Source of the DNA: a virus
DNA: 58,461 nucleotides
Strand: one strand, 5' to 3'
Virus record (IMG/VR): IMGVR_UViG_3300044678_001332
Location: 1-58,461 of that record
Shown here: positions 1 to 58,461 of the stretch, in pieces
Layout: each line of letters begins with the position of its first letter
How positions within the stretch are numbered: position 1 is the stretch's first letter
The notes under the pieces: model-generated
What the model was told of the DNA's origin: nothing
Database searches by the model: none
What the model saw: only the letters and a program-made list of their open reading frames with translations
Made by a program: the position numbers and the translations under genes

Positions 1-154
1 CTCTTATAAACTCACCATCAAGTTTCTTTAATGGATTATATTTCCAAGATGCTTCTTCAAGTGTTTCTTGTTTAGGTTCTTCTAATGGACCACAATCACA
101 AGTTATAGTATGACCACAATAACATTTAATTTGTTTAGGTTCTTCTTGTTCCAT
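1..154 (-). CDS. Small Cys-rich acidic protein (partial, runs off left edge)
   Basis: Reading leftward from the ATG at 154, the frame stays open to the window edge and gives about 51 residues beginning MEQEEPKQIKCYCGHT. The pattern CYC followed by TCDCG could bind a metal as a small zinc knuckle. That is inference from cysteine spacing only. The start overlaps the end of the next upstream gene (stop at 135-137), which fits translational coupling in a leftward operon. The C-terminus is outside the window and I recognise no family. Confidence 0.6.
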   Translation of the reverse strand, partial: MEQEEPKQIKCYCGHTITCDCGPLEEPKQETLEEASWKYNPLKKLDGEFIR

Positions 155-458
155 AAGTTTTATTTCTGTTATCAGTAATAGTATTGTTTATTATACCATC
201 TAATGCCATTAATGCATTAGCAGCTACACAAGCAAGGTGATGTACTTTAGATTCATCCATATCTTCACCAGATAAATACTGATTAGTATGTCTTAATAAA
301 GCATCTATGTACCTTAATACATCACCTTGTTTAGAATAGTTAAAATCACCATACTTATCAGCACCATGAGTAAATACTTTAGCTACTTCATTTAATGCTA
401 ATTGTGGTATCATAGTAAACTTTGGTTTACCATCATCAAACTTAATAAACTGCTCCAT
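135..458 (-). CDS. MazG/DUF5664-like nucleotide pyrophosphohydrolase
   Basis: A 107-residue all-helical protein starting MEQFIKFDDGKPKF. The motif order K-x-D-x-GKP, then HGADKYGDFNY, then RYIDALLRHTNQYLSGED, then HHLACVAANALMAL matches the phage dATP/dGTP diphosphohydrolase-like (DUF5664, MazG superfamily) proteins. Those bind Mg through acidic residues and hydrolyse (d)NTPs to monophosphates. Expected role: shaping the nucleotide pool or countering nucleotide-based host alarms; substrate unknown. An in-frame ATG four codons upstream (470) is possible. I prefer 458 because family members begin near this point and it shortens the overlap with the upstream gene, which ends at 442. Confidence 0.7.
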   Translation of the reverse strand: MEQFIKFDDGKPKFTMIPQLALNEVAKVFTHGADKYGDFNYSKQGDVLRYIDALLRHTNQYLSGEDMDESKVHHLACVAANALMALDGIINNTITDNRNKTYGTRRT

Positions 459-720
459 GAAATATATCATTTAATATTTCTTCTTTTCTTTCAATATCAA
501 ACCAATACATAGTTGCAATACCTTTTACATCACTATAAAATGCATAACATTGTACTGAATCTAATAAATCTCTATGTCTATCAAGTTTATTACAAACAAG
601 ACTATCATTACTTATAACAAGTAAATTACATTCTTGGTTTATAATGTGAGTCTTTAATTTACTCTGTGAATAAGCACTTAAGCTTATCATTAATGTTAAA
701 ATAGTTATTATTCTTTTCAT
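442..720 (-). CDS. Small secreted protein with signal peptide
   Basis: A 92-residue protein whose N-terminus is a clear Sec signal peptide: MKR, a hydrophobic stretch (IITILTLMISLSA) and a likely cleavage after AYSQS. The mature part is about 72 residues with two or three cysteines (NQEC, VCNK, VQCY) that could form disulphides in the periplasm. No family is recognised. It overlaps the next gene downstream by 17 nt, so the two are probably co-translated. It begins just after the tRNA block and its terminator, so it may have its own promoter around 721-740. Confidence 0.65.
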   Translation of the reverse strand: MKRIITILTLMISLSAYSQSKLKTHIINQECNLLVISNDSLVCNKLDRHRDLLDSVQCYAFYSDVKGIATMYWFDIERKEEILNDIFHGAVY

Positions 721-739
721 GTTAATTAGTTTTCTTGTT

Positions 740-777
740 AATAAAAAATAAGTGGTAGCATTACACTACCACTTATT
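740..777 (-). terminator. Rho-independent terminator behind the tRNA genes
   Basis: A perfect 12-bp stem (AATAAGTGGTAG at 747-758 against 766-777) with a 7-nt loop. Read leftward it is followed by a T-rich run. It sits after the leftward tRNA block and before the secreted-protein gene. Confidence 0.8.
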
Positions 778-812
778 ACAAACACACAAACACTATATCC
801 CCATATAGTAGC

Positions 813-939
813 AGTCAGGACAGGAATCGAACCTGTATGGTAACTTATGAGTTGGACTTTCACCGTGTTTTTCAAGGTTACTCTATGTTACCTTTACTGT
901 TAACCCTTATTCATGCGTCTACCATTCCGCCACCTGACT
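813..939 (-). tRNA. tRNA-like gene, Leu-type D arm, with a ~43-nt oversized middle
   Basis: Read leftward, the ends form a perfect 7-bp acceptor stem (AGTCAGG/CCTGACT). The T arm is perfect (ACAGG TTCGATT CCTGT) and the D arm (GCG GAATGGTAGA CGC) is typical of tRNA-Leu. However, 78 nt lie between D and T arms where a long-variable-arm tRNA has about 35, so the gene spans 127 nt. No simple 5-bp/7-nt anticodon arm is visible. A CTCATAA heptamer next to GTTACC, with the complement GGTAAC 41 nt upstream, would make a CAU anticodon arm only if about 35 nt were removed. Isotype is therefore unresolved. It could be a tRNA with a small insertion, a pseudo-tRNA or a tRNA mimic. Confidence 0.6.
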
Positions 940-941
940 AC

Positions 942-999
942 ATAATGTGTTATATAAGTAGCAAAACCATATGTTTTTGTTGATTATATAACACATTAT
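942..999 (-). repeat. 16-bp perfect inverted repeat between the two tRNA genes
   Basis: ATAATGTGTTATATAA at 942-957 pairs exactly with 984-999, enclosing a 26-nt loop. It fills almost the whole spacer between tRNA-Arg and the tRNA-like gene. In the transcript it would be a long hairpin, most simply a processing signal separating the two tRNAs. Confidence 0.75.
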
Positions 1000-1002
1000 T
1001 GT

Positions 1003-1073
1003 GTTTCCACTAGGAATCGAACCTAGATTGATGGTTTAGAAAACCATTGTTCTATCCGTTGAACTATGGAAAC
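1003..1073 (-). tRNA. trnR: tRNA-Arg (anticodon UCU)
   Basis: A complete 71-nt cloverleaf read leftward. It has acceptor GTTTCCA/TGGAAAC, D stem GTTC/GAAC, and anticodon stem ATGGT/ACCAT around loop TTTCTAA, giving anticodon TCT (reads AGA). A 4-nt variable region and T stem CTAGG/CCTAG around TTCGATT complete it. CCA is not encoded. AGA is visibly the most used Arg codon in the phage genes here, so the tRNA probably supports late translation. Confidence 0.95.
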
Positions 1074-1075
1074 AA

Positions 1076-1111
1076 ATAAAAACTAGCCCCAAAGATAATG
1101 AGGCTAGTTTT
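1076..1111 (-). terminator. Rho-independent terminator after the 161-aa gene
   Basis: A 10-bp perfect stem (AAAACTAGCC at 1079-1088 with 1102-1111) followed leftward by a T-rich tail. It lies between the stop of the 1135-1620 gene and tRNA-Arg, so the tRNAs are either read-through products or have a separate promoter. Confidence 0.8.
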
Positions 1112-1134
1112 AAAAAACAACAGCAAGTTATTAT

Positions 1135-1620
1135 TTATGCTCCAATAGATGCACGAAGTGCTTCTAGGTGAGAAGCTACTGATGAATCAGTAACATTACC
1201 CTCTACTACATTGTGACCTTTAGATGAAAATGCAGATTTAACTGCACTCTCAAATGCTGGAGAATCAGTATCACCAAATACTACAGTAGTATAAGTGTTT
1301 ACTGTTCTTACACCACCATCAGCAGTAGGGATATCATATCCACTTACTTCACGAGTTTCAATTGAACCCGCAAACCACCCACCATTGGCAGGATTGCTTT
1401 GGTTAAAAATAGCATCTGCATAGCCAACATCCATCTTATTAAGATAGTTGTTTTCATAGCAGTTGATTTTAGTAGTACGTGCTTGAGAAGCTGGTACTAC
1501 CATCTTTCCAAACGGAGTATCTATAAATCTAACCTCACCAAAGGTGATAGTTCTATAGTTACGACCATTTTTGTCTTGTTTTACTTCTGATTGAGCTGTT
1601 TTAATTACGATGTTACTCAT
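1135..1620 (-). CDS. Conserved phage protein, possibly ssDNA-binding
   Basis: A 161-residue protein, last gene of a leftward operon, with a strong terminator right behind it. The first two thirds look beta-rich (KNGRNYRTITFGEVRFI, then VVPASQARTTKINCYEN, then TVNTYTTVVFGDTD), compatible with an OB-like fold. The C-terminal third is helical (SPAFESAVKSAFSSKG, SHLEALRASIGA). It lacks the acidic C-terminal tip of bacterial SSB, so an SSB role is only a guess from fold impression and phage context. Its codon choice (more ctt, cgt, ttc) differs from its neighbours and suggests high expression. Confidence 0.6.
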   Translation of the reverse strand: MSNIVIKTAQSEVKQDKNGRNYRTITFGEVRFIDTPFGKMVVPASQARTTKINCYENNYLNKMDVGYADAIFNQSNPANGGWFAGSIETREVSGYDIPTADGGVRTVNTYTTVVFGDTDSPAFESAVKSAFSSKGHNVVEGNVTDSSVASHLEALRASIGA

Positions 1621-1625
1621 GATTT

Positions 1626-1874
1626 CTAATTGTTTTTAAATTGTTTTTGATTGTTTTTGTTATTGTACTTATTTTGTTGCTGTTGTTTTATTTCTTTTAT
1701 GGCTAGTCTAATGTTATTAATGTCATTTTGACACTTGTTAAACATTATTACATCACCTTTGTTAATAAAGAAGTCACTCCACATAAAGTTCATCTGCAAG
1801 TTTTTATGCAGAATATCCATTTGTGTCATGTCCTCTTCATTCCACCGAATAGGCATTACAAAGTTATTGTTCAT
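1626..1874 (-). CDS. Hypothetical protein with Asn/Gln/Lys-rich tail
   Basis: An 82-residue protein. The N-terminal 60 residues contain a predicted helix (DILHKNLQMNFMWSDFFIN) and a second helix (NDINNIRLAIKEIKQQQQ). The last 20 residues are low-complexity N/Q/K. No family recognised. It overlaps the upstream gene by 4 nt (ATGA type) and stops 5 nt before the start of the 161-aa gene, so it belongs to the same leftward operon. Confidence 0.55.
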   Translation of the reverse strand: MNNNFVMPIRWNEEDMTQMDILHKNLQMNFMWSDFFINKGDVIMFNKCQNDINNIRLAIKEIKQQQQNKYNNKNNQKQFKNN

Positions 1875-2032
1875 TGCTTTTCTTTTTTTATTTGATTGAA
1901 GATGTGTTGTGATTGTGAGTTGTAGTCTAACACATCATTATAGCCTACAACTTTTTTTAGTTTTGGTTTTTGAGATAAAAAGTCACTCTCTGGCTTGTTA
2001 GGTTTAACCAGAGAGCTAACTTTAATTCTCAT
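1871..2032 (-). CDS. Hypothetical 53-aa basic protein
   Basis: An in-frame ATG at 2056 would give 61 residues, but the ATG at 2032 (MRIKVSSLVKPNKPES) shares its A with the TAA of the preceding microprotein (TAATG), a typical coupling in this operon, so I prefer 53 residues. The product is basic and polar with no membrane segment and no recognised family. It ends in an ATGA overlap with the next gene. Confidence 0.5.
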   Translation of the reverse strand: MRIKVSSLVKPNKPESDFLSQKPKLKKVVGYNDVLDYNSQSQHIFNQIKKEKQ

Positions 2033-2130
2033 TATATTCCAGAGCGATAAATCCATATAGATATCATCATTAGAATGTAAAACATAAGAACATAATGTTC
2101 TGGGTCAAATTTTTTTAATATTGCTTTCAT
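2032..2130 (-). CDS. 32-aa single-pass membrane microprotein
   Basis: A short leftward frame starting MKAILKKFDPEHYVL with a hydrophobic segment (LMFYILMMISIWIY) and a short tail RSGI. The start overlaps the stop of the SANT-like gene as ATGA (2127-2130), and its stop overlaps the next start as TAATG (2032-2034). These tight junctions on both sides are the main evidence that it is real. Positive residues precede the membrane helix. Function unknown. Confidence 0.55.
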   Translation of the reverse strand: MKAILKKFDPEHYVLMFYILMMISIWIYRSGI

Positions 2131-2393
2131 ATTTCTACAATAAATAAATTACCTTTTTTACTTAACTTGTATTTACCTGTTTTTATAAGCTTTTTAAATT
2201 GCTTAGTAACAGACTGTTTTTCAATTTTACTACGATGATAGTAGTAATGTTGAGTAACAGCAGATAAACTTCTGTTAAGTTTTAATGCTGCTTGTTCAAA
2301 AGCATAACTTAATACAAATTGTTTATTTTCTTCAACAATTTGAAATAATATTTGCTCTTCTTTTGGACTCCACGAATTTCTATTAGTTGTCAT
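2127..2393 (-). CDS. Myb/SANT-like DNA-binding protein
   Basis: An 88-residue protein. Residues about 8-55 match a Myb/SANT helix-turn-helix: the first Trp in SWSPKEEQILFQIV, a middle hydrophobic position in FEQAALKLNRS, and LNRSLSAVTQHYYYHRS as the recognition helix, with aromatic residues replacing the later Trps. The C-terminal 30 residues are basic and strand-like (KLIKTGKYKLSKKGNLFIVEI). Probably a small transcription or nucleoid factor of the phage. It overlaps genes on both sides (11 nt upstream, 4 nt downstream). Confidence 0.6.
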   Translation of the reverse strand: MTTNRNSWSPKEEQILFQIVEENKQFVLSYAFEQAALKLNRSLSAVTQHYYYHRSKIEKQSVTKQFKKLIKTGKYKLSKKGNLFIVEI

Positions 2394-2619
2394 GAAAATT
2401 AAAGTTTAAAGGATTAATAACTCTAGCAGTATATTCTGGCTGCTCATCCAGTTCTCCTTCATTGGGAATTAATTCTACTTCCACAATTCTAGATTCTAAT
2501 TTGTCAACAACTATTACATTGTTGAATTTAGATAATGGATACCATTTTTGTTTTGTTGGTGCTGATGGAAGGTATACCATAATATTACCATCAACATCGT
2601 GTAGTTCTCCTAAATACAT
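2383..2619 (-). CDS. Hypothetical 78-aa beta-rich protein
   Basis: A small acidic protein beginning MYLGELHDVDGNIMVYL with alternating hydrophobic residues suggestive of a small beta barrel (YPLSKFNNVIVVDKLESRIVEVELIP). No family recognised. It lies 5 nt downstream of the lipoprotein gene and overlaps the SANT-like gene by 11 nt, so it is inside the same operon. Confidence 0.55.
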   Translation of the reverse strand: MYLGELHDVDGNIMVYLPSAPTKQKWYPLSKFNNVIVVDKLESRIVEVELIPNEGELDEQPEYTARVINPLNFNFHDN

Positions 2620-2624
2620 GTGTA

Positions 2625-2759
2625 TTAGTGTTTTGTCCAGCTCTTTTTAAAATTAGGGTCAGCTGATAATCCCTTGCAACCATATTTCTTACTTGATGTA
2701 CAGCTAGTGGCTACAGCTACTATACACATTAAAATGAAAATTGAGATTGTTTCTTTCAT
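2625..2759 (-). CDS. 44-aa small lipoprotein
   Basis: A short frame starting MKETISIFILMCIVAV. Residues 1-20 form a lipoprotein signal peptide ending in the lipobox VATSC, so Cys20 would be lipidated. Next comes a short mature part (TSSKKYGCKGLSADPNFKKS) with one further cysteine. Small lipoproteins with an SSKKYGC-type mature start recur in Bacteroidota and their phages; that is recollection, not a search. Possible roles are surface exclusion or a lysis accessory. The start overlaps the stop of the preceding microprotein as ATGA. Confidence 0.65.
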   Translation of the reverse strand: MKETISIFILMCIVAVATSCTSSKKYGCKGLSADPNFKKSWTKH

Positions 2760-2836
2760 GCTACGATTTTATACCAAAGCTTGGAAACTATATATTTCAA
2801 TAGTTCCCAAGCAATGATTGTTGTTAATAAATCCAT
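2756..2836 (-). CDS. 26-aa amphipathic/membrane microprotein
   Basis: The frame MDLLTTIIAWELLKYIVSK is followed by LWYKIVA. Its ATG overlaps the preceding gene's TGA as TGATG at 2834-2838, and its own TGA overlaps the lipoprotein ATG as ATGA. It is a single hydrophobic helix. The double coupling makes it likely to be translated; function unknown. Confidence 0.45.
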   Translation of the reverse strand: MDLLTTIIAWELLKYIVSKLWYKIVA

Positions 2837-3315
2837 CAAAAATCTATTGTTATTTGCTTTGGAGGAGGTGGCAATTGATTATTATTTTCTCTCCAAATAT
2901 CCCAAGTACCAGGGAAATGGCTTTTAAAAAGAATATTGTTATCCTTTTTATACTTTTCTATTTTCAGAGATCTATTAAACATCATACAAGCTTTCTTATA
3001 CTTATAAAAATTAGTATAGATTTCTTGTTTAATGTTATAGTAGTTTTGAAGCATACTAACTTCAAAACTTACTGAATAATAGAAATTTTCTCTCCCATTT
3101 TTATCTATTGTAGAAAATACTTTTACAGTACAATCTTTTCCCAATGGATAGGTTTTTTCGTTTTGGTCATTTACAACCATTAAAGTACAATCATTTTTTA
3201 ATGACGTACTATAAGTCAATTTGACAGAAATTGTTTGTCTCATTGGGTGCTCTAGAATTTTAGCACATTTCTCTAATGTGACAAAGTTTAGTTCATTCTT
3301 GAATTTTGAATTCAT
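2836..3315 (-). CDS. Hypothetical 159-aa protein
   Basis: Beginning MNSKFKNELNFVTLEKC, the first 90 residues look like a beta-sheet domain (ISVKLTYSTSLKNDCTLMVV, then YPLGKDCTVKVF, then NFYYSVSFEVSML). A helical stretch rich in Tyr/Lys follows (NIKQEIYTNFYKYKKACMMF). The C-terminus has a PPPP run. No signal peptide or membrane segment and no family recognised. It is the first gene of the tightly overlapped cluster that runs leftward to 1135. Confidence 0.55.
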   Translation of the reverse strand: MNSKFKNELNFVTLEKCAKILEHPMRQTISVKLTYSTSLKNDCTLMVVNDQNEKTYPLGKDCTVKVFSTIDKNGRENFYYSVSFEVSMLQNYYNIKQEIYTNFYKYKKACMMFNRSLKIEKYKKDNNILFKSHFPGTWDIWRENNNQLPPPPKQITIDF

Positions 3316-3348
3316 CTTTTAAAAGATTTAAAGGGTTAGAAAAAATTA

Positions 3349-3600
3349 TTAACATCCATAGGAAAAATGATTTGTTCCATCATCATCCCAGTAATCTGCT
3401 TCATTAAGTATTTCTTGAAATTCTTCTTCTTGAAAGTTACTTTCAATGTTTGATGTAGATTTAACTACTTGTGGCTTGTCAATTAATAAAGACTCATAAT
3501 AATGGATGATAGTTGTTACTCCTGTTCTAGGAATAACACTACCATCCATTAAATTAGTGAATCTCTGCATTGTTTTTTGTAGAGCTTCTTGCTTTGTCAT
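3349..3600 (-). CDS. Hypothetical 83-aa acidic protein
   Basis: The N-terminal half is helical (MTKQEALQKTMQRFTNLM) and contains a patch TGVTTIIHYYESLLID. The C-terminal half is strongly acidic (QEEEFQEILNEADYWDDDG). It lies 2 nt after the 165-aa gene. No family recognised; small acidic phage proteins of this type are often inhibitors or adaptors, but nothing here proves that. Confidence 0.5.
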   Translation of the reverse strand: MTKQEALQKTMQRFTNLMDGSVIPRTGVTTIIHYYESLLIDKPQVVKSTSNIESNFQEEEFQEILNEADYWDDDGTNHFSYGC

Positions 3601-3602
3601 AA

Positions 3603-4100
3603 TTAAGCCATAGAAGAATAATCAATTTCTACTGGTTGGGGAGCTTGCCACACTTGTAATTTATTCCAAGATGATAAATCCATCGATGAATAAAGAGTTT
3701 CCATTTGTGGAAGTATTACATTATGACCTGTTGTGTTGTCACCCCATGACTTCTTGTACTCTTGATAATTCTCATGAGTAATCTCAGCAACATTTACGTC
3801 TTTACTGACATAAATATGTACTGATTTATTTTGTTCATAGCTGTAATTTACTTCTCTTCCAAAAGCATTAAAGCTAATGAAAGTAAATTTCCTATTGTTA
3901 CTATCAACAACAACCTGATTAATTACAGGTTCTTCATGAATACTTAACATTAATTCCATAGCAACTTCTGGATTAGGTGTTGCATATATTACCTTTAGTA
4001 AGTTATCAACATCCATTCCGCGATACTTAGACTCTAAAGCTGCTTTAAATACTTTAGAAAATTCTTGTTGATTGTTTTGATTGTTAGCTAATTTAGCCAT
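3603..4100 (-). CDS. Hypothetical 165-aa protein
   Basis: A soluble protein starting MAKLANNQNNQQEFSKVFKAAL. Residues 1-55 are helical. The middle is beta-rich (INQVVVDSNNRKFTFISFN, NKSVHIYVSK). The end is Trp- and Pro-containing (SSWNKLQVWQAPQPVEIDYS). No recognised family. It is the first protein gene leftward of structured RNA block A, with about 30 nt between the block edge and its start, so the RNA may act as its leader. Confidence 0.5.
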   Translation of the reverse strand: MAKLANNQNNQQEFSKVFKAALESKYRGMDVDNLLKVIYATPNPEVAMELMLSIHEEPVINQVVVDSNNRKFTFISFNAFGREVNYSYEQNKSVHIYVSKDVNVAEITHENYQEYKKSWGDNTTGHNVILPQMETLYSSMDLSSWNKLQVWQAPQPVEIDYSSMA

Positions 4101-4133
4101 TTTATTTGTGGTTTAAAAGGTTACAAAAAAATT

Positions 4134-4691
4134 AGTTGTAATACTACTACTGTGGAGATCAACCCACCCAACTCTATAGTTATATCACCTGAATATAACT
4201 CCTATCCTCGTAGTATTACAACTATAATTGGTTGTTAAGTTACCAACTTAGCTGCAGTGATTAAGTATTTCAACTTAATTTACATTACTCCAGATTTATA
4301 CCCTGCTATATCTGGTAAACAGTTAAAACACCTAAAACTTTGATAGAGTACAGTAAGAGTTCTCTATTGTACTTTCATTCTTACTACCTTAACAGCTTCC
4401 TTTGTGCATTTCTACATCAACATCAGAGTTTCAGCTAATTAAGCTAAGGAGTATAAGACCGACCTTACACTAACTTGTAATTAAATCTCAAAATATACCT
4501 TATAGGTGCTGAATGAGTATTACAATATTGTTAGTCTATCAAAGAATTAGGTGTTGTTTGCACTCAGTTGTAGTCCGCTAGATGTGTTAGTAAGGAAATA
4601 CCTATACTACAACTGTTAACCATAAGGTTAGTGCAAATGTGAAACAGGTGAGAGCAGAGCCACTAAATAGTGGATGCTCTACAACCTGCAG
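4134..4691 (-). ncRNA. Candidate large structured RNA, block A (~560 nt)
   Basis: No convincing reading frame exists here, but perfect inverted repeats are dense. There are 15 bp (4134-4148 with 4210-4224), 7 bp (4260-4266 with 4273-4279) and 6 bp (4290-4295 with 4310-4315). A 7-bp outer stem TTTGCAC/GTGCAAA (4557-4563 with 4631-4637) encloses a 9-bp stem (4566-4574 with 4606-4614) and TAACC-ATAA-GGTTA. A nested hairpin with CCACT/AGTGG lies near 4646-4688. Strand is inferred from the leftward genes on both sides. Large ornate phage RNAs near tRNAs (ROOL, GOLLD classes) have similar size, but I cannot assign a class. Alternatives are a riboswitch-like leader or a decayed gene region. Confidence 0.55.
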
Positions 4692-4696
4692 AACTT

Positions 4697-5059
4697 CTAA
4701 ATTAATCCATAATTCTCTGGATTATCTAAAGCCATTTGTGCCATATATTCTATGGCTGGATAACTCACAGTTATTTCAAAGAACTGTAATAATCCTATCT
4801 CTTCAGCCTGAAGTATAGTTGTTCCTTCAGGTAGTCTCCCGCCCATAAACTGAGCAACATATAAAGTGTCTTTATTAGACAACTTTACATTTATTCTATT
4901 CATGGGAACACCTAAATGATCAGCAAGGTCTTGATGACCAATAGCTGATTGGCATTCATTAAAGTTGATATGTTCCTTTTTAATAGGAACAACTTCAATA
5001 GTTGCAACGCTATCTATAAGCATTTGCAACGAAAACGCATTTCCAATGATTTTTTTCAT
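4697..5059 (-). CDS. acrIII-1: AcrIII-1 family ring nuclease (anti-type III CRISPR, DUF1874)
   Basis: A 120-residue protein, the usual length of the family. It shows the DUF1874 landmarks: NAFSLQML at residues 7-14, SAIGH with His42 at the position of the catalytic His of archaeal virus AcrIII-1, VKLSNKDTLYVAQ, GGRLPEGTTIL, and EEIGLLQFFEITV near the end. Known members are dimers that rapidly cut cyclic tetra-adenylate (cA4), the second messenger of type III CRISPR, and so shut off Csx1/Csm6-type effectors. By inference this phage meets a type III CRISPR system that signals with cA4. The gene sits between two structured RNA blocks. Confidence 0.88.
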   Translation of the reverse strand: MKKIIGNAFSLQMLIDSVATIEVVPIKKEHINFNECQSAIGHQDLADHLGVPMNRINVKLSNKDTLYVAQFMGGRLPEGTTILQAEEIGLLQFFEITVSYPAIEYMAQMALDNPENYGLI

Positions 5060-5099
5060 TGTTTTAAGATTTAAAAAGTTAGTAAAAAATGGAATTCCA

Positions 5100-5765
5100 C
5101 CACATGTGATAACGTACTAGTTTATCTCTGATAAGTATGACTTATCTATGCCTTTCTGATATAGTATTACTATACGTGAGTGTAAACTTCTAACCTTGAA
5201 CCTGTATCCCAACAGAGGCTTCTTCGTAGTTTTAATATCTCAGTCCTTACACCGACTTTGACAACTATGCTTAAACACAACAACCACATTTCGCAGTTAT
5301 TACATATACACATAGACCTTCAGCTTTAAAGTTAAGCTAGAACTCCAGATTATAAAATGTCTGGTCATTTGATTTATTATACTCCATTACAAAACCCATA
5401 AGGATTAAATTACATGTAATATAGAGAGTGGTTATCCTGTACACAGCACCACTAAACAACCCCATTAATTTATAAGTGAATGGACACTATACATAGTTTA
5501 CTCTATGTACCCTTATTGCTAAGGTAATTGCCCCTCTGCACTCAATTGTAATAAGGTTTATTCTCTACGCACTGATGATTAGGTCGTCCTATAAATAGAA
5601 GTCTAATCATACACACTATTAGCTAAATAAACATTGGCCAACTCTTACACAAACAATATGTGCAGTTCTCACCTTTATATTACAACTGCTCACCCTTGGG
5701 AAGTGAGTTATGGTGCATTAGCAATGTGCTCTTACTAAACTCACAACATGTGAGAACCTAGGAGC
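5100..5765 (-). ncRNA. Candidate large structured RNA, block B (~665 nt), related to block A
   Basis: A gene-free stretch with many perfect inverted repeats. They include 7 bp (5130-5136 with 5140-5146), CCAGA/TCTGG (5345-5349 with 5360-5364), and 7 bp TACATAG/CTATGTA (5490-5496 with 5503-5509). Others are CTGCAC/GTGCAG (5536-5541 with 5660-5665) enclosing 8 bp ATGATTAG/CTAATCAT (5575-5582 with 5603-5610), and 8 bp GTTCTCAC/GTGAGAAC (5665-5672 with 5750-5757). Segments ACTCCAGATT-ATA and TGCACTCA-TTGTA recur in block A with the same adjoining hairpins, suggesting duplicated copies of one RNA class. Strand inferred from context. Confidence 0.55.
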
Positions 5766-5781
5766 AATGGTTTTTGGCAAT

Positions 5782-6162
5782 TTAAATACTTGATTTAGAT
5801 AGATATAATTCCATACCAATTTTCATCTTATTAAATTTAGGTGAAAATATAATTTCAGGATATCTGCAATACTTAAATATAACTTCTAATTTCTTTTTAT
5901 CAAAGAATTCAGAGTATATTGTAATATCACTGTAATCATCTTCATCAGATTCAATGTGTCCTTTTAATTCACCATTACATTGGTTAATAAGGTAAGACAA
6001 AACCTGTTTTAAATCATCATTTTTAATGAGATTCAAGATTTCTTGTGTTTGATCAATTGTGTTCACGTTTTTTGAATTGAGGATTAGTGCTATATATACT
6101 ATAATGTTCCAACAATAGCACTTAGCTGGAAACATGTCAAATTCTATCCTTTTGAATACCAC
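5782..6162 (-). CDS. Hypothetical 126-aa protein
   Basis: The N-terminus has a hydrophobic stretch (CYCWNIIVYIALILN). It is followed by a helical part (TQEILNLIKNDDLKQVLSYLINQ), an acidic loop (ESDEDDYSD) and a C-terminal part with KLEVIFKYCRYPEIIF. The hydrophobic start could be a membrane anchor, or the true start may lie at Met10. No family recognised. It precedes structured RNA block B in the leftward direction. Confidence 0.5.
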   Translation of the reverse strand: MVFKRIEFDMFPAKCYCWNIIVYIALILNSKNVNTIDQTQEILNLIKNDDLKQVLSYLINQCNGELKGHIESDEDDYSDITIYSEFFDKKKLEVIFKYCRYPEIIFSPKFNKMKIGMELYLSKSSI

Positions 6163-6192
6163 CTAATAATCAACAACTTACAACAAGTTACA

Positions 6193-6231
6193 ATAAGTAT
6201 AGTACAGTTGTAATAACCATACTATACTTAT
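6193..6231 (-). repeat. 12-bp perfect inverted repeat
   Basis: ATAAGTATAGTA at 6193-6204 pairs exactly with 6220-6231 around a 15-nt loop containing GTTGTAATA. It lies just left of the terminator at 6236-6259. It could be an operator-like palindrome or an RNA hairpin leading the 5782-6162 gene. Confidence 0.65.
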
Positions 6232-6235
6232 GAGC

Positions 6236-6259
6236 AAAAAGAAGCCTAAAAGGCTTCTT
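6236..6259 (-). terminator. Rho-independent terminator
   Basis: An 8-bp perfect stem AAGAAGCC/GGCTTCTT (6239-6246 with 6252-6259) with loop TAAAA. Read leftward it is followed by a run of T. It overlaps the stop codon of the 86-aa gene and would end a transcript made from the divergent promoter region. Confidence 0.8.
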
Positions 6260-6506
6260 CTGCTGTGATACCAGGAAAATGAACCACTTTGTTCTCTCCA
6301 ACAGTGGAGATAACTAAGTTTTCATATTCTTTTCTCACTTCTTCTTGGGTAAGCGTACTTGCTAGAAATATGGGCTGATTCTCAAAAACCAACGCTTTAC
6401 GCAATTGGCCTTTATTTTTCCCTGACCTAACAGTGTACTTACCCCAACCTAGTTTTTTGGTATCTATTGAACTCAATAGACGCCAGAAAATCAATTTGTC
6501 TTTCAT
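6246..6506 (-). CDS. Hypothetical 86-aa protein at the strand switch
   Basis: A small protein starting MKDKLIFWRLLSSIDTKKLG with a basic centre (YTVRSGKNKGQLRKALVF) and an acidic end (TLTQEEVRKEYENLV, then HFPGITAEEAF). The YTVRSGKNKGQLRKA stretch resembles a nucleic-acid-binding loop, by impression only. It is the first leftward gene from the divergent intergenic region and has its own terminator, so it is probably an independently expressed early gene. Confidence 0.5.
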   Translation of the reverse strand: MKDKLIFWRLLSSIDTKKLGWGKYTVRSGKNKGQLRKALVFENQPIFLASTLTQEEVRKEYENLVISTVGENKVVHFPGITAEEAF

Positions 6507-6615
6507 AAAAATAGTGGGGGATAAAGTTTACAGACTTAAGGGAGGGTGGTTTTTAATGGTAGGTACTCACTTACATAAACACAAAACATTTTTATTTTAT
6601 AAAAAAATTTTTTAT

Positions 6616-6623
6616 ATCTTTGC
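6616..6623 (+). promoter_or_regulatory. Bacteroidota-type -7 box TATCTTTG
   Basis: TATCTTTGCA fits the TAnnTTTG -7 element of the Bacteroidota primary sigma factor and is preceded by a long A/T tract. No exact -33 TTTG is seen. It is placed to start the rightward transcript about 325 nt before the first gene. Confidence 0.6.
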
Positions 6624-6629
6624 ACTGCA

Positions 6630-6951
6630 ACCTAATTTTAATACACCTCTTAAAGTTAGATCACCCATAAGTAAATGTGGGTTAGAAGTTGGATCAATGT
6701 TCTCTAAATAAGAGAATAACTTTCTCCGATAGTTGCAAAAAGGGTTTTGGTATAATTGCAGGGCTACCACCAGCGTGTAAGGGGAAGAGTAGACTAGGGG
6801 CTAAAAACCAACTGCAGGAAATCCAAAATTAAGTTTAAAACTCTAAGGGGAAAATTATATCTACTCAGCAACAAGAAGTTAGCTTATAAGTTTACTTTTT
6901 ATTTGTTAAATTCAATTTCTCATTTTACTTTTGTTTTAAAATTTATAAGAT
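6630..6951 (+). other. Long structured 5' leader or small RNA, no gene
   Basis: About 320 nt without a plausible gene between the promoter box and the first rightward start. It contains hairpins ACCCA/TGGGT (6663-6667 with 6678-6682) and TTCTCT/AGAGAA (6700-6705 with 6711-6716). A purine- and G-rich section (about 6745-6860) has higher GC than its surroundings and is bounded by TGCAG and CTGCA. It may be a leader with a regulatory fold or a free small RNA. Confidence 0.4.
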
Positions 6952-7245
6952 ATGATTATGTATGAACCACACCCTAAAGGTATTTTAATTGAGTACAAAG
7001 AATTAGAGAAAACATCTACTGGGGTATACTTACCCAATGGTACACAGTCTTCTGATGTAGAAGAGTATAATGGTGATGTTATTATTGCTGTAGGTAAAGA
7101 TGTTGAACTTTACCAACCTGGAGATAAAGTAATGTTTTTCCCACATTCAATGCCTACTAGTTTTGAAGGTAAGACTCACGATGGAGGTAAACAAAAGTAT
7201 CAGTTATTCAGAGAAGCAGATGTTGCTTGTAAAGTAATGTTATGA
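6952..7245 (+). CDS. GroES-like co-chaperonin (Cpn10)
   Basis: A 97-residue protein, the normal Cpn10 length. It shows the Cpn10 pattern: PKGILIEYKELEKTSTGVYLP (first strands and start of the mobile loop), then NGDVIIAVGKDVELYQPGDKVMFFP (central VxAVG and GDxVxF strands), then YQLFREADVACKVM (final strand). Phage co-chaperonins such as T4 gp31 form a heptameric lid on host GroEL and help fold the capsid protein. The same role is likely here because it opens the rightward arm ahead of the head genes. A second ATG two codons in is also possible. It overlaps the next gene as ATGA. Confidence 0.75.
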   Translation: MIMYEPHPKGILIEYKELEKTSTGVYLPNGTQSSDVEEYNGDVIIAVGKDVELYQPGDKVMFFPHSMPTSFEGKTHDGGKQKYQLFREADVACKVML

Positions 7246-7448
7246 ATATTACATTAGAAGGTAATTTACAAGAAAGTATGAATCAAAATACTATTAAGCA
7301 ACAGTTAAATATTTATCTTGCTCAAGGTAAGATTAATTTTTATCAACTTCAATCTATTGTTAGAGAGATAGGTCAGGATAAGGTTATGAAAGATTTAACT
7401 CCTCAAGAGAGAGATTTAATAGTTAGTTATATTAATGGTAAACAATGA
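7242..7448 (+). CDS. Hypothetical 68-aa helical protein
   Basis: Almost entirely helical and polar (NTIKQQLNIYLAQGKINFYQLQSI, then REIGQDKVMKDLTPQERDLIVSY). The start overlaps the co-chaperonin stop (ATGA), and its own TGA overlaps the next ATG. No family recognised. Its fixed place between a chaperonin and small early genes suggests a short regulatory or scaffolding protein, but nothing specific supports this. Confidence 0.55.
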   Translation: MNITLEGNLQESMNQNTIKQQLNIYLAQGKINFYQLQSIVREIGQDKVMKDLTPQERDLIVSYINGKQ

Positions 7449-7654
7449 TAGTACAACTTAATCCTCCAATTCCTTTTTATGTTCCTGAAATGGACATGGA
7501 AGGATGGGCATTCTTAGTTAATGATTATGGTCCAGAAAGTTATATCTATTTTACATTACTTATGGATAATGGTGAGATATGGACTTATGATAATACTAAG
7601 GTTAGAGGTTGTGTAAATAAAACAATGGGTAGATATGAAAAGAATAGAAGTTAG
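7445..7654 (+). CDS. Hypothetical 69-aa beta-rich protein
   Basis: Begins MIVQLNPPIPFYVPEMDMEG; the rest is a short beta sheet (AFLVNDYGPESYIYFTLLMDNGEIWTYDNTKVRGC). The pattern resembles small phage proteins that start with I-Q-L-N-P-P-I-P and wrap one domain; I recall similar proteins in other tailed phages without assigned function. It overlaps its neighbours by 4 nt on the left and 20 nt on the right. Confidence 0.6.
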   Translation: MIVQLNPPIPFYVPEMDMEGWAFLVNDYGPESYIYFTLLMDNGEIWTYDNTKVRGCVNKTMGRYEKNRS

Positions 7655-7844
7655 AGCAAGTGATCTTAATGGACTGTATGGTACAGTTAATCACTTGTAT
7701 AAGACAGGAAAACTAACTGAGTATATGGATGCTGATATAGAACATAATGGTAATATAATTAGATTTATACATGATAGAAATATGGGTAGAAATGGATCTT
7801 GGGTAGTTATCACACCTATCAGTGTGGTATATGATGAGGATTAA
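7635..7844 (+). CDS. Hypothetical 69-aa protein
   Basis: Starts MKRIEVRASDLNGLYGTVNHL and continues with YMDADIEHNGNIIRFIHDRNM and a C-terminal strand WVVITPISVVYDED. It is a compact alpha/beta protein with no signal peptide. No family recognised. It begins inside the end of the previous gene (20-nt overlap) and is the last gene before the promoter-like box at 7850. Confidence 0.55.
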   Translation: MKRIEVRASDLNGLYGTVNHLYKTGKLTEYMDADIEHNGNIIRFIHDRNMGRNGSWVVITPISVVYDED

Positions 7845-7849
7845 TTTTG

Positions 7850-7857
7850 TATTTTTG
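7850..7857 (+). promoter_or_regulatory. -7 box TATTTTTG
   Basis: A TAnnTTTG match in the 26-nt gap between genes, followed by GAAAAAAAC and the next start at 7871. The spacing leaves a leader of only about 7-10 nt, as at several other boxes in this window. Confidence 0.5.
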
Positions 7858-7870
7858 AAAAAAACAAATT

Positions 7871-8161
7871 ATGTTACCTGATCCTATTTGTGGAACAAAT
7901 ACAATGGTTTTTGTACACAAAGAATTTGATGTTGTTATTCAGAAAATGAATACTTACACTGAATTAGCTAAGAAGTTTATTAAGAAGCATAAAAGATATC
8001 AGTATATAAAACATATAGAAAAGTTACCTGATGGTAAATGGTGTTTAGTGTTTAAGGTATTACCTTCTAATCATGAGTCTATTAAGGAGTACAATAGGAT
8101 TGTTGAAGAGAGTAAAAAGGAGCTTTGGATTAAGCAATTAAATAATGAAGTAACAGGATGA
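7871..8161 (+). CDS. Hypothetical 96-aa basic protein
   Basis: A Lys-rich alpha/beta protein: helix (VVIQKMNTYTELAKKFIKKHKRY), strand with turn (HIEKLPDGKWCLVFKVL) and a long terminal helix (HESIKEYNRIVEESKKELWIKQL). No recognised family. It overlaps the following gene by 4 nt (ATGA). Confidence 0.55.
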   Translation: MLPDPICGTNTMVFVHKEFDVVIQKMNTYTELAKKFIKKHKRYQYIKHIEKLPDGKWCLVFKVLPSNHESIKEYNRIVEESKKELWIKQLNNEVTG

Positions 8162-8496
8162 TTATTAAGGTATTGGAACCATTGTATAAGGTTGTTACTA
8201 TTGAGGATGAAGATGGTAACAAGGTTCCTACTGAAGTACCTGGAAAGATTATTTCTAAAAGAATGGAGATTAATGAGATAACAGAGTTTGCTGAAGTTAT
8301 TAATGAGAGGACTAAGAAGCCTTATAAGAAGAGGTGTTTGTTAAGGTCTATGGATCAGTGGATTGTAGTTAATCATTCATTTGAAGAGTTAAGTAAGATG
8401 AAGGATACACCTTCAAGGATAGTTATAAAAGGATTTTATGGTAAGACTACAGGACGAAGTTATCAGGAAGCTAACAGAAATAGCAAAAAGAAATAG
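8158..8496 (+). CDS. Hypothetical 112-aa phage protein
   Basis: Beta-rich first half (MIIKVLEPLYKVVTIEDEDG, GKIISKRMEINEITEFAEVIN). The second half contains RCLLRSMDQWIVVNHSFEELSKM, the style of small phage proteins that read a K/R-rich site followed by an HxxEE helix. The C-terminus is basic (EANRNSKKK). No function can be assigned. Its last 59 nt overlap the HU/IHF-like gene. Confidence 0.55.
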   Translation: MIIKVLEPLYKVVTIEDEDGNKVPTEVPGKIISKRMEINEITEFAEVINERTKKPYKKRCLLRSMDQWIVVNHSFEELSKMKDTPSRIVIKGFYGKTTGRSYQEANRNSKKK

Positions 8497-8710
8497 TGTT
8501 TCTTATACAGAGGTTAAAGGTATATACTCTGGATTATTTGAATTCCTAGTTTCAGAATTTTCACAAATAGATGATAGTGATCCTAATACATGGAATAAGA
8601 ATGTTATTATCAAAAATTTTGGTAAATTTGTAATAAATAAAAGTAAATTAAAAAAATATGACAACATTAAAAGAAAAATTAATGAACAATCCAATGAACT
8701 CACCAAGTAA
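8438..8710 (+). CDS. HU/IHF-like DNA-binding protein
   Basis: A 90-residue protein of the HU/IHF size. It has a two-helix N-terminus (QDEVIRKLTEIAKRNSVSYTEV, IYSGLFEFLVSEF) and the strand signature NVIIKNFGKFVI, which mirrors the conserved gFGkF strand of HU. A basic end follows (NKSKLKKYDNIKRKIN). The DNA-intercalating arm is much shortened. crAss-like phages commonly carry an IHF-type gene, and a role in genome condensation or packaging is likely. The ATG at 8438 is kept because the first helix would be lost otherwise, despite the 59-nt overlap. Confidence 0.6.
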   Translation: MVRLQDEVIRKLTEIAKRNSVSYTEVKGIYSGLFEFLVSEFSQIDDSDPNTWNKNVIIKNFGKFVINKSKLKKYDNIKRKINEQSNELTK

Positions 8711-9053
8711 GTTTATTGGTAGATTGTTTGAAGCAAGAGATGTTGCACACATTGAACATCTTAGAGTAAAAGGTCCTGGTGCCTATGCAGCACATACAGC
8801 TTTAAATGGATTTTATGATTCCCTGCTTGATTTAGTTGATGGCTTTGTAGAAAGCTACCAAGGTAAGTATGGTATTGTAAACTTTGAAGTTAAGTCTGTT
8901 AAGCCTTTGGATTTTATGGAATACATTGAAGAGTTTGCTAAGTATGTAGAAGCATCAAGAGAAGTGTTTAAGGAGGATTACCTTAAGAATCAGATTGATG
9001 AGCTTTCTAGCCTTACTTATTCTACTATCTATAAGTTGAAGTTTCTTAAGTAA
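8658..9053 (+). CDS. Ferritin/Dps-like helical phage protein (DUF5856-like)
   Basis: A 131-residue all-helical protein with FIGRLFEARDVAHIEHLRVKG, then YAAHTALNGFYDSLLDLVDGFVESYQGKYG. The spacing of His, Asp and Glu resembles the first helix pair of Dps/ferritin-like proteins and the phage DUF5856 family as I remember it. Dps-type proteins bind DNA or iron, but neither activity is shown here. Start choice is uncertain: 8658 overlaps the previous gene by 53 nt, and Met13 (8694) would reduce this to 17 nt. It ends in a TAATG junction with the next gene. Confidence 0.55.
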   Translation: MTTLKEKLMNNPMNSPSKFIGRLFEARDVAHIEHLRVKGPGAYAAHTALNGFYDSLLDLVDGFVESYQGKYGIVNFEVKSVKPLDFMEYIEEFAKYVEASREVFKEDYLKNQIDELSSLTYSTIYKLKFLK

Positions 9054-9574
9054 TGAAGGTATTTGACTTAAAAGATAATGAGGTAGTTATCTCACCTGAG
9101 ATACTCACAATAGAAATATTTGCTGAGATCTGGAAAGAAGATAAGTCTAAAACAAAAATTAATGCATATACAGATTTTAAGTTTATCTATCATCTATGTG
9201 ATTTTAACTCTCCTTATAACAATTACTCAGAAGAAAAAAGAACAGAAGCCATCAAGGAAGAGGTACTGGGAAAAAAGGATTATGAACCATCAGATAAGGT
9301 CAAACAAGCTTGTGAAATATACAAAAAATTAAAGCAGGGTCCATTAGATGTTCTGCTTAATAGTGTTAAGAACAAGATATTTGAATTTTCTAAGTATTTA
9401 AATGAGAATGAGGTAGATGCTGAAAGTACAACTGCAAGTTTGAAGATTATTGATTCTATAAGTAAGGTTGTATCACAGTATAAGAGTTTAGAATCTGCAG
9501 TTAAAGCTGAGAAACAAGATACTGCTGTTAAGATTAGAGGTGATAAACAAGTTAATAGTGAATTTAACGAGTAA
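9053..9574 (+). CDS. Candidate small terminase subunit
   Basis: A 173-residue helical protein directly upstream of terL, joined to it by a 1-nt stop/start overlap. It starts MKVFDLKDNEVVISPEILT. The stretch FAEIWKEDKSKTKINAYTDFKFIYHLCDF resembles a family often found just before terL in Bacteroidota phages. The C-terminal half is a long helix with charged faces (KNKIFEFSKYLNENEVDAES, KIIDSISKVVSQYKSLESAVK) suited to oligomerisation. DNA-recognising small terminases are typically found at this position. The assignment rests on position and helical character, not on a recognised DNA-binding motif. Confidence 0.5.
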   Translation: MKVFDLKDNEVVISPEILTIEIFAEIWKEDKSKTKINAYTDFKFIYHLCDFNSPYNNYSEEKRTEAIKEEVLGKKDYEPSDKVKQACEIYKKLKQGPLDVLLNSVKNKIFEFSKYLNENEVDAESTTASLKIIDSISKVVSQYKSLESAVKAEKQDTAVKIRGDKQVNSEFNE

Positions 9575-11616
9575 TGTTAACTAATACAAAAGCATTTTTA
9601 GAAGCAAGACTTATCTATGAAAATACAGGTAGTTATATAAAAGCATTACCTGGTACTTTTCAGTACAATGAGTTTTGGAAAGAAGAGAAAAGAAAGTGTA
9701 TAGAAGGTGTTACCATTGGTAATATTACTATACCTGGTACTTATTACTTCTATTTGAACTATACAAGAATGCTTTTAAAAGATGAAAAGACAGGTAGAAA
9801 GACTGAAGGTTTTCCTAAGTTTACAGATGTAGATTTAGAATTCTTTTCATTGATAGAGAAAGCAAGGCAAGAGAAGAAGGGGTTTATAATGGTTAAGCCA
9901 CGAAGAACTGGTTTCTCTTATAAGAATGCTGCATTAGTTACACATGAGTATAATTTCTATAAGGATGCTAAATGTATTATATCAGCTTATGAAAATAAGT
10001 ATTCTGATAATACTATGGCAATGACTCTCAATAACTTAAACTTTCTAGACCAAGCTACAGTATGGTATAAGCCTAGAAATCCTAATACACAAGATTTTGT
10101 TAAAGCAAGACACCTTAAAAAGATGGAAGATGGTAGAGATGTATGGATGGGTTATCAGTCTGAGATTAAGAAGATTACATTTAAAGATAATCCATTTGCA
10201 TCTGCTGGTTTATCAAGCTCTATATTTTTGTTTGAGGAAGCTGGTATCTTTAGTAATATTATAGAGTCTTATAATATCTCTGAACCTTGTTGGAAAGATG
10301 GTGATGATGTTATTGGTTTACCTATTATTTATGGTACAGGTGGTGACATGGGTGGAGGAACAGCAGCTTTCTCTGAAATGTACTATGATCCTGACAGGTT
10401 TAACTTACTTGCCTTTCCTAATGATTGGGAAGCAGATAAAGGTAATCAAAGATGTGGGTGGTTTTTACCTTCTACAAGACAAAGGTTTGGTGTTTATACA
10501 GATAAAGAAACTAAGGTTACTGAAAAGCTTGTAGATGATGATGGTAATTCCAATGAGAATGCTGCAATGAAGTCTATTATTGCTTACAGAGAAACTAAAA
10601 AAGGTAATCCATCAGCATATAGGGATGCAGTTACACAGTATCCATTAACACCATCAGAAGCATTCTTGGTAACATCAGGAAATATGTTTCCTACTATGTT
10701 ACTTAATGAAAGATTAGCTGATATTAAAGCTAATTCTCAGAAATACATAGAAAGTAACTGGATTGGTAGCTTTGTAATGTCAGAAGAAGGTGAATTAAGG
10801 TTTCAAAGTTTTGATAATGCACAGCCATTAAGGGATTATCCTATTAAAAGAAGACCTGATGACAATATTGTAGGTTGTGTAGAGATTTATGAACAGCCTC
10901 AAAAAGACAATGATGGTAAAGTATTTACTAGAAGGTATATTGTTGGTATTGACCCCTATGATGATGACCATGCAACTACAGATTCTGTAGGATGTGCTTT
11001 TGTATTTGACAGATTTACAAGAAGAATTGTAGCTGAGTACACAGGAAGACCACAATTAGCTAAGGATTTCTATGAAAATTGTAGAAAATTAATTATTTAC
11101 TATAATGCTATGGGATTTCCAGAGATTAACAAGTTAGGATTTGTTACATATATGGAGCATAAAAAGGCTTTGTATATGTTATCTGAAACTCCTACACAAC
11201 TTAGAGATAAAATTGAGTGGAAACCTAATTTAAATACTTCTTATGGTTACAAGGCTACTGAAAGAACAAATACTTGGGGTAGAGAGTTGATTAGGGAGTG
11301 GTTATTAGAACCAATGGAAGCTAATTCTGAGGTGTTAAATGTTAATAGATTGAGATCTACAGGTTTAATTCAGGAATTAATTAAGTGGAATAAGGATGGA
11401 AACTTTGATAGGGTATCAGCTATGATTGCCGTATTGATTTTAGATGTAACTTTGAACAAGGAAATTATCAAAGCTGATGCTAAAAAAGCTAAGAGTTTCT
11501 TGGAGTCTGGTTTCTTCAAAGAAAAAGGATTTCTAAAAGACAGTTATGACCCTTTAGAAGAGTTTAACAGCTATAAAGATAATGGACTGTTTTTCAACAA
11601 CATGTTTGGGAAATAA
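9574..11616 (+). CDS. terL: Terminase large subunit
   Basis: The packaging motor: an N-terminal ATPase pumps DNA through the portal and a C-terminal RNase H-like nuclease cuts it. At 680 residues it is the usual crAss-like length. The Walker A-type loop is VKPRRTGFS (residues 107-115), with the RR-TG-S pattern of terminases. The Walker B is IFLFEEAG, with E221/E222 as catalytic glutamate candidates. The nuclease domain opens with RYIVGIDPYDDDHATTDS, with D460 as the first metal-binding Asp, and continues with FVTYMEHKKALY. The gene overlaps the candidate small terminase by one base and is followed by a promoter-like box and the portal gene. Confidence 0.93.
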   Translation: MLTNTKAFLEARLIYENTGSYIKALPGTFQYNEFWKEEKRKCIEGVTIGNITIPGTYYFYLNYTRMLLKDEKTGRKTEGFPKFTDVDLEFFSLIEKARQEKKGFIMVKPRRTGFSYKNAALVTHEYNFYKDAKCIISAYENKYSDNTMAMTLNNLNFLDQATVWYKPRNPNTQDFVKARHLKKMEDGRDVWMGYQSEIKKITFKDNPFASAGLSSSIFLFEEAGIFSNIIESYNISEPCWKDGDDVIGLPIIYGTGGDMGGGTAAFSEMYYDPDRFNLLAFPNDWEADKGNQRCGWFLPSTRQRFGVYTDKETKVTEKLVDDDGNSNENAAMKSIIAYRETKKGNPSAYRDAVTQYPLTPSEAFLVTSGNMFPTMLLNERLADIKANSQKYIESNWIGSFVMSEEGELRFQSFDNAQPLRDYPIKRRPDDNIVGCVEIYEQPQKDNDGKVFTRRYIVGIDPYDDDHATTDSVGCAFVFDRFTRRIVAEYTGRPQLAKDFYENCRKLIIYYNAMGFPEINKLGFVTYMEHKKALYMLSETPTQLRDKIEWKPNLNTSYGYKATERTNTWGRELIREWLLEPMEANSEVLNVNRLRSTGLIQELIKWNKDGNFDRVSAMIAVLILDVTLNKEIIKADAKKAKSFLESGFFKEKGFLKDSYDPLEEFNSYKDNGLFFNNMFGK

Positions 11617-11617
11617 T

Positions 11618-11625
11618 TAAATTTG
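11618..11625 (+). promoter_or_regulatory. -7 box TAAATTTG before the portal gene
   Basis: A TAnnTTTG match followed by TAAAAA and the portal ATG at 11632. It occupies nearly the whole 15-nt gap between terL and portal. Confidence 0.5.
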
Positions 11626-11631
11626 TAAAAA

Positions 11632-14145
11632 ATGAATAATTTAGTAATACAAGTACCACAACAAGCACTATCAGATTCACAAAAGAATCTAGAATGGGCT
11701 AAAAAGTGTATAGATGCAGGAGAAAACGTACTAATGTTTGACTCATCTGTAGTAAGACAAACCTTTTATAATAAGAAGGTTAACTATAGATTGAGAAACA
11801 ACATGTTGACTGACAAAGATATTCAAGCTATATGTGAACCATATGGTATTGAGTTTTCTTCATTCCCTAAAAACATTCAACATATAGGTTTAGGTAATTC
11901 AAAAATAAATACCCTAGTTGGTGAAGAAGCTAAAAGATTAACTAGATATCCTTTTAAGGCTTTTATATCTTCATCTGACCAAATGGGAATTTCTTCTAAG
12001 GAAGAAGCAATTAGAGATCAATGGTACCAAAAATTGGTATCAATAGCACAGCAAAAACTACAAGCTGCATTTCAAGGTCAAGAAGTTGATCCTCAAGTAA
12101 TGGAGGAAGAAATGCAAAAAGAGCTTAGTAAGTTTGATAAATATTTAAAGTATAACTATCAAGATCTTAAGGAGATAACAGCTAATAAAATACTTAAGTA
12201 TGAATATAAAAAGTTAAAAGTGTCTGATGTATTCTTAAGATGTTGGGAAGACTTTTTAGTTTCAGGTGAGGAAGTTGTATGTATTGAAGAGCTTGGAAAT
12301 GATATTGTATTTAGAAAAGTAAATCCTTTATATTTATTTACTATTCAATCACCTGAGACTTATAAAATTGAAGATGCAGATTGGATTGTAGAATATACAA
12401 TGATGTCTGTAGGACAAGTAATAGATTATTTCCATGAATATCTTACTAAAGATGAAACTAGTAATCTAGAGCAAAGTAAAGAGTATAATGCAATGAGAAC
12501 TGGTGGTATTCAAATGGCTTACAACAGAGATATTACTGTTGAAGAAAGATTTGGATATACAGCAGGTGAGTTGTTTGTACCTAATCAGATTGCTACACAT
12601 TACTTTGGTGGTGCTTATGACCAAAGAGGTAATGTTAGGGTTATGAGAGTTTGTTGGAGATCTAGAAGAAAGATTGGTAAAGTAAGTTATTATGATGAGT
12701 ATGGTAGTCCAGAAGAAAAGATTGTAGATGAATACTACAAGATTGACAAAGATGCTGGTGAAACAGTAAAGTGGTTATGGGTTAATGAATGGTGGGAAGG
12801 TACTAAGATTGCCAATGATATTTATGTAAAGATTAGACCTATTCCTTATCAATCAAGGAGTATGAGTAATCTATCAGAAAGTAAACCACCTTATGTAGGA
12901 ATATTGTGTAATACAAATAACTCAAGGGTAATGTCATTCATGGATGTTATGAAACCTATGGATTACTTGTATGATATATTCTTTCATAGATTAAACCTAG
13001 CTATTTCTAAATATAAAGGACCAATGTTGGCAATTAATACCAGCATGATTCCTTCAGAGTGGGATCCCCTCAAATGGTTGCAGTATGCAGAAGCTACTAA
13101 TGTAATGTTTATGGATCCTACTAATGAGGTACTTAAAGGGCCTCTTCAAGGTAAGTCAGCAGGTACATATAATCAGTTAGCTGCAACAGGTATTAATCTT
13201 GAGATGGGTAACTATATTAATCAGCATGTTCAACTACTATCATTTGTTAAACAACAGCTTGATTTAATTTCAGGAGTTAATGAATACAGACAAGGTGATG
13301 TTAAGGGTGATGCTAATGTAGGTACATCTAATATGGGATGGACAGCATCTAACTCTATGACTGAAAAGTATTTCTCATTACATAATTCATTTAAGAGAGA
13401 TTGTATGCAAAGATTAATGGAAGTTGCTAAGTATGTATGGAAGAAAAATCCACATAAAGTACAAGCTGTTCTTGATGATATGGGTGCTGAAGTAGTTAGT
13501 TATTATGATGAATTTGCAGAATCAGAATATGATATTCATATAGATGATGGTCCAAATACTCAAGAGTTAATGCAAGCACTTAACCAACTTGCACATGCAG
13601 GTATGCAGACAGGTCAGATTAAGTTTAGAGATCTTATTGAAATTTACAAGAAAGATAGTATATCAGGTCTTGCTAGATACTTGGAAGAAGCTCAAGATAA
13701 GATTACTGAAGAACAACAACAAATGCAGCAGATGCAGCAAGAGCATGAAAAGCAACTTGCAGAACAACAAGCTCAACTTCAACAAGCTGCTATGCAATTG
13801 GAATATGAAAAACTTAATAGAGAAGATGTTAACAGACAATTGGATAGGGAAAATAAAATCCAACTTGAAACAATCAGGGCTATGTCTTATACACAAGATC
13901 AAGACATTAATCAAAACGAAATACCAGACATACTTGAACAAAGCAAGCTTGCATTGGAACAACAAAAAGCAGCGTATCAACAGATTCAAAAAGAGAAGGA
14001 GTTACAGGTAAAATCTGAAATTGAAAGACAGAAAAATGAAATGAAGAGACAAGAACTTGAAAGTAAAAAACAGATTGAAAAAATGAAAGCTGATACTGCT
14101 TTGAAAATTGCTAAAGAAAATAAGAATAAATACGATAAAAAATAA
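11632..14145 (+). CDS. Portal protein
   Basis: An 837-residue protein directly after terL, with the size and composition of crAss-like portals, which form the dodecameric ring through which DNA enters and leaves the head. Residues 1-80 form an N-terminal extension. The core includes YKIEDADWIVEYTMMSVGQV, then VRVMRVCWRSRRKIGKVSYYDEYG (wing strands), then FMDVMKPMDYLYDIFFHRLNLAISKYKGPML (stem/crown helices). The last 160 residues are a Gln/Glu/Lys-rich coiled coil (about 680-830), longer than in most portals and probably an internal crown or barrel. A terminator hairpin overlaps the stop codon. Confidence 0.9.
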   Translation: MNNLVIQVPQQALSDSQKNLEWAKKCIDAGENVLMFDSSVVRQTFYNKKVNYRLRNNMLTDKDIQAICEPYGIEFSSFPKNIQHIGLGNSKINTLVGEEAKRLTRYPFKAFISSSDQMGISSKEEAIRDQWYQKLVSIAQQKLQAAFQGQEVDPQVMEEEMQKELSKFDKYLKYNYQDLKEITANKILKYEYKKLKVSDVFLRCWEDFLVSGEEVVCIEELGNDIVFRKVNPLYLFTIQSPETYKIEDADWIVEYTMMSVGQVIDYFHEYLTKDETSNLEQSKEYNAMRTGGIQMAYNRDITVEERFGYTAGELFVPNQIATHYFGGAYDQRGNVRVMRVCWRSRRKIGKVSYYDEYGSPEEKIVDEYYKIDKDAGETVKWLWVNEWWEGTKIANDIYVKIRPIPYQSRSMSNLSESKPPYVGILCNTNNSRVMSFMDVMKPMDYLYDIFFHRLNLAISKYKGPMLAINTSMIPSEWDPLKWLQYAEATNVMFMDPTNEVLKGPLQGKSAGTYNQLAATGINLEMGNYINQHVQLLSFVKQQLDLISGVNEYRQGDVKGDANVGTSNMGWTASNSMTEKYFSLHNSFKRDCMQRLMEVAKYVWKKNPHKVQAVLDDMGAEVVSYYDEFAESEYDIHIDDGPNTQELMQALNQLAHAGMQTGQIKFRDLIEIYKKDSISGLARYLEEAQDKITEEQQQMQQMQQEHEKQLAEQQAQLQQAAMQLEYEKLNREDVNRQLDRENKIQLETIRAMSYTQDQDINQNEIPDILEQSKLALEQQKAAYQQIQKEKELQVKSEIERQKNEMKRQELESKKQIEKMKADTALKIAKENKNKYDKK

Positions 14146-14169
14146 GCTATATAGAAATGATAGCTTATT
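14141..14169 (+). terminator. Hairpin terminator at the end of portal
   Basis: A perfect 10-bp stem AATAAGCTAT/ATAGCTTATT (14141-14150 with 14160-14169) with a 9-nt loop, containing the portal stop codon. Only a short T run follows, so termination may be partial. Confidence 0.65.
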
Positions 14170-14193
14170 TGCCTAATAAACAATTATTAATAA

Positions 14194-14201
14194 TAATTTT
14201 G
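14194..14201 (+). promoter_or_regulatory. -7 box TAATTTTG
   Basis: A TAnnTTTG match 11 nt before the scaffold-like gene start, between the portal terminator and the next gene. Confidence 0.5.
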
Positions 14202-14211
14202 TAAGACAAAT

Positions 14212-15402
14212 ATGAAAACAAGTAAATTTTACAGTCCAGATTTTGGAGAACCAGATGGAGATGGCCTTGAAACCATTGACAATTCTTCAGATAAAAACTT
14301 GGTGAAAGAGACAATTGAAACTAATGATTTTGATTTTGATTCAGAACTATCAAATTTAATCAATGATTCAGAAGATGATGAAACTGAAAGTAGTCCAGAA
14401 AAGGCAGCAAAAGATTTTGTTCCTCCTACTACTAAAACATCAGATTCTACTTCTTCTGAAGAAGAGCCTTTATATAAGGTATTAGCAGAACAGCTAAAAT
14501 CTGAAGGTTTGTTTGATGATGAAGATTTTGAAGAAGATGATGATTTTAAATTTGATGGTACACCTGAAGCTTTTAAATCTCTAATGGAAAGAAGAGATTT
14601 TAAAAGAGGTGTAAAAATCTTTGAAGACATTGTTAGTGAAATGCCAAACAAGATGCGTAAGCAGTTTGAACTGTTTATGAATGGTCTTGATGAAGACTCA
14701 TCTTTAGAAATTGGTAGTAAAGCTATTGATTATGCTTCAGTAACCAGAGATGAATTAGAGTCTAATACTCAAAAAGCTGAACAACTTTACAGAGAGCTTC
14801 TAAGAACTAAAGGTTTTTCTCAAGAAAAAATTAACAAATATGTTGAGAGAGCCAAAGATTTAGATGAACTTGCTGAAGAAGGTTTTGAAGCTGCACAGCT
14901 TTTAAACCAAGAAGTTCAGAAGCAAATTGAATATAAAAAACAAGAGGAACAATATGTTGCTCAACAAAGACAGCAAGAAGCTCATAAAAGACTTCAAGCT
15001 CTAAAGTATACAATTAATCAGACTCCTGAAATTTTTAAAGGAGTTCCTCTTACTGATAAAATGAGAGAGCAATTGTACAAGTCTATGACTGAAACAGTAG
15101 CTTATGATGAAAACAAACAACCTTTAAATAAAGTAGCTGCTTTGTCAAGAAGAAACCCGGAAGCATTTAGAATGCAACTACACTACTTGACAGAACTAGG
15201 TCTATTTAATACTGATGAAAAAGGAAACCTTAAACCTGACTTGACTAAAATTATGCGTCTAGCAGAAACTAAAGTTTCTAGATCAATTGACGATAGATTA
15301 AAGAAAGCTGCCTTTAAATCAGGTTCTAACCTAAGTAACAACCTTAATGATAAAGAGGTTGATGTATTAACAAATCTTGAGAATTTCCTTAAAAATAAAT
15401 AA
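14212..15402 (+). CDS. Acidic scaffold-like head assembly protein
   Basis: A 396-residue protein between portal and capsid genes, the usual place for a scaffold. Residues 1-125 are extremely acidic and Ser-rich and probably disordered (DFDFDSELSNLINDSEDDE, FDDEDFEEDDDFKFDG). Residues 165-270 are long charged helices including KAEQLYRELLRTKGFSQEKI and QIEYKKQEEQYVAQQRQQEA. The C-terminus is basic (DDRLKKAAFKSGSN), as in scaffolds whose end contacts the capsid protein. The assignment combines position and composition; sequence identity to a known scaffold was not tested. Confidence 0.65.
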   Translation: MKTSKFYSPDFGEPDGDGLETIDNSSDKNLVKETIETNDFDFDSELSNLINDSEDDETESSPEKAAKDFVPPTTKTSDSTSSEEEPLYKVLAEQLKSEGLFDDEDFEEDDDFKFDGTPEAFKSLMERRDFKRGVKIFEDIVSEMPNKMRKQFELFMNGLDEDSSLEIGSKAIDYASVTRDELESNTQKAEQLYRELLRTKGFSQEKINKYVERAKDLDELAEEGFEAAQLLNQEVQKQIEYKKQEEQYVAQQRQQEAHKRLQALKYTINQTPEIFKGVPLTDKMREQLYKSMTETVAYDENKQPLNKVAALSRRNPEAFRMQLHYLTELGLFNTDEKGNLKPDLTKIMRLAETKVSRSIDDRLKKAAFKSGSNLSNNLNDKEVDVLTNLENFLKNK

Positions 15403-15410
15403 ATAAAACC

Positions 15411-16922
15411 ATGCAATTATTTCAACTACAAAAATACGCAGCCAAAGACTACAATGGTCTTGTGACTGCAAATAACTTGGGTGCTCTCTATATGAAGCGT
15501 CCTCAGCTTGTAACTAACACCATTCATCAAATCTTCAGAACTAACTTGAAGAATGCGATGTTTGATTTCCTTAATCAGTTCCCTACTGTAGAAGTTGAAG
15601 AAAATAACTTCTATGAGTGGATGCTCCAAGGTCAACATGATAAAAATATTCCTTTAATTTCCGTATCAGATTCTTCAGGTTCTCCCGAAACTGCTACTGA
15701 ATATGGTGCTGGTATAGCTTCTTTCTTCCTAACATTTGGTGAAGAATACTTTGAGCCAGATAACATTCTTAAAGGTAATAAAGCAGAATACTTACTCCGT
15801 GTTCTTTCTGTAAAGCCAAAAGGAACTAACTTTGAGTACGAAGTAGAACTTCTTACTTCAGATCCTAGTCTTTCTGTGCCTGCTGAAGAACTTGAACCAG
15901 GTTCACGTTGGGCTAAGTTTTTCAACGTAGCTCCTTCAACTCTTTCTAACAGAGGTCAGAAGCCTAACTTTACTTCACCATTCAGAATGAGAAACCGCAT
16001 TACTATGCAGCGTTTTGAATATGAAGTTCCAGGTAACATGATTAATGAAGGTAAAAACTATCCTTTGGAATTCACTTTCCCAGGTGTAGATGGTAAGCAA
16101 GAACGTGTTTGGATTAACTACCTTGATATGATTGCTATGTACCAAGCAGAAGTTGCTAACGTAGTTATGCACTTCTATGGTCTACATAACTTCACTGACA
16201 AAGATCTTTTCTTGAACAAAGATGTTTCTGGAAAATATCCTTTGGAATCAGGTGCAGGTTTGTTTGAACAAATTGCTCCTTCTAACATTCACTACTACTC
16301 AACTTTGGATCTTGACTTCTTGACTGAAGTATTCTTAGATCTTTCAATTGGTAGAATTGAAATGGGTAATCGTGTTGTTACTTTGTGTACTGGTGAATAT
16401 GGTATCCGTGATTTCCACAGAGCTGTACTTGCTAAAGGTGGTACTGAACTAATGATCACTACTTCAAGTGGTAATGGTCCTGGACGTTCTAATGATACTA
16501 CTATCTACAAAGAAAATTCTAAAGCTCTTACTGGTATTCCTAAGTCACTTTCTGCTGGTTTTCAGTTCACTAAATACTACTCAATCAATGGTATTACATT
16601 TGAATTAATGTACTGTCCAATGTTTGATGACAAAGTATTGTTCCCTGAAACTCACCCAGAAGGTGGTACTACAGAATCTCGCAGAATGCTTGCTCTTGAC
16701 TTTGGTGGAGAAGCTGGTATTAAGCGTGTATCTGTAAAAGGTCAACCTTCAGTATTCCGTTACATCCCAGGTATGCGTGATCCATTCACTCCTGCAGGTA
16801 AAGGTTCTCCTTCAATGGCAGTATCTAGATCTGATGGATATGAAATTCACAGAATGATGTGGGGTGGTATGATGATTACTGACCCAACTAAAGTTGTAGA
16901 CTTCCGTTATAACTTAGTATAA
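15411..16922 (+). CDS. Major capsid protein
   Basis: A 503-residue protein of the crAss-like capsid type, starting MQLFQLQKYAAKDYNGLVTA and containing NLGALYMKRPQLVTNTIHQI. The E-loop-like region and middle (EYGAGIASFFLTFGEEYFEP) and the C-terminal stretch GYEIHRMMWGGMMITDPTKV resemble capsid proteins of this group, which have the HK97 fold. No maturation protease is visible next to it. Its codon choice is shifted toward cgt, aac, ttc and aag compared with its neighbours, as expected for the most abundant virion protein. A strong terminator follows. Confidence 0.88.
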   Translation: MQLFQLQKYAAKDYNGLVTANNLGALYMKRPQLVTNTIHQIFRTNLKNAMFDFLNQFPTVEVEENNFYEWMLQGQHDKNIPLISVSDSSGSPETATEYGAGIASFFLTFGEEYFEPDNILKGNKAEYLLRVLSVKPKGTNFEYEVELLTSDPSLSVPAEELEPGSRWAKFFNVAPSTLSNRGQKPNFTSPFRMRNRITMQRFEYEVPGNMINEGKNYPLEFTFPGVDGKQERVWINYLDMIAMYQAEVANVVMHFYGLHNFTDKDLFLNKDVSGKYPLESGAGLFEQIAPSNIHYYSTLDLDFLTEVFLDLSIGRIEMGNRVVTLCTGEYGIRDFHRAVLAKGGTELMITTSSGNGPGRSNDTTIYKENSKALTGIPKSLSAGFQFTKYYSINGITFELMYCPMFDDKVLFPETHPEGGTTESRRMLALDFGGEAGIKRVSVKGQPSVFRYIPGMRDPFTPAGKGSPSMAVSRSDGYEIHRMMWGGMMITDPTKVVDFRYNLV

Positions 16923-16935
16923 TAAAACAAATAAA

Positions 16936-16965
16936 GGGGAAGTGAAATATCTTCCCCAATATTTT
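16936..16965 (+). terminator. Strong terminator after the capsid gene
   Basis: A perfect GC-rich 7-bp stem GGGGAAG/CTTCCCC (16936-16942 with 16951-16957), 8-nt loop, then AATATTTTT. It ends the capsid transcript. Confidence 0.88.
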
Positions 16966-16973
16966 TAACTTTG
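16966..16973 (+). promoter_or_regulatory. -7 box TAACTTTG directly after the capsid terminator
   Basis: A TAnnTTTG match that abuts the terminator T run, 17 nt before the next start. This gives a terminator-promoter pair that isolates capsid expression from the following gene. Confidence 0.55.
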
Positions 16974-16989
16974 AAAAAAAATAAGAATT

Positions 16990-17949
16990 ATGGCTAAAAA
17001 GATAATAGAAACAGAAACAGAACAGTTGGAAAACTTTCTAATAGATAAAGTGGTAAAAGTAATGCCTATTGTAAGACCTAATAGTTGGTCTTATAAATAT
17101 CAAATTACTGAAGATGGTAAAGACAAAACTAATGGTGCTTATCAGTTTAATACTGCAGTAACATATTTGTCAATACCAATTAGTAAGAGAAATGGTCTTA
17201 TTATTAGACCACTAGATAATATTAAGAAAGTAAAAACTGTACAATTTCCTGATGATGAAATTACAGAACAAGAATTTTTTGAAAGAATGTTAGGTTTAAA
17301 TAAAGGTGAACTTGACACTAATAAAAAAAGAACAGATGAAAAAGGTAACACTTATCCTGATACCTTCTGGCAAAAACTTGGAACTGTTAAGTTAAGAAAT
17401 GAAGCAAACCTTTTGGATTTATCTAATCCAATGGATATGATTAAGTATAAAGTTCTAATGCTTAATAAGAATGTTGTAGCTCCATCTCCTAATGAAAAAA
17501 ATAGAAAGCGTACTTACAGATTTATGATTGTAGATCAAGAAGTAGCTGAAGTTCAGGAAAAAGAAGAACTAAACACAAAACTAGAAGCCTTCTCATGGTT
17601 TGCTAGAATTAAAGCTGATATTGAACAACTTAAAGAGGTAATGTGGTTATATGATTCAAGAATTACTAACACTACAAACTATGATTATGTTTTTGCCTAT
17701 GTGGGTAAGATTGTTAATGATTCACCTACAAACTTCCTTAAGATAGTTCAAGATATTCATAAAGATTCTAAACTACTTTTAATGAGAGCAGTTAAGTCAG
17801 GGGCACTAGTTATTTCTAAAGAAAAAACATATCAATTCTTAGATGGTAAAGATATTGGTGCACAAGTTCAAGCTATTAAATGGATTGAAGATCCAGAGAA
17901 CTTTGCCATCGTAGAAAGATTAAAGGAGCAATCAGGTTATGACAGCTAA
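16990..17949 (+). CDS. crAss-like structural protein downstream of capsid
   Basis: A 319-residue alpha/beta protein starting MAKKIIETETEQLENFLIDK. The N-terminal part is mixed (PIVRPNSWSYKYQITEDGKD). The centre has a conserved-looking turn (TYRFMIVDQEVAEVQEKEEL) and the C-terminal half is helical (WFARIKADIEQLKEVMWLYD, QVQAIKWIEDPENFAIVERL). In crAss-like genomes a gene of this size commonly follows the capsid gene and is found in virions. A head-completion or internal head role is inferred from position only. It overlaps the next gene by 11 nt. Confidence 0.55.
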   Translation: MAKKIIETETEQLENFLIDKVVKVMPIVRPNSWSYKYQITEDGKDKTNGAYQFNTAVTYLSIPISKRNGLIIRPLDNIKKVKTVQFPDDEITEQEFFERMLGLNKGELDTNKKRTDEKGNTYPDTFWQKLGTVKLRNEANLLDLSNPMDMIKYKVLMLNKNVVAPSPNEKNRKRTYRFMIVDQEVAEVQEKEELNTKLEAFSWFARIKADIEQLKEVMWLYDSRITNTTNYDYVFAYVGKIVNDSPTNFLKIVQDIHKDSKLLLMRAVKSGALVISKEKTYQFLDGKDIGAQVQAIKWIEDPENFAIVERLKEQSGYDS

Positions 17950-18691
17950 TCAGATGTGGGATAATGTTCTTGTGACCTATGATGCACTATATTCACAAAG
18001 TGCACCTGGGTTTGAAGATGCTGAAGCAACTATCCTATTAACTAAAGCACAATGGTACTATATTCTTCAAAGGTTAAACCCTAAGAGTAACAGAAACATG
18101 GAAGGGTTTGAAGAAACTGAAATAAGAATCCAAGGTTTATCAGCTTTAGTTAAAGACTCACAAGAATCAACTACTCCTCCCACAACTGTAGGTGTTAATC
18201 AAATAGGGGCCTTGCCTGGAGAAGTTCTCTGGGCATTGCCTACTGATTTTATGATACCTATATATGAAGCTACTGTTACAGATGTTCCTCAATGTGGAAC
18301 TACTTCAACATTTAACAGAATGATGACTATTCCTATCTCACATGATGATTATAACTTAAGTTATGCTAATCCTTATAAAAGGCCATACTGTAATGGTAGT
18401 GAAGGTCTTGTGTGGAGACTAGAACATGGTAAGAAAACTGTCAACAATGTTGAGAGAAAAATCCATGGTATTATTACTGATGGAACATTTGATGTAACTA
18501 ACTATTATTTAAGGTATTTAAGATACCCTAATGATATAGTTGTAAATCTTAATACTCCAGCATTACAAGTTAGTTGTGAATTAGATTCTTTAACTCATCA
18601 AGGAATTTGTGATATTGCTGTAAAATTACTGTCTGCTGCAGTAAGAGAACAAATACCTATCAACCAACTAACAGCAGATAGTTTGGAATAA
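17939..18691 (+). CDS. Putative connector/ring protein
   Basis: A 250-residue protein starting MTANQMWDNVLVTYDALYSQ. It shows MTIPISHDDYNLSYANPYKRP followed by LVWRLEHGKK, and near the C-terminus YYLRYLRYPNDIVVN and LDSLTHQGICDIAVKLLSAA. This SHxxYxxxxxNPxxxP... YYLRYLxxPxDIV... DxxxHxxIxxxAV pattern is one I associate with conserved crAss-like portal-proximal proteins. Likely part of the collar/connector between portal and tail. The gene is co-translated with the preceding one. Confidence 0.55.
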   Translation: MTANQMWDNVLVTYDALYSQSAPGFEDAEATILLTKAQWYYILQRLNPKSNRNMEGFEETEIRIQGLSALVKDSQESTTPPTTVGVNQIGALPGEVLWALPTDFMIPIYEATVTDVPQCGTTSTFNRMMTIPISHDDYNLSYANPYKRPYCNGSEGLVWRLEHGKKTVNNVERKIHGIITDGTFDVTNYYLRYLRYPNDIVVNLNTPALQVSCELDSLTHQGICDIAVKLLSAAVREQIPINQLTADSLE

Positions 18692-18701
18692 CAAAAACAA
18701 T

Positions 18702-18709
18702 TATATTTG
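18702..18709 (+). promoter_or_regulatory. -7 box TATATTTG with upstream TTTG
   Basis: TATATTTGTAAAA in the intergenic gap before the 423-aa gene. A TTTG occurs at 18682-18685, 16 nt upstream of the box, near the expected -33 position, making this the most complete promoter candidate here. Confidence 0.6.
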
Positions 18710-18746
18710 TAAAACAAATTAAACAACAATTTAACATTTTAAAAAA

Positions 18747-20018
18747 ATGGCTTTAGATTCAAAAAATAACATTAAAAGTGTATTTATCGTTCCTGATAGA
18801 GCATACACAACTTTTGCAAAAATGGTTCCTGGTCAAGATACTGGAGCAGTAGCAGTTTGCGACTTAAACAATACAGTACTTTCTACTGGCTGGACAGCTT
18901 CTGATTATCCTGTTATTAAAATTATTAAAGATAGAGGGGCTAATCTTCCACTTCAACAAGTAAGACTTAACCTTGCTGATCTTGCTGCTTATAGTGGTGC
19001 TGCTTATACTGCTGCTAGTGAACAAACATCTTTCATTGGTTCTAATGGTACAAGTGGTTCTATCAATGGTTTTCTTGGTACTCTTAATAATACTTTCTAC
19101 ATTGTAAAACTTGAGCATGTACCTAATCAATTTGCTTATGGTAAGCGTCCTGCTAACTACAAGTATGGTACTTTTCAATCAGCACCTACAGGTGTACAAC
19201 AAAAAGATGTTGCAGTAGGTCTTGTAAAATCTTTGGTACAAAACTTCAAACCAAACAGAACAATTGACTGGAGAGTTAAATCTGCAGTAGTTATTCAAGG
19301 TGCATTATCAGCTCCTGCTACAGGTACTTCATATGCTGTTACTAAATATTCTAAACAAATTACTGTTACAGGAACAATGCCTGCAGTTAATGATGTATTT
19401 AGAATGGCAGATGTTGGAGATACTCTTGGAGTAGATTCTCCAGTATATATAGTTACTGCTGTAAATGGTACAATTATTACTCTTAATTATGCTTATCAAG
19501 GTGAAACAGGTACTGTAACTTGTGCTACTGATACTGATGATGTAAGTCTTCTTTGGGTTGGAAATCCTAATGCTGGTATTAAAATCACTGGTATTAAGCA
19601 GAAATATGATGTTAATCGTTGGAGACAATATGACAAAGTTAGATTCAATGCTTTGCTTGAAAACTTTAGTTCAGATACTCCTGTAACTACTACTGCTGCT
19701 ACTGATGGTCTTGGTGTTTATGAACAAGTTGCTAATGACGAATACATCTCTTGGGGTGATGAAGGACAAATCTTTGTAGATCAAGTTCCTCCTCAGTTCC
19801 GTGAACAAGATGCTCAAATTGGTGGTGAATATTCTCCTCTTATTGTAGGATGGGTAAATCATCTTCCTTCACTCATTGGTGCTGGTGAAAATAAAGGTCA
19901 AGCTATTCTTTATATGGCTGCATATGCTGGAAGTAATCTTCAAGCAACTGAAATTGCAAATCTTCTTGATGATTGGGCTGCTCTTAAAAGCTTTGCTAAT
20001 CAAGAACCATTTTTATAA
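18747..20018 (+). CDS. Abundant structural protein (auxiliary capsid or head/tail type)
   Basis: A 423-residue soluble protein starting MALDSKNNIKSVFIVPDRAY. The first 190 residues are an alpha/beta domain (PVIKIIKDRGANLPLQQVRL, AGAAYT-like Ala/Tyr turns). The middle (about 195-280) is a beta domain with TVTGTMPAVNDVFRMADVGD and VYIVTAVNGTIITLNYAYQG, an Ig-like or insertion domain. The C-terminal part returns to alpha/beta and ends in a helix (LQATEIANLLDDWAALKSFA). It has its own promoter box and terminator, so it is expressed separately and probably at high level. Which virion part it forms cannot be told from sequence. Confidence 0.55.
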   Translation: MALDSKNNIKSVFIVPDRAYTTFAKMVPGQDTGAVAVCDLNNTVLSTGWTASDYPVIKIIKDRGANLPLQQVRLNLADLAAYSGAAYTAASEQTSFIGSNGTSGSINGFLGTLNNTFYIVKLEHVPNQFAYGKRPANYKYGTFQSAPTGVQQKDVAVGLVKSLVQNFKPNRTIDWRVKSAVVIQGALSAPATGTSYAVTKYSKQITVTGTMPAVNDVFRMADVGDTLGVDSPVYIVTAVNGTIITLNYAYQGETGTVTCATDTDDVSLLWVGNPNAGIKITGIKQKYDVNRWRQYDKVRFNALLENFSSDTPVTTTAATDGLGVYEQVANDEYISWGDEGQIFVDQVPPQFREQDAQIGGEYSPLIVGWVNHLPSLIGAGENKGQAILYMAAYAGSNLQATEIANLLDDWAALKSFANQEPFL

Positions 20019-20040
20019 TAACATAATCCTTTAAGCAGAG

Positions 20041-20085
20041 ATAGTGAAGGACCTAGTTTTACAACTTGGTTTTTCACTATTTTTG
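20041..20085 (+). terminator. Terminator after the 423-aa structural gene
   Basis: An 8-bp outer stem ATAGTGAA/TTCACTAT (20041-20048 with 20073-20080), an imperfect inner ACCTAG/CTTGGT helix, then a run of T. Confidence 0.8.
20078..20085 (+). promoter_or_regulatory. -7 box TATTTTTG overlapping the terminator tail
   Basis: The T run of the terminator also forms TATTTTTG, a TAnnTTTG match, followed by the next start at 20108. A second terminator-promoter overlap of the kind seen after the capsid gene. Confidence 0.4.
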
Positions 20086-20107
20086 TTTAAAATTAAACCT
20101 ATATAAA

Positions 20108-20725
20108 ATGGCATTTTCACCAACAATATCTGCCTGTCTCAATGGATGCACAGGTATAACTTTTAAAGATACTACTGGTTTTTACAATGCTACTACTAAT
20201 GAAGGAGGTTGGAATAACAATTTAACTCTTTGGAAATTACAAGCAGATGGTTCACCACATGTTGTAACAGCAACACTATCATTAACACTTAATGGAGGAC
20301 TTCCTACAACATTTAATGTTTTAACTGCTATCCAAGGTTCTATATTTCCAACCTATACATTGTATGAGTATATACCAGTAGATACTTATGGTAACCCTGC
20401 TCTTCAAGATGGCTATTATAATGCTACATTAACTATTGTAGATGATGAAGATAATACCTATGTTACAGATGTAGACTTTGTAGTATATTGCAATGTAGCT
20501 TGTTGTATATCTAAAATGGCTGCTAACTTACCTGCTGATTCATGTGAAAAATGTGATTCAACTCAATTTGATGATTTTATGACTGCTTATGGTATTTATC
20601 AAGCATTAAAAGCTACTGCTGAATGTCAAGGTACTCAAGAATTTTATAAACTATTAACAAAACTTCAAAAACTTTGCAATTCATCATCATCTACAAGTGG
20701 TGGGTGTGGTTGTGGTTGCTCTTAA
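20108..20725 (+). CDS. Cys-rich virion-type protein
   Basis: A 205-residue protein starting [20 protein letters not shown]. An ATG at 20066 is in frame but lies inside the terminator, so 20108 is chosen. The first 130 residues look like a beta sandwich ([40 protein letters not shown]). The C-terminal part has CNVACC, CEKC and a helical pair, and ends in [14 protein letters not shown], an unusual Cys-Gly tail. Proteins of this kind precede fibre genes in crAss-like phages; it may be a fibre adaptor with metal-bound or disulphide-linked cysteines. That role is inference. Confidence 0.55.
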
Positions 20726-20730
20726 TAACT

Positions 20731-22119
20731 ATGGAAAAATTTATAAAAACTGAAGGAAGAGATCCTTTTATAAAATTTGAAAGTGACTCAGCAATAGCAA
20801 TGTTTGGTCATTTAAATGCTCTTGTAGATGCTATTAATTCAAGTAGTGGTGGAGGAGATGGAGGACTAAGTAGTATTGAAGTACAGAAATCAGGTGACCC
20901 TACAATATATAATGCAACTAAATTAGTTTTTGCATCTAATGCTCAAGTAATTGGTAGTGGTAATACAGCAACTATTTTTGTACCATTTGTTTCTGGTCCA
21001 CAAGGTCCAGTGGGTCCTCAAGGTCCACAAGGATTACAAGGCCCAGCAGGTGCTCAAGGACCTTCAGGACAAAATGGAGCAACAGGTTCTCAAGGACCAA
21101 CAGGTGCTACAGGTCCACAAGGTTTAACAGGACCTTCAGGTCCAATTGGTCCAGCTGGTCCTGCAGGTGTAAATGGTAATAAATATAAAACTAGTTCTAC
21201 TACATCAACTACATTACCTTTTATAGGTTTAAGAAATTTTACTGTATCTGATGCAGATTTAGCTTATACTGCAGGACAATTTGTAGTTATTGCAGATGGT
21301 ACAGGTAGACAAATGGTAGGTACTGTTCAAAGCTATACTACAAGTCCTAATATTTTACAAGTAGATGTAACTGCATCTACAGGTACAAATACATCATCTA
21401 GTTGGCAAATAAATCTTCAAGGTATTCAAGGTCCTACTGGACCTCAAGGATTAACTGGTCCTCAGGGCCCTGCTGGTGCCACAGGTGCTACTGGGCCTGC
21501 TGGTCCAACAGGAGCAACTGGTTCAACTGGAGCTACTGGAGCTACGGGTCCTGCAGGCCCACAAGGACCTCAAGGTACTCAAGGTATTAATGGTACTAAT
21601 GGAGCTAAATGGTGGGCAGCTAGTGCAAATCCTAATTCAACACCAATAGTAGGTTCAGTAATTGGAGATTTTGCATTACAATCTGATGGACAAACTTGGA
21701 CAAAAACTGCTAACCCTAGTACTTGGATAGCTACTGCAGATATATTAGGACCTCAAGGTCCTGCAGGTCCTGCGGGAGCTGCTGGTACTGCTAATACTGT
21801 ATTATCTTTAAGTTTTGATGGTTATGGTGCACCTATTGGAGTTCCTGTTACATATACACTTTTAATTCCATATACAGGAACTTTTGTTCGTGCTCAAATA
21901 TTTTCTGATGTAAGTACAACATCTGTTATTACAGTAGTAGGTGGTGGATTAAATCTTAGTATTCCTATAACAGCTGCTGTTTCTTCACCTCTTATTACTC
22001 TTACTGGTTCTACTTCAGTAACAGGAACACCAACTTCACCAGCACAAGTTACTATAACAGTTGTTAATAATACTAATTCAACAAAACTATCTTTATCATT
22101 AACAGGAACAAGATCTTAA
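20731..22119 (+). CDS. Collagen-like fibre protein 1
   Basis: A 462-residue protein starting [20 protein letters not shown]; 20731 is preferred over an in-frame ATG inside the previous gene. The short N-terminal domain (about 80 residues) probably attaches to the virion. Two collagen-like Gly-X-Y segments follow (about residues 88-148 and 230-287), separated by a folded beta insert. A third short segment ([15 protein letters not shown]) precedes a C-terminal beta domain rich in Thr/Val. Gly-X-Y repeats make trimeric rods, so this is likely a head or tail fibre. The DNA repeats follow from the protein repeats. Confidence 0.75.
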
Positions 22120-22130
22120 TAATATAAACT

Positions 22131-22862
22131 ATGTGTACATGTTCAAGCAGTTGTAACTGCAATTCAACAACAATACCTAAAGGACCTCAAGGAGCTACTG
22201 GAGCACCAGGATCACAAGGTGTTCAAGGATTACCTGGAGACAATGGTAACTATGTAGTTCAAACAGTAGAACCTGAAGGATTAAATTGTCCTGCAGGTGG
22301 TGTTAAAATTGAGGTATTTGATGGTGTAGATGATACACTAATTAATACTACTTATGTATGTAATTTTTATAATAAAGGTATATTTTTTATTACTTCTCCA
22401 CCTGATAATTTAGATGCTGCACCTGCAAGTCCTGCAACTATTAGAAGAGTAATTGATGGTGATATTATAATATTTGATACAGCAGATTCTTTTCCAACAT
22501 TTAATGGATTAACTGGTTATAATCCTACAACAGGAGTGTGGACTTGTCCTGAAACTGGAAGATATGATTTAAGTTTTTTTGCACATTATGAATCACCAAC
22601 AACTGCAGGATGGACTGAAGGAGGATATTTTTTAGCTGGAATTTGTGGATTTGGTGCAACTGCAAATAATGTTTATGTAGTATCAAATCATACAGTAGGA
22701 GAAAATAATTTGTTTATTGAAATATCAGGAGCACTTGATAGTTTCCCAATAACTCAAGGTGATCAATTATGTTTAAAAGTTATAAACTGTACTGCTGAAA
22801 ATTACATAAGTGATGCAGGAGATACTGTTAAAATGTGTATTAGAAAATCAGGTAGCATATGA
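22131..22862 (+). CDS. Collagen-like protein with C1q-like head
   Basis: A 243-residue protein starting MCTCSSSCNCNSTTIPKGPQ. The Cys-rich start is followed by a short collagen segment (GPQGATGAPGSQGVQGLPG), a beta linker, then a C-terminal jelly-roll with the C1q-like pattern FPTFNGLTGYNPTTGVWTCP and ETGRYDLSFFAHYES. It ends in VKMCIRKSGSI. C1q-like heads are trimeric binding domains; this is probably a receptor- or glycan-binding tip paired with fibre protein 1. The stop overlaps the next start (ATGA). Confidence 0.7.
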   Translation: MCTCSSSCNCNSTTIPKGPQGATGAPGSQGVQGLPGDNGNYVVQTVEPEGLNCPAGGVKIEVFDGVDDTLINTTYVCNFYNKGIFFITSPPDNLDAAPASPATIRRVIDGDIIIFDTADSFPTFNGLTGYNPTTGVWTCPETGRYDLSFFAHYESPTTAGWTEGGYFLAGICGFGATANNVYVVSNHTVGENNLFIEISGALDSFPITQGDQLCLKVINCTAENYISDAGDTVKMCIRKSGSI

Positions 22863-25800
22863 TCTTAACTCAAGATAAAATAAATAATGCTGTAATAAAA
22901 GCTTTTTGTAAAATGGCAGATAAATCTGTCAAGTATTACAAAGGATTAAGTGTTGGTGTTAACAATGACTGCCTTCTAAAAGAGGCAGTTTTGTTAAATC
23001 AATATGTAGACAATATAAAATGTTTTAAAATAATAGGTTCTACTGAACAATGTGATTGTTGTATAGAAGGAGATTATAAGGTTATATTACCTAATGATAA
23101 GATATATTATTTTCAATTTGGTTGTGATGGCAATGGTTATCTATTAACTGAAGATAATGGTGGTTATGATTTTACTTACTGTTATGATGAGACTAATAAT
23201 CAATTAGTAATGTCTTATGATGTAGATTACAGCTATCAAAGTTATGTTGAGTTTGGAAATTTAACAAGTTCTACAGCTTTTGCTGTATATGTTAATTCAA
23301 CTATTATTTATGGTGCTAATCCTATTTCTTATAATGATTTTTTAGATGCATTTAATAGTAGTAATATTTTAGGATATTCATTAATAAATAATGGGGGTAG
23401 TAGAACTATTATAAGAAAGAATGGATTTTATACAAATGATAATATTCAAGTTTTAGATGGAGATTCTGTTTTTAATTTAATATTAGGAATGGTAGATGAA
23501 GGTCCATTAGTAATTAAATTTGAAGATGTAGATTTTACAGAAGAATGTAACTTTAGTTACTCAGGAGTATTTCCTTGGTATTATAATTCAGAATTAGAAG
23601 TTACAGGAACACCTATTTTAACTGATGATGGTTTAATTACTATAGAAGATCCATTAGGTAATGATATTGTAACACCATTAGTTATTCCAGCAGCATTACT
23701 AACAGACCCAGAAGATATAGTTGATTATTGGAATGATAATAGAGCATCTACTAACTTTACATTAAGTTATAATGGTACAGAGTATGTAATGGAATCTCCT
23801 GCAGACTTTGTAAACTATTATAGTCATACATTTAATTTTACTCAAACAGAAGTAGTTAATGTACCTGTTCCTGGAAATAAAGCAACAGCTAGTTGTACTA
23901 ATACAGAAATAGGTGATAAAAATGAAGGTAAAATTTTAAAAGCATATGTTAATAGTTCTGAAATAGGAAGTTATACTATTCTTAGTGGAGATAGTGCAGA
24001 TACTGCAGCACAATTAGCTGTTAAATTAGAAAACACTTTTACTTACGCAGGAACAAGTTCTGTAATAGGAGCTACTATAAATTTAACTGCACCTACTGAT
24101 GGAACAGCTTATAATGGAACAACCTATGAATTAAAGTTAATTACACCTGAAACTTTACCAATTTTACAACCTATAGGTATTGTAAATACTGGAGGAAATA
24201 CTAATACTTTTCAAGTAGTTTTACAATTAACATCACAAATTTTAGGTCAAGTAAACAATACAGGATTATTAACACCTACTCAATTAGCATCAGCAATATC
24301 TGCAAGTATAAATTCAGGAACTGGAACTCATGGTTTTTCATCAGTTTATACAGGAAGTACTAATTTTACTTTAGTTGCTCCTACTGGAAGTGGATCTACA
24401 TACAACAATGATGAAGTAGTTTTACAATGTAATCCTGATCCAGGTTCTACTATACAAACAAATTATGTATCTTCTGTTGTAACAGGCACACGTTCAATTT
24501 TTTTTAGTGGTGATGGTTCTAATGAAGTAATAGATGATATAGATAATGATACTTTTACAGGAGGTACTAATCCTACTACAACTCCAGAAATTGAACCAGT
24601 AACATATACATCAGAATTTAATATTATTGTTGATGATGAATTAACTTATGAAAATTTAAATCCTTGTTTTGAAGAATTAACTGAAATTGCTAGAATACTA
24701 GTTACAGGTAATCCAGTATTATCAGGTTACAATGGATTTATAACAATTAATAATTATAATAATGATCCAGTATATTCTTTAACTATACCATCAAATATTA
24801 TAACTAATCCATCAGCAATTGTAGATCTTTGGAATTCTACAATGACATATACAGGATTTACACTTGCCTATGAAAATGGAGAATACATATTTACTTCACC
24901 TGTAGATAATAATTATGTAAGTTGGACAGCACAATTTAAACAATATGAAGGTGGTCAAAGTTCAAATACATTACTTGTAGATCCTATACCACAACCTTTT
25001 ATTACAAGTGGTATTCCTGCAACAACAACTATTCTTGTTACAGGAAGTGATATGTTAAACAATAGTACTACTCAAAACTTTAATCTTAATAGTAATTTAT
25101 TGTTTGCACATAGTGGACAGTTTACTACTCCTGAATCTGTAGAAACTTTTTTTAATACAAATACTATTGATTACTCTATACAATATGATGGTCCTCAACT
25201 TGGACCTGAAGTATTAGCTACAGCTTCTAATAATTTTATAGGAACTGCATTTACTAATCCTGGTGAAACAGTAGAAATATATATTGATTTTGCTAATTAT
25301 ACTGCTCCAGGATGGAGATCAAATGCTAATTATATTGGAGAATATGTTATTCAACCAGGAGATGCTCAAATAGATATATGGTCTGGTTTAACAAATAATA
25401 TTACAAATAGACCTAATGGAATTACTACAACTTTTATTGTAAATGCAGTACCTACTCCAGGAGATATTTTAAATATTGTTCATTCAGCAACAGGTACTTC
25501 TATTCTAGGAGGTGCTTTTACTGCTGGATCATATTTAGATGTTGTTACAACAGCACAAGCCTTAAGAGATGTTATAAATTTAGTTCCTGGTAATATATGG
25601 TCAGCTCAATCAAATATAAATGTATCTGGAGATTTAATAATTACATTAAATCCATCAACACCTAGTTATGCAAACTACACTAATACAAATTTAGTAGTAA
25701 ATAACAGTTTAGGACCATCATGGTCTTTTGTAGATCCTATTAGAAGATTAATGAGGAACTATATTACAGAAGGTGGTGGTATTGCACCATTTGATCCATT

Positions 25801-26476
25801 AAATCCATATCAAATAACATTAACTGCTTTTGTAGGTTCAGGAACTAATTGGAATAATCCTAATGTTGGATTAGCAATTTTTTCAACAACTGGTAATGAA
25901 GTATATACAACTTTTGCAGGTGGTCAAAACCCAAGTCCAAATGGTAATTATTTTTACACAGTTAGTTCACCAGATTTAGATGGATTTGCATATAATGGAG
26001 ATATATTTTCAATAACATATTCATCAAGTCCTACAATAGATTTTGGATCATTTAGTGGTGGTAGTAGTTCAACAATGGGTTTTTTATATTGGGAACTAAT
26101 TTTACCATCAGGAAGTACTGTAGTATATCAAGATGCTACTACTCCTGTTAACTATGCATCACTTCAAGAAATTGTTGATGCATTTAATGATTCTCCAAAT
26201 AATTTTGATTTTACTGCTACATTACAAGGAAATAATATTTACATTGCTAGTCCACCTAATACTTTTGAATTTTACAATGGTAGTGAAGTTAATTTACAAT
26301 ATGCTTATTTTTCTGAATTTCCTATTCAAGAATATAATTCTGAATTTAAAAATGGTGTTAATCCAACATTAATATCTTACATTGGACAATTTGAAAATCA
26401 AAAACCATTAGTAGAACAAACTTGTTTAACTAATGAACAAGTAATCAATATAATAAACAACATAAATAAAATATAA
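22859..26476 (+). CDS. Large repetitive fibre/adhesin-type structural protein
   Basis: A 1205-residue beta-rich, Asn/Thr-rich protein. The N-terminal 110 residues (MILTQDKINNAVIKAFCKMA, with CDCCIEGDYKVILP) look like an assembly domain. From about residue 248 there is a repeated unit of about 80 residues with VTGxPxL at its start, then ITIxxxxxxxxxxLxIPxxxxxxPxxIVDxWN and FTLxYxxxEYxxxSP. Copies start near 249 and 613, with a diverged one near 725. Several Cys-containing pairs occur. No enzyme motif is visible. Likely a long tail or head appendage that contacts the cell surface. Confidence 0.6.
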   Translation: MILTQDKINNAVIKAFCKMADKSVKYYKGLSVGVNNDCLLKEAVLLNQYVDNIKCFKIIGSTEQCDCCIEGDYKVILPNDKIYYFQFGCDGNGYLLTEDNGGYDFTYCYDETNNQLVMSYDVDYSYQSYVEFGNLTSSTAFAVYVNSTIIYGANPISYNDFLDAFNSSNILGYSLINNGGSRTIIRKNGFYTNDNIQVLDGDSVFNLILGMVDEGPLVIKFEDVDFTEECNFSYSGVFPWYYNSELEVTGTPILTDDGLITIEDPLGNDIVTPLVIPAALLTDPEDIVDYWNDNRASTNFTLSYNGTEYVMESPADFVNYYSHTFNFTQTEVVNVPVPGNKATASCTNTEIGDKNEGKILKAYVNSSEIGSYTILSGDSADTAAQLAVKLENTFTYAGTSSVIGATINLTAPTDGTAYNGTTYELKLITPETLPILQPIGIVNTGGNTNTFQVVLQLTSQILGQVNNTGLLTPTQLASAISASINSGTGTHGFSSVYTGSTNFTLVAPTGSGSTYNNDEVVLQCNPDPGSTIQTNYVSSVVTGTRSIFFSGDGSNEVIDDIDNDTFTGGTNPTTTPEIEPVTYTSEFNIIVDDELTYENLNPCFEELTEIARILVTGNPVLSGYNGFITINNYNNDPVYSLTIPSNIITNPSAIVDLWNSTMTYTGFTLAYENGEYIFTSPVDNNYVSWTAQFKQYEGGQSSNTLLVDPIPQPFITSGIPATTTILVTGSDMLNNSTTQNFNLNSNLLFAHSGQFTTPESVETFFNTNTIDYSIQYDGPQLGPEVLATASNNFIGTAFTNPGETVEIYIDFANYTAPGWRSNANYIGEYVIQPGDAQIDIWSGLTNNITNRPNGITTTFIVNAVPTPGDILNIVHSATGTSILGGAFTAGSYLDVVTTAQALRDVINLVPGNIWSAQSNINVSGDLIITLNPSTPSYANYTNTNLVVNNSLGPSWSFVDPIRRLMRNYITEGGGIAPFDPLNPYQITLTAFVGSGTNWNNPNVGLAIFSTTGNEVYTTFAGGQNPSPNGNYFYTVSSPDLDGFAYNGDIFSITYSSSPTIDFGSFSGGSSSTMGFLYWELILPSGSTVVYQDATTPVNYASLQEIVDAFNDSPNNFDFTATLQGNNIYIASPPNTFEFYNGSEVNLQYAYFSEFPIQEYNSEFKNGVNPTLISYIGQFENQKPLVEQTCLTNEQVINIINNINKI

Positions 26477-26477
26477 A

Positions 26478-26843
26478 ATGAGTAATTATTTTCCTAATGC
26501 TAGACCTAATGAAAATATAACAACAACATTAAGAGCAGTAAATGATGATCCTATTGTAGTATGTTTAATAAATACTTCAGCACCATCAACTAATCTTAAA
26601 GAGTATATTCTTTCAGACTATGATTCTAATCCAAATAATTATCCTGCATATGAAAGTTTTAAATCATTATTAGCTACTTTAAATAAAGTTAATATGGTTC
26701 AAGTTTTAACAGGGTTTGTTCAATTTCCTAATGTATCTAGTACACCAATTAATGTTCCCGCTGTTGGTTTAACTTTTTATGGAAATAGTAATTTTAATTC
26801 ATTATTTGTTGATTCATCTAGAGTTATTCTTTACATTAAGTAA
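26478..26843 (+). CDS. Hypothetical 121-aa protein among fibre genes
   Basis: A small soluble protein starting MSNYFPNARPNENITTTLRA. The sequence is beta-rich (DDPIVVCLINTSAPSTN, VGLTFYGNSNFNSLFVDSSR, ILYIK) and lacks signal peptide or repeats. It lies 1 nt after the 1205-aa gene and 7 nt before the next fibre gene, so it is co-transcribed. It may be a fibre chaperone or a small virion component; no family recognised. Confidence 0.5.
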   Translation: MSNYFPNARPNENITTTLRAVNDDPIVVCLINTSAPSTNLKEYILSDYDSNPNNYPAYESFKSLLATLNKVNMVQVLTGFVQFPNVSSTPINVPAVGLTFYGNSNFNSLFVDSSRVILYIK

Positions 26844-26850
26844 TTAATTA

Positions 26851-28803
26851 ATGCCATTATTTAATAACAAAAGAAAAGATTACAGTATACAACCTCCTAA
26901 GCAGCTAGTACCTGCAGGAGGTTTTACTGTTACTGATAGTTCTAATATTGATTTTACTTATTTTAATGGTAATTTAACTGCAGATCTTACAATTACATCA
27001 GTAATACCTGGTACTTATGGTAATATAACTAATATACCAAGACTTACTATTGATCAATGGGGAAGAGTAACTGGTGTAACATTAGTACCATTTTCAGTAA
27101 CAGGAATAACATTGGAAACTAATGGTACTCCAAATGGAGACCAAACTTTATTAAATCTTGTAGCAGGTACTAACATGACTATCACTGATGATGGTTTTGG
27201 TAATATTACATTTGATTCTACAGGAGGAAGTGGTGGAACTTATACAGCAGATAATGGTATTACTGAAACTACAAATAACTTTCAATTAGGTGGACCACTT
27301 GTTCTTAATACTGTTATAAGTGGTGCTACCAGAGCATATGGAATTGATTTTAGTGAGCTTAGTTATATTACTGGAACTACTGACCAATTAAATGTGGTAG
27401 CTGATAATGGTATAGATAATACACAGCTAGACATATCTGGTGGAGGTGGTCAAATTATTCATACTAATACTGTTGCAGGATCTCAATCTGCTGTATTACT
27501 TCAGTCAAGTACAGCAGCATTACAGCAAATTTCTGCTGCAAGTGGTGGATCTATTCAATTTACTTCAGCATTTGGCTTATTTGGATATTACCATACTCCA
27601 GTATTAACCCAAGTTCAATACCAAGTAGAAATTAATTCTGTTGGAATACACATAGTTACACCAAATGTTCAGGCTTCAACAGCTAGTGTTGGTCAGGTAC
27701 TTACATTACAAAATGCTACAACAGGACAGGTAGAGTTTCAAACTTCAACTGCTGGGGGTGGTGGAGGAGGTAGAAGTTACTATTTAAATGGAAGCGTTAT
27801 TCAAGGAAACTTTGCAGGAATACTTGACATGAGGCAGATGAGTCCAGTTCCTGTAATTGGAACAGGTACTGACTTTACTATAAACACAAATGGATACATT
27901 AAGAGTTTTATAACAGATGCTGGAGACCCTAACAAGGCTGTAATACCTGCTGGTAACTGGAACTTTGAGTTATGGTTTAGTGTAAATAATACTGGGGGAA
28001 GCCCAAGCTTTTATGTAGAACTTTCTAAATATGATGGTGCTGCATTTACTCTTATTGCAACAGGTAGTGCGAATCCAACAAACATTACTACGACAGCAAC
28101 AACGCTTTACATTACAGCACTTGGAGTTCCACAAACTCCACTTTTACTAACAGATAGACTTGCTGTAAGAGTCTTTGTAAACCACGGAGGAGGAGGTAGA
28201 GTAGTTACACTTCATACCCAAGGCCCTCACCTTAGTCAAATAATCACAGACTTTCCATCAGGTATTACTTCTCTTAATGGGTTAACAGCATTTGTACAAA
28301 ACTTTGCAACTCCAGGTACAACAGGAACAGCACCTAATTGGAGTTCTGCTTTAGATGCTCACACGTTAAATATTCCATTAGCAAGTACAGCAGGCGTTAC
28401 AGCAGGGTTAATAAGTAATACTCAGTATTCAAATCTAAAAACAGGCTCATGCGGTGTTACATTTGATGGTCAAGGAGGAACAATAGGTAATGGTAAAACT
28501 GCTTATGTGCAAGTACCATATAATGGAACACTAACTAGTTGGACATTGGTTGCTAATACATCAGGTAGTTGTACTATAACTGTGTTTAAAGATACATTTG
28601 CTAATTTTCCTCCATTAACACCTTCTGATAATATATATACTGTACAACCTGCATTAACATCTCAACAAAAAAATCAAAATTTAACTCCAACATATATAGG
28701 CTCTCAAGCAACTGTTACAGCAGGAGATTACATAGGATTTACTATATCTGGTGTTACTACACTTAGTTGGGTAAATTTAACATTATCAATTACTAAAACA
28801 TAA
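26851..28803 (+). CDS. Tail-fibre-like protein
   Basis: A 650-residue Gly/Thr/Asn-rich protein. Residues about 45-75 contain PGTYGNITNIPRLTIDQWGR followed by VTGVTL, the recurring tail-fibre repeat with consensus YG...vP.itvD..GRvt. Further shaft-like segments follow (TADNGITETTNNFQLGGPLV). A Gly stretch (TAGGGGGGRSYY) marks a domain border near residue 305. The rest consists of two beta domains, the last ending NLTLSITKT. The section from about 27700 to 28450 has visibly more C and G than its surroundings, suggesting an exchanged receptor-binding module. It ends in a TAATG overlap with the next gene. Confidence 0.65.
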   Translation: MPLFNNKRKDYSIQPPKQLVPAGGFTVTDSSNIDFTYFNGNLTADLTITSVIPGTYGNITNIPRLTIDQWGRVTGVTLVPFSVTGITLETNGTPNGDQTLLNLVAGTNMTITDDGFGNITFDSTGGSGGTYTADNGITETTNNFQLGGPLVLNTVISGATRAYGIDFSELSYITGTTDQLNVVADNGIDNTQLDISGGGGQIIHTNTVAGSQSAVLLQSSTAALQQISAASGGSIQFTSAFGLFGYYHTPVLTQVQYQVEINSVGIHIVTPNVQASTASVGQVLTLQNATTGQVEFQTSTAGGGGGGRSYYLNGSVIQGNFAGILDMRQMSPVPVIGTGTDFTINTNGYIKSFITDAGDPNKAVIPAGNWNFELWFSVNNTGGSPSFYVELSKYDGAAFTLIATGSANPTNITTTATTLYITALGVPQTPLLLTDRLAVRVFVNHGGGGRVVTLHTQGPHLSQIITDFPSGITSLNGLTAFVQNFATPGTTGTAPNWSSALDAHTLNIPLASTAGVTAGLISNTQYSNLKTGSCGVTFDGQGGTIGNGKTAYVQVPYNGTLTSWTLVANTSGSCTITVFKDTFANFPPLTPSDNIYTVQPALTSQQKNQNLTPTYIGSQATVTAGDYIGFTISGVTTLSWVNLTLSITKT

Positions 28804-29213
28804 TGGCATTAATTGTATTAAATAATTTAACTATTTCAGGTAATACAACATTTGCAGGTACAGATGGTTGGACTTGTAATAATTTAATTTGTACTGTAAC
28901 ACCACCAATTACTATAACTTTACAAAATAGTGTTACATATACTACTACAACATCTGCTCAATTAACAAGTGGAACTAATGCTTCAAGAATTACAATGGTA
29001 TCAAGTAGTGCTACTATTAGAGCAATTTGGACATTACAAAATGGAGCCTCTCAATCACTTACATATGTTAATGGTACAAGAATAGATTCATCATTAGGTC
29101 AAAGAGTATATACTTTTGGTGGTACTATTAGTACTACACCAGTTGGTGCTGAAACATTAAATTGGAGTTTGTTAGTTGCACCAGGTACAGTTGCATATAC
29201 ATTTGTAAATTAA
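28803..29213 (+). CDS. Small fibre-associated beta protein
   Basis: A 136-residue protein starting MALIVLNNLTISGNTTFAG. The N-terminal 30 residues resemble the start of the 235-aa protein at 31143 (same LTIxGNTTFxGT pattern), so the two share a module. The rest is Thr/Ser-rich beta sequence (TITLQNSVTYTTTTSAQLTS). No signal peptide. It starts on the stop codon of the preceding fibre gene. Confidence 0.55.
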   Translation: MALIVLNNLTISGNTTFAGTDGWTCNNLICTVTPPITITLQNSVTYTTTTSAQLTSGTNASRITMVSSSATIRAIWTLQNGASQSLTYVNGTRIDSSLGQRVYTFGGTISTTPVGAETLNWSLLVAPGTVAYTFVN

Positions 29214-29220
29214 TTTTAAG

Positions 29221-29228
29221 TATATTTG
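29221..29228 (+). promoter_or_regulatory. -7 box TATATTTG
   Basis: TATATTTGTAAAAAA in the 32-nt gap between genes, 17 nt before the next start. The same octamer is found at 18702, 33234, 33786 and 54901. Confidence 0.55.
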
Positions 29229-29245
29229 TAAAAAAGTAATAAGCT

Positions 29246-29488
29246 ATGACATACAAAATTATTTCTACAAGACAGTCAAAAGAAATATTATTTACTACAG
29301 TTGAATATAACTTTGATGGTGAAATTATTTCTAATGATGTTGCTCACTTTATGCCTCAATCACAAGAGGAAGTTGAACAAACTATTGTAAATAATGCTCA
29401 ATCTATTTTAGCTCAAAAAGAAGCTGAAGATAGAATTGCTACTATTATTCCATCACTATCTATTAACGAAATTAAAACTATTGAATAA
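29246..29488 (+). CDS. Hypothetical 80-aa protein
   Basis: A small alpha/beta protein starting MTYKIISTRQSKEILFTTVE. It has a beta hairpin then a helix (SQEEVEQTIVNNAQSILAQK) and a terminal helix. It resembles the small assembly or chaperone-like proteins found beside fibre genes, but no family is recognised. It has its own promoter box and a TAATG overlap with the next gene, so the two are translated together. Confidence 0.5.
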   Translation: MTYKIISTRQSKEILFTTVEYNFDGEIISNDVAHFMPQSQEEVEQTIVNNAQSILAQKEAEDRIATIIPSLSINEIKTIE

Positions 29489-31140
29489 TGCCTACTTGGA
29501 CAGGATTAGGAGCAAATAATGATTGGAGTACAGGTGGAAACTGGGATACTGGTTCTGCACCAACAGCAGCTCAACCCGCTATATTTAATGGAGTAGGAAT
29601 TAGCGGTAATAAAAATTGCATTATTACATTAAATGCTACTTGTAGTGATTTTATATTAACAGGATATTCTGGTCAAATTCAATTTACAAATACTCTAACA
29701 GTAAATATGACAGCTACAGGAGGAAATATTACCTTTTCTGCTGCTCTTGGATTTTCAATGGTTGGACCTAATGGAATTAGTTATAATCTAAGTATAACAT
29801 CAACAACTCGTACAATAACAAGTAATGGATATTTCTTTAATCTTCCATTTTCAATGCTTGGAGTAGGCGGTTCAACTTTAATTTTAAATGGAGATTTTCA
29901 AGTAAGCAATTTTACTGGTTTTAATGTTAGCATAAATGGACCTGGAGAATTTAGAGTATCTGGAAATTGGTCTTCTACTGCACTTGGAACTGCGTTGAAA
30001 GTTCTTAATGGAAATGGCACTATGAATACTAATAGTGGTGCACAAAATCTTGTTATTAATGCTCCAGGATTTACTCGAATTTTTTCAGGAAATATATTCA
30101 TTACTAGTACTTTATTATGGATTGCTGGAACTACTGTTACAACTGGTTCTACATTTACATTTAATGGTATGACCAATATAAACATGGGAGGTATTGGACA
30201 ACCATTAAATAATGTTACATTTTTTAATGTAGTTGCTACCACTACTTTTGCAACCGATTTATATATATTAGGTAATTTTGCTACTGGAAATGCTAATGTA
30301 TACAATAGCCCAGGAAAGATATATGTAGCAGGAGATTTTTCTAGTCCTTTTGGATCACCTAGTGGTTCTGCTATAATAGAAATGAACGGAACTAGTAGTA
30401 CTATTTCAAATCCTACTAATCTCAATTTTATAATAAATACAGCAGGAGTAATTACTCTTGCCTCAACAGCTAGATTTAATGGAAATCTTACCTTAACAGC
30501 AGGAACATTAAATGTAACAAATCCGTTAAGAAAAAGTGGTGGACTTTTAACAATAACTAGTGGAATAACATTTACAGGAGGCGGAGATTTAATTTTTGTA
30601 GGATCTGTACCAGGTGTTGTTCATTCAGTAACATCAAATGGAATAACATGGCCTTATTCAATGCAAATTACGCCTGATGTTAATATCACCAACGATATAA
30701 TTACATTTAATGATACATTTACTGTTGCAGGAAACGTAACTTCTAATGCACCAATAGTATCTGCTAATACTCATACATTAAATGGTAGTAATTTACAAAT
30801 AAATGGTAATTTAATTATTAATCATACTGGAGGACTTTTAGGAACTTCAACTATAGTTTTACAAGGTTCTAGTAGTTCAAATTGGACTCATGTTGTAACA
30901 AGTCCTATACAAAATAATTTAACTATAAATAAAACTGGAGGAGCATCTGTTACAGTTTCAGGAAATATTACTTGGGGTGCAGCAAGTAGAACATTAAATT
31001 TAAATTCAAATGCAAATTTTACAACTAATAATGTAACATTAACATTATCAGGAACTCCATTAACTATAACAAATGCAAGTAATAGTCAATTTTATAATTT
31101 AACAACAGCAGCAGGAGCTCAAACAATTAATATAAATTAA
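29488..31140 (+). CDS. Beta-helix adhesin/fibre protein
   Basis: A 550-residue protein starting MPTWTGLGANNDWSTGGNWD. This WxGxGxxxDWSxxxNWD opening is typical of Bacteroidota surface beta-helix proteins. The whole body is a run of short Thr/Asn/Gly strands (for example GGNITFSAALGFSMVG, RFNGNLTLTAGTLNVT, GGASVTVSGNITWGA) with about 20-residue periodicity, as in right-handed beta-helices. No signal peptide, so probably a virion appendage. It is followed 2 nt later by the 235-aa gene. Confidence 0.6.
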   Translation: MPTWTGLGANNDWSTGGNWDTGSAPTAAQPAIFNGVGISGNKNCIITLNATCSDFILTGYSGQIQFTNTLTVNMTATGGNITFSAALGFSMVGPNGISYNLSITSTTRTITSNGYFFNLPFSMLGVGGSTLILNGDFQVSNFTGFNVSINGPGEFRVSGNWSSTALGTALKVLNGNGTMNTNSGAQNLVINAPGFTRIFSGNIFITSTLLWIAGTTVTTGSTFTFNGMTNINMGGIGQPLNNVTFFNVVATTTFATDLYILGNFATGNANVYNSPGKIYVAGDFSSPFGSPSGSAIIEMNGTSSTISNPTNLNFIINTAGVITLASTARFNGNLTLTAGTLNVTNPLRKSGGLLTITSGITFTGGGDLIFVGSVPGVVHSVTSNGITWPYSMQITPDVNITNDIITFNDTFTVAGNVTSNAPIVSANTHTLNGSNLQINGNLIINHTGGLLGTSTIVLQGSSSSNWTHVVTSPIQNNLTINKTGGASVTVSGNITWGAASRTLNLNSNANFTTNNVTLTLSGTPLTITNASNSQFYNLTTAAGAQTININ

Positions 31141-31142
31141 CA

Positions 31143-31850
31143 ATGGCTATAACTATAACAAATATATTAACAATAGGAGGTAATACTACTTTTAGTGGAA
31201 CTGGTGGAGGCTTTACAACTAAAGATTATATACAAACAGTTGCAGGTTCTACAGTTACACTAAAATCAGGAGCAACATATACTGTAACAGGACAATTAAC
31301 TATTACAGGAACAGCAACTCAAAGATGTACTTTAAAAGGTAGTGATACTTATACAGGAACAGGAACTGTTTCTGGAAATACATTAAGTACATCTGCTATA
31401 GTTACATTAGTTCCTCCAACTGCTCCTGCTACATACAATTATTTAATGAGTCAAAATGAAGCTAATGTAGGTGTATTAAAAAGACCAGTTGCTGGAATGA
31501 ATGTAGCACCAGTTACTGCTGTATCAAGTTTTCCTAGTGTAACAGCAGGTAGTGGTACAACATCATTAACTTTATCTAAATCATTTACAATGGGTATACC
31601 CTCAAGAGGAATAAAAATTGGATTAACTGCAAAATTTATTCATACTGCTGCTGGAGGAGATGCTGCTAGAAATATTAATTTTGTTAATACTTTTGATATA
31701 GATAGTGTAGGAAGTACTCAATCACCTATTAAAGCTGATAACTCTTATCAAAATAGAATAGGAATCCCTAATCCTAATTTATGGAGAACTGTTAATTGGG
31801 ATTCATTAAATCCATTAACACCATTAATTACAATAGCATATGTAGAATAA
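31143..31850 (+). CDS. Small fibre-associated beta protein (paralogue of 28803 gene)
   Basis: A 235-residue protein starting MAITITNILTIGGNTTFSGT, matching the N-terminal module of the 136-aa protein at 28803. A Thr-rich beta stretch follows (GSTVTLKSGATYTVTGQLTI). The C-terminal 130 residues are a different domain with PVTAVSSFPSVTAGSGTT and RGIKIGLTAKFIHTAAGGDA. Two copies flanking the beta-helix gene suggest duplication of a fibre attachment or capping module. Confidence 0.55.
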   Translation: MAITITNILTIGGNTTFSGTGGGFTTKDYIQTVAGSTVTLKSGATYTVTGQLTITGTATQRCTLKGSDTYTGTGTVSGNTLSTSAIVTLVPPTAPATYNYLMSQNEANVGVLKRPVAGMNVAPVTAVSSFPSVTAGSGTTSLTLSKSFTMGIPSRGIKIGLTAKFIHTAAGGDAARNINFVNTFDIDSVGSTQSPIKADNSYQNRIGIPNPNLWRTVNWDSLNPLTPLITIAYVE

Positions 31851-31857
31851 AGTAAAT

Positions 31858-33207
31858 ATGTTTAGGTGTATATTAATCATATTATTTATATGCTCTAAAG
31901 TATATTCACAAGGTTCTAATACATGTGCAGGAGCAGCTGCTAATCCTATAACTTTACCATTCTTTGGTAACAATCAATCTACTTGTGGAGATGGAAATGA
32001 TTATACAGGAACTAATCCATGCATAACTACTCCCAATGGAACTTATTATGGAGGTCAAGATTGGATATATAGTTTTACTCCAACACAATCAGGCTATGTT
32101 AATATTGTAGTTAATGATATAATTCCTATAAGTGCATATCTAACAGTTACTTTATTTAATGCTTGTCCAGGTACTCCAAATGCTTGTATAGGATTTGTAC
32201 AATGTAACCCTTCTACTGTTGGTGGATCAATAGTTAGATATGTACAAGCAGGTGTAACCTATTATATTTTAATTGATGCATTTACTTGGACAAGTTTCTT
32301 TTCTAACTGTGGACAATTTGATTTGAATGTTCAATTTACACCTGTAATTCCACAATCTTCTTGTACTAACATAAGCTTTAATAGTAATAATTTTACAGGT
32401 TGGGTTGGTACAACAGGATTATCTATAATGTCAAATCTTGGTTCACAAACACCTAATTATAACTCAACTGCATTAGGTATAGTTGGAGGAAGACATACTA
32501 TAATGGCAGGTGGTACTGATCCATGTGGTGGTTTTCCTAGAGTAGATCCATTAGGAGCACCTATTTCAGTTAGATTAGGTAATAATAATGTTAGTTCAGA
32601 AGCAGAACAACTAACACAAACCTTTATGGTATCTGCTAGTAACAATAGTTTTACATATAGATATGCTGTTGTATTTGAAGATCCAGGACATAATTCTAAT
32701 GAGCAACCATTCTTTAGAGCTTTATTAAGAGATCAAAATGGCAACATTATTCCATGTTCTGAATTTGTGGTATCTGCAGCAGGAAACTTACCTGGTTTCT
32801 TTAATTCTCCAACATGTACTGGAGTTAGATATAAACCTTGGAGCACTGTTAATGTTGATTTAGATAACTATATAGGACAAGCAGTTACTGCTGAATTTAC
32901 CACTGGTGATTGTTCACAAGGAGCTCATTATGGTTATGCTTATATAGATGCTCAATGTTCTCAGTCATTCTTAAATTCATATCCTGATACTATATGTGTT
33001 GGAGAAAGTGTTACATTAACTGCACCTAATGGTTATCAATCTTATAGTTGGTTACCAACTAATCAAACTACACAAAGTATTAATGTTACACCATCAACTA
33101 GTACTACATATCAATTAAATTTAGTTTCATTTAATGGATGTGTAAGAACAGTACAATTACCTATTGTAGTTGTACCAGACCCTACAGCAGTTATATACAC
33201 AAACTAG
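31858..33207 (+). CDS. Secreted Ig-like surface protein (host-type)
   Basis: A 449-residue protein with a Sec signal peptide (MFRCILIILFICSKVYSQG). The mature part starts with a Cys-rich domain like those of secreted Flavobacteriia proteins (SNTCAGAAANPITLPF, TYYILIDAFTW). A jelly-roll-like middle follows (FTYRYAVVFEDPGHNSNEQP, YGYAYIDAQC). It ends in an Ig-like/PKD-like module, DTICVGESVTLTAPNGYQSY to VRTVQLPIVVVPD. The end at ..PTAVIYTN lacks a sorting domain, unlike typical bacterial relatives. The two genes at 33808 and 34368 could supply the missing parts of such a protein. Confidence 0.65.
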   Translation: MFRCILIILFICSKVYSQGSNTCAGAAANPITLPFFGNNQSTCGDGNDYTGTNPCITTPNGTYYGGQDWIYSFTPTQSGYVNIVVNDIIPISAYLTVTLFNACPGTPNACIGFVQCNPSTVGGSIVRYVQAGVTYYILIDAFTWTSFFSNCGQFDLNVQFTPVIPQSSCTNISFNSNNFTGWVGTTGLSIMSNLGSQTPNYNSTALGIVGGRHTIMAGGTDPCGGFPRVDPLGAPISVRLGNNNVSSEAEQLTQTFMVSASNNSFTYRYAVVFEDPGHNSNEQPFFRALLRDQNGNIIPCSEFVVSAAGNLPGFFNSPTCTGVRYKPWSTVNVDLDNYIGQAVTAEFTTGDCSQGAHYGYAYIDAQCSQSFLNSYPDTICVGESVTLTAPNGYQSYSWLPTNQTTQSINVTPSTSTTYQLNLVSFNGCVRTVQLPIVVVPDPTAVIYTN

Positions 33208-33233
33208 GTAGATTAAGTAGCACAATTTTTGAT

Positions 33234-33241
33234 TATATTTG
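33234..33241 (+). promoter_or_regulatory. -7 box TATATTTG
   Basis: TATATTTGCATTGA in the 84-nt gap between the Ig-like gene and the next secreted-protein gene. The leader would be about 45 nt. Confidence 0.55.
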
Positions 33242-33291
33242 CATTGAAATAAGATGTTTTATAAGGACAAAGGATTTTAAATCTTAACCTT

Positions 33292-33759
33292 ATGAAATAT
33301 AAATTTGTATTTTCATTCTTATTTATAAGTTTTTTGTCTATTAATAGACCACCTGAACCATTGGTTAATGGTGAAACTAGAATTGTACCTATTATAGAGA
33401 ATGAAGATTTGGGTCCTAAGTATTGGTACATAAGGACTATCAAACTATATTATAAAGATAAGATGCCTCGTAGCATAGAACTTAGGAAAGGTCCTCCTAT
33501 AGACTCCTATTGTTCTGATGAGACTGATTTAACTTTCTATTCTAACTCAGACTCTTTAACTATTAAAAGTTATAGACAACTATCTTGTGAAATATTAGCA
33601 ATATATAATCTTTCAGAAAGAGATTCTGAATGGTTAAAATCTTATTTAGTATATAGGCTTAAGATTCACAACATAATTACTGAAAATAAGTATTATGTAA
33701 ACATAGATGATGTATCTTATTTTAAGAACTTATTCACTAAATATAATGTAAACTATTAG
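33292..33759 (+). CDS. Secreted hypothetical protein
   Basis: A 155-residue protein with a signal peptide-like start (MKYKFVFSFLFISFLSINRP). The mature part is mixed alpha/beta with tyrosines (YWYIRTIKLYYKDKMPRSIE) and two or three cysteines (DSYCSDETD, LSCEILAIYN). No family recognised. It lies in the cluster of exported proteins with its own upstream promoter box, so it is probably delivered to the periplasm or cell surface. Confidence 0.55.
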   Translation: MKYKFVFSFLFISFLSINRPPEPLVNGETRIVPIIENEDLGPKYWYIRTIKLYYKDKMPRSIELRKGPPIDSYCSDETDLTFYSNSDSLTIKSYRQLSCEILAIYNLSERDSEWLKSYLVYRLKIHNIITENKYYVNIDDVSYFKNLFTKYNVNY

Positions 33760-33785
33760 GTAGAATTGGTAATTTGTATATTAAG

Positions 33786-33793
33786 TATATTTG
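33786..33793 (+). promoter_or_regulatory. -7 box TATATTTG
   Basis: TATATTTGTTAAAAG, 14 nt before the start at 33808, inside the gap between two secreted-protein genes. Confidence 0.55.
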
Positions 33794-33807
33794 TTAAAAG
33801 ATTTGTT

Positions 33808-34368
33808 ATGAAAAATTTGCTATTGTCATTAATTTTTATATTGGTAAATGTTACACTATTTGCTCAAGTACCAACACCTAATGTTGCTGATGGACAAGTA
33901 GTGTGTCCTAATGAGATGCATTACTATGGAGACCAAGTAGTTAATCCTACTTCAACATACACCTTTAGTATTGTACCTGCACAAACCTTTACTACTGTTG
34001 GACAACAAATACAAGTTACTTGGACTACACCTGGAGTATATACTATGACTATGACAGAAACTAACTCTGCAGGTTGTCAATTTGTAACTATTGCTCAAAT
34101 TACTGTACAACCTACTGTCATTGCTACAATAGATCCAATAGTAGTATGTCAAGATGGTGCTGATGTAGTTATTACAGGACAGAATCTTGGTGTTAATCCT
34201 ATATTCAATGGAGTTGGAGTATTTGGAAATGTTTTTGATCCTACAGGATTAGCTCCTGGAATCTATAATATAAATGTTAGTTCTCAAACAACAAATGGCT
34301 GTTTAATTATTGGATCAGGAACAGCTACTATAAACCCTTTACCAACTGGAATTATATACACTGATTGA
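33808..34368 (+). CDS. Secreted Ig/PKD-like domain protein
   Basis: A 186-residue protein with a clear signal peptide (MKNLLLSLIFILVNVTLFAQ). An in-frame ATG at 33766 is rejected because it precedes and spoils the signal peptide and spans the promoter box. The body holds two Ig-like/PKD-like modules as in T9SS-secreted Bacteroidota proteins (GQQIQVTWTTPGVYTMTMTE, then CQDGADVVITGQNL). It ends NPLPTGIIYTD, close to the end of the 31858 protein. It overlaps the T9SS-domain gene as TGATG. Confidence 0.65.
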   Translation: MKNLLLSLIFILVNVTLFAQVPTPNVADGQVVCPNEMHYYGDQVVNPTSTYTFSIVPAQTFTTVGQQIQVTWTTPGVYTMTMTETNSAGCQFVTIAQITVQPTVIATIDPIVVCQDGADVVITGQNLGVNPIFNGVGVFGNVFDPTGLAPGIYNINVSSQTTNGCLIIGSGTATINPLPTGIIYTD

Positions 34369-34934
34369 TGAAATATATACTGTTTGTATTTATTTATTTA
34401 TCTAGTTTAAATATAAATTCACAAACAACAATAAAAGAATATGAGATATGTGATGAGTATTTAAATAAAGAGATTAGAGCTGTTACTAATAGCAACTCTA
34501 TTATTTGGGATGTTAATCCTGAGATACCATATCAGGTTAATAGTGATATTATGTATATTACTTTTAACAATATAGGTACTTATGTGATAACTGCTGAATT
34601 TAATAATGGTCTTTGCTATGCAGAGGATAAACTAATTATTAGAATAATAGAGTGCACTGAAACATTTATCTACTTTCCTAATGTATTTACTCCTGATAAT
34701 GATAGAAACAATGATAACTTTGGAGCTTATGGTGTAAACGTACTAGACTTTACAATGCTTGTATTTAATAGGTGGGGAGAAATTATTTTCCGTGCAGAAG
34801 ATATTAATGACAGGTGGAATGGATTTTATAAAGGCAGGCTTTGCCAGAATGATGTATATGTTTACAAGGTAACTTACAAGAATACCAAGGGTAAACAATT
34901 TACTAAAATTGGTAGAGTGGCATTAATAAATTAA
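34368..34934 (+). CDS. Secreted protein with T9SS type B sorting domain (CHU_C)
   Basis: A 188-residue protein starting at the ATG at 34368 (a TTG one codon earlier is unlikely), with signal peptide MKYILFVFIYLSSLNINSQ. A short Ig-like part (YITFNNIGTYVITAEFNNG) precedes a full gliding-motility-associated C-terminal domain: YFPNVFTPDNDRNNDNFG, then FTMLVFNRWGEIIFRAED, then DRWNGFYKGRLCQNDVYVYK and a final GRVALIN strand. In Bacteroidota this domain directs proteins through the type IX secretion system and onto the cell surface. A phage copy implies export by the host T9SS. Confidence 0.85.
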   Translation: MKYILFVFIYLSSLNINSQTTIKEYEICDEYLNKEIRAVTNSNSIIWDVNPEIPYQVNSDIMYITFNNIGTYVITAEFNNGLCYAEDKLIIRIIECTETFIYFPNVFTPDNDRNNDNFGAYGVNVLDFTMLVFNRWGEIIFRAEDINDRWNGFYKGRLCQNDVYVYKVTYKNTKGKQFTKIGRVALIN

Positions 34935-34950
34935 CCTAACCTAACCTAAC
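34932..34950 (+). repeat. Telomere-like TAACC tandem repeat before a start codon
   Basis: TAACC occurs three times in tandem and runs straight into AAC-ATG of the lysis gene at 34951. It fills the whole intergenic gap. Repeat-number change would alter the spacing upstream of the start. Confidence 0.7.
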
Positions 34951-35259
34951 ATGGAACAACCTATTCTTTTAGCACTTATAGCTCTTGGATCAGCTCTGGT
35001 AACAGTTCTGATACCAAGATTATTTACTAGAAAAAAAGATACAGTAGATATGTTTGCTGAATTACAAGAAAGATTGTATGCAGAAATAGAAAGACTTGAG
35101 AAAAAAATAACAGTACTTGAAAAACGTGAAGCTGAATCTGCTCAACTAGAAACAAAACTTATTAGTAGAATTGCAGAGTTAGAACAGCAAAATGTATTTC
35201 AAGCAATAGAAATAGATAGATTAAAAACAGAACTTAATAAATATGTCAAAAATAATTGA
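34951..35259 (+). CDS. Membrane-anchored coiled-coil protein (lysis cassette)
   Basis: A 102-residue protein with an N-terminal membrane helix (ILLALIALGSALVTVLIPRLF), then a basic turn (TRKKD) and a continuous coiled coil to the end (MFAELQERLYAEIERLEKKI, AELEQQNVFQAIEIDRLKTE). This is the layout of an inner-membrane spanin-like or holin-regulating protein. It overlaps the holin-like gene by 17 nt and starts the four-gene lysis cassette. Confidence 0.6.
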   Translation: MEQPILLALIALGSALVTVLIPRLFTRKKDTVDMFAELQERLYAEIERLEKKITVLEKREAESAQLETKLISRIAELEQQNVFQAIEIDRLKTELNKYVKNN

Positions 35260-35500
35260 GAAAATGTTTACTGATTCCTTTAATGGAAGTAATGGTAAGG
35301 TTGACCATAAAAGGTTAACTGTATTTGCATTTGTAATAATGTTCTTTGTAACAACAACTATTGTGTTGTATAAAAAGAATACTATAGCTAATGCAGCTCT
35401 TGTAGAAACAATACTAATTACTATGACTTCTGTTATATTAGGAGGGATGGGATTAACTAAAATAAAAACAACAACTAAACAAGTAGATAATGAAACTTAG
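35243..35500 (+). CDS. Holin-like protein
   Basis: An 85-residue protein with two predicted membrane helices (about residues 26-44, TVFAFVIMFFVTTTIVLY, and 50-71, AALVETILITMTSVILGGMG) and a polar C-terminus. Small two-helix proteins placed directly before an endolysin are typical holins, which collapse the inner membrane at a set time. It overlaps both neighbours, so expression is coupled. Assigned by topology and position. Confidence 0.65.
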   Translation: MSKIIEKMFTDSFNGSNGKVDHKRLTVFAFVIMFFVTTTIVLYKKNTIANAALVETILITMTSVILGGMGLTKIKTTTKQVDNET

Positions 35501-36002
35501 TAAAAACTTTAGTCTGGAGGAAATGACAAAATCTCCTTCAGCTGTTAGGTGGGGATTTGATGAGCAATTTAATCCTCCTGATGAAGTAATAAACAATTTA
35601 ACTCTGTTGTGTACTAAAGTATTACAACCTATTAGAGATAGTCTTAAATCATCTATTACAATAACTTCTGGTTATAGATGTCCTAGATTAAATGCAAAGA
35701 TAGGCGGTGCTTATAGTATTATCAATGGTAAACCTGTACAGACTTCACAACACTGTTATGGTCAGGCTGCAGATATTAACTTTATTAAAGATGGTAAAGA
35801 GTTTAATGGCTCTTTAGTTATGATTATTAAAGACTTGTGTGCAGATCCTAGTTTTAAATTTGATCAGTGTATATTAGAGTTTGGTACAGATGACAATCCT
35901 GCTTGGATTCACATTTCTTATACAGAAGGAAATAACAGAATGCAAGTATTAAGAGCATATAAATCTGGTAAAAAAACTTTATATAAAACACACAAACTAT
36001 GA
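35490..36002 (+). CDS. Peptidase M15-family endolysin
   Basis: A 170-residue protein of the M15A group of peptidoglycan D-Ala endopeptidases. It has LSKNFSLEEMTKSPSA at the start, ITSGYRCPRLNAKIGG, SQHCYGQAADI carrying the zinc ligands His88 and Asp95, and PAWIHISY with the third ligand His141. It should cut peptide cross-links in the host wall after holin action. There is no signal peptide, consistent with holin-dependent release. It overlaps the holin-like gene by 11 nt and the spanin-like gene by 4 nt. Confidence 0.88.
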   Translation: MKLSKNFSLEEMTKSPSAVRWGFDEQFNPPDEVINNLTLLCTKVLQPIRDSLKSSITITSGYRCPRLNAKIGGAYSIINGKPVQTSQHCYGQAADINFIKDGKEFNGSLVMIIKDLCADPSFKFDQCILEFGTDDNPAWIHISYTEGNNRMQVLRAYKSGKKTLYKTHKL

Positions 36003-36574
36003 GCAAAAATAAATCTTGGTTTACTTTAGAGAGAATAGTAATATTAGTATTACTACTTCTCTTGCTACTACTACAACAATGCCACAAGTCTTGTCAAAAA
36101 GAACCTTGGGAAGTTATTAAAACAACAGTTAAAACTTACAGAGATACTGTTACTGTTGTAAAAGTTGACACTGTTATTAAACGTGTTACACTTAAAGTAC
36201 CTATACCTGTACCTGCACCTGAAGATACTACTATTAATGTGTATACTCAAGAACATTCTGATAGTTCTTTAGATGCTACTTTTATTACTAAAGTCGATGG
36301 TATATTAGTAAACTCTGATTTTAAATACAAGTTAAAAGTACCTAAAGAAATACTTACTACCATTGTTCAAAAAGATACTATAACTCAAACTGTTAAACAA
36401 CAAAAGAATGTATTAGCTATGGGATTTATTTTAGCAGGTAGTCAATTTAACAACAACTTTGATGCTGGTATGGGTATAACTTTTTATCACAAAAAAGGTT
36501 ATCTTTACCAGCTGAACTATCTACCACTGTCAAAGACAGTTGTTGTAGGTTTTTCTTACCAATTAAATAGATAG
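35999..36574 (+). CDS. Spanin-like envelope protein with beta-rich C-terminus
   Basis: A 191-residue protein with an N-terminal membrane helix (RIVILVLLLLLLLLQQ) followed by QCHKSC. Next come a long extended part rich in Thr/Val and Pro (TYRDTVTVVKVDTVIKRVTL, VPIPVPAPEDTT), QKDTITQTVKQQ, and C-terminal strands LYQLNYLPLS and VVVGFSYQLNR that look like an outer-membrane beta element. That would span both membranes, as unimolecular spanins do. It directly follows the endolysin. Alternatively it could be an outer-membrane lipoprotein. Confidence 0.55.
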   Translation: MSKNKSWFTLERIVILVLLLLLLLLQQCHKSCQKEPWEVIKTTVKTYRDTVTVVKVDTVIKRVTLKVPIPVPAPEDTTINVYTQEHSDSSLDATFITKVDGILVNSDFKYKLKVPKEILTTIVQKDTITQTVKQQKNVLAMGFILAGSQFNNNFDAGMGITFYHKKGYLYQLNYLPLSKTVVVGFSYQLNR

Positions 36575-36576
36575 AC

Positions 36577-37329
36577 ATGATAACATTAAATGAAATGATT
36601 TATCAGATATATGAAGCTCTTCAGATTTCATCTGATGATACTTCACTAGATAAACGTCTAATTAAAGATTTAATTAATCAAGAAAGAGCTAATTGGATTA
36701 GGAAGGAACATAACAAGAATAGAAGTATTGATGATAATATTATTCAAGACTTAGGTTGTGTACCTATGTCTTTAGTTAATAGACAATCTGATAATTGTTG
36801 TGATGTATTTATTGATTGTAAAATACTTAGATCTACTAATAAGATTCCTAATGCTATTGAATTAAACCATGAAAAAACTATTACAAGAATTGCATCTGTG
36901 GATTTTATGTCAATTCCCATTTATTTTATGGATTATGATCATGCTGTTTACTATGGTAATGGTAGATATAATAAAAAAGCCTTAGGTGCTTTTATTAAAA
37001 ATAATTATCTATATATAGTTTATGCTAAAGGGAGTTACAACAAACTCATTGAAAAGTTAAATATTCAAGGAGTATTTGAAGATCCTACAGAAGCTGCAAC
37101 ATATACAACTTGTGATGGTGCTCCATGTTTTAGTTGGGATAGCAGATATCCTATTAATGCTTGGATGTGGCAAACACTTGTTAAACCTGCTGTTCTTAAT
37201 GAATTGAGAACTAAGAGAACTCTTTATAGAGATGAGAATAACAATGCTAAGGATGATGCTATACCATCAGTAGCAGCTAACTTTACACAAGCTGGTACTG
37301 ATCCTGGTCAAAACAAACAACAAGAATGA
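36577..37329 (+). CDS. crAss-like ring/connector protein
   Basis: A 250-residue protein with MITLNEMIYQIYEALQISSD at the start and YPINAWMWQTLVKPAVLNEL near the end. This pattern is conserved among Bacteroidota podovirus-like phages and found next to the IHF-like and tail genes. The N-terminal helices and a central beta region (KTITRIASVDFMSIPIYFMD) fit the stacked ring proteins below the portal in crAss-like virions. Which ring it forms cannot be read from the sequence. It overlaps the next gene by 4 nt (ATGA). Confidence 0.6.
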   Translation: MITLNEMIYQIYEALQISSDDTSLDKRLIKDLINQERANWIRKEHNKNRSIDDNIIQDLGCVPMSLVNRQSDNCCDVFIDCKILRSTNKIPNAIELNHEKTITRIASVDFMSIPIYFMDYDHAVYYGNGRYNKKALGAFIKNNYLYIVYAKGSYNKLIEKLNIQGVFEDPTEAATYTTCDGAPCFSWDSRYPINAWMWQTLVKPAVLNELRTKRTLYRDENNNAKDDAIPSVAANFTQAGTDPGQNKQQE

Positions 37330-37850
37330 CAAGAAAAGATTCTAAAAATAAGTTTGATATAAATATTGGTTATGATAATATCTATAACCACTATAAGAAA
37401 ACATCATCATCTTCTATTAGTAAAGAAAAGTATAATGCTGTATTCAATGATGTTTTTAATGAACTAATGGATATGGTAATTAAGAAAGGTTATAATCTTA
37501 AGTTTCCACATAAGTTTGGAAGTCTTGAAATACAAAAGAAGAAACAAAAAATAGTTTACAATACAGATGGTACTGTAAACAAAATTTGTTATAAAGTAGA
37601 TTGGAAGGGTACTAAGGAGTACTGGAATAAAATATATGGTAACCTATCTACAGAAGAATTAAAGAATATAACTAACAAACCTAAAATATATTGTAAAAAT
37701 AAATACAGGATGAAGTTTAAATATATCAAGAATGATGCTTGTTATAAAGGTAAATCATTAGTGATGTTTATACCTACTAGAAAGTGGTGTAGAGAACTAG
37801 CTAATCATTTAAAAACTAATCCTTATGCTACAGATTATAAAGAACAATAA
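37326..37850 (+). CDS. Conserved crAss-like protein, possibly nucleoid-associated
   Basis: A 174-residue basic protein. The core, KFPHKFGSLEIQKKKQKI, then VDWKGTKEYWNKIYG, is a pattern seen in a widespread phage protein family with G-x-L-x-I-x-K strands and a WKxTxxxW motif. The HKFGSLEI strand is reminiscent of the HU/IHF gFGkF strand, which is why related genes are sometimes labelled IHF-like. The strongly basic content supports nucleic-acid contact. The exact role in the virion or cell is unknown. Confidence 0.55.
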   Translation: MTRKDSKNKFDINIGYDNIYNHYKKTSSSSISKEKYNAVFNDVFNELMDMVIKKGYNLKFPHKFGSLEIQKKKQKIVYNTDGTVNKICYKVDWKGTKEYWNKIYGNLSTEELKNITNKPKIYCKNKYRMKFKYIKNDACYKGKSLVMFIPTRKWCRELANHLKTNPYATDYKEQ

Positions 37851-37852
37851 TT

Positions 37853-38131
37853 ATGCACTTAATAGAAAAAACTATGGATAAAAAACATAACCGTTGGGAA
37901 AAATCTGAAACTGCTGACGGTATCACAAAGAGAGTTTGTGTAGAACAAGTTGAGAATGGTTTTGTAATTACTATGGAGAAATATGGTTCATCTGGTGAAG
38001 ATGAAAAATATACTAGTGAATGTAAGAAATACATCTCTAAAAAAAATCCATTAGAAGGTCAAAATCCTAAAACAGAAGATGAGTCTTATGAAGATAAGAT
38101 TCTTGATGGTCTAGAAAATCTTTCATTTTAA
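37853..38131 (+). CDS. Hypothetical 92-aa protein
   Basis: A charged, soluble protein starting MHLIEKTMDKKHNRWEKSET. It has a beta part (TKRVCVEQVENGFVITMEKY) and an acidic tail (PKTEDESYEDKILDGLENL). Met8 is an alternative start. It is placed 2 nt after and 8 nt before conserved tail-connector genes, so it is part of the same operon. No family recognised. Confidence 0.55.
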   Translation: MHLIEKTMDKKHNRWEKSETADGITKRVCVEQVENGFVITMEKYGSSGEDEKYTSECKKYISKKNPLEGQNPKTEDESYEDKILDGLENLSF

Positions 38132-38139
38132 TATAAACT

Positions 38140-39078
38140 ATGGCAATCTCTGGAAAACACGTTAGTCTTAAAACCATTGTAGAAAGAGTCTACATGGACT
38201 TTGGCTTTAATTACAGCCTATCATTTACTGAAGCAGCTGAATGGGCAGGTAGTATTTTAGCTTTATTAAAAGTTCCTCTTAGCCTTCAGAATAAGGTTGA
38301 AGAAATTACTATTGATGAATCCAGAGGTGAACTACCTTGTGATTTAGAATCTATTGTACAAACTGCTAGAATGGTAGAACAAGGTAATGATGGTTGTACA
38401 TCAATGGTAATCTCTACATTAGATAGAGGTACATCATTTGTAGAAATTTCTGCTATTGATATAGTTAACAGAAAGTTTAAACTATGTGGATGTAATTCAT
38501 TTACTTCATGTGATGAGTGTACACCAGAAGGTTGTGAACCTAGAAAACCTATCATTAGATCAGCAGGTGGTTCTTTAGCTAAACCTCGTTACAGGTTAGA
38601 ACCTATGAGATGGGCTACTGATACTTTCCATACTAAACAACATTGTTCAGATTATGACTTCTATTGTAAATCTGCAAGTACTTATACAGTAAGTGGTAAT
38701 CATATATTTGCAAACTTTGAACATGGTAAAGTAATGATGTCTTACTTAGCTATTCCTACTGATGAAGAAGGGTTTCCTTTAATACCAGCTGATGAATGGT
38801 GGAGACAAGCTGTACAATATGAGATTGCTTATAAGATTGCTTTTAAAATGTTTATTCAAGGTAATATTACTGATAAAGCATTCCAAATGATTGAAAAAGA
38901 AAGAGATTGGAAAGTTGCTCAAGCAGTTAACAAGACTAAGATTCCTTCTATTGATGAAATGGAATCATTCAAGAATCAGTGGCTTAAACTTATTCCTCAA
39001 TACAACAATCATAACAACATGTTTAGAAACATGCAGTTACCTGAAAAAATGTTTAACCATCCATATAGATATTTTTAA
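38140..39078 (+). CDS. crAss-like ring protein / tail tubular A-like
   Basis: A 312-residue protein starting MAISGKHVSLKTIVERVYMD. Helical N-terminus (EAAEWAGSILALLKVPLSLQ), then ITIDESRGELPCDLESIVQT, a Cys-rich insertion (CGCNSFTSCDECTPEGCEPR) and a conserved-looking middle (YTVSGNHIFANFEHGKVMMS, YLAIPTDEEGFPLIP) ahead of the helix WWRQAVQYEIAYKIAFKMFI. The sequence DEEGFPLIPADEWWRQA is characteristic of this connector family in crAss-like and other podovirus-type phages. The eight or so cysteines of the insertion could bind metal. It precedes the large tail protein, as expected. Confidence 0.65.
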   Translation: MAISGKHVSLKTIVERVYMDFGFNYSLSFTEAAEWAGSILALLKVPLSLQNKVEEITIDESRGELPCDLESIVQTARMVEQGNDGCTSMVISTLDRGTSFVEISAIDIVNRKFKLCGCNSFTSCDECTPEGCEPRKPIIRSAGGSLAKPRYRLEPMRWATDTFHTKQHCSDYDFYCKSASTYTVSGNHIFANFEHGKVMMSYLAIPTDEEGFPLIPADEWWRQAVQYEIAYKIAFKMFIQGNITDKAFQMIEKERDWKVAQAVNKTKIPSIDEMESFKNQWLKLIPQYNNHNNMFRNMQLPEKMFNHPYRYF

Positions 39079-39090
39079 TTTAAAACATAT

Positions 39091-42000
39091 ATGTCAGTAA
39101 GCAAGAATACTTGGAACAAAGGATTAAATTCAGATTTATCAAAACTTAAACCTCAACAGGATAGTTACCTTGATGCTAAAAACATCAGGGTAATTACTGA
39201 TGAAGGTTCATCTACACTTGCTATAGAAAACATTAGAGGTAATGTATTTAGTTTTAAATTACCTAAAGTCAATAATACTTATAAAATTAACTTTATTAAT
39301 TTAACTGGTAGTGTTGACATTACAATTTCAAGAGGTTTAAATTCAGAAACATTTACTATACCTAATGTTGAACAAAAGGATAATGAGTTTATAGCAAATG
39401 AACTTAATGCTTTAATCCAAGCATCAACTCTACCATATAAACAATATATTATTGCTTACTTTAATTCAAGATATTTAGTAGTATATGATTTTCTACCACA
39501 ATCTTTACAATCATTAACGCAAGAAATAACTATAACAACTGTTCCTGATTGTTCAGCATTAAGAACTAATGCTGTTGATAATCATACTATTCTTGGTTGG
39601 GGATATTATAATGATAATCTTGTTCTAATTAGTTGTAATGAAACAAGTAACTCTGAAGATCCTTCTGGTGAAGAAGGGTTTGTATGGGATGCAAAATATA
39701 TTTATTTAAATGATACTACAAACAGTATTGAAAATATTGATGGTAATTATTTAAATCCAGCTTTTCATTTAAAGTATGCAGGTAAACTAAATCTATCTAG
39801 ACAGTATGCTATCAATAAACATTTAAAATGTAGATATGAAAGTACAAATACTGTAAGAATAGTTTGGACTGATTGGTATAATAATTTAAGAAATATGAAT
39901 ATTGCTGACCCTCAAGTTTGGGCTACAGTAGAAGAGTTATTATCTTATTTACCAGCACACTTACCACAGAAACCTATTGTAACTAATATTATAAATGGTG
40001 GTGGTATACCATCAGGTAAAATACAATACTTCTATAAACTATTTACTAATCAAGGTGCTGAAAGTAGTTATTCACCATTAAGTAATTTATTAATACTTAC
40101 AGGTGCAGCAGGTACTAACTTTGCTGGACCTGGTAATCCTCCATCAGGAAGTACAGCAATTGGTAAATCTGTACAAATAACTTATTCTGGAATAGATACA
40201 AGTTATGATATTATTAGAGTAGGATATGTTATTTATCAAACTCCTGATTTTCCAGAAGCTTTCTTTTTTGATGAAAAGCCTGTACCTGATGATGGAGTAT
40301 TAGTTTTAGTTCATAATGGTAATGAAAATGATATACCATTAGGATCAGCTACAGAAATAAATAATCTTAATAGACCACCAGAAGTATTTAAAACTATTGA
40401 TGTTGTAAGAAATAGATTGTTTGCTGCTAATGCTAAAACTAAATACTTTGATTTAGATGGAGAATTTGATTCTAGAGTTTATAGATATAATTCTTCTCAA
40501 GTAGCTGATTTATATAATAATGATGATACTTTTGGTACACCATCTGTACAAATAGATTATACTAATCCAATTCCTACAATAACTATTGAAGGAACTACAT
40601 TTACTCCTACTACTCAGCAAGAAGCATATGAAATATTAACTCAAGATATACCTGATACATTTGATTTAATTAATCCATTTAATGATGAAAACCCAGATGC
40701 ATCAGTAAATCCATTCTCTAATGGTAACTGGATTGCTAATTCACAGTTTAAATATCAGAGTGATGGTACAACAATAGGTGGATCAGGACCTAATATATCA
40801 TATGAGTTTGTTTATGAAACTAATATTGCTCATACAGGTAATACATATTTAAGAGGTAATATAAGTATTAATCCAAGAATTGATAGCAATGGTAACTATA
40901 TATCAGAGTTATCTGATGGATATACTTACATGGGTGGTAATAATAATTATTTCCAATCTCACAAAAGTCCTGTATTTGAAACATTGTTTACAGGATATGC
41001 TAGAGGTGAAGTATATAGATTTGGTATTTTATTTTATGATATATATGGTTATCCATCATATGTTAATTGGATAGGTGATATTAAGTTTCCATTTGCTAAT
41101 GATGATAGTGGTGACTTTGGTTTAACAGCACCTACACCTAATACTCCATCAGGACCATGCTTTATAGTTATTCCTGATCCTGAAAGAATGCCTGGAGGTT
41201 GGGATATGTTTAATGCTTTTGCATATAATAGTATAGAGTTTTCATTTGAACCATCTGGTACAGTATTCTTTACATGGAATCCTACACCAAGTAATAATGA
41301 TATACCAGGATTTGTAGCAGCATTTAATGATCCTTCAACAGGTAACACAGGTGGATTAAATGCTTTTGATCCAGGTGATGGTTCTATTATTATACAAGGT
41401 GCTAATGTTAATCAAGATATGCAAATTTTTGCAGATGGAATACCTTTTATAGCTCCATCTCAATTTGAAGATTATACTTTTTCTGCACCTACTAATGATG
41501 TTGTTTTAAAACAATTAGGTATTAAACTTTCATTAGATACATCTACAGACCAGTTTCAAGCTATTAGTGATAAGATATCTGGATGGTCTTATGTAAGAGT
41601 TAGAAGAAATTTAGAAAATAAAAGTAAACTTGGTACAGGATATTTACAACCAACCTTTGCAGGAAATATTGATATACCTAGTGGTGTAGGTGATTATTCT
41701 ATAATGCCTTATGTTAGAGATTATAATAATGATGTTAATGCTCCAACAGCATCTAGTAGCTTTTTATTTAATAGATGGGGATTTGATATAGTTACAGGTA
41801 ATGGAGGACAACTTCCATATGAAAGAATTAGATTAGGTTTTCAAATATTTAATTCTCCTAACTTTTTATTACAACAAGTAGGTCAATTTGCACAAGATGA
41901 TTTTATAAGACTAATAGGTAGAACTGAAAAGAAAGCATATAGAGTAGAATACTCCACACAAAACTCAAGTATATTATCTCCATCATTTATTAACTATGGT

Positions 42001-44013
42001 ACTGTTAATGGAGCATATGCTTTTTGGATAATGTCAGGTGATTATATATATGATTATACTGATACTACACCATTACCAAATGTTATTGATAATCAACTTA
42101 CTACAAGTGATTATTTAAATACAAATCCATTGTATCAAAATGTATTTCAATTAAATGGTTTTAAATATATTGGAAGAACCTTTCCTTCAAATACTCTTCA
42201 AAATCAACCAGCACCATTTAGTAGCATAAGATTTTTTAATATGGCTACATATAATGTTACACAATATGATACCCAATCTCAAGATAAAACATTCTTAGAA
42301 TGGGGTGCTGAAACAATACTTGTTGCATTTGATGGATCAACTTCTAATTTTCCAGATACAAGTGCTATATTTGATAATAGTGATGTAGTAGGAGAACCAT
42401 ATGGTGGATGGATGTTGTTTCCATTTTACTTAGCATCTTATGAAAGATATCTAGTTAAACAATATGGAGGTAATACTAGATCTGCTAGATATGGTAATGA
42501 GTATATATCTACAAATCACTATCTACCATATACAGTAACTACAACAGGTATTGTTGGTAACAATGTATATGGAGGTGATACATGGGTTAATTACTTTGAT
42601 TGGCAAAGAAGTAACCCTAATCCTAGTACAGGATTCTTTAATTATAATCAAGGTTATGAACCACCTCTAACAGATGATAATTATAAAATATTAGGAACAG
42701 CAGTTTACTTTCCAGCAGAATGTTGTTTTCACAGTGAGTTAAATATTAACCCTAACCATGCATCATCAAGAACTACTGATACACCTATAACTATAGATAA
42801 CTATCAATTTAATCCAGCATACTCTCAACAGAATACAACTAATACATTTTTATCTAAATTCTTTTTACAACAAAACTTAGGTGAAGAACCTCATACAATA
42901 TACGGTTCTAATCCTAAATTAGATAATGAGTTATTTGATTCTTGGAGAAACTTTTTAATTAATAATAAACTAACAGTTAATGGTAACTATGGTGAAATTA
43001 ATAGACTAGTTCAGTTTAAAGATAAATTATTTTACTATCAGAATGATGCCTTTGGTGTTGCATCTGTTGATGAAAGAGTACTTGCTAATGAAGCTGATGT
43101 TACTCAAACTCAATTAGGTACAGGTACTTTATTACAAAGATTTGACTATGTATCTACTGAAACAGGAGCTAAACATTCTTTTGCAGTAGAAGCTACAGGT
43201 TCATCTATTTATCACTATGATGCTTTTATTAATAAGTTATTTAAATACTCAACTACTAAAGGTAAAGATGGTACTTCTTCAACAGGTGTATCACCACTTA
43301 CAGATATAAAAGGTTTAAGTGGATTCTTTAGAACAGCATTTACAAATACTGAAATTAAAATAAAAGATAAAACTTTAGCAGCTGGTTCAAGAGTAGGAAT
43401 TACATCTGGATACAATTCAGAATATAACACAGTTTATTTTACATTCTTTGATGAAACTAAAGATGTACAGTATACAATAGCTTATAATGAGTTATTAGAA
43501 GCGTTTGAATCTTTTTATGATTTCTATCCTTCTTTATATATTAATATGAGAAAGAGATTCTTATCAGTAGATCCTTTAAACACCTCATCAACTTATATAC
43601 ATAATTTAGGATTAAGAAATACTTTTTACAATAACACATATCCATCACAAGTTAAATTTAGAGTTAATGAGAATGCTGACTTTGTAAAAACATTTGATAA
43701 CTTCTATATTAATACTGAAGTAATTAGTGTAGCAACAGATCAACAGTTACCTGAAACTATTACTACTTATAGTATATCTAATGACTATCAAATAGTTAAT
43801 GAAACAATTAGTAACTTTACTCAGAAGATTAGATCTTGGAGAAAACAAATACCAAGAGATGAAACTAATCCTAACTTAAATATAAAACCAAGAATATCTG
43901 ACAAATACATTGATGTATTATTTAAACATACTATTAGTGGAGGAGATAAGATATTTAGATTACATGATGTGTTAACTGAATATTCAATGAGAAGTAAAAT
44001 ACTACCTAGATAA
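39091..44013 (+). CDS. Large tail protein (tail stabilisation / muzzle type)
   Basis: A 1640-residue protein starting MSVSKNTWNKGLNSDLSKLK, with DAKNIRVITDEGSSTLAIEN at about residues 28-47. The KGLNxDxSKL ... YxDAxNIRVxT opening is a hallmark of the large tail-tube/muzzle proteins of crAss-like phages. The body is mostly beta sheet with propeller-like and fibronectin-like stretches. The end contains YTIAYNELLEAFESFYDFYP and VKFRVNENADFVKTFDNFYI. It probably forms the lower tail barrel through which DNA and cargo proteins leave. It is followed immediately by the cargo genes. Confidence 0.75.
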   Translation: MSVSKNTWNKGLNSDLSKLKPQQDSYLDAKNIRVITDEGSSTLAIENIRGNVFSFKLPKVNNTYKINFINLTGSVDITISRGLNSETFTIPNVEQKDNEFIANELNALIQASTLPYKQYIIAYFNSRYLVVYDFLPQSLQSLTQEITITTVPDCSALRTNAVDNHTILGWGYYNDNLVLISCNETSNSEDPSGEEGFVWDAKYIYLNDTTNSIENIDGNYLNPAFHLKYAGKLNLSRQYAINKHLKCRYESTNTVRIVWTDWYNNLRNMNIADPQVWATVEELLSYLPAHLPQKPIVTNIINGGGIPSGKIQYFYKLFTNQGAESSYSPLSNLLILTGAAGTNFAGPGNPPSGSTAIGKSVQITYSGIDTSYDIIRVGYVIYQTPDFPEAFFFDEKPVPDDGVLVLVHNGNENDIPLGSATEINNLNRPPEVFKTIDVVRNRLFAANAKTKYFDLDGEFDSRVYRYNSSQVADLYNNDDTFGTPSVQIDYTNPIPTITIEGTTFTPTTQQEAYEILTQDIPDTFDLINPFNDENPDASVNPFSNGNWIANSQFKYQSDGTTIGGSGPNISYEFVYETNIAHTGNTYLRGNISINPRIDSNGNYISELSDGYTYMGGNNNYFQSHKSPVFETLFTGYARGEVYRFGILFYDIYGYPSYVNWIGDIKFPFANDDSGDFGLTAPTPNTPSGPCFIVIPDPERMPGGWDMFNAFAYNSIEFSFEPSGTVFFTWNPTPSNNDIPGFVAAFNDPSTGNTGGLNAFDPGDGSIIIQGANVNQDMQIFADGIPFIAPSQFEDYTFSAPTNDVVLKQLGIKLSLDTSTDQFQAISDKISGWSYVRVRRNLENKSKLGTGYLQPTFAGNIDIPSGVGDYSIMPYVRDYNNDVNAPTASSSFLFNRWGFDIVTGNGGQLPYERIRLGFQIFNSPNFLLQQVGQFAQDDFIRLIGRTEKKAYRVEYSTQNSSILSPSFINYGTVNGAYAFWIMSGDYIYDYTDTTPLPNVIDNQLTTSDYLNTNPLYQNVFQLNGFKYIGRTFPSNTLQNQPAPFSSIRFFNMATYNVTQYDTQSQDKTFLEWGAETILVAFDGSTSNFPDTSAIFDNSDVVGEPYGGWMLFPFYLASYERYLVKQYGGNTRSARYGNEYISTNHYLPYTVTTTGIVGNNVYGGDTWVNYFDWQRSNPNPSTGFFNYNQGYEPPLTDDNYKILGTAVYFPAECCFHSELNINPNHASSRTTDTPITIDNYQFNPAYSQQNTTNTFLSKFFLQQNLGEEPHTIYGSNPKLDNELFDSWRNFLINNKLTVNGNYGEINRLVQFKDKLFYYQNDAFGVASVDERVLANEADVTQTQLGTGTLLQRFDYVSTETGAKHSFAVEATGSSIYHYDAFINKLFKYSTTKGKDGTSSTGVSPLTDIKGLSGFFRTAFTNTEIKIKDKTLAAGSRVGITSGYNSEYNTVYFTFFDETKDVQYTIAYNELLEAFESFYDFYPSLYINMRKRFLSVDPLNTSSTYIHNLGLRNTFYNNTYPSQVKFRVNENADFVKTFDNFYINTEVISVATDQQLPETITTYSISNDYQIVNETISNFTQKIRSWRKQIPRDETNPNLNIKPRISDKYIDVLFKHTISGGDKIFRLHDVLTEYSMRSKILPR

Positions 44014-44015
44014 TT

Positions 44016-47000
44016 ATGGCTGAAAAAAATTCACTCTGGAAAAACATTAGAAAAAAAGCAGCACAAAACAAAAGAACTGGTGCTACACCTAAAAAACCTA
44101 CTAAAGAAATGCTTAGGCAAGAAAGGAAAATTAAAGCTAAAAAATATTATGCGGGTGGACCTATAGGTGAAGGTGATGATAAAAATAAAGCATTAAAAGG
44201 TACTAATGATACATTAATAGCACCTACGTTAAATACACAAATTGTGGAAGAAGAAGCTCCACAATGGATGAAAGATAAAGAAACTATTAGACCTGATGAA
44301 ATTAATTTTTGGGAAAGTTTTAATCCTAAAAAATGGGGATTAAATGATTATTCAAATTATAGTTCTTTTAATTCTGCTTTTAGAAATGCTAGAGAAGCTG
44401 GTGAAGATGAGTTTGTATGGAATAAAGAAAGATATAATACTAATTTAATACCTAAAGATATTAGTGATCAGTATTGGGATTCTAAAAAATTTATACAAGA
44501 TTATTATACTAATGAACCTTTTATTCCATTAGATACAAACTATTTTGATCTACATGATTTTAATGATAAACTATCAAAAGATAAATATGGATATACTTGG
44601 CAAGAATACTATGATAAAGTATCAAAAACTCCAGTATATTCTAAAGACAGTGGAAGATCAGATGAAGAAGGAAAGATTCTGGATAGTTATTTTGATACTT
44701 TAGGTTTATTAAGCAGATCTGGTTACTATAGTAGTCTTTCAGATAAAGAAAAATCTGATTATTATACTTACCAAAAAAGTAAGTATGTAGACGCTTTAAA
44801 TGATCCAAATTATTATTTTTCAATTACATCTCAACCAAATCCTAAAAACCGAGTTTTAGGATATCAACATAGTGGTGATAAAAAACTATATGCAAGTAAT
44901 ACTGGTAATAGAGAAGATTTTACAACATTTATTCATGAGCTTTCACATAAAGGGGATTCAAAAAGTAGATCAAGCTATAATAATGAAAGTAACAGAATCC
45001 CTACAGTAGATACAGATGCACTTAATAAGTTTGGTAATAAACTTTCTCAAAAAAGATTTAATTATGTTAGTGATCCTACTGAAACAGAAGCTAGAAAAAT
45101 GTCTACTCTTTATTTTATGAACAAGGTTCTTAAAAAAGATATTAGTTCTGGAAAAATAAAAAATAAAGATCTTACTGAATTGTATAATCTTTATAACTCA
45201 GAAGGAGGATATTGGTCCTCTAAATCTATACCTGGTGATGTAAGAGATTTATTAGAATTATATAAATATCAATGGAATGATTTATTAAAATATTTAAATA
45301 ATGATTTTTCATATTATAAGCCTGTCCAAAAAGCTAAAGGTGGACCTACAGGTAATGACGAAGATCCATTTAAATCAAAATTAAATCAAGGTCAAACTGT
45401 AGGTAAAACATCTCAAGATTGGTTAGCTAACTGGGTACGAAGTCCTAAATTTGCCGAGAGATTAAATCAAAACTTTCCAGCTCCTGCAAGTGATCTTGAA
45501 AAAAAAATATATGGTAATAAAGAAGCTAGAGAAAGAGCATCAGCTGCTAATTTAAAAACTATTAATAAAAGAATACCTGATGTAATAAGTGACATATATG
45601 ATACTAATTTTTTATATAATACAAATCCAGAAAGTAATACTGGACTTTTAAATACATATAGAAGTAGATTAGGAGATCCTAAATCTATTAGAGACTTTGA
45701 TAAAAACATGTCTACTAATCCTCAAGGATTTACTGATCAAGATGGTAGAATTATTATTACAAATGAAGCTAATACTCAATATGGTCCTCAATCAGTTGGA
45801 GTACATGAATTAACTCATAAAGTATCAGAAGGTGATAAAACATTAGATAAATTATTTAGAGGTAAATTTCAAACACCTAGTCCTGATAAAATTGATGCTA
45901 ATTATAAGAAAGATGAAATGTATCCTTTCTTAATGCAAATGAGATTTGATAATAAATTTCAACCAGGAGAAGAAATTACTCCAGAAAGATTAAAACAAAT
46001 TAGAGAGTCAGGACCTAATAATCATTTATTTAGATATTATAATGATGATGAAATATCTAAATACTTAAATACACTTGCAAGTAATCAGACACAAGCACCT
46101 ATGCAATATGCAGCTAAAGGTGGATATATGTATGCAGAAGGTGGTGATGGTGAAGATGAACCTGTAACATTATATAAAAAAGCTTATTATAATCCTGATC
46201 AAGATAGAATAATTCCATATGCTGGTAGTCAAGATAATGAATACTATGTAACACCTGATACTCCTCAAGGTATTGATTTTGAAAGAAGACTTCCTGAACT
46301 TGAAATAACAGATGATTATAATTCAACAGAAGATTATTATGGTAATAAAAGGTATATTCCTTCTGAAACAGGATTTATTCCAAATCCAAATTATAAACCA
46401 TTAGCATCAGGTAGAGCTGAACCAACACTAGGTCCAGTTGAAGCTGCTTTATTTGCACCTGTTGCAGGAGCTGTTGCAGGAACTATGGCATCTAAAGCTG
46501 TTCCTGCTGTTGTATCAGCTTTAGAATTACCTGCAGTAGTAGGTGGTAGAACTATACCTTTGTTAACTGGAAATAATATTTTAGGTGTAACAGGAGGAAT
46601 AACTGGTGCTAATATGCTAGGATCAGATATAAATAGTGGTTACTATACATCAAATGCATCTATTGAAGATAAAATTGCAAGAGGTTTAGAAACAGGACTT
46701 CTTATAGGAACTTCTCCAGGTATGTTACCAGCAATGGGTTCGGCATATAAAAATGTTAAAAACTCTTTAGGTAAAAATAAAGAATTATTATCTAATTCTG
46801 CGTCTAATCAATTACCTCCACCACCACCAGAAACATTTAATATAATAGATGGTTATGTTCCTGGTAGTTATGTACCTGATTATGCATCTCAATTTACTCC
46901 ATTAGAAACTTTTAATAATTCAAAATTTTCTCTTAAAGATATTAATAATAAAATTAAATCTTTAAAAAATATTACATATAAAGGTAAATCCATATTTAAA

Positions 47001-50000
47001 AATAAAAAAATTGGACACTATGATGAACCATTAAAAAATGATTCTTCATATGAAACTTGGAAAAAAACAGTTTTAGGAGAAAATGCTGATAGTGTAATAT
47101 CATTACAAGAATTTAAAGATGCTCATAAACAAAGTATAGAATATTTTAAAAGTATTGGCGCACCTCTTACTACAGGAAAAGAACATGGTTTGTTTATAAA
47201 AAACATACTTGCTGATAGAATACCAAATTTTACTTCTCTTCAATTTGATGATAAAGGTAGAAGACTTATATTTGATCCAGATATGTATGGTTCAGATATA
47301 CAACCAGCTGAATTGAGACAAATGGAAAAGTTTATTACAGGTGAGGGATATGATATTACTAAAATGACTCCTAAAGAAAGAATGTTAATGGAAGCTTATG
47401 CTCATGGATATGATACTTCATTAAATGAAGTATTAAGAGGTAGTAGTCAAGGTCCAGTTTCTAAATATTATTTAGAACAAGGTCAAATATTAAATGAAGG
47501 TATTTTAAAAAATAAATTTCAAAATCCATCTTTTGTAAGAAGAGGTGTACAATCAGATTATACTGTAGAACTTTTAGACCCAATAACATATAAACCAACA
47601 GGAGTAACTAAATTAAGATCTGAATTAACTAAAGGTGATACTTTTATAGATAAATCATTTTTATCAACTTCTGCAACACCTAGTTATTGGGGTCCTACAG
47701 AACTTTCAGAATTAATAGAAATACCTGGAGGATCATTACAATCTTTTGCAGTACCTGAAGCTGCTACTGCAACACGCTTTAGAGGTGAAAATGAAGCTAT
47801 ATTACCTACTGGTTTAATTAGACAAGTAATTGATAACAATCTTCACAATCATCCAGAATTTTTTGATTGGAGAGCAAAATTTAGAACAAAAATATTAAAT
47901 CCTTACGAAGATGGTGGTACTATTAATCCATACATGTATTATGCAGGTGGACCAATGCAATATAAAAGAGGTGGATTACTTAAAGATATAGGTTTAGGTG
48001 TTGCTGATTTTGCATTAAGTACTATTGGTGGTGTTACTGGTATTAAATCAATGAAAGATATTGTTAATGAAAAACAATATTCTAATGATAGATTTGATGC
48101 AGGTGCAAACTTTGCAGGTAGTCTTGGAAGTACTGCTTTAAAATTAATACCTGTTACAGCACCTATTGCAAATGCTGCAGGTGTGGTTGGTGGTGCAGCT
48201 AACAAAGCTTTTGGTATTGATGCAGCAAATTATAATCCTAATCAAGAAGTAAGTGACTTAGAAAAAGCAGGTAATATTGTTGGACAAGCTGGTAATGTTG
48301 CTAGTATGTTTATGGGTAGTACGTCAGGTGTATCAGAAGATGCTGGTAAATTTATGCAAGGTGTAGATAAAATAAATCAATTTGGACAATCACCTGCAGG
48401 TCAACTTTTAAACCAAGGACTATCTTTTGAACAAGGTGGTGATATAAATAAATTTAATAACTTTACAAACTCTATGAGAGACAGATACAACAGTTATAGA
48501 AACAAGTACTCTAGAGGAGGAAAGGTTCAAGATAATGCTGAAGAAAAACTTGAATATTTTGGTATGACTAAAGTACCTAATCATTCAGGGTTTCATTATG
48601 AAAATCCTAATGGAGGTTCATATGGAGGAACAAATGCTTCATTTGAAAAAAATGAAATTGTTTTACATGCTAAAGGTGGTCCTACTCCAGGACCTGGAGA
48701 ATTTGTTTTTCCTTCTGAAGTAAATGGTCAAAAAAACAGACCAGCATTTCTTGAATTAGATAAAAATGGTATGCCAATTCCTTTAAACATGACTATAGCT
48801 CAATTTGTAGAAAGAGAAGTTAATAAAGGAAGTGAATTTAGAAAAGAAAATTCTTTAGGAAGAGAAAGAGTAGATATGGCTAATCAAAAAGCAATGGACA
48901 TGGTAGCTTATTATGATCAACTTGATCAACAGCAAGCACAACAAAAAGAAATGATGGTTAATGGTGCTTTACAATATGCAGCTGCAGGTGGTAAGATAAA
49001 TAAAGATATTGAAAAGATTTTAAATGATGATATTCAAAGTTATATTAAAGCAGATAATTATTATGCTTATGGTGGATATCTTCCTAAAAATAAAAAATTT
49101 AACATGCCTTACTCTAATGGTGGTAAACTACCTAAAGAAGTTTTAAGAGCAAGAGTTCAAGCTCACATGTCAATTAAAGAAGCTAATTCTTATGTAGATC
49201 AATATGCTAATGGAGGATCAATGGATCCACCAACTGCTAAAAGAAGTTATGTAAAGCAAGGTTCTAATAGTATGCTAGGTAATAATTTAAATAATACTGA
49301 GTTTGGTTCTAGAATTATAAATGAATATGGTAATGGATTACCTAATGATACTTCTTATATTTATCAATCTCCTACTGAAGATTATTTCTACAATACAGGG
49401 CAGAATACTCAAAATGGTAAACCAGTATCTAATTATAACTCAGGTTCTGTAGCACCTTTTAGTGCTAATGTATATCAAGATAGAATTAAAAGATTAGCAG
49501 GTTATGCAAATGGTGGTCCTGTAGTATCTAATGTAAATCAAGACTTTGGTTTATATGCACAGAACAGAGGTGGTATGATGATGGCTAATGGTGGTATGAT
49601 GCCACAGAATGATAGTATGTCTAAACAAATAGCTGCTGCTTTGCAACAAGGTGCAGATCCTCAACAATTACTTCAACAATTACTTCAACAGTTAGTTAAG
49701 TCAGGAATGGATCCTCAACAAGCTCAAGCAATGTTAGAAAATATTATGGGTAGTATGCAAGCATCACAAACTCAAGCTCCTATGATGGCTATGGGTGGTG
49801 AAATGTATGCTCCTGGTGGATTCTTTGATAATTTACGTTCTGATTTTAACCATGGTAGAAGAATGGCATTTAACAAACCTTATAGAAATGCTTATAACTT
49901 AGCTAAAGGTTATAATACTATTAATCCTAAAAATTACCCAAATGTTTTTACAGAAGGTAATGGACAAGTAGGAGGTGAAGATTATGCTGGTTTATATCCT

Positions 50001-50726
50001 ATGACACAAGATGAAGCTACACAATACCAAGGTTATGACCCTACAAAAGTTACACCTTCTTCTACTACTAAAAGTGGATTACCAGTAGGTAATGAAGATA
50101 TATTTGGTAATGATAAATTAGGAAAAGGTTTAGCAATAGGTCAAGCTGCAATTCCATTAATAGAAGCAGGTTATCATTTGTTTAATAAACCTAAACATAT
50201 TAAAGCACCTGTTGTACAAGATGCAACTGTTAATTATGAACAATCTAGAATAAGAGATCAAAGACAAACAAATTTGACTAGAAGTTCTTATTTAAATATG
50301 TTAAGAAATTCAGGTATGTCAGCAAATCAATTTGCTGGTAATGCTAAAGATTATCTTTTAAATTCTGCTGCAGAACAAGCAGGTAGAGATGCAACAAGTA
50401 TTCAAAATGAACAAAATCAAAATGCTGTTGCTAGAGCACAAGCTGAAAATTTAAATGCTCAAAATAGATTTGCAACTGATCAATTAAATTATGAGATAGA
50501 TCAAAACAGACTTGGTAATATATTTGGTGCATTTAATAATGCAGCTACTATGGGAATGCAAGGTTACAATGATATAAAACAAAATGAATATGATAGAATG
50601 AGAGCATTGAGTACACAATCAGAAAATGTAGTACCTGTAAATGTTAATGGTAGAATATATCAAGCAACAAAAGGACCTGATGGTTATTACTTTAATGGTA
50701 AAAAAATAGCAGAATTTGGAGTTTAA
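44016..50726 (+). CDS. Giant virion cargo polyprotein with ADP-ribosyltransferase and HExxH domains
   Basis: A 2236-residue protein after the tail gene, where crAss-like phages keep proteins that travel in the virion and enter the cell. Seen in order: HELSH (307-311) and HELTH (597-601), zinc-protease-like HExxH motifs; an Ala/Gly hydrophobic stretch near 808-870; an ADP-ribosyltransferase (about 1090-1300) with Arg1175/Arg1176 (FVRRGV), STS at 1217-1219 and Glu1258-x-Glu1260 (RGENEAILP); a second hydrophobic stretch near 1320-1400; Gln-rich and coiled-coil parts. The R, STS, E-x-E set is the signature of Arg-directed enzymes such as phage T4 Alt. Short AKGG/YAGGP-type motifs punctuate domain borders. 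Proteolysis and host-modifying roles are inference. Confidence 0.8.
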   Translation: MAEKNSLWKNIRKKAAQNKRTGATPKKPTKEMLRQERKIKAKKYYAGGPIGEGDDKNKALKGTNDTLIAPTLNTQIVEEEAPQWMKDKETIRPDEINFWESFNPKKWGLNDYSNYSSFNSAFRNAREAGEDEFVWNKERYNTNLIPKDISDQYWDSKKFIQDYYTNEPFIPLDTNYFDLHDFNDKLSKDKYGYTWQEYYDKVSKTPVYSKDSGRSDEEGKILDSYFDTLGLLSRSGYYSSLSDKEKSDYYTYQKSKYVDALNDPNYYFSITSQPNPKNRVLGYQHSGDKKLYASNTGNREDFTTFIHELSHKGDSKSRSSYNNESNRIPTVDTDALNKFGNKLSQKRFNYVSDPTETEARKMSTLYFMNKVLKKDISSGKIKNKDLTELYNLYNSEGGYWSSKSIPGDVRDLLELYKYQWNDLLKYLNNDFSYYKPVQKAKGGPTGNDEDPFKSKLNQGQTVGKTSQDWLANWVRSPKFAERLNQNFPAPASDLEKKIYGNKEARERASAANLKTINKRIPDVISDIYDTNFLYNTNPESNTGLLNTYRSRLGDPKSIRDFDKNMSTNPQGFTDQDGRIIITNEANTQYGPQSVGVHELTHKVSEGDKTLDKLFRGKFQTPSPDKIDANYKKDEMYPFLMQMRFDNKFQPGEEITPERLKQIRESGPNNHLFRYYNDDEISKYLNTLASNQTQAPMQYAAKGGYMYAEGGDGEDEPVTLYKKAYYNPDQDRIIPYAGSQDNEYYVTPDTPQGIDFERRLPELEITDDYNSTEDYYGNKRYIPSETGFIPNPNYKPLASGRAEPTLGPVEAALFAPVAGAVAGTMASKAVPAVVSALELPAVVGGRTIPLLTGNNILGVTGGITGANMLGSDINSGYYTSNASIEDKIARGLETGLLIGTSPGMLPAMGSAYKNVKNSLGKNKELLSNSASNQLPPPPPETFNIIDGYVPGSYVPDYASQFTPLETFNNSKFSLKDINNKIKSLKNITYKGKSIFKNKKIGHYDEPLKNDSSYETWKKTVLGENADSVISLQEFKDAHKQSIEYFKSIGAPLTTGKEHGLFIKNILADRIPNFTSLQFDDKGRRLIFDPDMYGSDIQPAELRQMEKFITGEGYDITKMTPKERMLMEAYAHGYDTSLNEVLRGSSQGPVSKYYLEQGQILNEGILKNKFQNPSFVRRGVQSDYTVELLDPITYKPTGVTKLRSELTKGDTFIDKSFLSTSATPSYWGPTELSELIEIPGGSLQSFAVPEAATATRFRGENEAILPTGLIRQVIDNNLHNHPEFFDWRAKFRTKILNPYEDGGTINPYMYYAGGPMQYKRGGLLKDIGLGVADFALSTIGGVTGIKSMKDIVNEKQYSNDRFDAGANFAGSLGSTALKLIPVTAPIANAAGVVGGAANKAFGIDAANYNPNQEVSDLEKAGNIVGQAGNVASMFMGSTSGVSEDAGKFMQGVDKINQFGQSPAGQLLNQGLSFEQGGDINKFNNFTNSMRDRYNSYRNKYSRGGKVQDNAEEKLEYFGMTKVPNHSGFHYENPNGGSYGGTNASFEKNEIVLHAKGGPTPGPGEFVFPSEVNGQKNRPAFLELDKNGMPIPLNMTIAQFVEREVNKGSEFRKENSLGRERVDMANQKAMDMVAYYDQLDQQQAQQKEMMVNGALQYAAAGGKINKDIEKILNDDIQSYIKADNYYAYGGYLPKNKKFNMPYSNGGKLPKEVLRARVQAHMSIKEANSYVDQYANGGSMDPPTAKRSYVKQGSNSMLGNNLNNTEFGSRIINEYGNGLPNDTSYIYQSPTEDYFYNTGQNTQNGKPVSNYNSGSVAPFSANVYQDRIKRLAGYANGGPVVSNVNQDFGLYAQNRGGMMMANGGMMPQNDSMSKQIAAALQQGADPQQLLQQLLQQLVKSGMDPQQAQAMLENIMGSMQASQTQAPMMAMGGEMYAPGGFFDNLRSDFNHGRRMAFNKPYRNAYNLAKGYNTINPKNYPNVFTEGNGQVGGEDYAGLYPMTQDEATQYQGYDPTKVTPSSTTKSGLPVGNEDIFGNDKLGKGLAIGQAAIPLIEAGYHLFNKPKHIKAPVVQDATVNYEQSRIRDQRQTNLTRSSYLNMLRNSGMSANQFAGNAKDYLLNSAAEQAGRDATSIQNEQNQNAVARAQAENLNAQNRFATDQLNYEIDQNRLGNIFGAFNNAATMGMQGYNDIKQNEYDRMRALSTQSENVVPVNVNGRIYQATKGPDGYYFNGKKIAEFGV

Positions 50727-50738
50727 AAAATATAAGAT

Positions 50739-52979
50739 ATGAATTTATACAAGTTTCAACCTAGACAATATGTAGATGTATTACCTGATTTACCATTAGA
50801 ATGGTTACAAGGTCAGGTTGATAAAAAACAGAATGTTATTAATGCTCAAAGAGATGAGCTTAATAAAGCTGCTGAAAACTATTTAAAATTAAACTATGGA
50901 ACTTTTGGTAGAGATCTTTATGATCAAATAAATAAAGACTACCAAGGAAAGTTTAAACAAATGTCAGAAGACTTGTTAACTAGACAAGACATTCCTGGAG
51001 TAGCATCATCATTTTCTAATTTAGTTAGAGAAGCAGCATTTGATCCTAGAATCAAAGATCTTAATAAAGAATTTGCAGCTTATCAGAAATATTTAGAAAC
51101 TAAAATGAATCCTGAATTTCATGGTGCTATAGATTTAACTCAATATGGAAAACAAATAGGTGAAGACTTTAATGTTGATCAAGCTATTGCACAGTATCCT
51201 TTAGTTAAATATGAAGATAGTATTCAACCTTATGTTGCAACAGCTGAGAAATTTAAACCTTATAAAGATGTTAATACTGATAAGTGGGTATTTAGTAATC
51301 CAATATCAGGTGAAACATTTGTTCGTAATACTAAAGAAGAAATTGAACAAGTTTCTAAACCAAGATTACAAGAATATTTTGAAAGTCAGTATTATAATTG
51401 GAACATGGATGCTAGATCTAAGTATGATAAGTTAAAAGGTACTAATGTAGATTTAAATCAATTTGATCCTAACTTTAATTTCAAAGATGAAAATTTAGGT
51501 AGAGATATTTGGAGAAAAAAGTATTTACCATATTTACAAATGGCTTATACTCAAAGAGATGAAGAAACTGAAGTTACACCAATGGGTGGAGGAAAACCAA
51601 CATCTTCAAATAATCCTAATAAACCACCAGCTGATGTTAAATTAGAGTATAACATGATGACTTCAATGTATGGTATTGGTGTTTTAGGTAATAGATTATC
51701 TACAGGTGAAGAAATAAGAACTTATGATGATGCAATAGGTAATATTCAAGATCATAAAAATAGAATAAGTACATTAGTTCGTCAAATGTTTGAAGCATCT
51801 AAAAAAGGTGATCATGCTACAGTACTTACTTTAGATAAAGAAAGACAAAATCTAATGTCAGATTTAACTACTTGGGAGTCTTGGCAAAAACTTATTGAAG
51901 AAGATTTGTATAATAAAAATTTAGGACAAGATTTAAGTAATGCTTTAAAACTTGAAAAAGATTGGATTGAAAGTCATTCAGGTCAAATTGCAGATTTTGG
52001 TGCATTAAGTTTAATTTATAAAAAACCAGTTGAACAAATAAAGAATGATATTTTTTATAAAAGAGATACTACATATGAAGGAGTTGATTATGATGAAATA
52101 GATGCTTTCTTAGAAGAAGCTAGTAAAATAAGAAGAGCTAATTTAAAAGGTGATGCATCTAAGCTTTATGAAAGGTGGGAAAAATATTTAAACTATCAAA
52201 CACAAGGTACATCATATCAACCTAATAATGATGCTTCTAGACAAAGATTAGATCAAATGGTTTTATCTTTAATTACTTCTGGTAAAAAACCTTATAACTT
52301 ACAGACTGATAAAGAAGTTTCTGATTTTAAAGCTTTACAAGAATATTTATTAAAATTGCAAGCTGAAAATGGTTCATTTAATACTAAAGGTTTAAGTACA
52401 GAAATTCTTTTAGATGAAGAAGATGGTCCTGTATTAATATTACATGGATTAAATATAGATGGTAGTAAAGGAGAAGATATTCCTAATTCTATAGAATTTG
52501 ATATTAGAGATACACCTAGTTTATTAAATGTTCTTTATGAAATAGATCCTAGTAGACAAACTCGCAATGCTTACTTTGTTGAAGCTGCAAGATCATTAAA
52601 AGAAAATAAAAACAAGAAGGGATCATTTACTTTAAATTCTTATGGTAATGTTCAAGAAGAAGTTAATTTCTCAAGAGTACCTATAGGTGATGGTAAATAC
52701 ATGTTTAAAGATTCAGACAATGTAATGTATGCTAGTTTAAATGATTTAATTCAAACTAAAACACTAATTGCTGCTGAAGAGGATAAAAATATTGAAGTAG
52801 CTAGACAAAAATTAAGTCAAGATTTTAATATGGCTGTTCAATCAGGAGATGTTGAATTAATTAAACAAGCTATGGCTAAAGCTCAAAATTTTGAAATTCT
52901 TTTAGAGAAAGAACTAAAACAGAAGCGAGAGGGAAAGGGCAAGCCTCAGGTGAAAGGTCCGTTCAACCTGGGGCAGTAA
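50739..52979 (+). CDS. Virion cargo protein, zero-frame product of a frameshift pair
   Basis: A 746-residue protein starting MNLYKFQPRQYVDVLPDLPL. It is mainly helical and polar (KKQNVINAQRDELNKAAENY, KGDHATVLTLDKERQNLMSD), without membrane helices or enzyme motifs. The beginning (PRQYVDVLPDLPLEWL) is a pattern I associate with crAss-like cargo proteins. The last 20 codons are GC-rich and unusual (ending VKGPFNLGQ), because they contain a -1 frameshift signal. Ribosomes that slip at codons 732-733 would continue into the following frame and make about 1385 residues. Confidence 0.75.
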   Translation: MNLYKFQPRQYVDVLPDLPLEWLQGQVDKKQNVINAQRDELNKAAENYLKLNYGTFGRDLYDQINKDYQGKFKQMSEDLLTRQDIPGVASSFSNLVREAAFDPRIKDLNKEFAAYQKYLETKMNPEFHGAIDLTQYGKQIGEDFNVDQAIAQYPLVKYEDSIQPYVATAEKFKPYKDVNTDKWVFSNPISGETFVRNTKEEIEQVSKPRLQEYFESQYYNWNMDARSKYDKLKGTNVDLNQFDPNFNFKDENLGRDIWRKKYLPYLQMAYTQRDEETEVTPMGGGKPTSSNNPNKPPADVKLEYNMMTSMYGIGVLGNRLSTGEEIRTYDDAIGNIQDHKNRISTLVRQMFEASKKGDHATVLTLDKERQNLMSDLTTWESWQKLIEEDLYNKNLGQDLSNALKLEKDWIESHSGQIADFGALSLIYKKPVEQIKNDIFYKRDTTYEGVDYDEIDAFLEEASKIRRANLKGDASKLYERWEKYLNYQTQGTSYQPNNDASRQRLDQMVLSLITSGKKPYNLQTDKEVSDFKALQEYLLKLQAENGSFNTKGLSTEILLDEEDGPVLILHGLNIDGSKGEDIPNSIEFDIRDTPSLLNVLYEIDPSRQTRNAYFVEAARSLKENKNKKGSFTLNSYGNVQEEVNFSRVPIGDGKYMFKDSDNVMYASLNDLIQTKTLIAAEEDKNIEVARQKLSQDFNMAVQSGDVELIKQAMAKAQNFEILLEKELKQKREGKGKPQVKGPFNLGQ
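52931..52974 (+). promoter_or_regulatory. Programmed -1 ribosomal frameshift signal (GGGAAAG + hairpin)
   Basis: GGGAAAG at 52931-52937 sits in the correct register (G GGA AAG). After a 5-nt spacer, a 9-bp hairpin follows: 52943-52951 pairs with 52966-52974, with one G-U pair and a 14-nt loop. The overlapping A AAG GGC (52934-52940) is a second possible slip site. The 59 nt from 52922 hold 34 G/C, far above the surrounding DNA. GGGAAAG is the lambda G/T tail-gene slippery heptamer. Confidence 0.8.
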
Positions 52980-54895
52980 GTAGCTTTAACAAAGCATTAG
53001 GATCAGTAGAACAAGACCCTAAAGAAGGTTATAGATCAACTAACCCTAACTCATCAGCAGTTGGTAAGTATCAACATATATGGGGAATACATGGAGAACC
53101 ACAAAAGGGTCAAACAATTTCTGAAATTGAAAGAGTAACAGGAGTTAAATCAAAAGAAGATTATTTAAATAACCCAGAAGCTCAAGAAAAATATCAGGCT
53201 CATTTAGAAAGTCATTATAAAAGAAATGTACCTGGATTAAGAAAAAGATTTCCTGGAGTAACTAAAGGAATTGATGATGAAGTATTAATGGCTCTTCAAC
53301 ATCTTTCAGGTTTAGGAGATGCTAGAATATATTTAGATACTTTAGAAAAAACTAAATCTTATGATGCTGCTCAACAAGCTTTAAATCAATCTATAGAAAA
53401 AAGAACAGGTGAGGCTCCTCCAACTAATAAAACAGTTTTTGAATATTTAAATAATTTTTCTGAAAATTTAGAAAAGGATAATACTCCTAAAACACCTCAA
53501 ATATTTGCTCCTAAAAAACAACCTCAATTAAATCCTAATCCTACATTTACTGCATCACCATTTGCTACACCTAAAGTTACTCAAACTAAACCTCAACCTC
53601 AAGAACCTGTTGATAGTAGATTTAGAGTATTACCAGAAGTTCTTCCTAAAATAGAACAACCTAAAACTGTTACTGAAACTAAAGATCCTAATTTTGTTGA
53701 AAAGGTTTGGACATACCTGTTTGAAAGTGATGTTCCTATTAAAGAAACTAGTAAAATAAAAGAAGCAGCTGATGGTAATCCTGTAGAAGATGAGGAGTTT
53801 GTTGCAAGTAATGATTCTAATGTAGCATTAACACCTAAAGCTACACCTAAATTATCTAATGTTAGAAGAGTAACTGAAGATCCAAAAATTAAACAAAGAA
53901 AAATAGAAGATGAAAATTTTACAAAAAATATTGGATATTCAAAAGTTAATGATAAAGTTTATAGAGGTAAGTCTCATAAAAACTTAGATTTAGGTAGTTA
54001 TTCTAAAATGATTGTTGATATGTCAGATGGTATAACAGTAACTTATCAACCTAGAAATGCTAGAAAAAATGATAGAACAGAAGTTAATAATGCAATAGCT
54101 ATTACTGATTATTTATATGACTTTGACTTTACAAATAATTGGTATGATAAACAAGCTGATTATCAAATTACAAAATTAAAAGAAAGCTTATTTAAACCTA
54201 AAGACTGGGAAAAAAGAACTTATATTAACGCAGAAGGTAAAAGAGTAAAATATGGTCCATGGTCTAAAAATTGGGATAATGCTTTAGATGGTAGAAAATT
54301 TGTAACTGTACGAGAACCTTTAGGTAATAATAAATATAAAATATCTATTAAACCTATTGATAATCTCACTGAAAAAGATTTTGAAGAGTCTACAATATAT
54401 AGACAAGGGTACGCTAAATTATCTGATCTTGATATAACACCTGATCAGAAAAAAATTAAATTATTTGCTAAAAAAGATGCTTTTGTTGGTCAAGGACTTC
54501 CTTTTAGAGATGAAAATAATAAAGAACATGGACTAAGAGTAAGTGGAGGTAAGGGTAATGTGAGTGTAAATTTAAAAGGTGAAAATGTAAAAGGATATTT
54601 AAATATATCTAGCCTTAATCAATTTGGTGCTTATTTAGGAGGTACTGTTACTATTATATCTGAAGATGGTAAAATAGCTAAAAAAGTTAGTGGTAGTTTA
54701 AAAGACATTTTAGAAACTGCTTTCTATATTAAAAAACAAACTGGTAGTAAAGAAGTTTACTTTTTACAAAGCGATGCAGGTAGTATGAATATAAAAGCTG
54801 ATGCTAATAATGGTAAAATTACACCTGCTCAATTAGCAATTTCTAGAAACCAAGAACCTCAAGCAGGTGCTGCAGAGATACTTTTAAATGAATAA
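52937..54895 (+). CDS. Frameshift extension: lysozyme-like domain plus long C-terminal part
   Basis: An open -1 frame (stop-free from 52895) with no ATG until 53288, which would cut a domain in half. Translation from the slip site gives about 652 residues. First comes a transglycosylase/lysozyme-like domain: SVEQDPKEGYRSTNPNSSAV followed by GKYQHIWG, which fits the catalytic Glu and the NP-SSAxGxYQ loop of this fold, and ALQHLSGLGDARIYL. Then a Pro/Lys/Gln-rich linker and a C-terminal domain (SKMIVDMSDGITVTYQPRNA, KKVSGSLKDILETAFYIKKQ, VYFLQSDAGSMNIKA). As a fusion, cargo would carry a wall-opening enzyme. Lysozyme activity is inferred. Confidence 0.72.
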   Translation, partial: GQASGERSVQPGAVSSFNKALGSVEQDPKEGYRSTNPNSSAVGKYQHIWGIHGEPQKGQTISEIERVTGVKSKEDYLNNPEAQEKYQAHLESHYKRNVPGLRKRFPGVTKGIDDEVLMALQHLSGLGDARIYLDTLEKTKSYDAAQQALNQSIEKRTGEAPPTNKTVFEYLNNFSENLEKDNTPKTPQIFAPKKQPQLNPNPTFTASPFATPKVTQTKPQPQEPVDSRFRVLPEVLPKIEQPKTVTETKDPNFVEKVWTYLFESDVPIKETSKIKEAADGNPVEDEEFVASNDSNVALTPKATPKLSNVRRVTEDPKIKQRKIEDENFTKNIGYSKVNDKVYRGKSHKNLDLGSYSKMIVDMSDGITVTYQPRNARKNDRTEVNNAIAITDYLYDFDFTNNWYDKQADYQITKLKESLFKPKDWEKRTYINAEGKRVKYGPWSKNWDNALDGRKFVTVREPLGNNKYKISIKPIDNLTEKDFEESTIYRQGYAKLSDLDITPDQKKIKLFAKKDAFVGQGLPFRDENNKEHGLRVSGGKGNVSVNLKGENVKGYLNISSLNQFGAYLGGTVTIISEDGKIAKKVSGSLKDILETAFYIKKQTGSKEVYFLQSDAGSMNIKADANNGKITPAQLAISRNQEPQAGAAEILLNE

Positions 54896-54900
54896 TTAAC

Positions 54901-54908
54901 TATATTTG
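54901..54908 (+). promoter_or_regulatory. -7 box TATATTTG
   Basis: TATATTTGCATAATAAT in the 36-nt gap before the last gene. A small palindrome AATAAT-C-ATTATT follows it. Confidence 0.55.
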
Positions 54909-54931
54909 CATAATAATCATTATTGTATAAT

Positions 54932-57900
54932 ATGGATGAATTAGACAAATTGTTAGCAGAGGGTAAGATTACAGCCTCTGAATATGCTAGACTTGTAAGA
55001 CAACAAACAGAAAGCCAAAGTGCAGATTATAGAAAGAGTGAAGTTTTAGAAGCTGCTGCAGGTATTCAACAATTTTATAAATCACATTTAGGTATAGATC
55101 CTAGTGACATTGCTTCTGGTCAACCAGAATATCAAATGTCAATGTCACCTGAAGAACTTGAAACTTATACTTCAAGAGGTATTACTCCAAGTACTTACAG
55201 AGATTATGAAGATGATAGAGCTGAAGCTCAGTCATTTGCTGACAAACTTGGAAATGGTTTAACTAAACTTATTGGTAAATCTGCTACTGCAGTAGCTGGT
55301 GGTATTGGTATGGTACCATCAATAGCAGCTAATGTTGCAGGACAGTTAGAGGATATAGTTAATGGTGACAATACTTCATTCCATGAAATATATGATAATT
55401 TTTATTACAGAGCATTAGATGAAGCTAATGCAGCAATGGATGAAGCATTACCTCATTATGTTACAAGAGAAGAAGAAAATGCTTCTCTATTAAATTCATT
55501 AGGTACTGCTAACTTTTGGACTAATGACTTTTTACAAGGTGCTTCATTTGTTATAGGTGCAATAGCAACTGAAGGTTTAATGACTCTTGGTGCAGAAGCA
55601 TCAGGTCTTAGAAACTTAACTAGAACATTAGATGCTGTAAAAAAAGGAACTAAGGTTGATGATATTGCTGGGTTAATGGGTAGGTCAGCAACTGCTCAAA
55701 CAGGTTATGAAGCTGTTACATTAGGTAGACAGATAATAACAGGTGCTGGTTATGAGTCTTCAGTAGAAGCATTATCTTTTGTTAAAGATGCTGAAAGACA
55801 ATGGTTAGATGATTATAGATCACAACACTTAGAAGAACCTACTGAAGAAGAATATGCTAAAGCAATGGAAGAAATTTATTCAGTTGCTAATGGTGTATTT
55901 GGAATGAATATGTTAGTTGTTGGTACAACTCAAGCTAAAACCTTACCAGGATTATTTGCACCTAAATTAGCTAACTCAATTAGAAGAGTATTAGGTAAAG
56001 GAGAAATAGCTGAAGCATCTCAAATAATTCAAACATCTAAACTATCTGCTAAACAATTAGATAGAGCTGCTAAAAACTTAGGTAAAACAGTTGATGAAGT
56101 AAAAGCAATACCTAACATAGCTAAAGAAGCTACTTATAGTAAATTAGGTAAGATTACAAGTAGAACTGCTAGAGGTTTAGAAGGTGCTGTATTTGAAGGT
56201 GGACAAGAAGGTTTACAGAAAGCAATTAGTTATAGTGCATTAGATTACTTAAATGATAGAATGGACCCTGCAGCAAATGAAGACTTTATGGATTCATGGA
56301 TGTATGGATTAACTAAAGCTTTTGGTAATAATGCTGAAAGTTGGAAAGAAATATTTATTGGTGCATTGTTAGGTTCTGTAGGTGGACCAGGTGGTAAAGG
56401 TGGATGGCAAGGTGGAATTTATGAAGGTTTTAGAGACAGAACTAAATCTGAGAACTTTCAAAATGTATTAAACCTTGCTAATAATTATTCTAAAAACTCA
56501 GAAGGTATTTTAAATAATTATTTAAAGCATTGGAACCTAACTTTAAATCTTCAAGATAAAAAGGACAGGGCTTATGATAAGAATGACATGTATGACTATC
56601 ATTCTCAAGAAGCTAAAGAAGTTTTTAATTATTTAAACTTCATGAAGAAAATGGGAAGACTATCAGAGGTTGATGAACAACTTAGTGATAGTCTTAACAA
56701 GTTAAATAAGAAACAATTTGAAGAACTGTATGGTTATAAAAACTTAACTAATACTGAATTTACAAAACGTAAAGCAGAATTGTCTCAAAAGATAGCAAGA
56801 GAAATTAGTGATGTTTCTGAGTCTGCAGATAAAGGTGCTTCTATTTACAGAGGTGGAGATCAGGATGTTTTAGATGGTATTGCATATACTATTTATGCTC
56901 ATAAGAATGCTGATAATAGAGAAAGTAAGATAGCAGAAGAAGTTAGTAAGCTTGTAGGAATTATAGATCCTAGAAGTTTAGTTGAAATATCTAGAGATAA
57001 CCAAAGATTAAAATTAAAAGATGGTTGGTTATACACTTATAAAAGTAAACTTAAAGGTTTAAAGGCTGCTAAAAAAGCTTTAGAAAACAGAATGTTATCT
57101 GGAAGTGTTAATAAAAAAGATGTACAAATAGATGAGCTTGAAAAGAAAATTAAACAGAAAGAAAAAGAACTTAAAGCTCTTTTGAAAGAAGAATATAATA
57201 CAAGAAAGGCTTTAAGAAAATCTCCAATAACTCCAGAATATGAATTAGATTATGATGAGTTTGAAGAAAAGGTAAACAAGCAAGCTGAGTTTCTTGAAAA
57301 ACTTGAAAAGCATTATGAAACTGATGGTATAGATAAATCAGAAATAGAACAGAAACTTGCTGACCTTAAGAAATTAGCAAGAGATAGAGAAAAGTATATT
57401 GGTGAATTCAATAGACTTCTTACATCAGAAGGTCTTAAAGAACTTGAAACTAGTATTGAAGGTTTAAGAAAAGAGTTTGCCAAAGAGCAGGTTGATGCTA
57501 CTACTATGGCTATAATGGAAGTTGAAAGATCAAAAAAAGCTTCTCAAAGAGTTTATAAAGCACAAGAACTTGCATTTAAATTAAGAGCTAAAAGACTTTC
57601 AGGAATTGAACAGCCTATTACTGAAGATCTAAATGCTGAAACTATTGATACTCTATCTGATAATGCAAATCAGTATTATACTCAGATGATAGCTATAGCT
57701 AACAGTATAGTTGGTGCTAGTCAAAATAATGATGATAAGATTGCAGCATTAGAAAGTTTAATTAAACAGTTTGCTGAAGAAGTTGCAAATGTTCCAGAAG
57801 AATTAAGAAGAGATTATGAAATCCTACTTGATAGATTTAAAACACAAATAGAAAGTTTAATTAATTCTTTAAAGAAAACACCTGGTAGTAAATCAGGTCA

Positions 57901-58461
57901 AGTGTTATCTAGTATTAATAAACTGTTTAATCTATTTAAACCTAAAGAAGATAGAAACTCTAATAAAGGTAAACTAGAACAATTAATAACTAATGGTACT
58001 ATTCTTTCTACTATTAGAAGTGAAATGTATTTTGAATTAATACCTTATCCTGAAGGAGGATCATTAGTAGAACCTCATGATGAAGATGGTTCTGTTATAA
58101 AATCTGATGTAAGATTTAGAAAAGGTATAAAGATAGGTGATCAATACTATGGTATTAAAGTAGCTTATAAACTACATCCTAGTAAATATGTAAACTTTAC
58201 AAATGAATCTGGTCAAACAGAAACTCTAACTGAAGTTACATTGGGATATATTAATGACCCTAAAAGAATTATGGTTAAAAAACCAGATGGTTCTTATGGT
58301 GAATTAAATATTAATGATCCTAATGAAGTAAAACAATTAAACTCTGCATTTGTAAATCCAGTAACAAATGAATTTACAGAATCAGGAAAAGAGTTTGTTC
58401 AAGAATATATTAAATTACAAGCAGGATTTGAAAAACTATTAAAAGCTTTTGGAGATAAAAA
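54932..58461 (+). CDS. Giant virion protein (partial, runs off right edge)
   Basis: Starts MDELDKLLAEGKITASEYAR and stays open for at least 1176 codons to the edge. It contains Gly/Ala-rich hydrophobic segments (KLIGKSATAVAGGIGMVPSI, FLQGASFVIGAIATEGLMTL, then AWKEIFIGALLGSVGGPGGK-like stretch near residue 480) and long charged coiled coils (roughly residues 700-860). The hydrophobic segments in an otherwise soluble protein are typical of internal virion proteins that insert into the host membrane during ejection. In related phages the virion RNA polymerase lies in this gene neighbourhood. No polymerase motif is visible in the part present. Confidence 0.65.
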   Translation, partial: MDELDKLLAEGKITASEYARLVRQQTESQSADYRKSEVLEAAAGIQQFYKSHLGIDPSDIASGQPEYQMSMSPEELETYTSRGITPSTYRDYEDDRAEAQSFADKLGNGLTKLIGKSATAVAGGIGMVPSIAANVAGQLEDIVNGDNTSFHEIYDNFYYRALDEANAAMDEALPHYVTREEENASLLNSLGTANFWTNDFLQGASFVIGAIATEGLMTLGAEASGLRNLTRTLDAVKKGTKVDDIAGLMGRSATAQTGYEAVTLGRQIITGAGYESSVEALSFVKDAERQWLDDYRSQHLEEPTEEEYAKAMEEIYSVANGVFGMNMLVVGTTQAKTLPGLFAPKLANSIRRVLGKGEIAEASQIIQTSKLSAKQLDRAAKNLGKTVDEVKAIPNIAKEATYSKLGKITSRTARGLEGAVFEGGQEGLQKAISYSALDYLNDRMDPAANEDFMDSWMYGLTKAFGNNAESWKEIFIGALLGSVGGPGGKGGWQGGIYEGFRDRTKSENFQNVLNLANNYSKNSEGILNNYLKHWNLTLNLQDKKDRAYDKNDMYDYHSQEAKEVFNYLNFMKKMGRLSEVDEQLSDSLNKLNKKQFEELYGYKNLTNTEFTKRKAELSQKIAREISDVSESADKGASIYRGGDQDVLDGIAYTIYAHKNADNRESKIAEEVSKLVGIIDPRSLVEISRDNQRLKLKDGWLYTYKSKLKGLKAAKKALENRMLSGSVNKKDVQIDELEKKIKQKEKELKALLKEEYNTRKALRKSPITPEYELDYDEFEEKVNKQAEFLEKLEKHYETDGIDKSEIEQKLADLKKLARDREKYIGEFNRLLTSEGLKELETSIEGLRKEFAKEQVDATTMAIMEVERSKKASQRVYKAQELAFKLRAKRLSGIEQPITEDLNAETIDTLSDNANQYYTQMIAIANSIVGASQNNDDKIAALESLIKQFAEEVANVPEELRRDYEILLDRFKTQIESLINSLKKTPGSKSGQVLSSINKLFNLFKPKEDRNSNKGKLEQLITNGTILSTIRSEMYFELIPYPEGGSLVEPHDEDGSVIKSDVRFRKGIKIGDQYYGIKVAYKLHPSKYVNFTNESGQTETLTEVTLGYINDPKRIMVKKPDGSYGELNINDPNEVKQLNSAFVNPVTNEFTESGKEFVQEYIKLQAGFEKLLKAFGDK

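Follow-up and report, generated by a model that had tools for sequence, protein, structure and literature searches.

M3, a conserved RNA element in two noncoding blocks of the early arm of a crAss-like phage

The question raised by this locus is whether two neighbouring noncoding blocks of a phage genome contain copies of one structured RNA and, if they do, what that RNA may contribute to phage development. The window, which is the whole stretch of DNA analysed here, corresponds to a linear viral record of 58 kb. It is assigned to the crAss-like phages by its muzzle protein (PF25731) together with its TerL, portal and major head protein families. The genes that flank blocks A and B (Table 1) are small and leftward (minus strand), and the rightward genes begin at 6952.

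Two blocks with little in common

Known RNA families do not account for the blocks. When the window is searched with the Rfam 15 covariance models at the gathering threshold, the sole match is a tRNA; under lax limits, nothing in blocks A and B falls under an E value of 0.2, and what lies above that value is a set of sub-threshold matches to eukaryotic snoRNA or sRNA models. (A tRNA-Arg (TCT) is present in the early arm of the window, at 1001-1073 on the minus strand.) Block A folds much better than its shuffled versions (z of -5.5 and -4.1), and block B as a whole does not (z of -0.5 and -1.3).

A preliminary description had read block B as a second, duplicated copy of block A, on the basis of short strings that the two have in common. 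These strings are indeed where they were said to be: ACTCCAGATT at 5342 and 4287, and TGCACTCA at 5537 and 4559. Comparing A and B with each other alone, however, gives a likeness within chance. The Smith-Waterman score of the pair is reached by 17 of 300 shuffles, two 10-mers are shared against 1.4 expected, and the top local alignment is simply the AT-rich motif that lies ahead of start codons. Homology of the whole blocks is rejected because their similarity is not above that of shuffles. In addition, the CCAGATT hairpin (ACTCCAGATT), proposed as a common element, is absent from the corresponding blocks of relatives. The exception is L007, whose block A is nearly identical to that of the window and which keeps this hairpin.

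What the blocks do have in common is a single element, M3. A structured RNA class whose helices covary is represented once in each block, so that part of the duplication claim stands; the homology is confined to M3, and the rest of the two blocks is not homologous. The preliminary description was thus correct in seeing an RNA class here, but its reasons were partly mistaken and it took the wrong strand, since the likely sense strand is the minus strand and not the plus strand on which the blocks had been read.

Table 1. Coordinates of features in the window and in related loci
Feature	Position	Strand	Remarks
Block A	4101-4696		between leftward genes 3603-4100 and 4697-5059
AT-rich motif TTTTTTnnTAACYYTTTAAA	4110..4129	-	ahead of start codon, gene 3603-4100
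M4, ~225 nt noncoding module with complementary ends	4328..4554	-	96-99% identity, flanks differ
M3 copy A, short-P2 subtype	4559..4635	-	identical copy in L007; model matches
M1, three-part hairpin	4641..4689	-	two pairs with double changes, 8 sequences
Block B	5060-5781		between leftward genes 4697-5059 and 5782-6162
AT-rich motif TTTTTTnnTAACYYTTTAAA	5068..5087	-	ahead of start codon, gene 4697-5059
M3 copy B, long-P2 pseudoknot subtype	5537..5717	-	consensus match, covariation, model built without window
M3-B P1	5713-5717 with 5537-5541	-	
M3-B J1/2	5708-5712	-	
M3-B P2	5703-5707 with 5689-5693	-	
M3-B L2 UUCCCAAGG	5694-5702	-	
M3-B P3	5678-5688 with 5543-5553	-	
M3-B variable insert	5554-5677	-	
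M3-B 3' junction	5527..5536	-	GAGGGG 5531-5536, then CAAT 5527-5530
M2, hairpin with internal loop	5719..5775	-	8/13 pairs with double changes, 15 sequences
Hatchet ribozyme (RF02678)	L091 5635-5767	+	at or above gathering score
Hatchet ribozyme (RF02678)	L096 6387-6553	+	at or above gathering score
Hatchet ribozyme (RF02678)	L037 5852-5983	-	at or above gathering score
Hatchet ribozyme (RF02678)	L031 record (G033) 670-825	-	at or above gathering score

Detection, distribution and predicted fold of M3

Relatives of the window were collected by protein-based searches, and their intergenic regions have short conserved islands in common with A and B. Exact patterns of the two halves of M3 occur in at least 120 and at least 119 stretches of viral contigs, and among the matches listed both halves lie close together on many contigs. 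A descriptor gathered 132 matches, a few of which are palindromic or overlapping readings of one place. A first covariance model (R1), built from 44 sequences that include block B and the near-identical L007 copy of A, finds both copies in the window (E values of 1.8e-7 for A and 4.2e-7 for B). A second model (R2), for which 20 sequences were used and the window, L007, L013 and L032 were left out, places B first (2.3e-6) and A second (5.9e-6), with the next match at 0.37. Because the insert of copy B is long, the models align this copy correctly in its 5' half only; the 3' half (5531-5553) was assigned by its match to the consensus. The insert of copy A (27-31 nt) is skipped by the model.

The 3' pattern of M3 is found in 27 of 30 records, the same 27 that have a homologue of TerL, 24-55% identical to that of the window. 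These 27 long genomes have one to three copies, usually one, and in all 27 M3 lies on the strand opposite TerL, that is, with the early arm; a reversed control pattern gave no match in the same 30 records. The crAss muzzle family is matched in 26 of 33 records of an overlapping set. (Three records retrieved with a 17-mer of another module, M2, have neither M3 nor a TerL match and were set aside as probable chance matches.) Among the cultured phages, plasmids and Rfam families searched, no match to M3 was found: R1 gives a best E value of 0.25, which is not significant, in 13 phage records, mostly cultured or gut Crassvirales, and blastn with a 44-nt core gives chance-level matches in phages and none in plasmids. 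One exact match among species genomes lies on a 4.6 kb MAG contig, possibly phage. No paper on structured RNAs in crAss-like phages, or describing M3, was found in the literature searched, and no Rfam family corresponds to it. As judged by comparative sequence analysis, M3 is a conserved RNA element of environmental crAss-like phages, with one copy each in blocks A and B.

On the strand of the leftward genes, the 5' half of M3 has the order P0 (variable)-UUAA-UGCAC-CAUAA-P2-UUCCCAAGG-P2'-CAGUUGUAAUA; it continues with a variable insert-UAUUACAACUG-A-GUGCA-GAGGGG-P0'. The homologous part comprises about 65 conserved nt plus the insert. The predicted fold is a three-way junction of P1 (UGCAC/GUGCA), the P2 hairpin and P3 (CAGUUGUAAUA/UAUUACAACUG), and all three are present in both blocks. 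A stem opened by TGCACTCA and closed by GTGCA some 70-120 nt away had been proposed for each block. This holds in A (GTGCA at 4631-4635); in B, the GTGCA conserved in relatives is that of P1, about 180 nt off, and not the nearer one at 5660-5664 (a distance of about 120 nt).

Covariation supports this fold. In the 44-sequence alignment, 90.6% of cells are paired and 16 pairs show double changes; the covariation score is reached by none of 500 shuffles, a figure that is not a probability because the sequences are related. All five pairs of P2 have double changes, and each is formed in 96 or 97 of the 97 long-P2 copies, with at least two pair types. P1 and much of P3 are invariant, contribute no covariation, and could be conserved as DNA too. 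P0 is partly supported, with 58% of cells paired (44 sequences); in copy B, CAAT (5527-5530) can pair with AUUG (5722-5725). The P3 insert (32-166 nt) has no common sequence, no clear conserved motif or strong structure (mean folding z of -0.9; complementary strand, -0.8), and no tRNA was found inside any insert.

The A and B copies are different subtypes. Long-P2 copies have an L2 loop of the form UUCC[C/A]AAGG paired with GA[G/U]GG, as found in block B. The loop sequence UUCCA goes with GAUGG in 6 of 7 copies, UUCAC goes with GAGUG in both of its two copies, and UUCCC goes with GAGGG in nearly all remaining long-P2 copies. These compensating changes argue for a predicted loop-junction pseudoknot, in which L2 (UUCCC) pairs with GAGGG just 3' of P1. 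In copy B, on the basis of the same double changes, GGGG (5531-5534) would pair with UCCC of L2 (5698-5701). The short-P2 subtype has no pseudoknot, and block A contains neither UUCCCAAGG nor GAGGGG, both of which are present in block B; rather, with modest support, the 5' flank of this subtype tends to pair with the 3' strand.

Companion modules in a shuffling region

M3 does not stand by itself in these blocks; M1 and M2 are repeatedly found just 5' of it. M2, a second covarying RNA at the 5' end of block B, lies directly 3' of the stop codon of gene 5782-6162 and 5' of M3-B, and in relatives it is usually 15-20 nt ahead of a start codon. M1 lies directly 3' of the stop codon of gene 4697-5059 and 5' of M3-A; with weaker support, it occupies in block A the place of M2 in B. 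The AT-rich motif occurs without mismatch at three sites only in the window (5087, 4129 and 3344, minus strand), each just before a start codon, and is promoter-like only in its position. (In L008, a close relative with no detectable copy of M3, a 1.2 kb hairpin-rich noncoding block at 4141-5328 on the minus strand is flanked by M1 and by the AT-rich motif of the gene that, in the window, comes after block A.)

Some of these modules move. M4 has matches in L029 (3880-4121) and L046 (5179-5405), and it is 96% identical in a phage with only 52% TerL identity. Since the matches are 96-99% identical to the window despite differing neighbours, M4 has probably moved recently. In L007, which is nearly identical to the window elsewhere, block A is kept at 98% between different genes and the breaks fall at its edges, so block A has moved as a unit. 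Together, the moves of M4 and of block A indicate that genes and RNA modules shuffle in this region, which is a mosaic of both.

Other RNAs occur in the same region of related phages. Of 40 related genomes, 4 have a hatchet ribozyme (RF02678) above the cut-off in the early arm (Table 1); those of L091, L096 and L037 share the strand of M3 and lie about 1 kb 5' of it. Neither the window nor M3 matches this model. (L094, a locus with M1, M2 and M3, has a tmRNA match of 63 bits, against a gathering score of 47, at 5468-5866 on the minus strand.)

A predicted role in early transcripts and its alternatives

Within the early arm M3 occupies spacers, many of them short, and the first gene on the opposite strand (the divergent boundary) is usually 0.1-6 kb away. 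Of 126 copies, 36 are followed at 30-59 nt by the start codon of an open frame and 50 have none within 200 nt downstream, which indicates that M3 is not simply a leader. The genes downstream are diverse, and no fixed neighbour was found: even the most widespread gene family lies within 4 kb of M3 at no more than 21 of the 115 loci. On these grounds a riboswitch dedicated to a single gene or pathway is rejected, and the lack of a fixed neighbour fits a general cis element instead.

The likeliest reading, still a tentative one, is that M3 is a conserved RNA element that acts in cis in early transcripts. Transcribed within the early leftward mRNA, M3 would be a folded landmark for a protein, for which RNA polymerase and an RNA-processing factor are possible candidates; once bound, this protein would influence how the early transcript is elongated, processed or given its 3' end. 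These transcripts would also contain M1 and M2 as additional small elements, and the blocks would be mosaics in which early genes and such elements are shuffled. Covariation, the match of the window-free model, strand bias, early-arm position, occurrence free of particular neighbours, the recurrence of M1 or M2 5' of M3, and the move of block A as a whole in L007 all support this reading. Against it stand the invariance of P1 and of much of P3, the copies that have no near start codon, and L008, which does without M3. The proposal of action in cis draws on position, by analogy with the put RNA of phage HK022, which acts on E. coli RNA polymerase (PMC9378689). Like put, M3 would be a short structured element of early transcripts that is not bound to one gene, a likeness that is a functional analogy only; unlike put, it has a pseudoknotted junction and a variable insert. 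Its predicted place in these transcripts follows from its position in the early arm.

A rather doubtful alternative sees M3 as the core of an independent noncoding RNA, released from the early transcript by cleavage or expressed from a separate promoter, which would act in trans on a host or phage target with the P3 insert as its specificity region. The usual single copy per genome, the absence of a fixed neighbour and the variable distal insert would suit such an RNA. However, no promoter or terminator of its own has been identified, many copies occupy short spacers between genes, and the inserts lack a common sequence and show little excess structure. It is unlikely that M3 is instead a self-cleaving ribozyme or a nuclease processing site at which the early transcript is cut. 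The compact pseudoknotted junction, with its tolerance of large inserts, and the hatchets that precede M3 on its strand in three phages, or lie in the early arm of others, point this way, but M3 matches no Rfam ribozyme, has few conserved unpaired nucleotides beyond L2, and conserves whole helices (P1 and P3) in sequence. Sequence conservation of whole helices is unusual for small ribozymes.

Less probable again is a role as DNA, in which M3, folded in single-stranded DNA, would be a structure of the replication origin or a recombination site for the shuffling of early genes. Inverted repeats are conserved in P1 and P3, inverted-repeat variants without P2 exist, the divergent boundary is near, and the neighbourhood is one of shuffling. 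On the other hand, G-U exceeds A-C on the gene strand in P2 and P3 (23 versus 7), a bias that favours RNA, and the breakpoints between the window and L007 lie at the block edges, not at M3. Finally, chance as the source of the A/B similarity, suggested by the pairwise comparison and the ordinary folding of B, is very improbable in the face of more than 100 covarying copies in other phage contigs and a significant window-free model; with the relatives in hand it is refuted for M3, and it is still the best reading of the CCAGATT hairpin.

As a putative RNA element of early transcripts, M3 can be set beside other phage systems. The PeSLs, promoter/stem-loop cassettes of T4-type phages (Arbiol 2010, Comeau 2014, cited in PMC4503421), are likewise intergenic stem-loop modules where genes shuffle; M3 differs in being larger and pseudoknotted and in its one to three copies per genome, and the AT-rich motif is no more than a candidate promoter. 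GOLLD and ROOL (PMC12286853) resemble M3 as phage-encoded structured RNAs with variable regions. M3 is small in comparison, and the window does not match the GOLLD and ROOL models of Rfam.

Of the phages known, the Crassvirales are among the most abundant. The hatchets and mobile RNA modules near M3 point to an RNA-rich control region, which was not found described in the literature searched. M3 would represent a new class of functional RNA if it does bind RNA polymerase or cleave itself; that M3 is a cis RNA which reprograms the RNA polymerase of phage or host in early transcription, or a new self-cleaving ribozyme, alongside hatchets and small RNAs in a shuffling early region, is a speculative prospect. 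With its defined fold and strand, M3 offers a concrete handle on the control of early transcription in crAss-like phages, across TerL identities down to 24%.

Follow-up and report, generated by a model that had tools for sequence, protein, structure and literature searches.

Comparison of nine crAss-like phage loci points to a -1 programmed frameshift that adds a probable wall-cutting extension to a probable internal virion protein

Introduction

A 58,461-base virus record (IMG/VR IMGVR_UViG_3300044678_001332, positions 1 to 58,461; "the window" denotes this whole stretch of analysed DNA) contains a 746-aa gene, here called gene A, that ends over a long stop-free -1 frame. Is this frame a separate gene, the product of a faulty assembly, or the continuation of gene A, reached by ribosomes that change frame; and what would such an extension add to the protein? 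The original prediction was a lambda-like -1 programmed ribosomal frameshift (PRF) in a crAss-like cargo gene, and comparison of nine loci now strongly supports the frameshift itself. Our reading, to which we assign a probability of roughly 0.93 on the strength of that comparison, is that, in a crAss-like clade, the gene for an internal virion (cargo/ejection) protein carries a site of -1 PRF close to its 3' end, which would yield a minority fusion with a probable wall-cutting extension.

Gene A lies at a cargo protein position in a crAss-like genome

The window virus is crAss-like, as identified by its muzzle protein (PF25731, E 1e-127) and ring proteins 1 and 2. Its muzzle gene is followed by one of 2236 aa, then by gene A and the -1 ORF, and then by a homologue of crAss001 gp47 (Table 1); crAss001 has gp44 (muzzle), gp45 (cargo 1), gp46 (cargo 2) and gp47 in succession (PMC10172136). 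Because the two orders match, gene A is placed at the cargo protein 2 (gp46, C2) position, a positional equivalence in which homology was not detected. BLASTP of the 2236-aa protein against gp45 was empty, so this gene is assigned to the C1 position by its place alone. The hhalign comparisons of gene A with gp46 and with the cr50_1 equivalent detected no homology, and a Pfam search, which included the cargo protein 2 profile (PF25712), gave no match. No relatives of gene A were found among INPHARED phages by tblastn or in the genome contig database by scan. The AlphaFold2 (AF2) model of gene A is largely helical and of low confidence (pTM 0.41), and its weak Foldseek matches are to uncharacterised crAss-like proteins. 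One of them, a 582-aa cr85_1 protein, equals the C2-position gene of cr85_1 in length, a model-based link to the C2-position protein that is suggestive only. Position therefore supports the term "cargo gene", with the gene that follows the muzzle on one side of gene A and the gp47 homologue on the other; sequence comparison with gp46 lends it no support. By its position, the gene A product is probably an internal (cargo/ejection) virion protein.

Two other virus proteins in the window carry features of their own. Inside the 2236-aa gene (44016-50726) is an ADP-ribosyltransferase-like domain (47013-48005; Pfam PF03496, E 1.5e-6, above the cut-off), together with two HExxH-like motifs, HELSH and HELTH, seen by eye; an ADP-ribosyltransferase domain on a virion protein is reminiscent of T4 Alt, which acts on the bacterial host. 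The protein at 20674-22119 contains collagen triple-helix repeats (Pfam PF01391, E 3e-19).

The end of gene A carries the elements of a slip signal

The features of the locus are collected in Table 1. The sequence bears out that gene A ends over the stop-free -1 frame and that this frame offers no start before 53288. The predicted heptamer in exact slip register and the hairpin 5 nt downstream of it were confirmed at the same coordinates, with zero-frame codons GGA AAG at the heptamer. Slippage at this site would join 733 residues of gene A to 652 of the -1 frame, giving 1385 residues beside the 746-aa form, in agreement with the predicted fusion of about 1385.

Table 1. Coordinates of the features of the frameshift locus in the window
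Feature	Position	Strand	Basis or remark
Gene A, zero-frame ORF, 746 aa; probable internal (cargo) virion protein, short product	50739..52979	+	ORF; relatives; synteny; AF2 model
Stop-free -1 frame	52895..54895	+	part used after slippage 52937-54895 (652 aa + stop)
Slippery heptamer G_GGA_AAG, in slip register	52931..52937	+	sequence; relatives keep register
Spacer, 5 nt	52938..52942	+	5-6 nt across nine loci
Putative stimulatory stem, 5' arm GCCTCAGGT	52943..52951	+	fold -17.4 kcal/mol; co-varying pairs
Putative stimulatory stem, 3' arm ACCTGGGGC	52966..52974	+	as 5' arm; zero-frame stop at most 5 nt on
Zero-frame TAA stop ending the 746-aa form	52977..52979	+	sequence; in all nine loci stop 39-54 nt past heptamer
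Lysozyme-like domain (predicted), start of -1 extension, invariant Glu and GKYQH motif	52976..53476	+	relatives; AF2 pLDDT 80; weak Foldseek
C-terminal module of extension, common to L001, more distantly L017, L018 and L026	53663..54892	+	alignments; no PDB match
gp47 homologue (RNA-polymerase-associated cargo in crAss001)	54923..58459	+	BLASTP to gp47, E 4e-23; window end cuts gene

The window stem comprises 9 bp, including one G-U, and its folding energy of -17.4 kcal/mol corresponds to a z of -2.4 against shuffles. It lies in the GC-rich island that had been predicted, where GC content rises to 57% (52920-52979) from about 25-30% upstream. In-register GGGAAAR heptamers occur three times in the window (ORFs of at least 130 aa, both strands), and only the one at 52931-52937 is near a gene end and accompanied by a stable hairpin. 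Equally stable folding was found at 11 of 6491 window positions, and a 9-bp helix at the same spacing arose in 63 of 4000 shuffles, a figure for the window alone. An Rfam search gave no match.

Eight divergent relatives keep the signal

Eight further crAss-like viruses in IMG/VR (L001, L003, L005, L013, L017, L018, L019 and L026; L004 is a twin of L003) keep this anatomy, with gene A proteins that are only about 20-30% identical to that of the window. L001, the first IMG/VR relative, has an extension 59% identical to the window's by alignment (51% by BLAST), a gene A 23% identical, and, in the same register, GGGAAAG followed 6 nt later by a stem. L003, L005, L013, L017, L018 and L019 were found by profile scans; L026 was first found by an RNA pattern scan alone, and its zero frame then proved to be a gene A relative. 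The heptamer is in register in all nine loci (GGGAAAG in the window and seven of the eight relatives, GGGAAAA in L019). It stands 39-54 nt ahead of the gene stop in each, with a stem 5-6 nt on, the stop just past the stem and a long -1 ORF. No homologue with a single continuous frame was found within the clade. The check that the original prediction had proposed, alignment of homologues, thus came out in its favour: heptamer, hairpin and +0/-1 arrangement are conserved in eight divergent relatives, and the stem shows compensatory changes.

These changes were scored in an alignment of seven hand-aligned stems, in which loops were replaced by N and one bulged base was removed in L001 and in L026. 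All cells (100%) were paired, with compensatory changes at three pairs, and pairing fell to 62-67% when the partner was slid by one column. The covariation score was reached by 0 of 500 shuffles; the related sequences are few, so these figures are not probabilities. By stability, the slip segments fall in roughly the top 1% of their own loci, and a helix test over the nine loci gave a combined p of 6e-9, with loci taken as independent. The stems of L017 and L018 are unrelated ones at the same spot, and those of L001 (7 bp) and L018 (5 bp) are individually unexceptional. Candidate pseudoknots were seen by eye in L001, L017 and L018. A scan of 2.9 million IMG/VR contigs with a tight RNA pattern returned 24 matches; the PRF-like ones were L026, L003/L004, L001 and L013, as well as L005, recognised though its locus is cut, and a single one outside gene A (L158), which is short and spurious.

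The same comparison bears on two other ways of obtaining a split gene. A single-base indel in one assembly would give the picture seen in the window, and the original prediction had named such an error as grounds for abandoning it. Finding the same split, with a slip signal at the junction, in nine loci from separate records excludes this for practical purposes and leaves sequencing or assembly error with next to no probability. Transcriptional slippage at the G/A run would likewise produce a fusion and can happen on runs of A or G; runs of three, as in GGGAAAG, are too short for usual polymerase slippage, and a conserved stem at 5-6 nt combined with a tandem codon register fits ribosomal slippage instead. 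We consider the transcriptional route extremely improbable.

The -1 frame is coding and lacks a common start

If the -1 ORF is continued from gene A rather than started anew, it should read as coding sequence ahead of any start codon. The first ATG, GTG or TTG lies at 53288 in the window, 6244 in L003, 8679 in L018 and 8616 in L019; in these four loci none precedes the conserved -1 sequence, and in the window, L003 and L019 the first start codon is deep within the conserved domain. Over the stretch from the gene A stop to the first start codon, amino acid identity in the -1 frame is 56-64% among the window, L003, L005 and L019, and most substitutions there fall at codon position 3 of the -1 frame. 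In L003 a stop closes the -1 frame immediately ahead of the heptamer, so access must be gained at or past the slip site.

The main competitor to frameshifting is a separate gene with its own start, translated by re-initiation or translational coupling at or after the gene A stop. Possible starts do exist: a GTG in the -1 frame lies within the 3' stem arm beside the gene A stop in L001, L013 and L026, another GTG in the 5' arm in L017, and a TTG 30 codons in for L005. These GTG codons are not conserved and are by-products of the GGGG/GAGTGGAG stem, and the ATT and ATA codons that could also serve are not common to the loci. The four loci with no usual start mean that re-initiation is not the general route, and a separate gene would leave the conserved in-register heptamer and stem unexplained. 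We therefore regard it as very unlikely. Taken together, the comparison of sequences shows a heptamer, its register and spacing, a compensatory stem and a coding -1 frame with no usable start in several loci, all conserved across the clade, and it is on this pattern that the case for ribosomal frameshifting is built.

The extension resembles a peptidoglycan hydrolase

In seven sequences (window, L001, L003, L005, L013, L019 and L026) the extension starts with a domain that has an invariant Glu and a GKYQH-like motif; the window domain is about 50% identical to those of L003, L005 and L019 and 25-32% identical to those of L001, L013 and L026. Searches of Pfam and PHROG gave no family match worth counting for this domain, and Foldseek, BFVD included, gave none at E below 0.001. 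Among the weak Foldseek matches (all with E of at least 0.001) were T4 lysozyme, MltF and receptor constructs, the last of which we take to be T4-lysozyme fusion constructs, and the weak BFVD matches included viral lysozyme and SLT entries. In L017 the extension opens instead with Peptidase_M23, directly past the junction (Pfam E 6e-29; the best NCBIfam match, a partial one, is MepM); M23 was matched by Pfam in L017 only and not in the window. The L018 extension has neither M23 nor the lysozyme-like domain. From the weak fold matches and by analogy with L017, we hold with moderate confidence that the domain opening the window extension is lysozyme-like. The -1 extension looks like a peptidoglycan hydrolase, and such activity is predicted for it.

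Two further occurrences of related domains were observed. Past its lysozyme-like domain, L013 has a second region (8190-9311) with the motif GHGDHIHISF that is LAS-type-peptidase-like and has no Pfam match. Among INPHARED phages the -1 ORF matched only a cyanophage domain, with no frameshift: in Leptolyngbya phage Lbo-JY46 (L170, 4001-4381) the same lysozyme-like domain forms the C-terminus of an ordinary in-frame 495-aa protein.

The frameshift could also be real and its extension serve another end, as a structural, receptor-related or cytoplasmic effector module. In favour of this alternative, the domain that opens the L018 extension was not recognised, no family matched the lysozyme-like one, and the C-terminal modules have no known match (none in the PDB for that of the window). 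Against it speak the M23 peptidase of L017, the Glu invariant in seven sequences, and the weak Foldseek matches to T4 lysozyme, to presumed T4-lysozyme fusions and to MltF; we judge an extension other than a wall-cutting enzyme to be unlikely, if deserving of some weight.

Modules are exchanged downstream of the junction in one clade

L017 and L026, whose gene A proteins show 21% identity, have in common a 303-aa C-terminal module at 76% identity; another extension module is common to L017 and L018, at 49%. Between L017 and L019 the muzzles are 87% and the gene A proteins 42% identical, whereas the extension is M23 in the former and a 186-aa lysozyme-like domain in the latter. By these alignments, modules downstream of the junction are exchanged among phages, which suggests that the frameshift junction can serve as a domain-exchange boundary. 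Upstream, the L001 and L003 records (L142 1153-5835 vs L014 1-4683; L190 vs L185) are 99.9% identical over the muzzle and the beginning of the gene that follows it and diverge abruptly ahead of gene A (28% aa), through recent cargo-module recombination or chimeric assembly.

The muzzle was present in the records of six of the eight relatives. Those PRF viruses that have a muzzle gene group in a single clade, separate from Steigviridae and Suoliviridae (support 100/100; the reference branches are long), and the frameshift feature thereby marks one crAss-like clade distinct from these two families. Ten named Crassvirales leave no room for an extension: their gene at the C2 position either overlaps the next one downstream or ends at most about 20 nt before it.

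Discussion

From these comparisons we infer the frameshifting, its rate, incorporation into the virion, the enzymatic activity and the role at infection as follows. A ribosome on GGA AAG (52932-52937) would meet the stem 5 nt ahead. Most ribosomes would keep frame and stop at 52979, yielding 746 aa, and a minority would slip to GGG AAA and read on to 54895, yielding the 1385-aa fusion. Both forms would enter the virion by way of their common N-terminal part, and the extension would be present on only some copies. The extension, a probable peptidoglycan-cutting domain with further modules, would then be delivered with the ejected proteins and open the host cell wall. We lean towards this fuller picture with distinctly less assurance than towards the frameshift: a -1 frameshift comparable to that of Gag-Pol may load a minority of ejection-protein copies with a wall hydrolase, with the junction as the boundary for swapped enzyme cassettes. 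It would offer a testable answer to how crAss-like phages could carry and dose a wall-cutting activity.

Literature on frameshifting in Crassvirales and crAss-like phages, covered mostly through open-access papers and including the PRFect paper, contained no such PRF. If true, it would join a small number of programmed frameshifts in internal virion proteins and, judged by the literature searched, be the first described for Crassvirales. Annotation is affected as well: gene callers split the gene A/-1 ORF protein, and since the -1 ORF has no start of its own, the hydrolase domain would be truncated or missed.

Comparison with known systems

Gene A and crAss001 gp46 both lie between the gene after the muzzle and gp47 or its homologue. 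They differ in that no sequence homology was detected between them and that gp46, like its positional counterparts, lacks a -1 extension.

The likeness to lambda gpG/gpGT consists of the G_GGA_AAG heptamer, a minority product with a C-terminal extension, and a tailed phage as the setting. "Lambda-like" is thus apt for the signal and not for the gene, which is not a tail assembly chaperone gene: the gene A product has 746 aa, there is no tape measure, and the gene is placed between the gene after the muzzle and gp47. In lambda, the frameshift products serve in assembly and are missing from the mature virion (PMC5009743). Gene A, at the C2 position, probably encodes an internal virion protein; its slip site is followed by a conserved stem, and its extension looks like an enzyme.

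In phiEco32 and SU10, GGGAAAG and a stem-loop at the end of the major head protein gene add a C-terminal Ig-like domain (PMC4281155). Here too GGGAAAG and a stem-loop end a (probable) virion protein gene and would add a C-terminal domain; the difference is that phiEco32/SU10 are C3 podoviruses in which the capsid surface is decorated, with another protein, another extension and another phage lineage.

In retroviral Gag-Pro-Pol, enzymes are packaged because frameshifting joins them to a minority of the copies of a protein bound for the virion (PMC5009743). The likeness is one of packaging principle only: that system belongs to animal RNA viruses and has no homology to the present one, which would involve a phage ejection protein.

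Finally, T7 gp16, an ejected internal protein, bears a transglycosylase domain of a kind that is swapped between ejection proteins (PMC8954989); it is a precedent for the wall-cutting domain predicted here. Every T7 gp16 copy carries its domain in frame and at the N-terminus, whereas in the crAss-like clade the domain would be C-terminal and reached by a frameshift.

Follow-up and report, generated by a model that had tools for sequence, protein, structure and literature searches.

How would a lysozyme-type domain be translated whose reading frame holds no start codon ahead of the active site? The question is raised by the window, i.e. the whole stretch of 58,461 nt analysed here (IMG/VR record IMGVR_UViG_3300044678_001332), in which a long gene ends within an overlapping ORF of the -1 frame. 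By sequence homology, the window is an environmental crAss-like phage: it encodes homologues of the crAss muzzle, ring, TerL and MCP proteins, with Crassvirales profile matches to PF25731 (E 1e-127), PF24228, phrog_6681 and phrog_11589, and its TerL is about 33% identical to those of crAss-like phages.

Overlapping reading frames

The two frames at the junction are:

50739 to 52979, plus strand: 0-frame gene, short form of 746 aa; an open frame in the cargo-protein-2 slot
52937 to 54895, plus strand: -1-frame extension of 652 aa; open in the -1 frame, with no ATG, GTG or TTG before the catalytic Glu and the GKYQ motif

The -1 ORF comprises 653 codons with the stop counted; when the codons of the segment were shuffled 2,000 times, the longest off-frame open run reached 123 codons. 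The predicted fusion would have 733 + 652 = 1385 aa, its 733 N-terminal residues being common to the short form. The first start-type codon of the -1 ORF is an ATG at 53288 (codon 117), past the catalytic region, and the mechanical ORF call starts at this internal ATG, downstream of the active site. In the related IMG/VR lineage L001, the first such codon is likewise an ATG (codon 103), with no ATG, GTG or TTG before the Glu.

These start codons bear on the explanation that the lysozyme ORF is expressed as a gene of its own, from an internal start or through termination-reinitiation close to the stop of the 0-frame gene. Possible starts are found in other lineages, where the stop region is overlapped by a -1-frame GTG (L012 and L017) or a TTG lies four codons ahead of the Glu (L007), but both the window and L001 lack one before the Glu, and a separate gene leaves the invariant heptamer, the fixed 6-nt spacer and the covarying stem upstream of the stop, described below, unexplained. 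We therefore regard it as highly unlikely.

The candidate slip signal

A site of -1 programmed ribosomal frameshifting is recognized by an in-phase X_XXY_YYZ heptamer within an ORF overlap and a stimulatory structure about 5-9 nt downstream. The junction carries both, at a spacing of 6 nt in all five lineages, and is by these features a putative frameshift site. G_GGA_AAG is a highly shift-prone heptamer in E. coli (PMC5009743). The elements of the signal are:

52931 to 52937, plus strand: slippery heptamer G_GGA_AAG in 0-frame phase, unchanged in letters and phase across five lineages
52938 to 52943, plus strand: spacer GGCAAG, exactly 6 nt in all five lineages with varying letters
52944 to 52951, plus strand: 5' arm of the predicted stimulatory stem, CCUCAGGU, based on the computed fold, on compensatory changes and on comparison with synonymous recodings
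52966 to 52973, plus strand: 3' arm of the stem, ACCUGGGG, on the same basis
52977 to 52979, plus strand: 0-frame stop TAA directly after the stem, at the same place relative to it in all five lineages

In the window, the stem has 8 bp and a computed folding energy of -17.4 kcal/mol. Across the five lineages, 95.6% of the alignment cells are paired, two-sided changes occur in four of nine pairs, and the pairing collapses when the alignment is slid by one column. The native stems are more stable than synonymous recodings that follow the codon usage of the gene concerned (z -2.5 to -6.6). The stem of L012 is the weaker case, with z -2.5 in this control and -1.7 under uniform recoding, a control that gives a weaker stem signal throughout. 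As a test for an H-type pseudoknot, complementarity between the loop and the downstream sequence was compared with shuffles: 7 bp were found in L001 (matched in 1.5% of shuffles), 5 bp in L007 (10%), and nothing notable in the window (68%). A pseudoknot shared across lineages is not supported by this comparison.

The -1 product could also arise by transcriptional rather than ribosomal slippage, a known alternative route to another frame. Transcriptional slippage usually requires long homopolymers, but the homopolymers at the site are no longer than GGG and AAA, and the fixed spacer and stem fit ribosomal frameshifting; we consider this route extremely unlikely.

Recurrence in divergent lineages

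The heptamer, exact spacer, stem, stop and lysozyme-like -1-frame ORF are kept together in four further divergent IMG/VR lineages, giving five with the window. A blind DNA-pattern scan of IMG/VR for the signal matched six contigs, five of which carry this cassette, and added two lineages missed by the protein searches (L012, L017). The match in L015 was judged to be due to chance, and L008 and L009 fall outside the frameshift cassette group. Neither a relaxed pattern nor the 14 matches in bacterial and archaeal genomes revealed another long 0-frame ORF that ends just past the site together with a long -1 ORF, and the matches in these genome contigs were dismissed as chance.

As the contigs are of metagenomic origin, the overlap might be suspected to reflect gene decay or a frame error introduced by sequencing or assembly. 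Five divergent lineages, however, share the overlap geometry, as do two separate metagenome contigs of one lineage (L001 and L002), which are identical across their overlap, and the -1 product is 51% identical to its homologue. Given these independent copies, an artefact or decay is refuted, and we assign it a negligible probability. The preliminary description of the locus had proposed that the domain is reached by frameshifting, and the conserved signal, its covariation and the lack of an early start codon speak for such a shift, into the -1 frame.

The lysozyme-like domain

The -1 ORF divides into two regions:

About 52985 to 53473, plus strand: predicted lysozyme-superfamily domain, based on an AlphaFold model, a PDB match and an invariant Glu
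53474 to 54895, plus strand: C-terminal region of about 470 aa, absent in L001 and L007

Past the slip site, the -1 frame reads ...VSSFNKALGSVEQDPKEGYRSTNPNSSAVGKYQHIWGIHG..., with the putative catalytic Glu codon at 53009-53011 and the GKYQ motif at 53063-53074. The lysozyme/transglycosylase pattern noted in the preliminary description (Glu, GY, NPNSSAVGKYQ) is present in full in this frame. Of the coordinates proposed there for the domain (52979-53440), the domain itself held, with the bounds given above, whereas the start did not: the 0-frame stop codon ends at 52979, and -1 reading begins at 52937.

Structure prediction with comparison to lysozyme folds, suggested at the same time, yielded a confident model of the domain (pLDDT 86.4, pTM 0.81), for which a lysozyme-superfamily fold is predicted. 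Among the matches listed, the top PDB entry is the phiKZ lytic transglycosylase gp144 (3BKH; Z 9.0 over 130 residues, 18% identity), and the 50 structural matches listed (Z 7.2-9.0) consist throughout of lysozyme-fold enzymes and T4-lysozyme fusions; Foldseek's own E-values for the domain are not significant. By alignment range, the domain's invariant Glu falls near the catalytic Glu115 of gp144. An unrelated fold, or loss of the Glu in homologues, had been named as counter-evidence; the predicted fold is of the lysozyme superfamily, and the Glu is present in nine of nine sequences compared.

A shared fold is no proof of function, and the domain may not be a peptidoglycan hydrolase at all, cutting another glycan instead or being inactive and only binding. 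The Z-scores are moderate, none of the -1-frame domains passes a Pfam, NCBIfam or PHROG lysozyme profile, and the window has no match to Pfam SLT (PF01464) or Transglycosylas (PF06737) over the curated cut-off. On the other hand, the Glu and the GxxQ motif persist, as does the fold, in sequences that share 23-53% identity with that of the window, and two relatives with the domain in frame (L004, L005) show weak, sub-threshold matches to SLT/Rpf-type transglycosylases. A function other than peptidoglycan hydrolysis thus appears distinctly unlikely.

The -1 ORFs of L001 and L007 end after the lysozyme domain. The C-terminal region of the window has no Pfam match and only a short, weak similarity to the L012 extension (28.6% over 63 aa, E 0.004).

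Gene neighbourhood

The 0-frame gene is flanked by:

44016 to 50726, plus strand: upstream cargo-1-like gene, 2236 aa, homologous to the L001 upstream protein
54923 to 58461, plus strand: downstream homologue of crAss001 gp47, with 24% identity over 745 aa (E 4e-23); the gene is cut off by the end of the window

The L001 upstream protein matches residues 433-554 of crAss001 gp45, the portal-bound segment, and the gp47 homologue comes next downstream in all five lineages. The 0-frame gene, between the cargo-1-like gene and the gp47 homologue, thus occupies the cargo-protein-2 slot of crAss001, in whose virions gp45, gp46 and gp47 were detected by mass spectrometry (PMC10172136). Its product is homologous along its length to the L001, L007 and L017 proteins (26-31% identity); as a single query, it found no matches in IMG/VR or the phage collection. 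It has no match at E<=1 to the crAss cargo protein 2 profile (PF25712, crAss001 gp46), which crAss001 gp46 itself matches as a control. In hhalign comparisons of the 0-frame family with crAss001 gp45, gp46 and gp47 and a seven-member gp46 family, nothing was significant, the pairing of N-termini with crAss001 gp46 having an E-value of 0.5. The AlphaFold model of the protein is poor (pLDDT 52.8) and unfit for structure search. The earlier designation as main cargo protein is thus backed by gene order and not by a profile match, and on gene order we presume the protein to be virion cargo.

The same domain also occurs as an in-frame fusion, with proteins of the same operon region, in other crAss-like phages and a Leptolyngbya phage; the lysozyme motif is absent from this slot in gut crAss gp46 relatives, Cellulophaga phi17:2 and csAssE-Sib. 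These fusions, and the encoding of the domain only as an extension of the gene between the cargo-1-like and gp47 homologues, argue against the view that frameshifting is real but serves lysis, through the domain, or assembly, through the fusion, and not entry as virion cargo. In favour of that view, the closest structure, phiKZ gp144, is an endolysin (PMC5406664), and the 0-frame protein cannot be equated with cargo protein 2 with certainty; we treat a role in lysis or assembly as unlikely.

Proposed mechanism and known systems

Considering the overlap, the conserved covarying signal, the predicted fold and the gene position, all read from sequence, we favour, with a probability of about 0.72, a -1 programmed frameshift in a crAss-like virion-cargo operon that appends a lysozyme-type domain to a minority of copies. 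Most ribosomes would complete the 746-aa protein, while the stem 6 nt downstream would pause a minority, which would slip one base back on G_GGA_AAG and make the fusion, whose C-terminal extension begins with the lysozyme/lytic-transglycosylase-type domain. Because of its common N-terminal part, the fusion would be co-packaged with the short form as ejected cargo; both forms would enter the virion in a ratio set by the efficiency of slippage, and a few catalytically active peptidoglycan-cutting domains per particle may open the cell wall at genome entry.

Frameshifting in phage structural genes is known already (lambda G-GT, T7 gp10). In lambda G/GT, as is proposed for the window, ribosomes that slip by -1 towards the 3' end of a gene of the structural module yield a minority C-terminal extension, but the lambda extension attaches to the major tail protein and both products are missing from the finished virion, whereas the window has an enzyme-like extension, a presumed cargo gene and a signal with a conserved 3' stem. 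In T7 gp16, an SLT-type domain is carried in the virion and presumed to open the wall at entry. The same holds for P1 Sit (PMC9024508); in both, unlike the window, the lytic domain is in frame and part of every protein copy. T7/T3 gp10A/10B and the Ig-like-domain frameshifts likewise let one virion protein end in two different ways (PMC5009743), but with Ig-like or non-enzymatic extensions in place of a wall-degrading type. Different from the window domain, phiKZ gp144 is a stand-alone modular endolysin with a peptidoglycan-binding domain. In retroviral Gag-Pol, a -1 frameshift adds enzymes to a fraction of the packaged protein and so sets the enzyme copy number. The principle is alike, with unrelated virus, protein and signal details and with packaging in the window inferred; we lean towards a Gag-Pol-like logic in a DNA phage, by which frameshifting would fix the number of wall-cutting enzymes per virion as a minority of an otherwise non-enzymatic ejected cargo.

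A literature search, from which most subscription journals were absent, returned neither a frameshift appending a wall-cleaving enzyme to a cargo protein nor one in Crassvirales structural genes, and the Crassvirales structural paper mentions neither peptidoglycan nor lysozyme. The phage order Crassvirales is very abundant, and its ejection machinery is understood only in part. If the proposed mechanism is true, it would provide a concrete, testable entry enzyme for this order and mean that recoding can set enzyme stoichiometry within a DNA-phage particle; gene callers blind to frameshifts will list such an enzyme as a truncated ORF.

Genomic context

39091-44013, muzzle protein (PF25731, E 1e-127)
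44016-50726, 2236-aa gene downstream of the muzzle gene, encoding a cargo-1-like protein
44934-44948 and 45804-45818, two HExxH metallopeptidase-like motifs (HELSH, HELTH)
47361-47816, ADP-ribosyltransferase-type domain (PF03496, E 1e-6, 28.7 bits, cut-off 23.4)
50739-52979, 746-aa gene of interest (0 frame)
52931-52937, heptamer G_GGA_AAG in the 0-frame junction
52937-54895, -1-frame ORF
from 54923, crAss001 gp47 homologue (24% identity over 745 aa)

The window was assigned to a crAss-like phage because muzzle, ring protein 1 (PF24228), terminase and major capsid protein all match Crassvirales. The gp47 homologue is the next gene after the cassette in all five lineages carrying it. In the IMG/VR contig L001, the protein encoded before the 0-frame gene matches crAss001 gp45 residues 433-554 (E 2e-5), the stretch that corresponds to the portal-binding segment, residues 425-552 (PMC10172136). 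With a gp47 homologue after it and a gp45-like gene before it, the 0-frame gene is therefore placed in the slot of gp46 (cargo protein 2); gp45, gp46 and gp47 are virion cargo in crAss001 (PMC10172136). Profile search and hhalign detected no gp46 homology of the window 0-frame protein.

In the cargo-1-like protein, the ADP-ribosyltransferase-type domain carries R, STS and ExE motifs and could act on the host after injection as a modifying enzyme, in the manner of T4 Alt. For one HExxH region there is a weak similarity to the putative metallopeptidase family DUF6782 (E 0.17).

Proposed frameshift signal

At 653 codons, the -1 ORF is much longer than any off-frame run expected by chance; the longest among shuffles had 123. 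Its first ATG, GTG or TTG is codon 117, downstream of both GKYQ at codon 42 and the catalytic Glu at codon 24. The 0-frame junction reads CGA GAG GGA AAG GGC AAG CCT CAG GTG AAA GGT CCG TTC AAC CTG GGG CAG TAA, and its heptamer is among those highly shift-prone in E. coli (PMC5009743). After a 6-nt spacer follows a stem with arms CCUCAGGU/ACCUGGGG, ending 3 nt ahead of the 0-frame stop codon. Its folding energy is -17.4 kcal/mol, with a z-score of -2.4 relative to dinucleotide shuffles. In 5/5 lineages the C-terminal tail of the short form is a conserved LG[QKRW]-stop, whose codons double as the 3' arm.

The same arrangement was found in the IMG/VR contigs L001 and L007, with lysozyme domains ~50% identical to the window's; L002, a contig separate from L001, is identical to it over the junction. 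A blind scan of the whole IMG/VR collection with the pattern GGGAAAG N6 CCNCA N12-38 TGGGG NNN TAA yielded six contigs. Three had been known beforehand and one matched by chance; the remaining two, L012 and L017, are new lineages. Both carry a lysozyme-like ORF in the -1 frame, with just 23-26% identity to that of the window. Five lineages thus have in common the heptamer, a spacer of 6 nt, the stem, the stop and the domain. Identity to the window's 0-frame protein is only 26-31% for its counterparts in L001, L007 and L017; the L012 counterpart is incomplete. Neither a looser pattern nor the strict pattern over GTDB genomes returned a further case in which a long 0-frame ORF stops at the signal and is accompanied by a long -1 ORF.

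For covariation, arms were excised and joined by hand prior to alignment, so that the pairing register was chosen by the analyst; in this register, 95.6% of cells are paired across the five sequences, with two-sided changes in 4/9 base pairs, and a one-column slide of the partner arm abolishes the pattern. Compared to 2,000 synonymous 0-frame recodings per gene, drawn from its own codon usage, native stems were more stable (z -5.9 for the window, -5.9 for L001, -6.6 for L007, -2.5 for L012 and -4.2 for L017). The margin shrank (z -1.7 to -3.7) when synonymous codons were drawn uniformly, as uniform codons are GC-richer than those used in these AT-rich genes. A pseudoknot common to the lineages was considered and was unsupported by a complementarity check.

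Lysozyme-like domain

The preliminary description had read a lysozyme/transglycosylase pattern after the slip site. The window domain matched no Pfam, NCBIfam or PHROG lysozyme family at threshold; in-frame relatives in the contig L004 and Leptolyngbya phage Lbo-JY46 (L005) gave weak SLT and Rpf-type matches. An AlphaFold model from eight input sequences (pLDDT 86.4, pTM 0.81) gave weak Foldseek matches. VIA-align ranked the phiKZ lytic transglycosylase gp144 first (Z 9.0, 3.0 Å, 130 residues), and 50/50 matches listed were lysozyme-fold enzymes or T4-lysozyme fusions. Model residue 1 aligned to gp144 residue 107, so that Glu9 is placed, by alignment offset, near the catalytic Glu115 (PMC5406664). 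The Glu at this position, expected to be retained in homologues, is indeed invariant in 9/9 sequences. In the window, ~470 further residues follow the domain (53474-54895); L012 and L017 also have long extensions, L001 and L007 none.

Lbo-JY46 (6900-8387) and two large IMG/VR contigs (L003, 5236-8211; L004, 2470-6723) carry the domain fused in frame to differing cargo-region proteins of the same operon region, suggesting a mobile domain. These fusions also suggest that cargo-region proteins not uncommonly bear an attached wall-cutting domain, frameshifting being one means of adding it at a lower dose. The case for frameshift, predicted enzyme and packaging is comparative throughout. Frameshifting would attach the predicted wall-cutting domain to the presumed cargo protein at a lowered dose: given up to ~12 copies of the short form, the number estimated for gp46 in crAss001, slippage at an assumed 5-25% would put about one to three enzymes into each particle.
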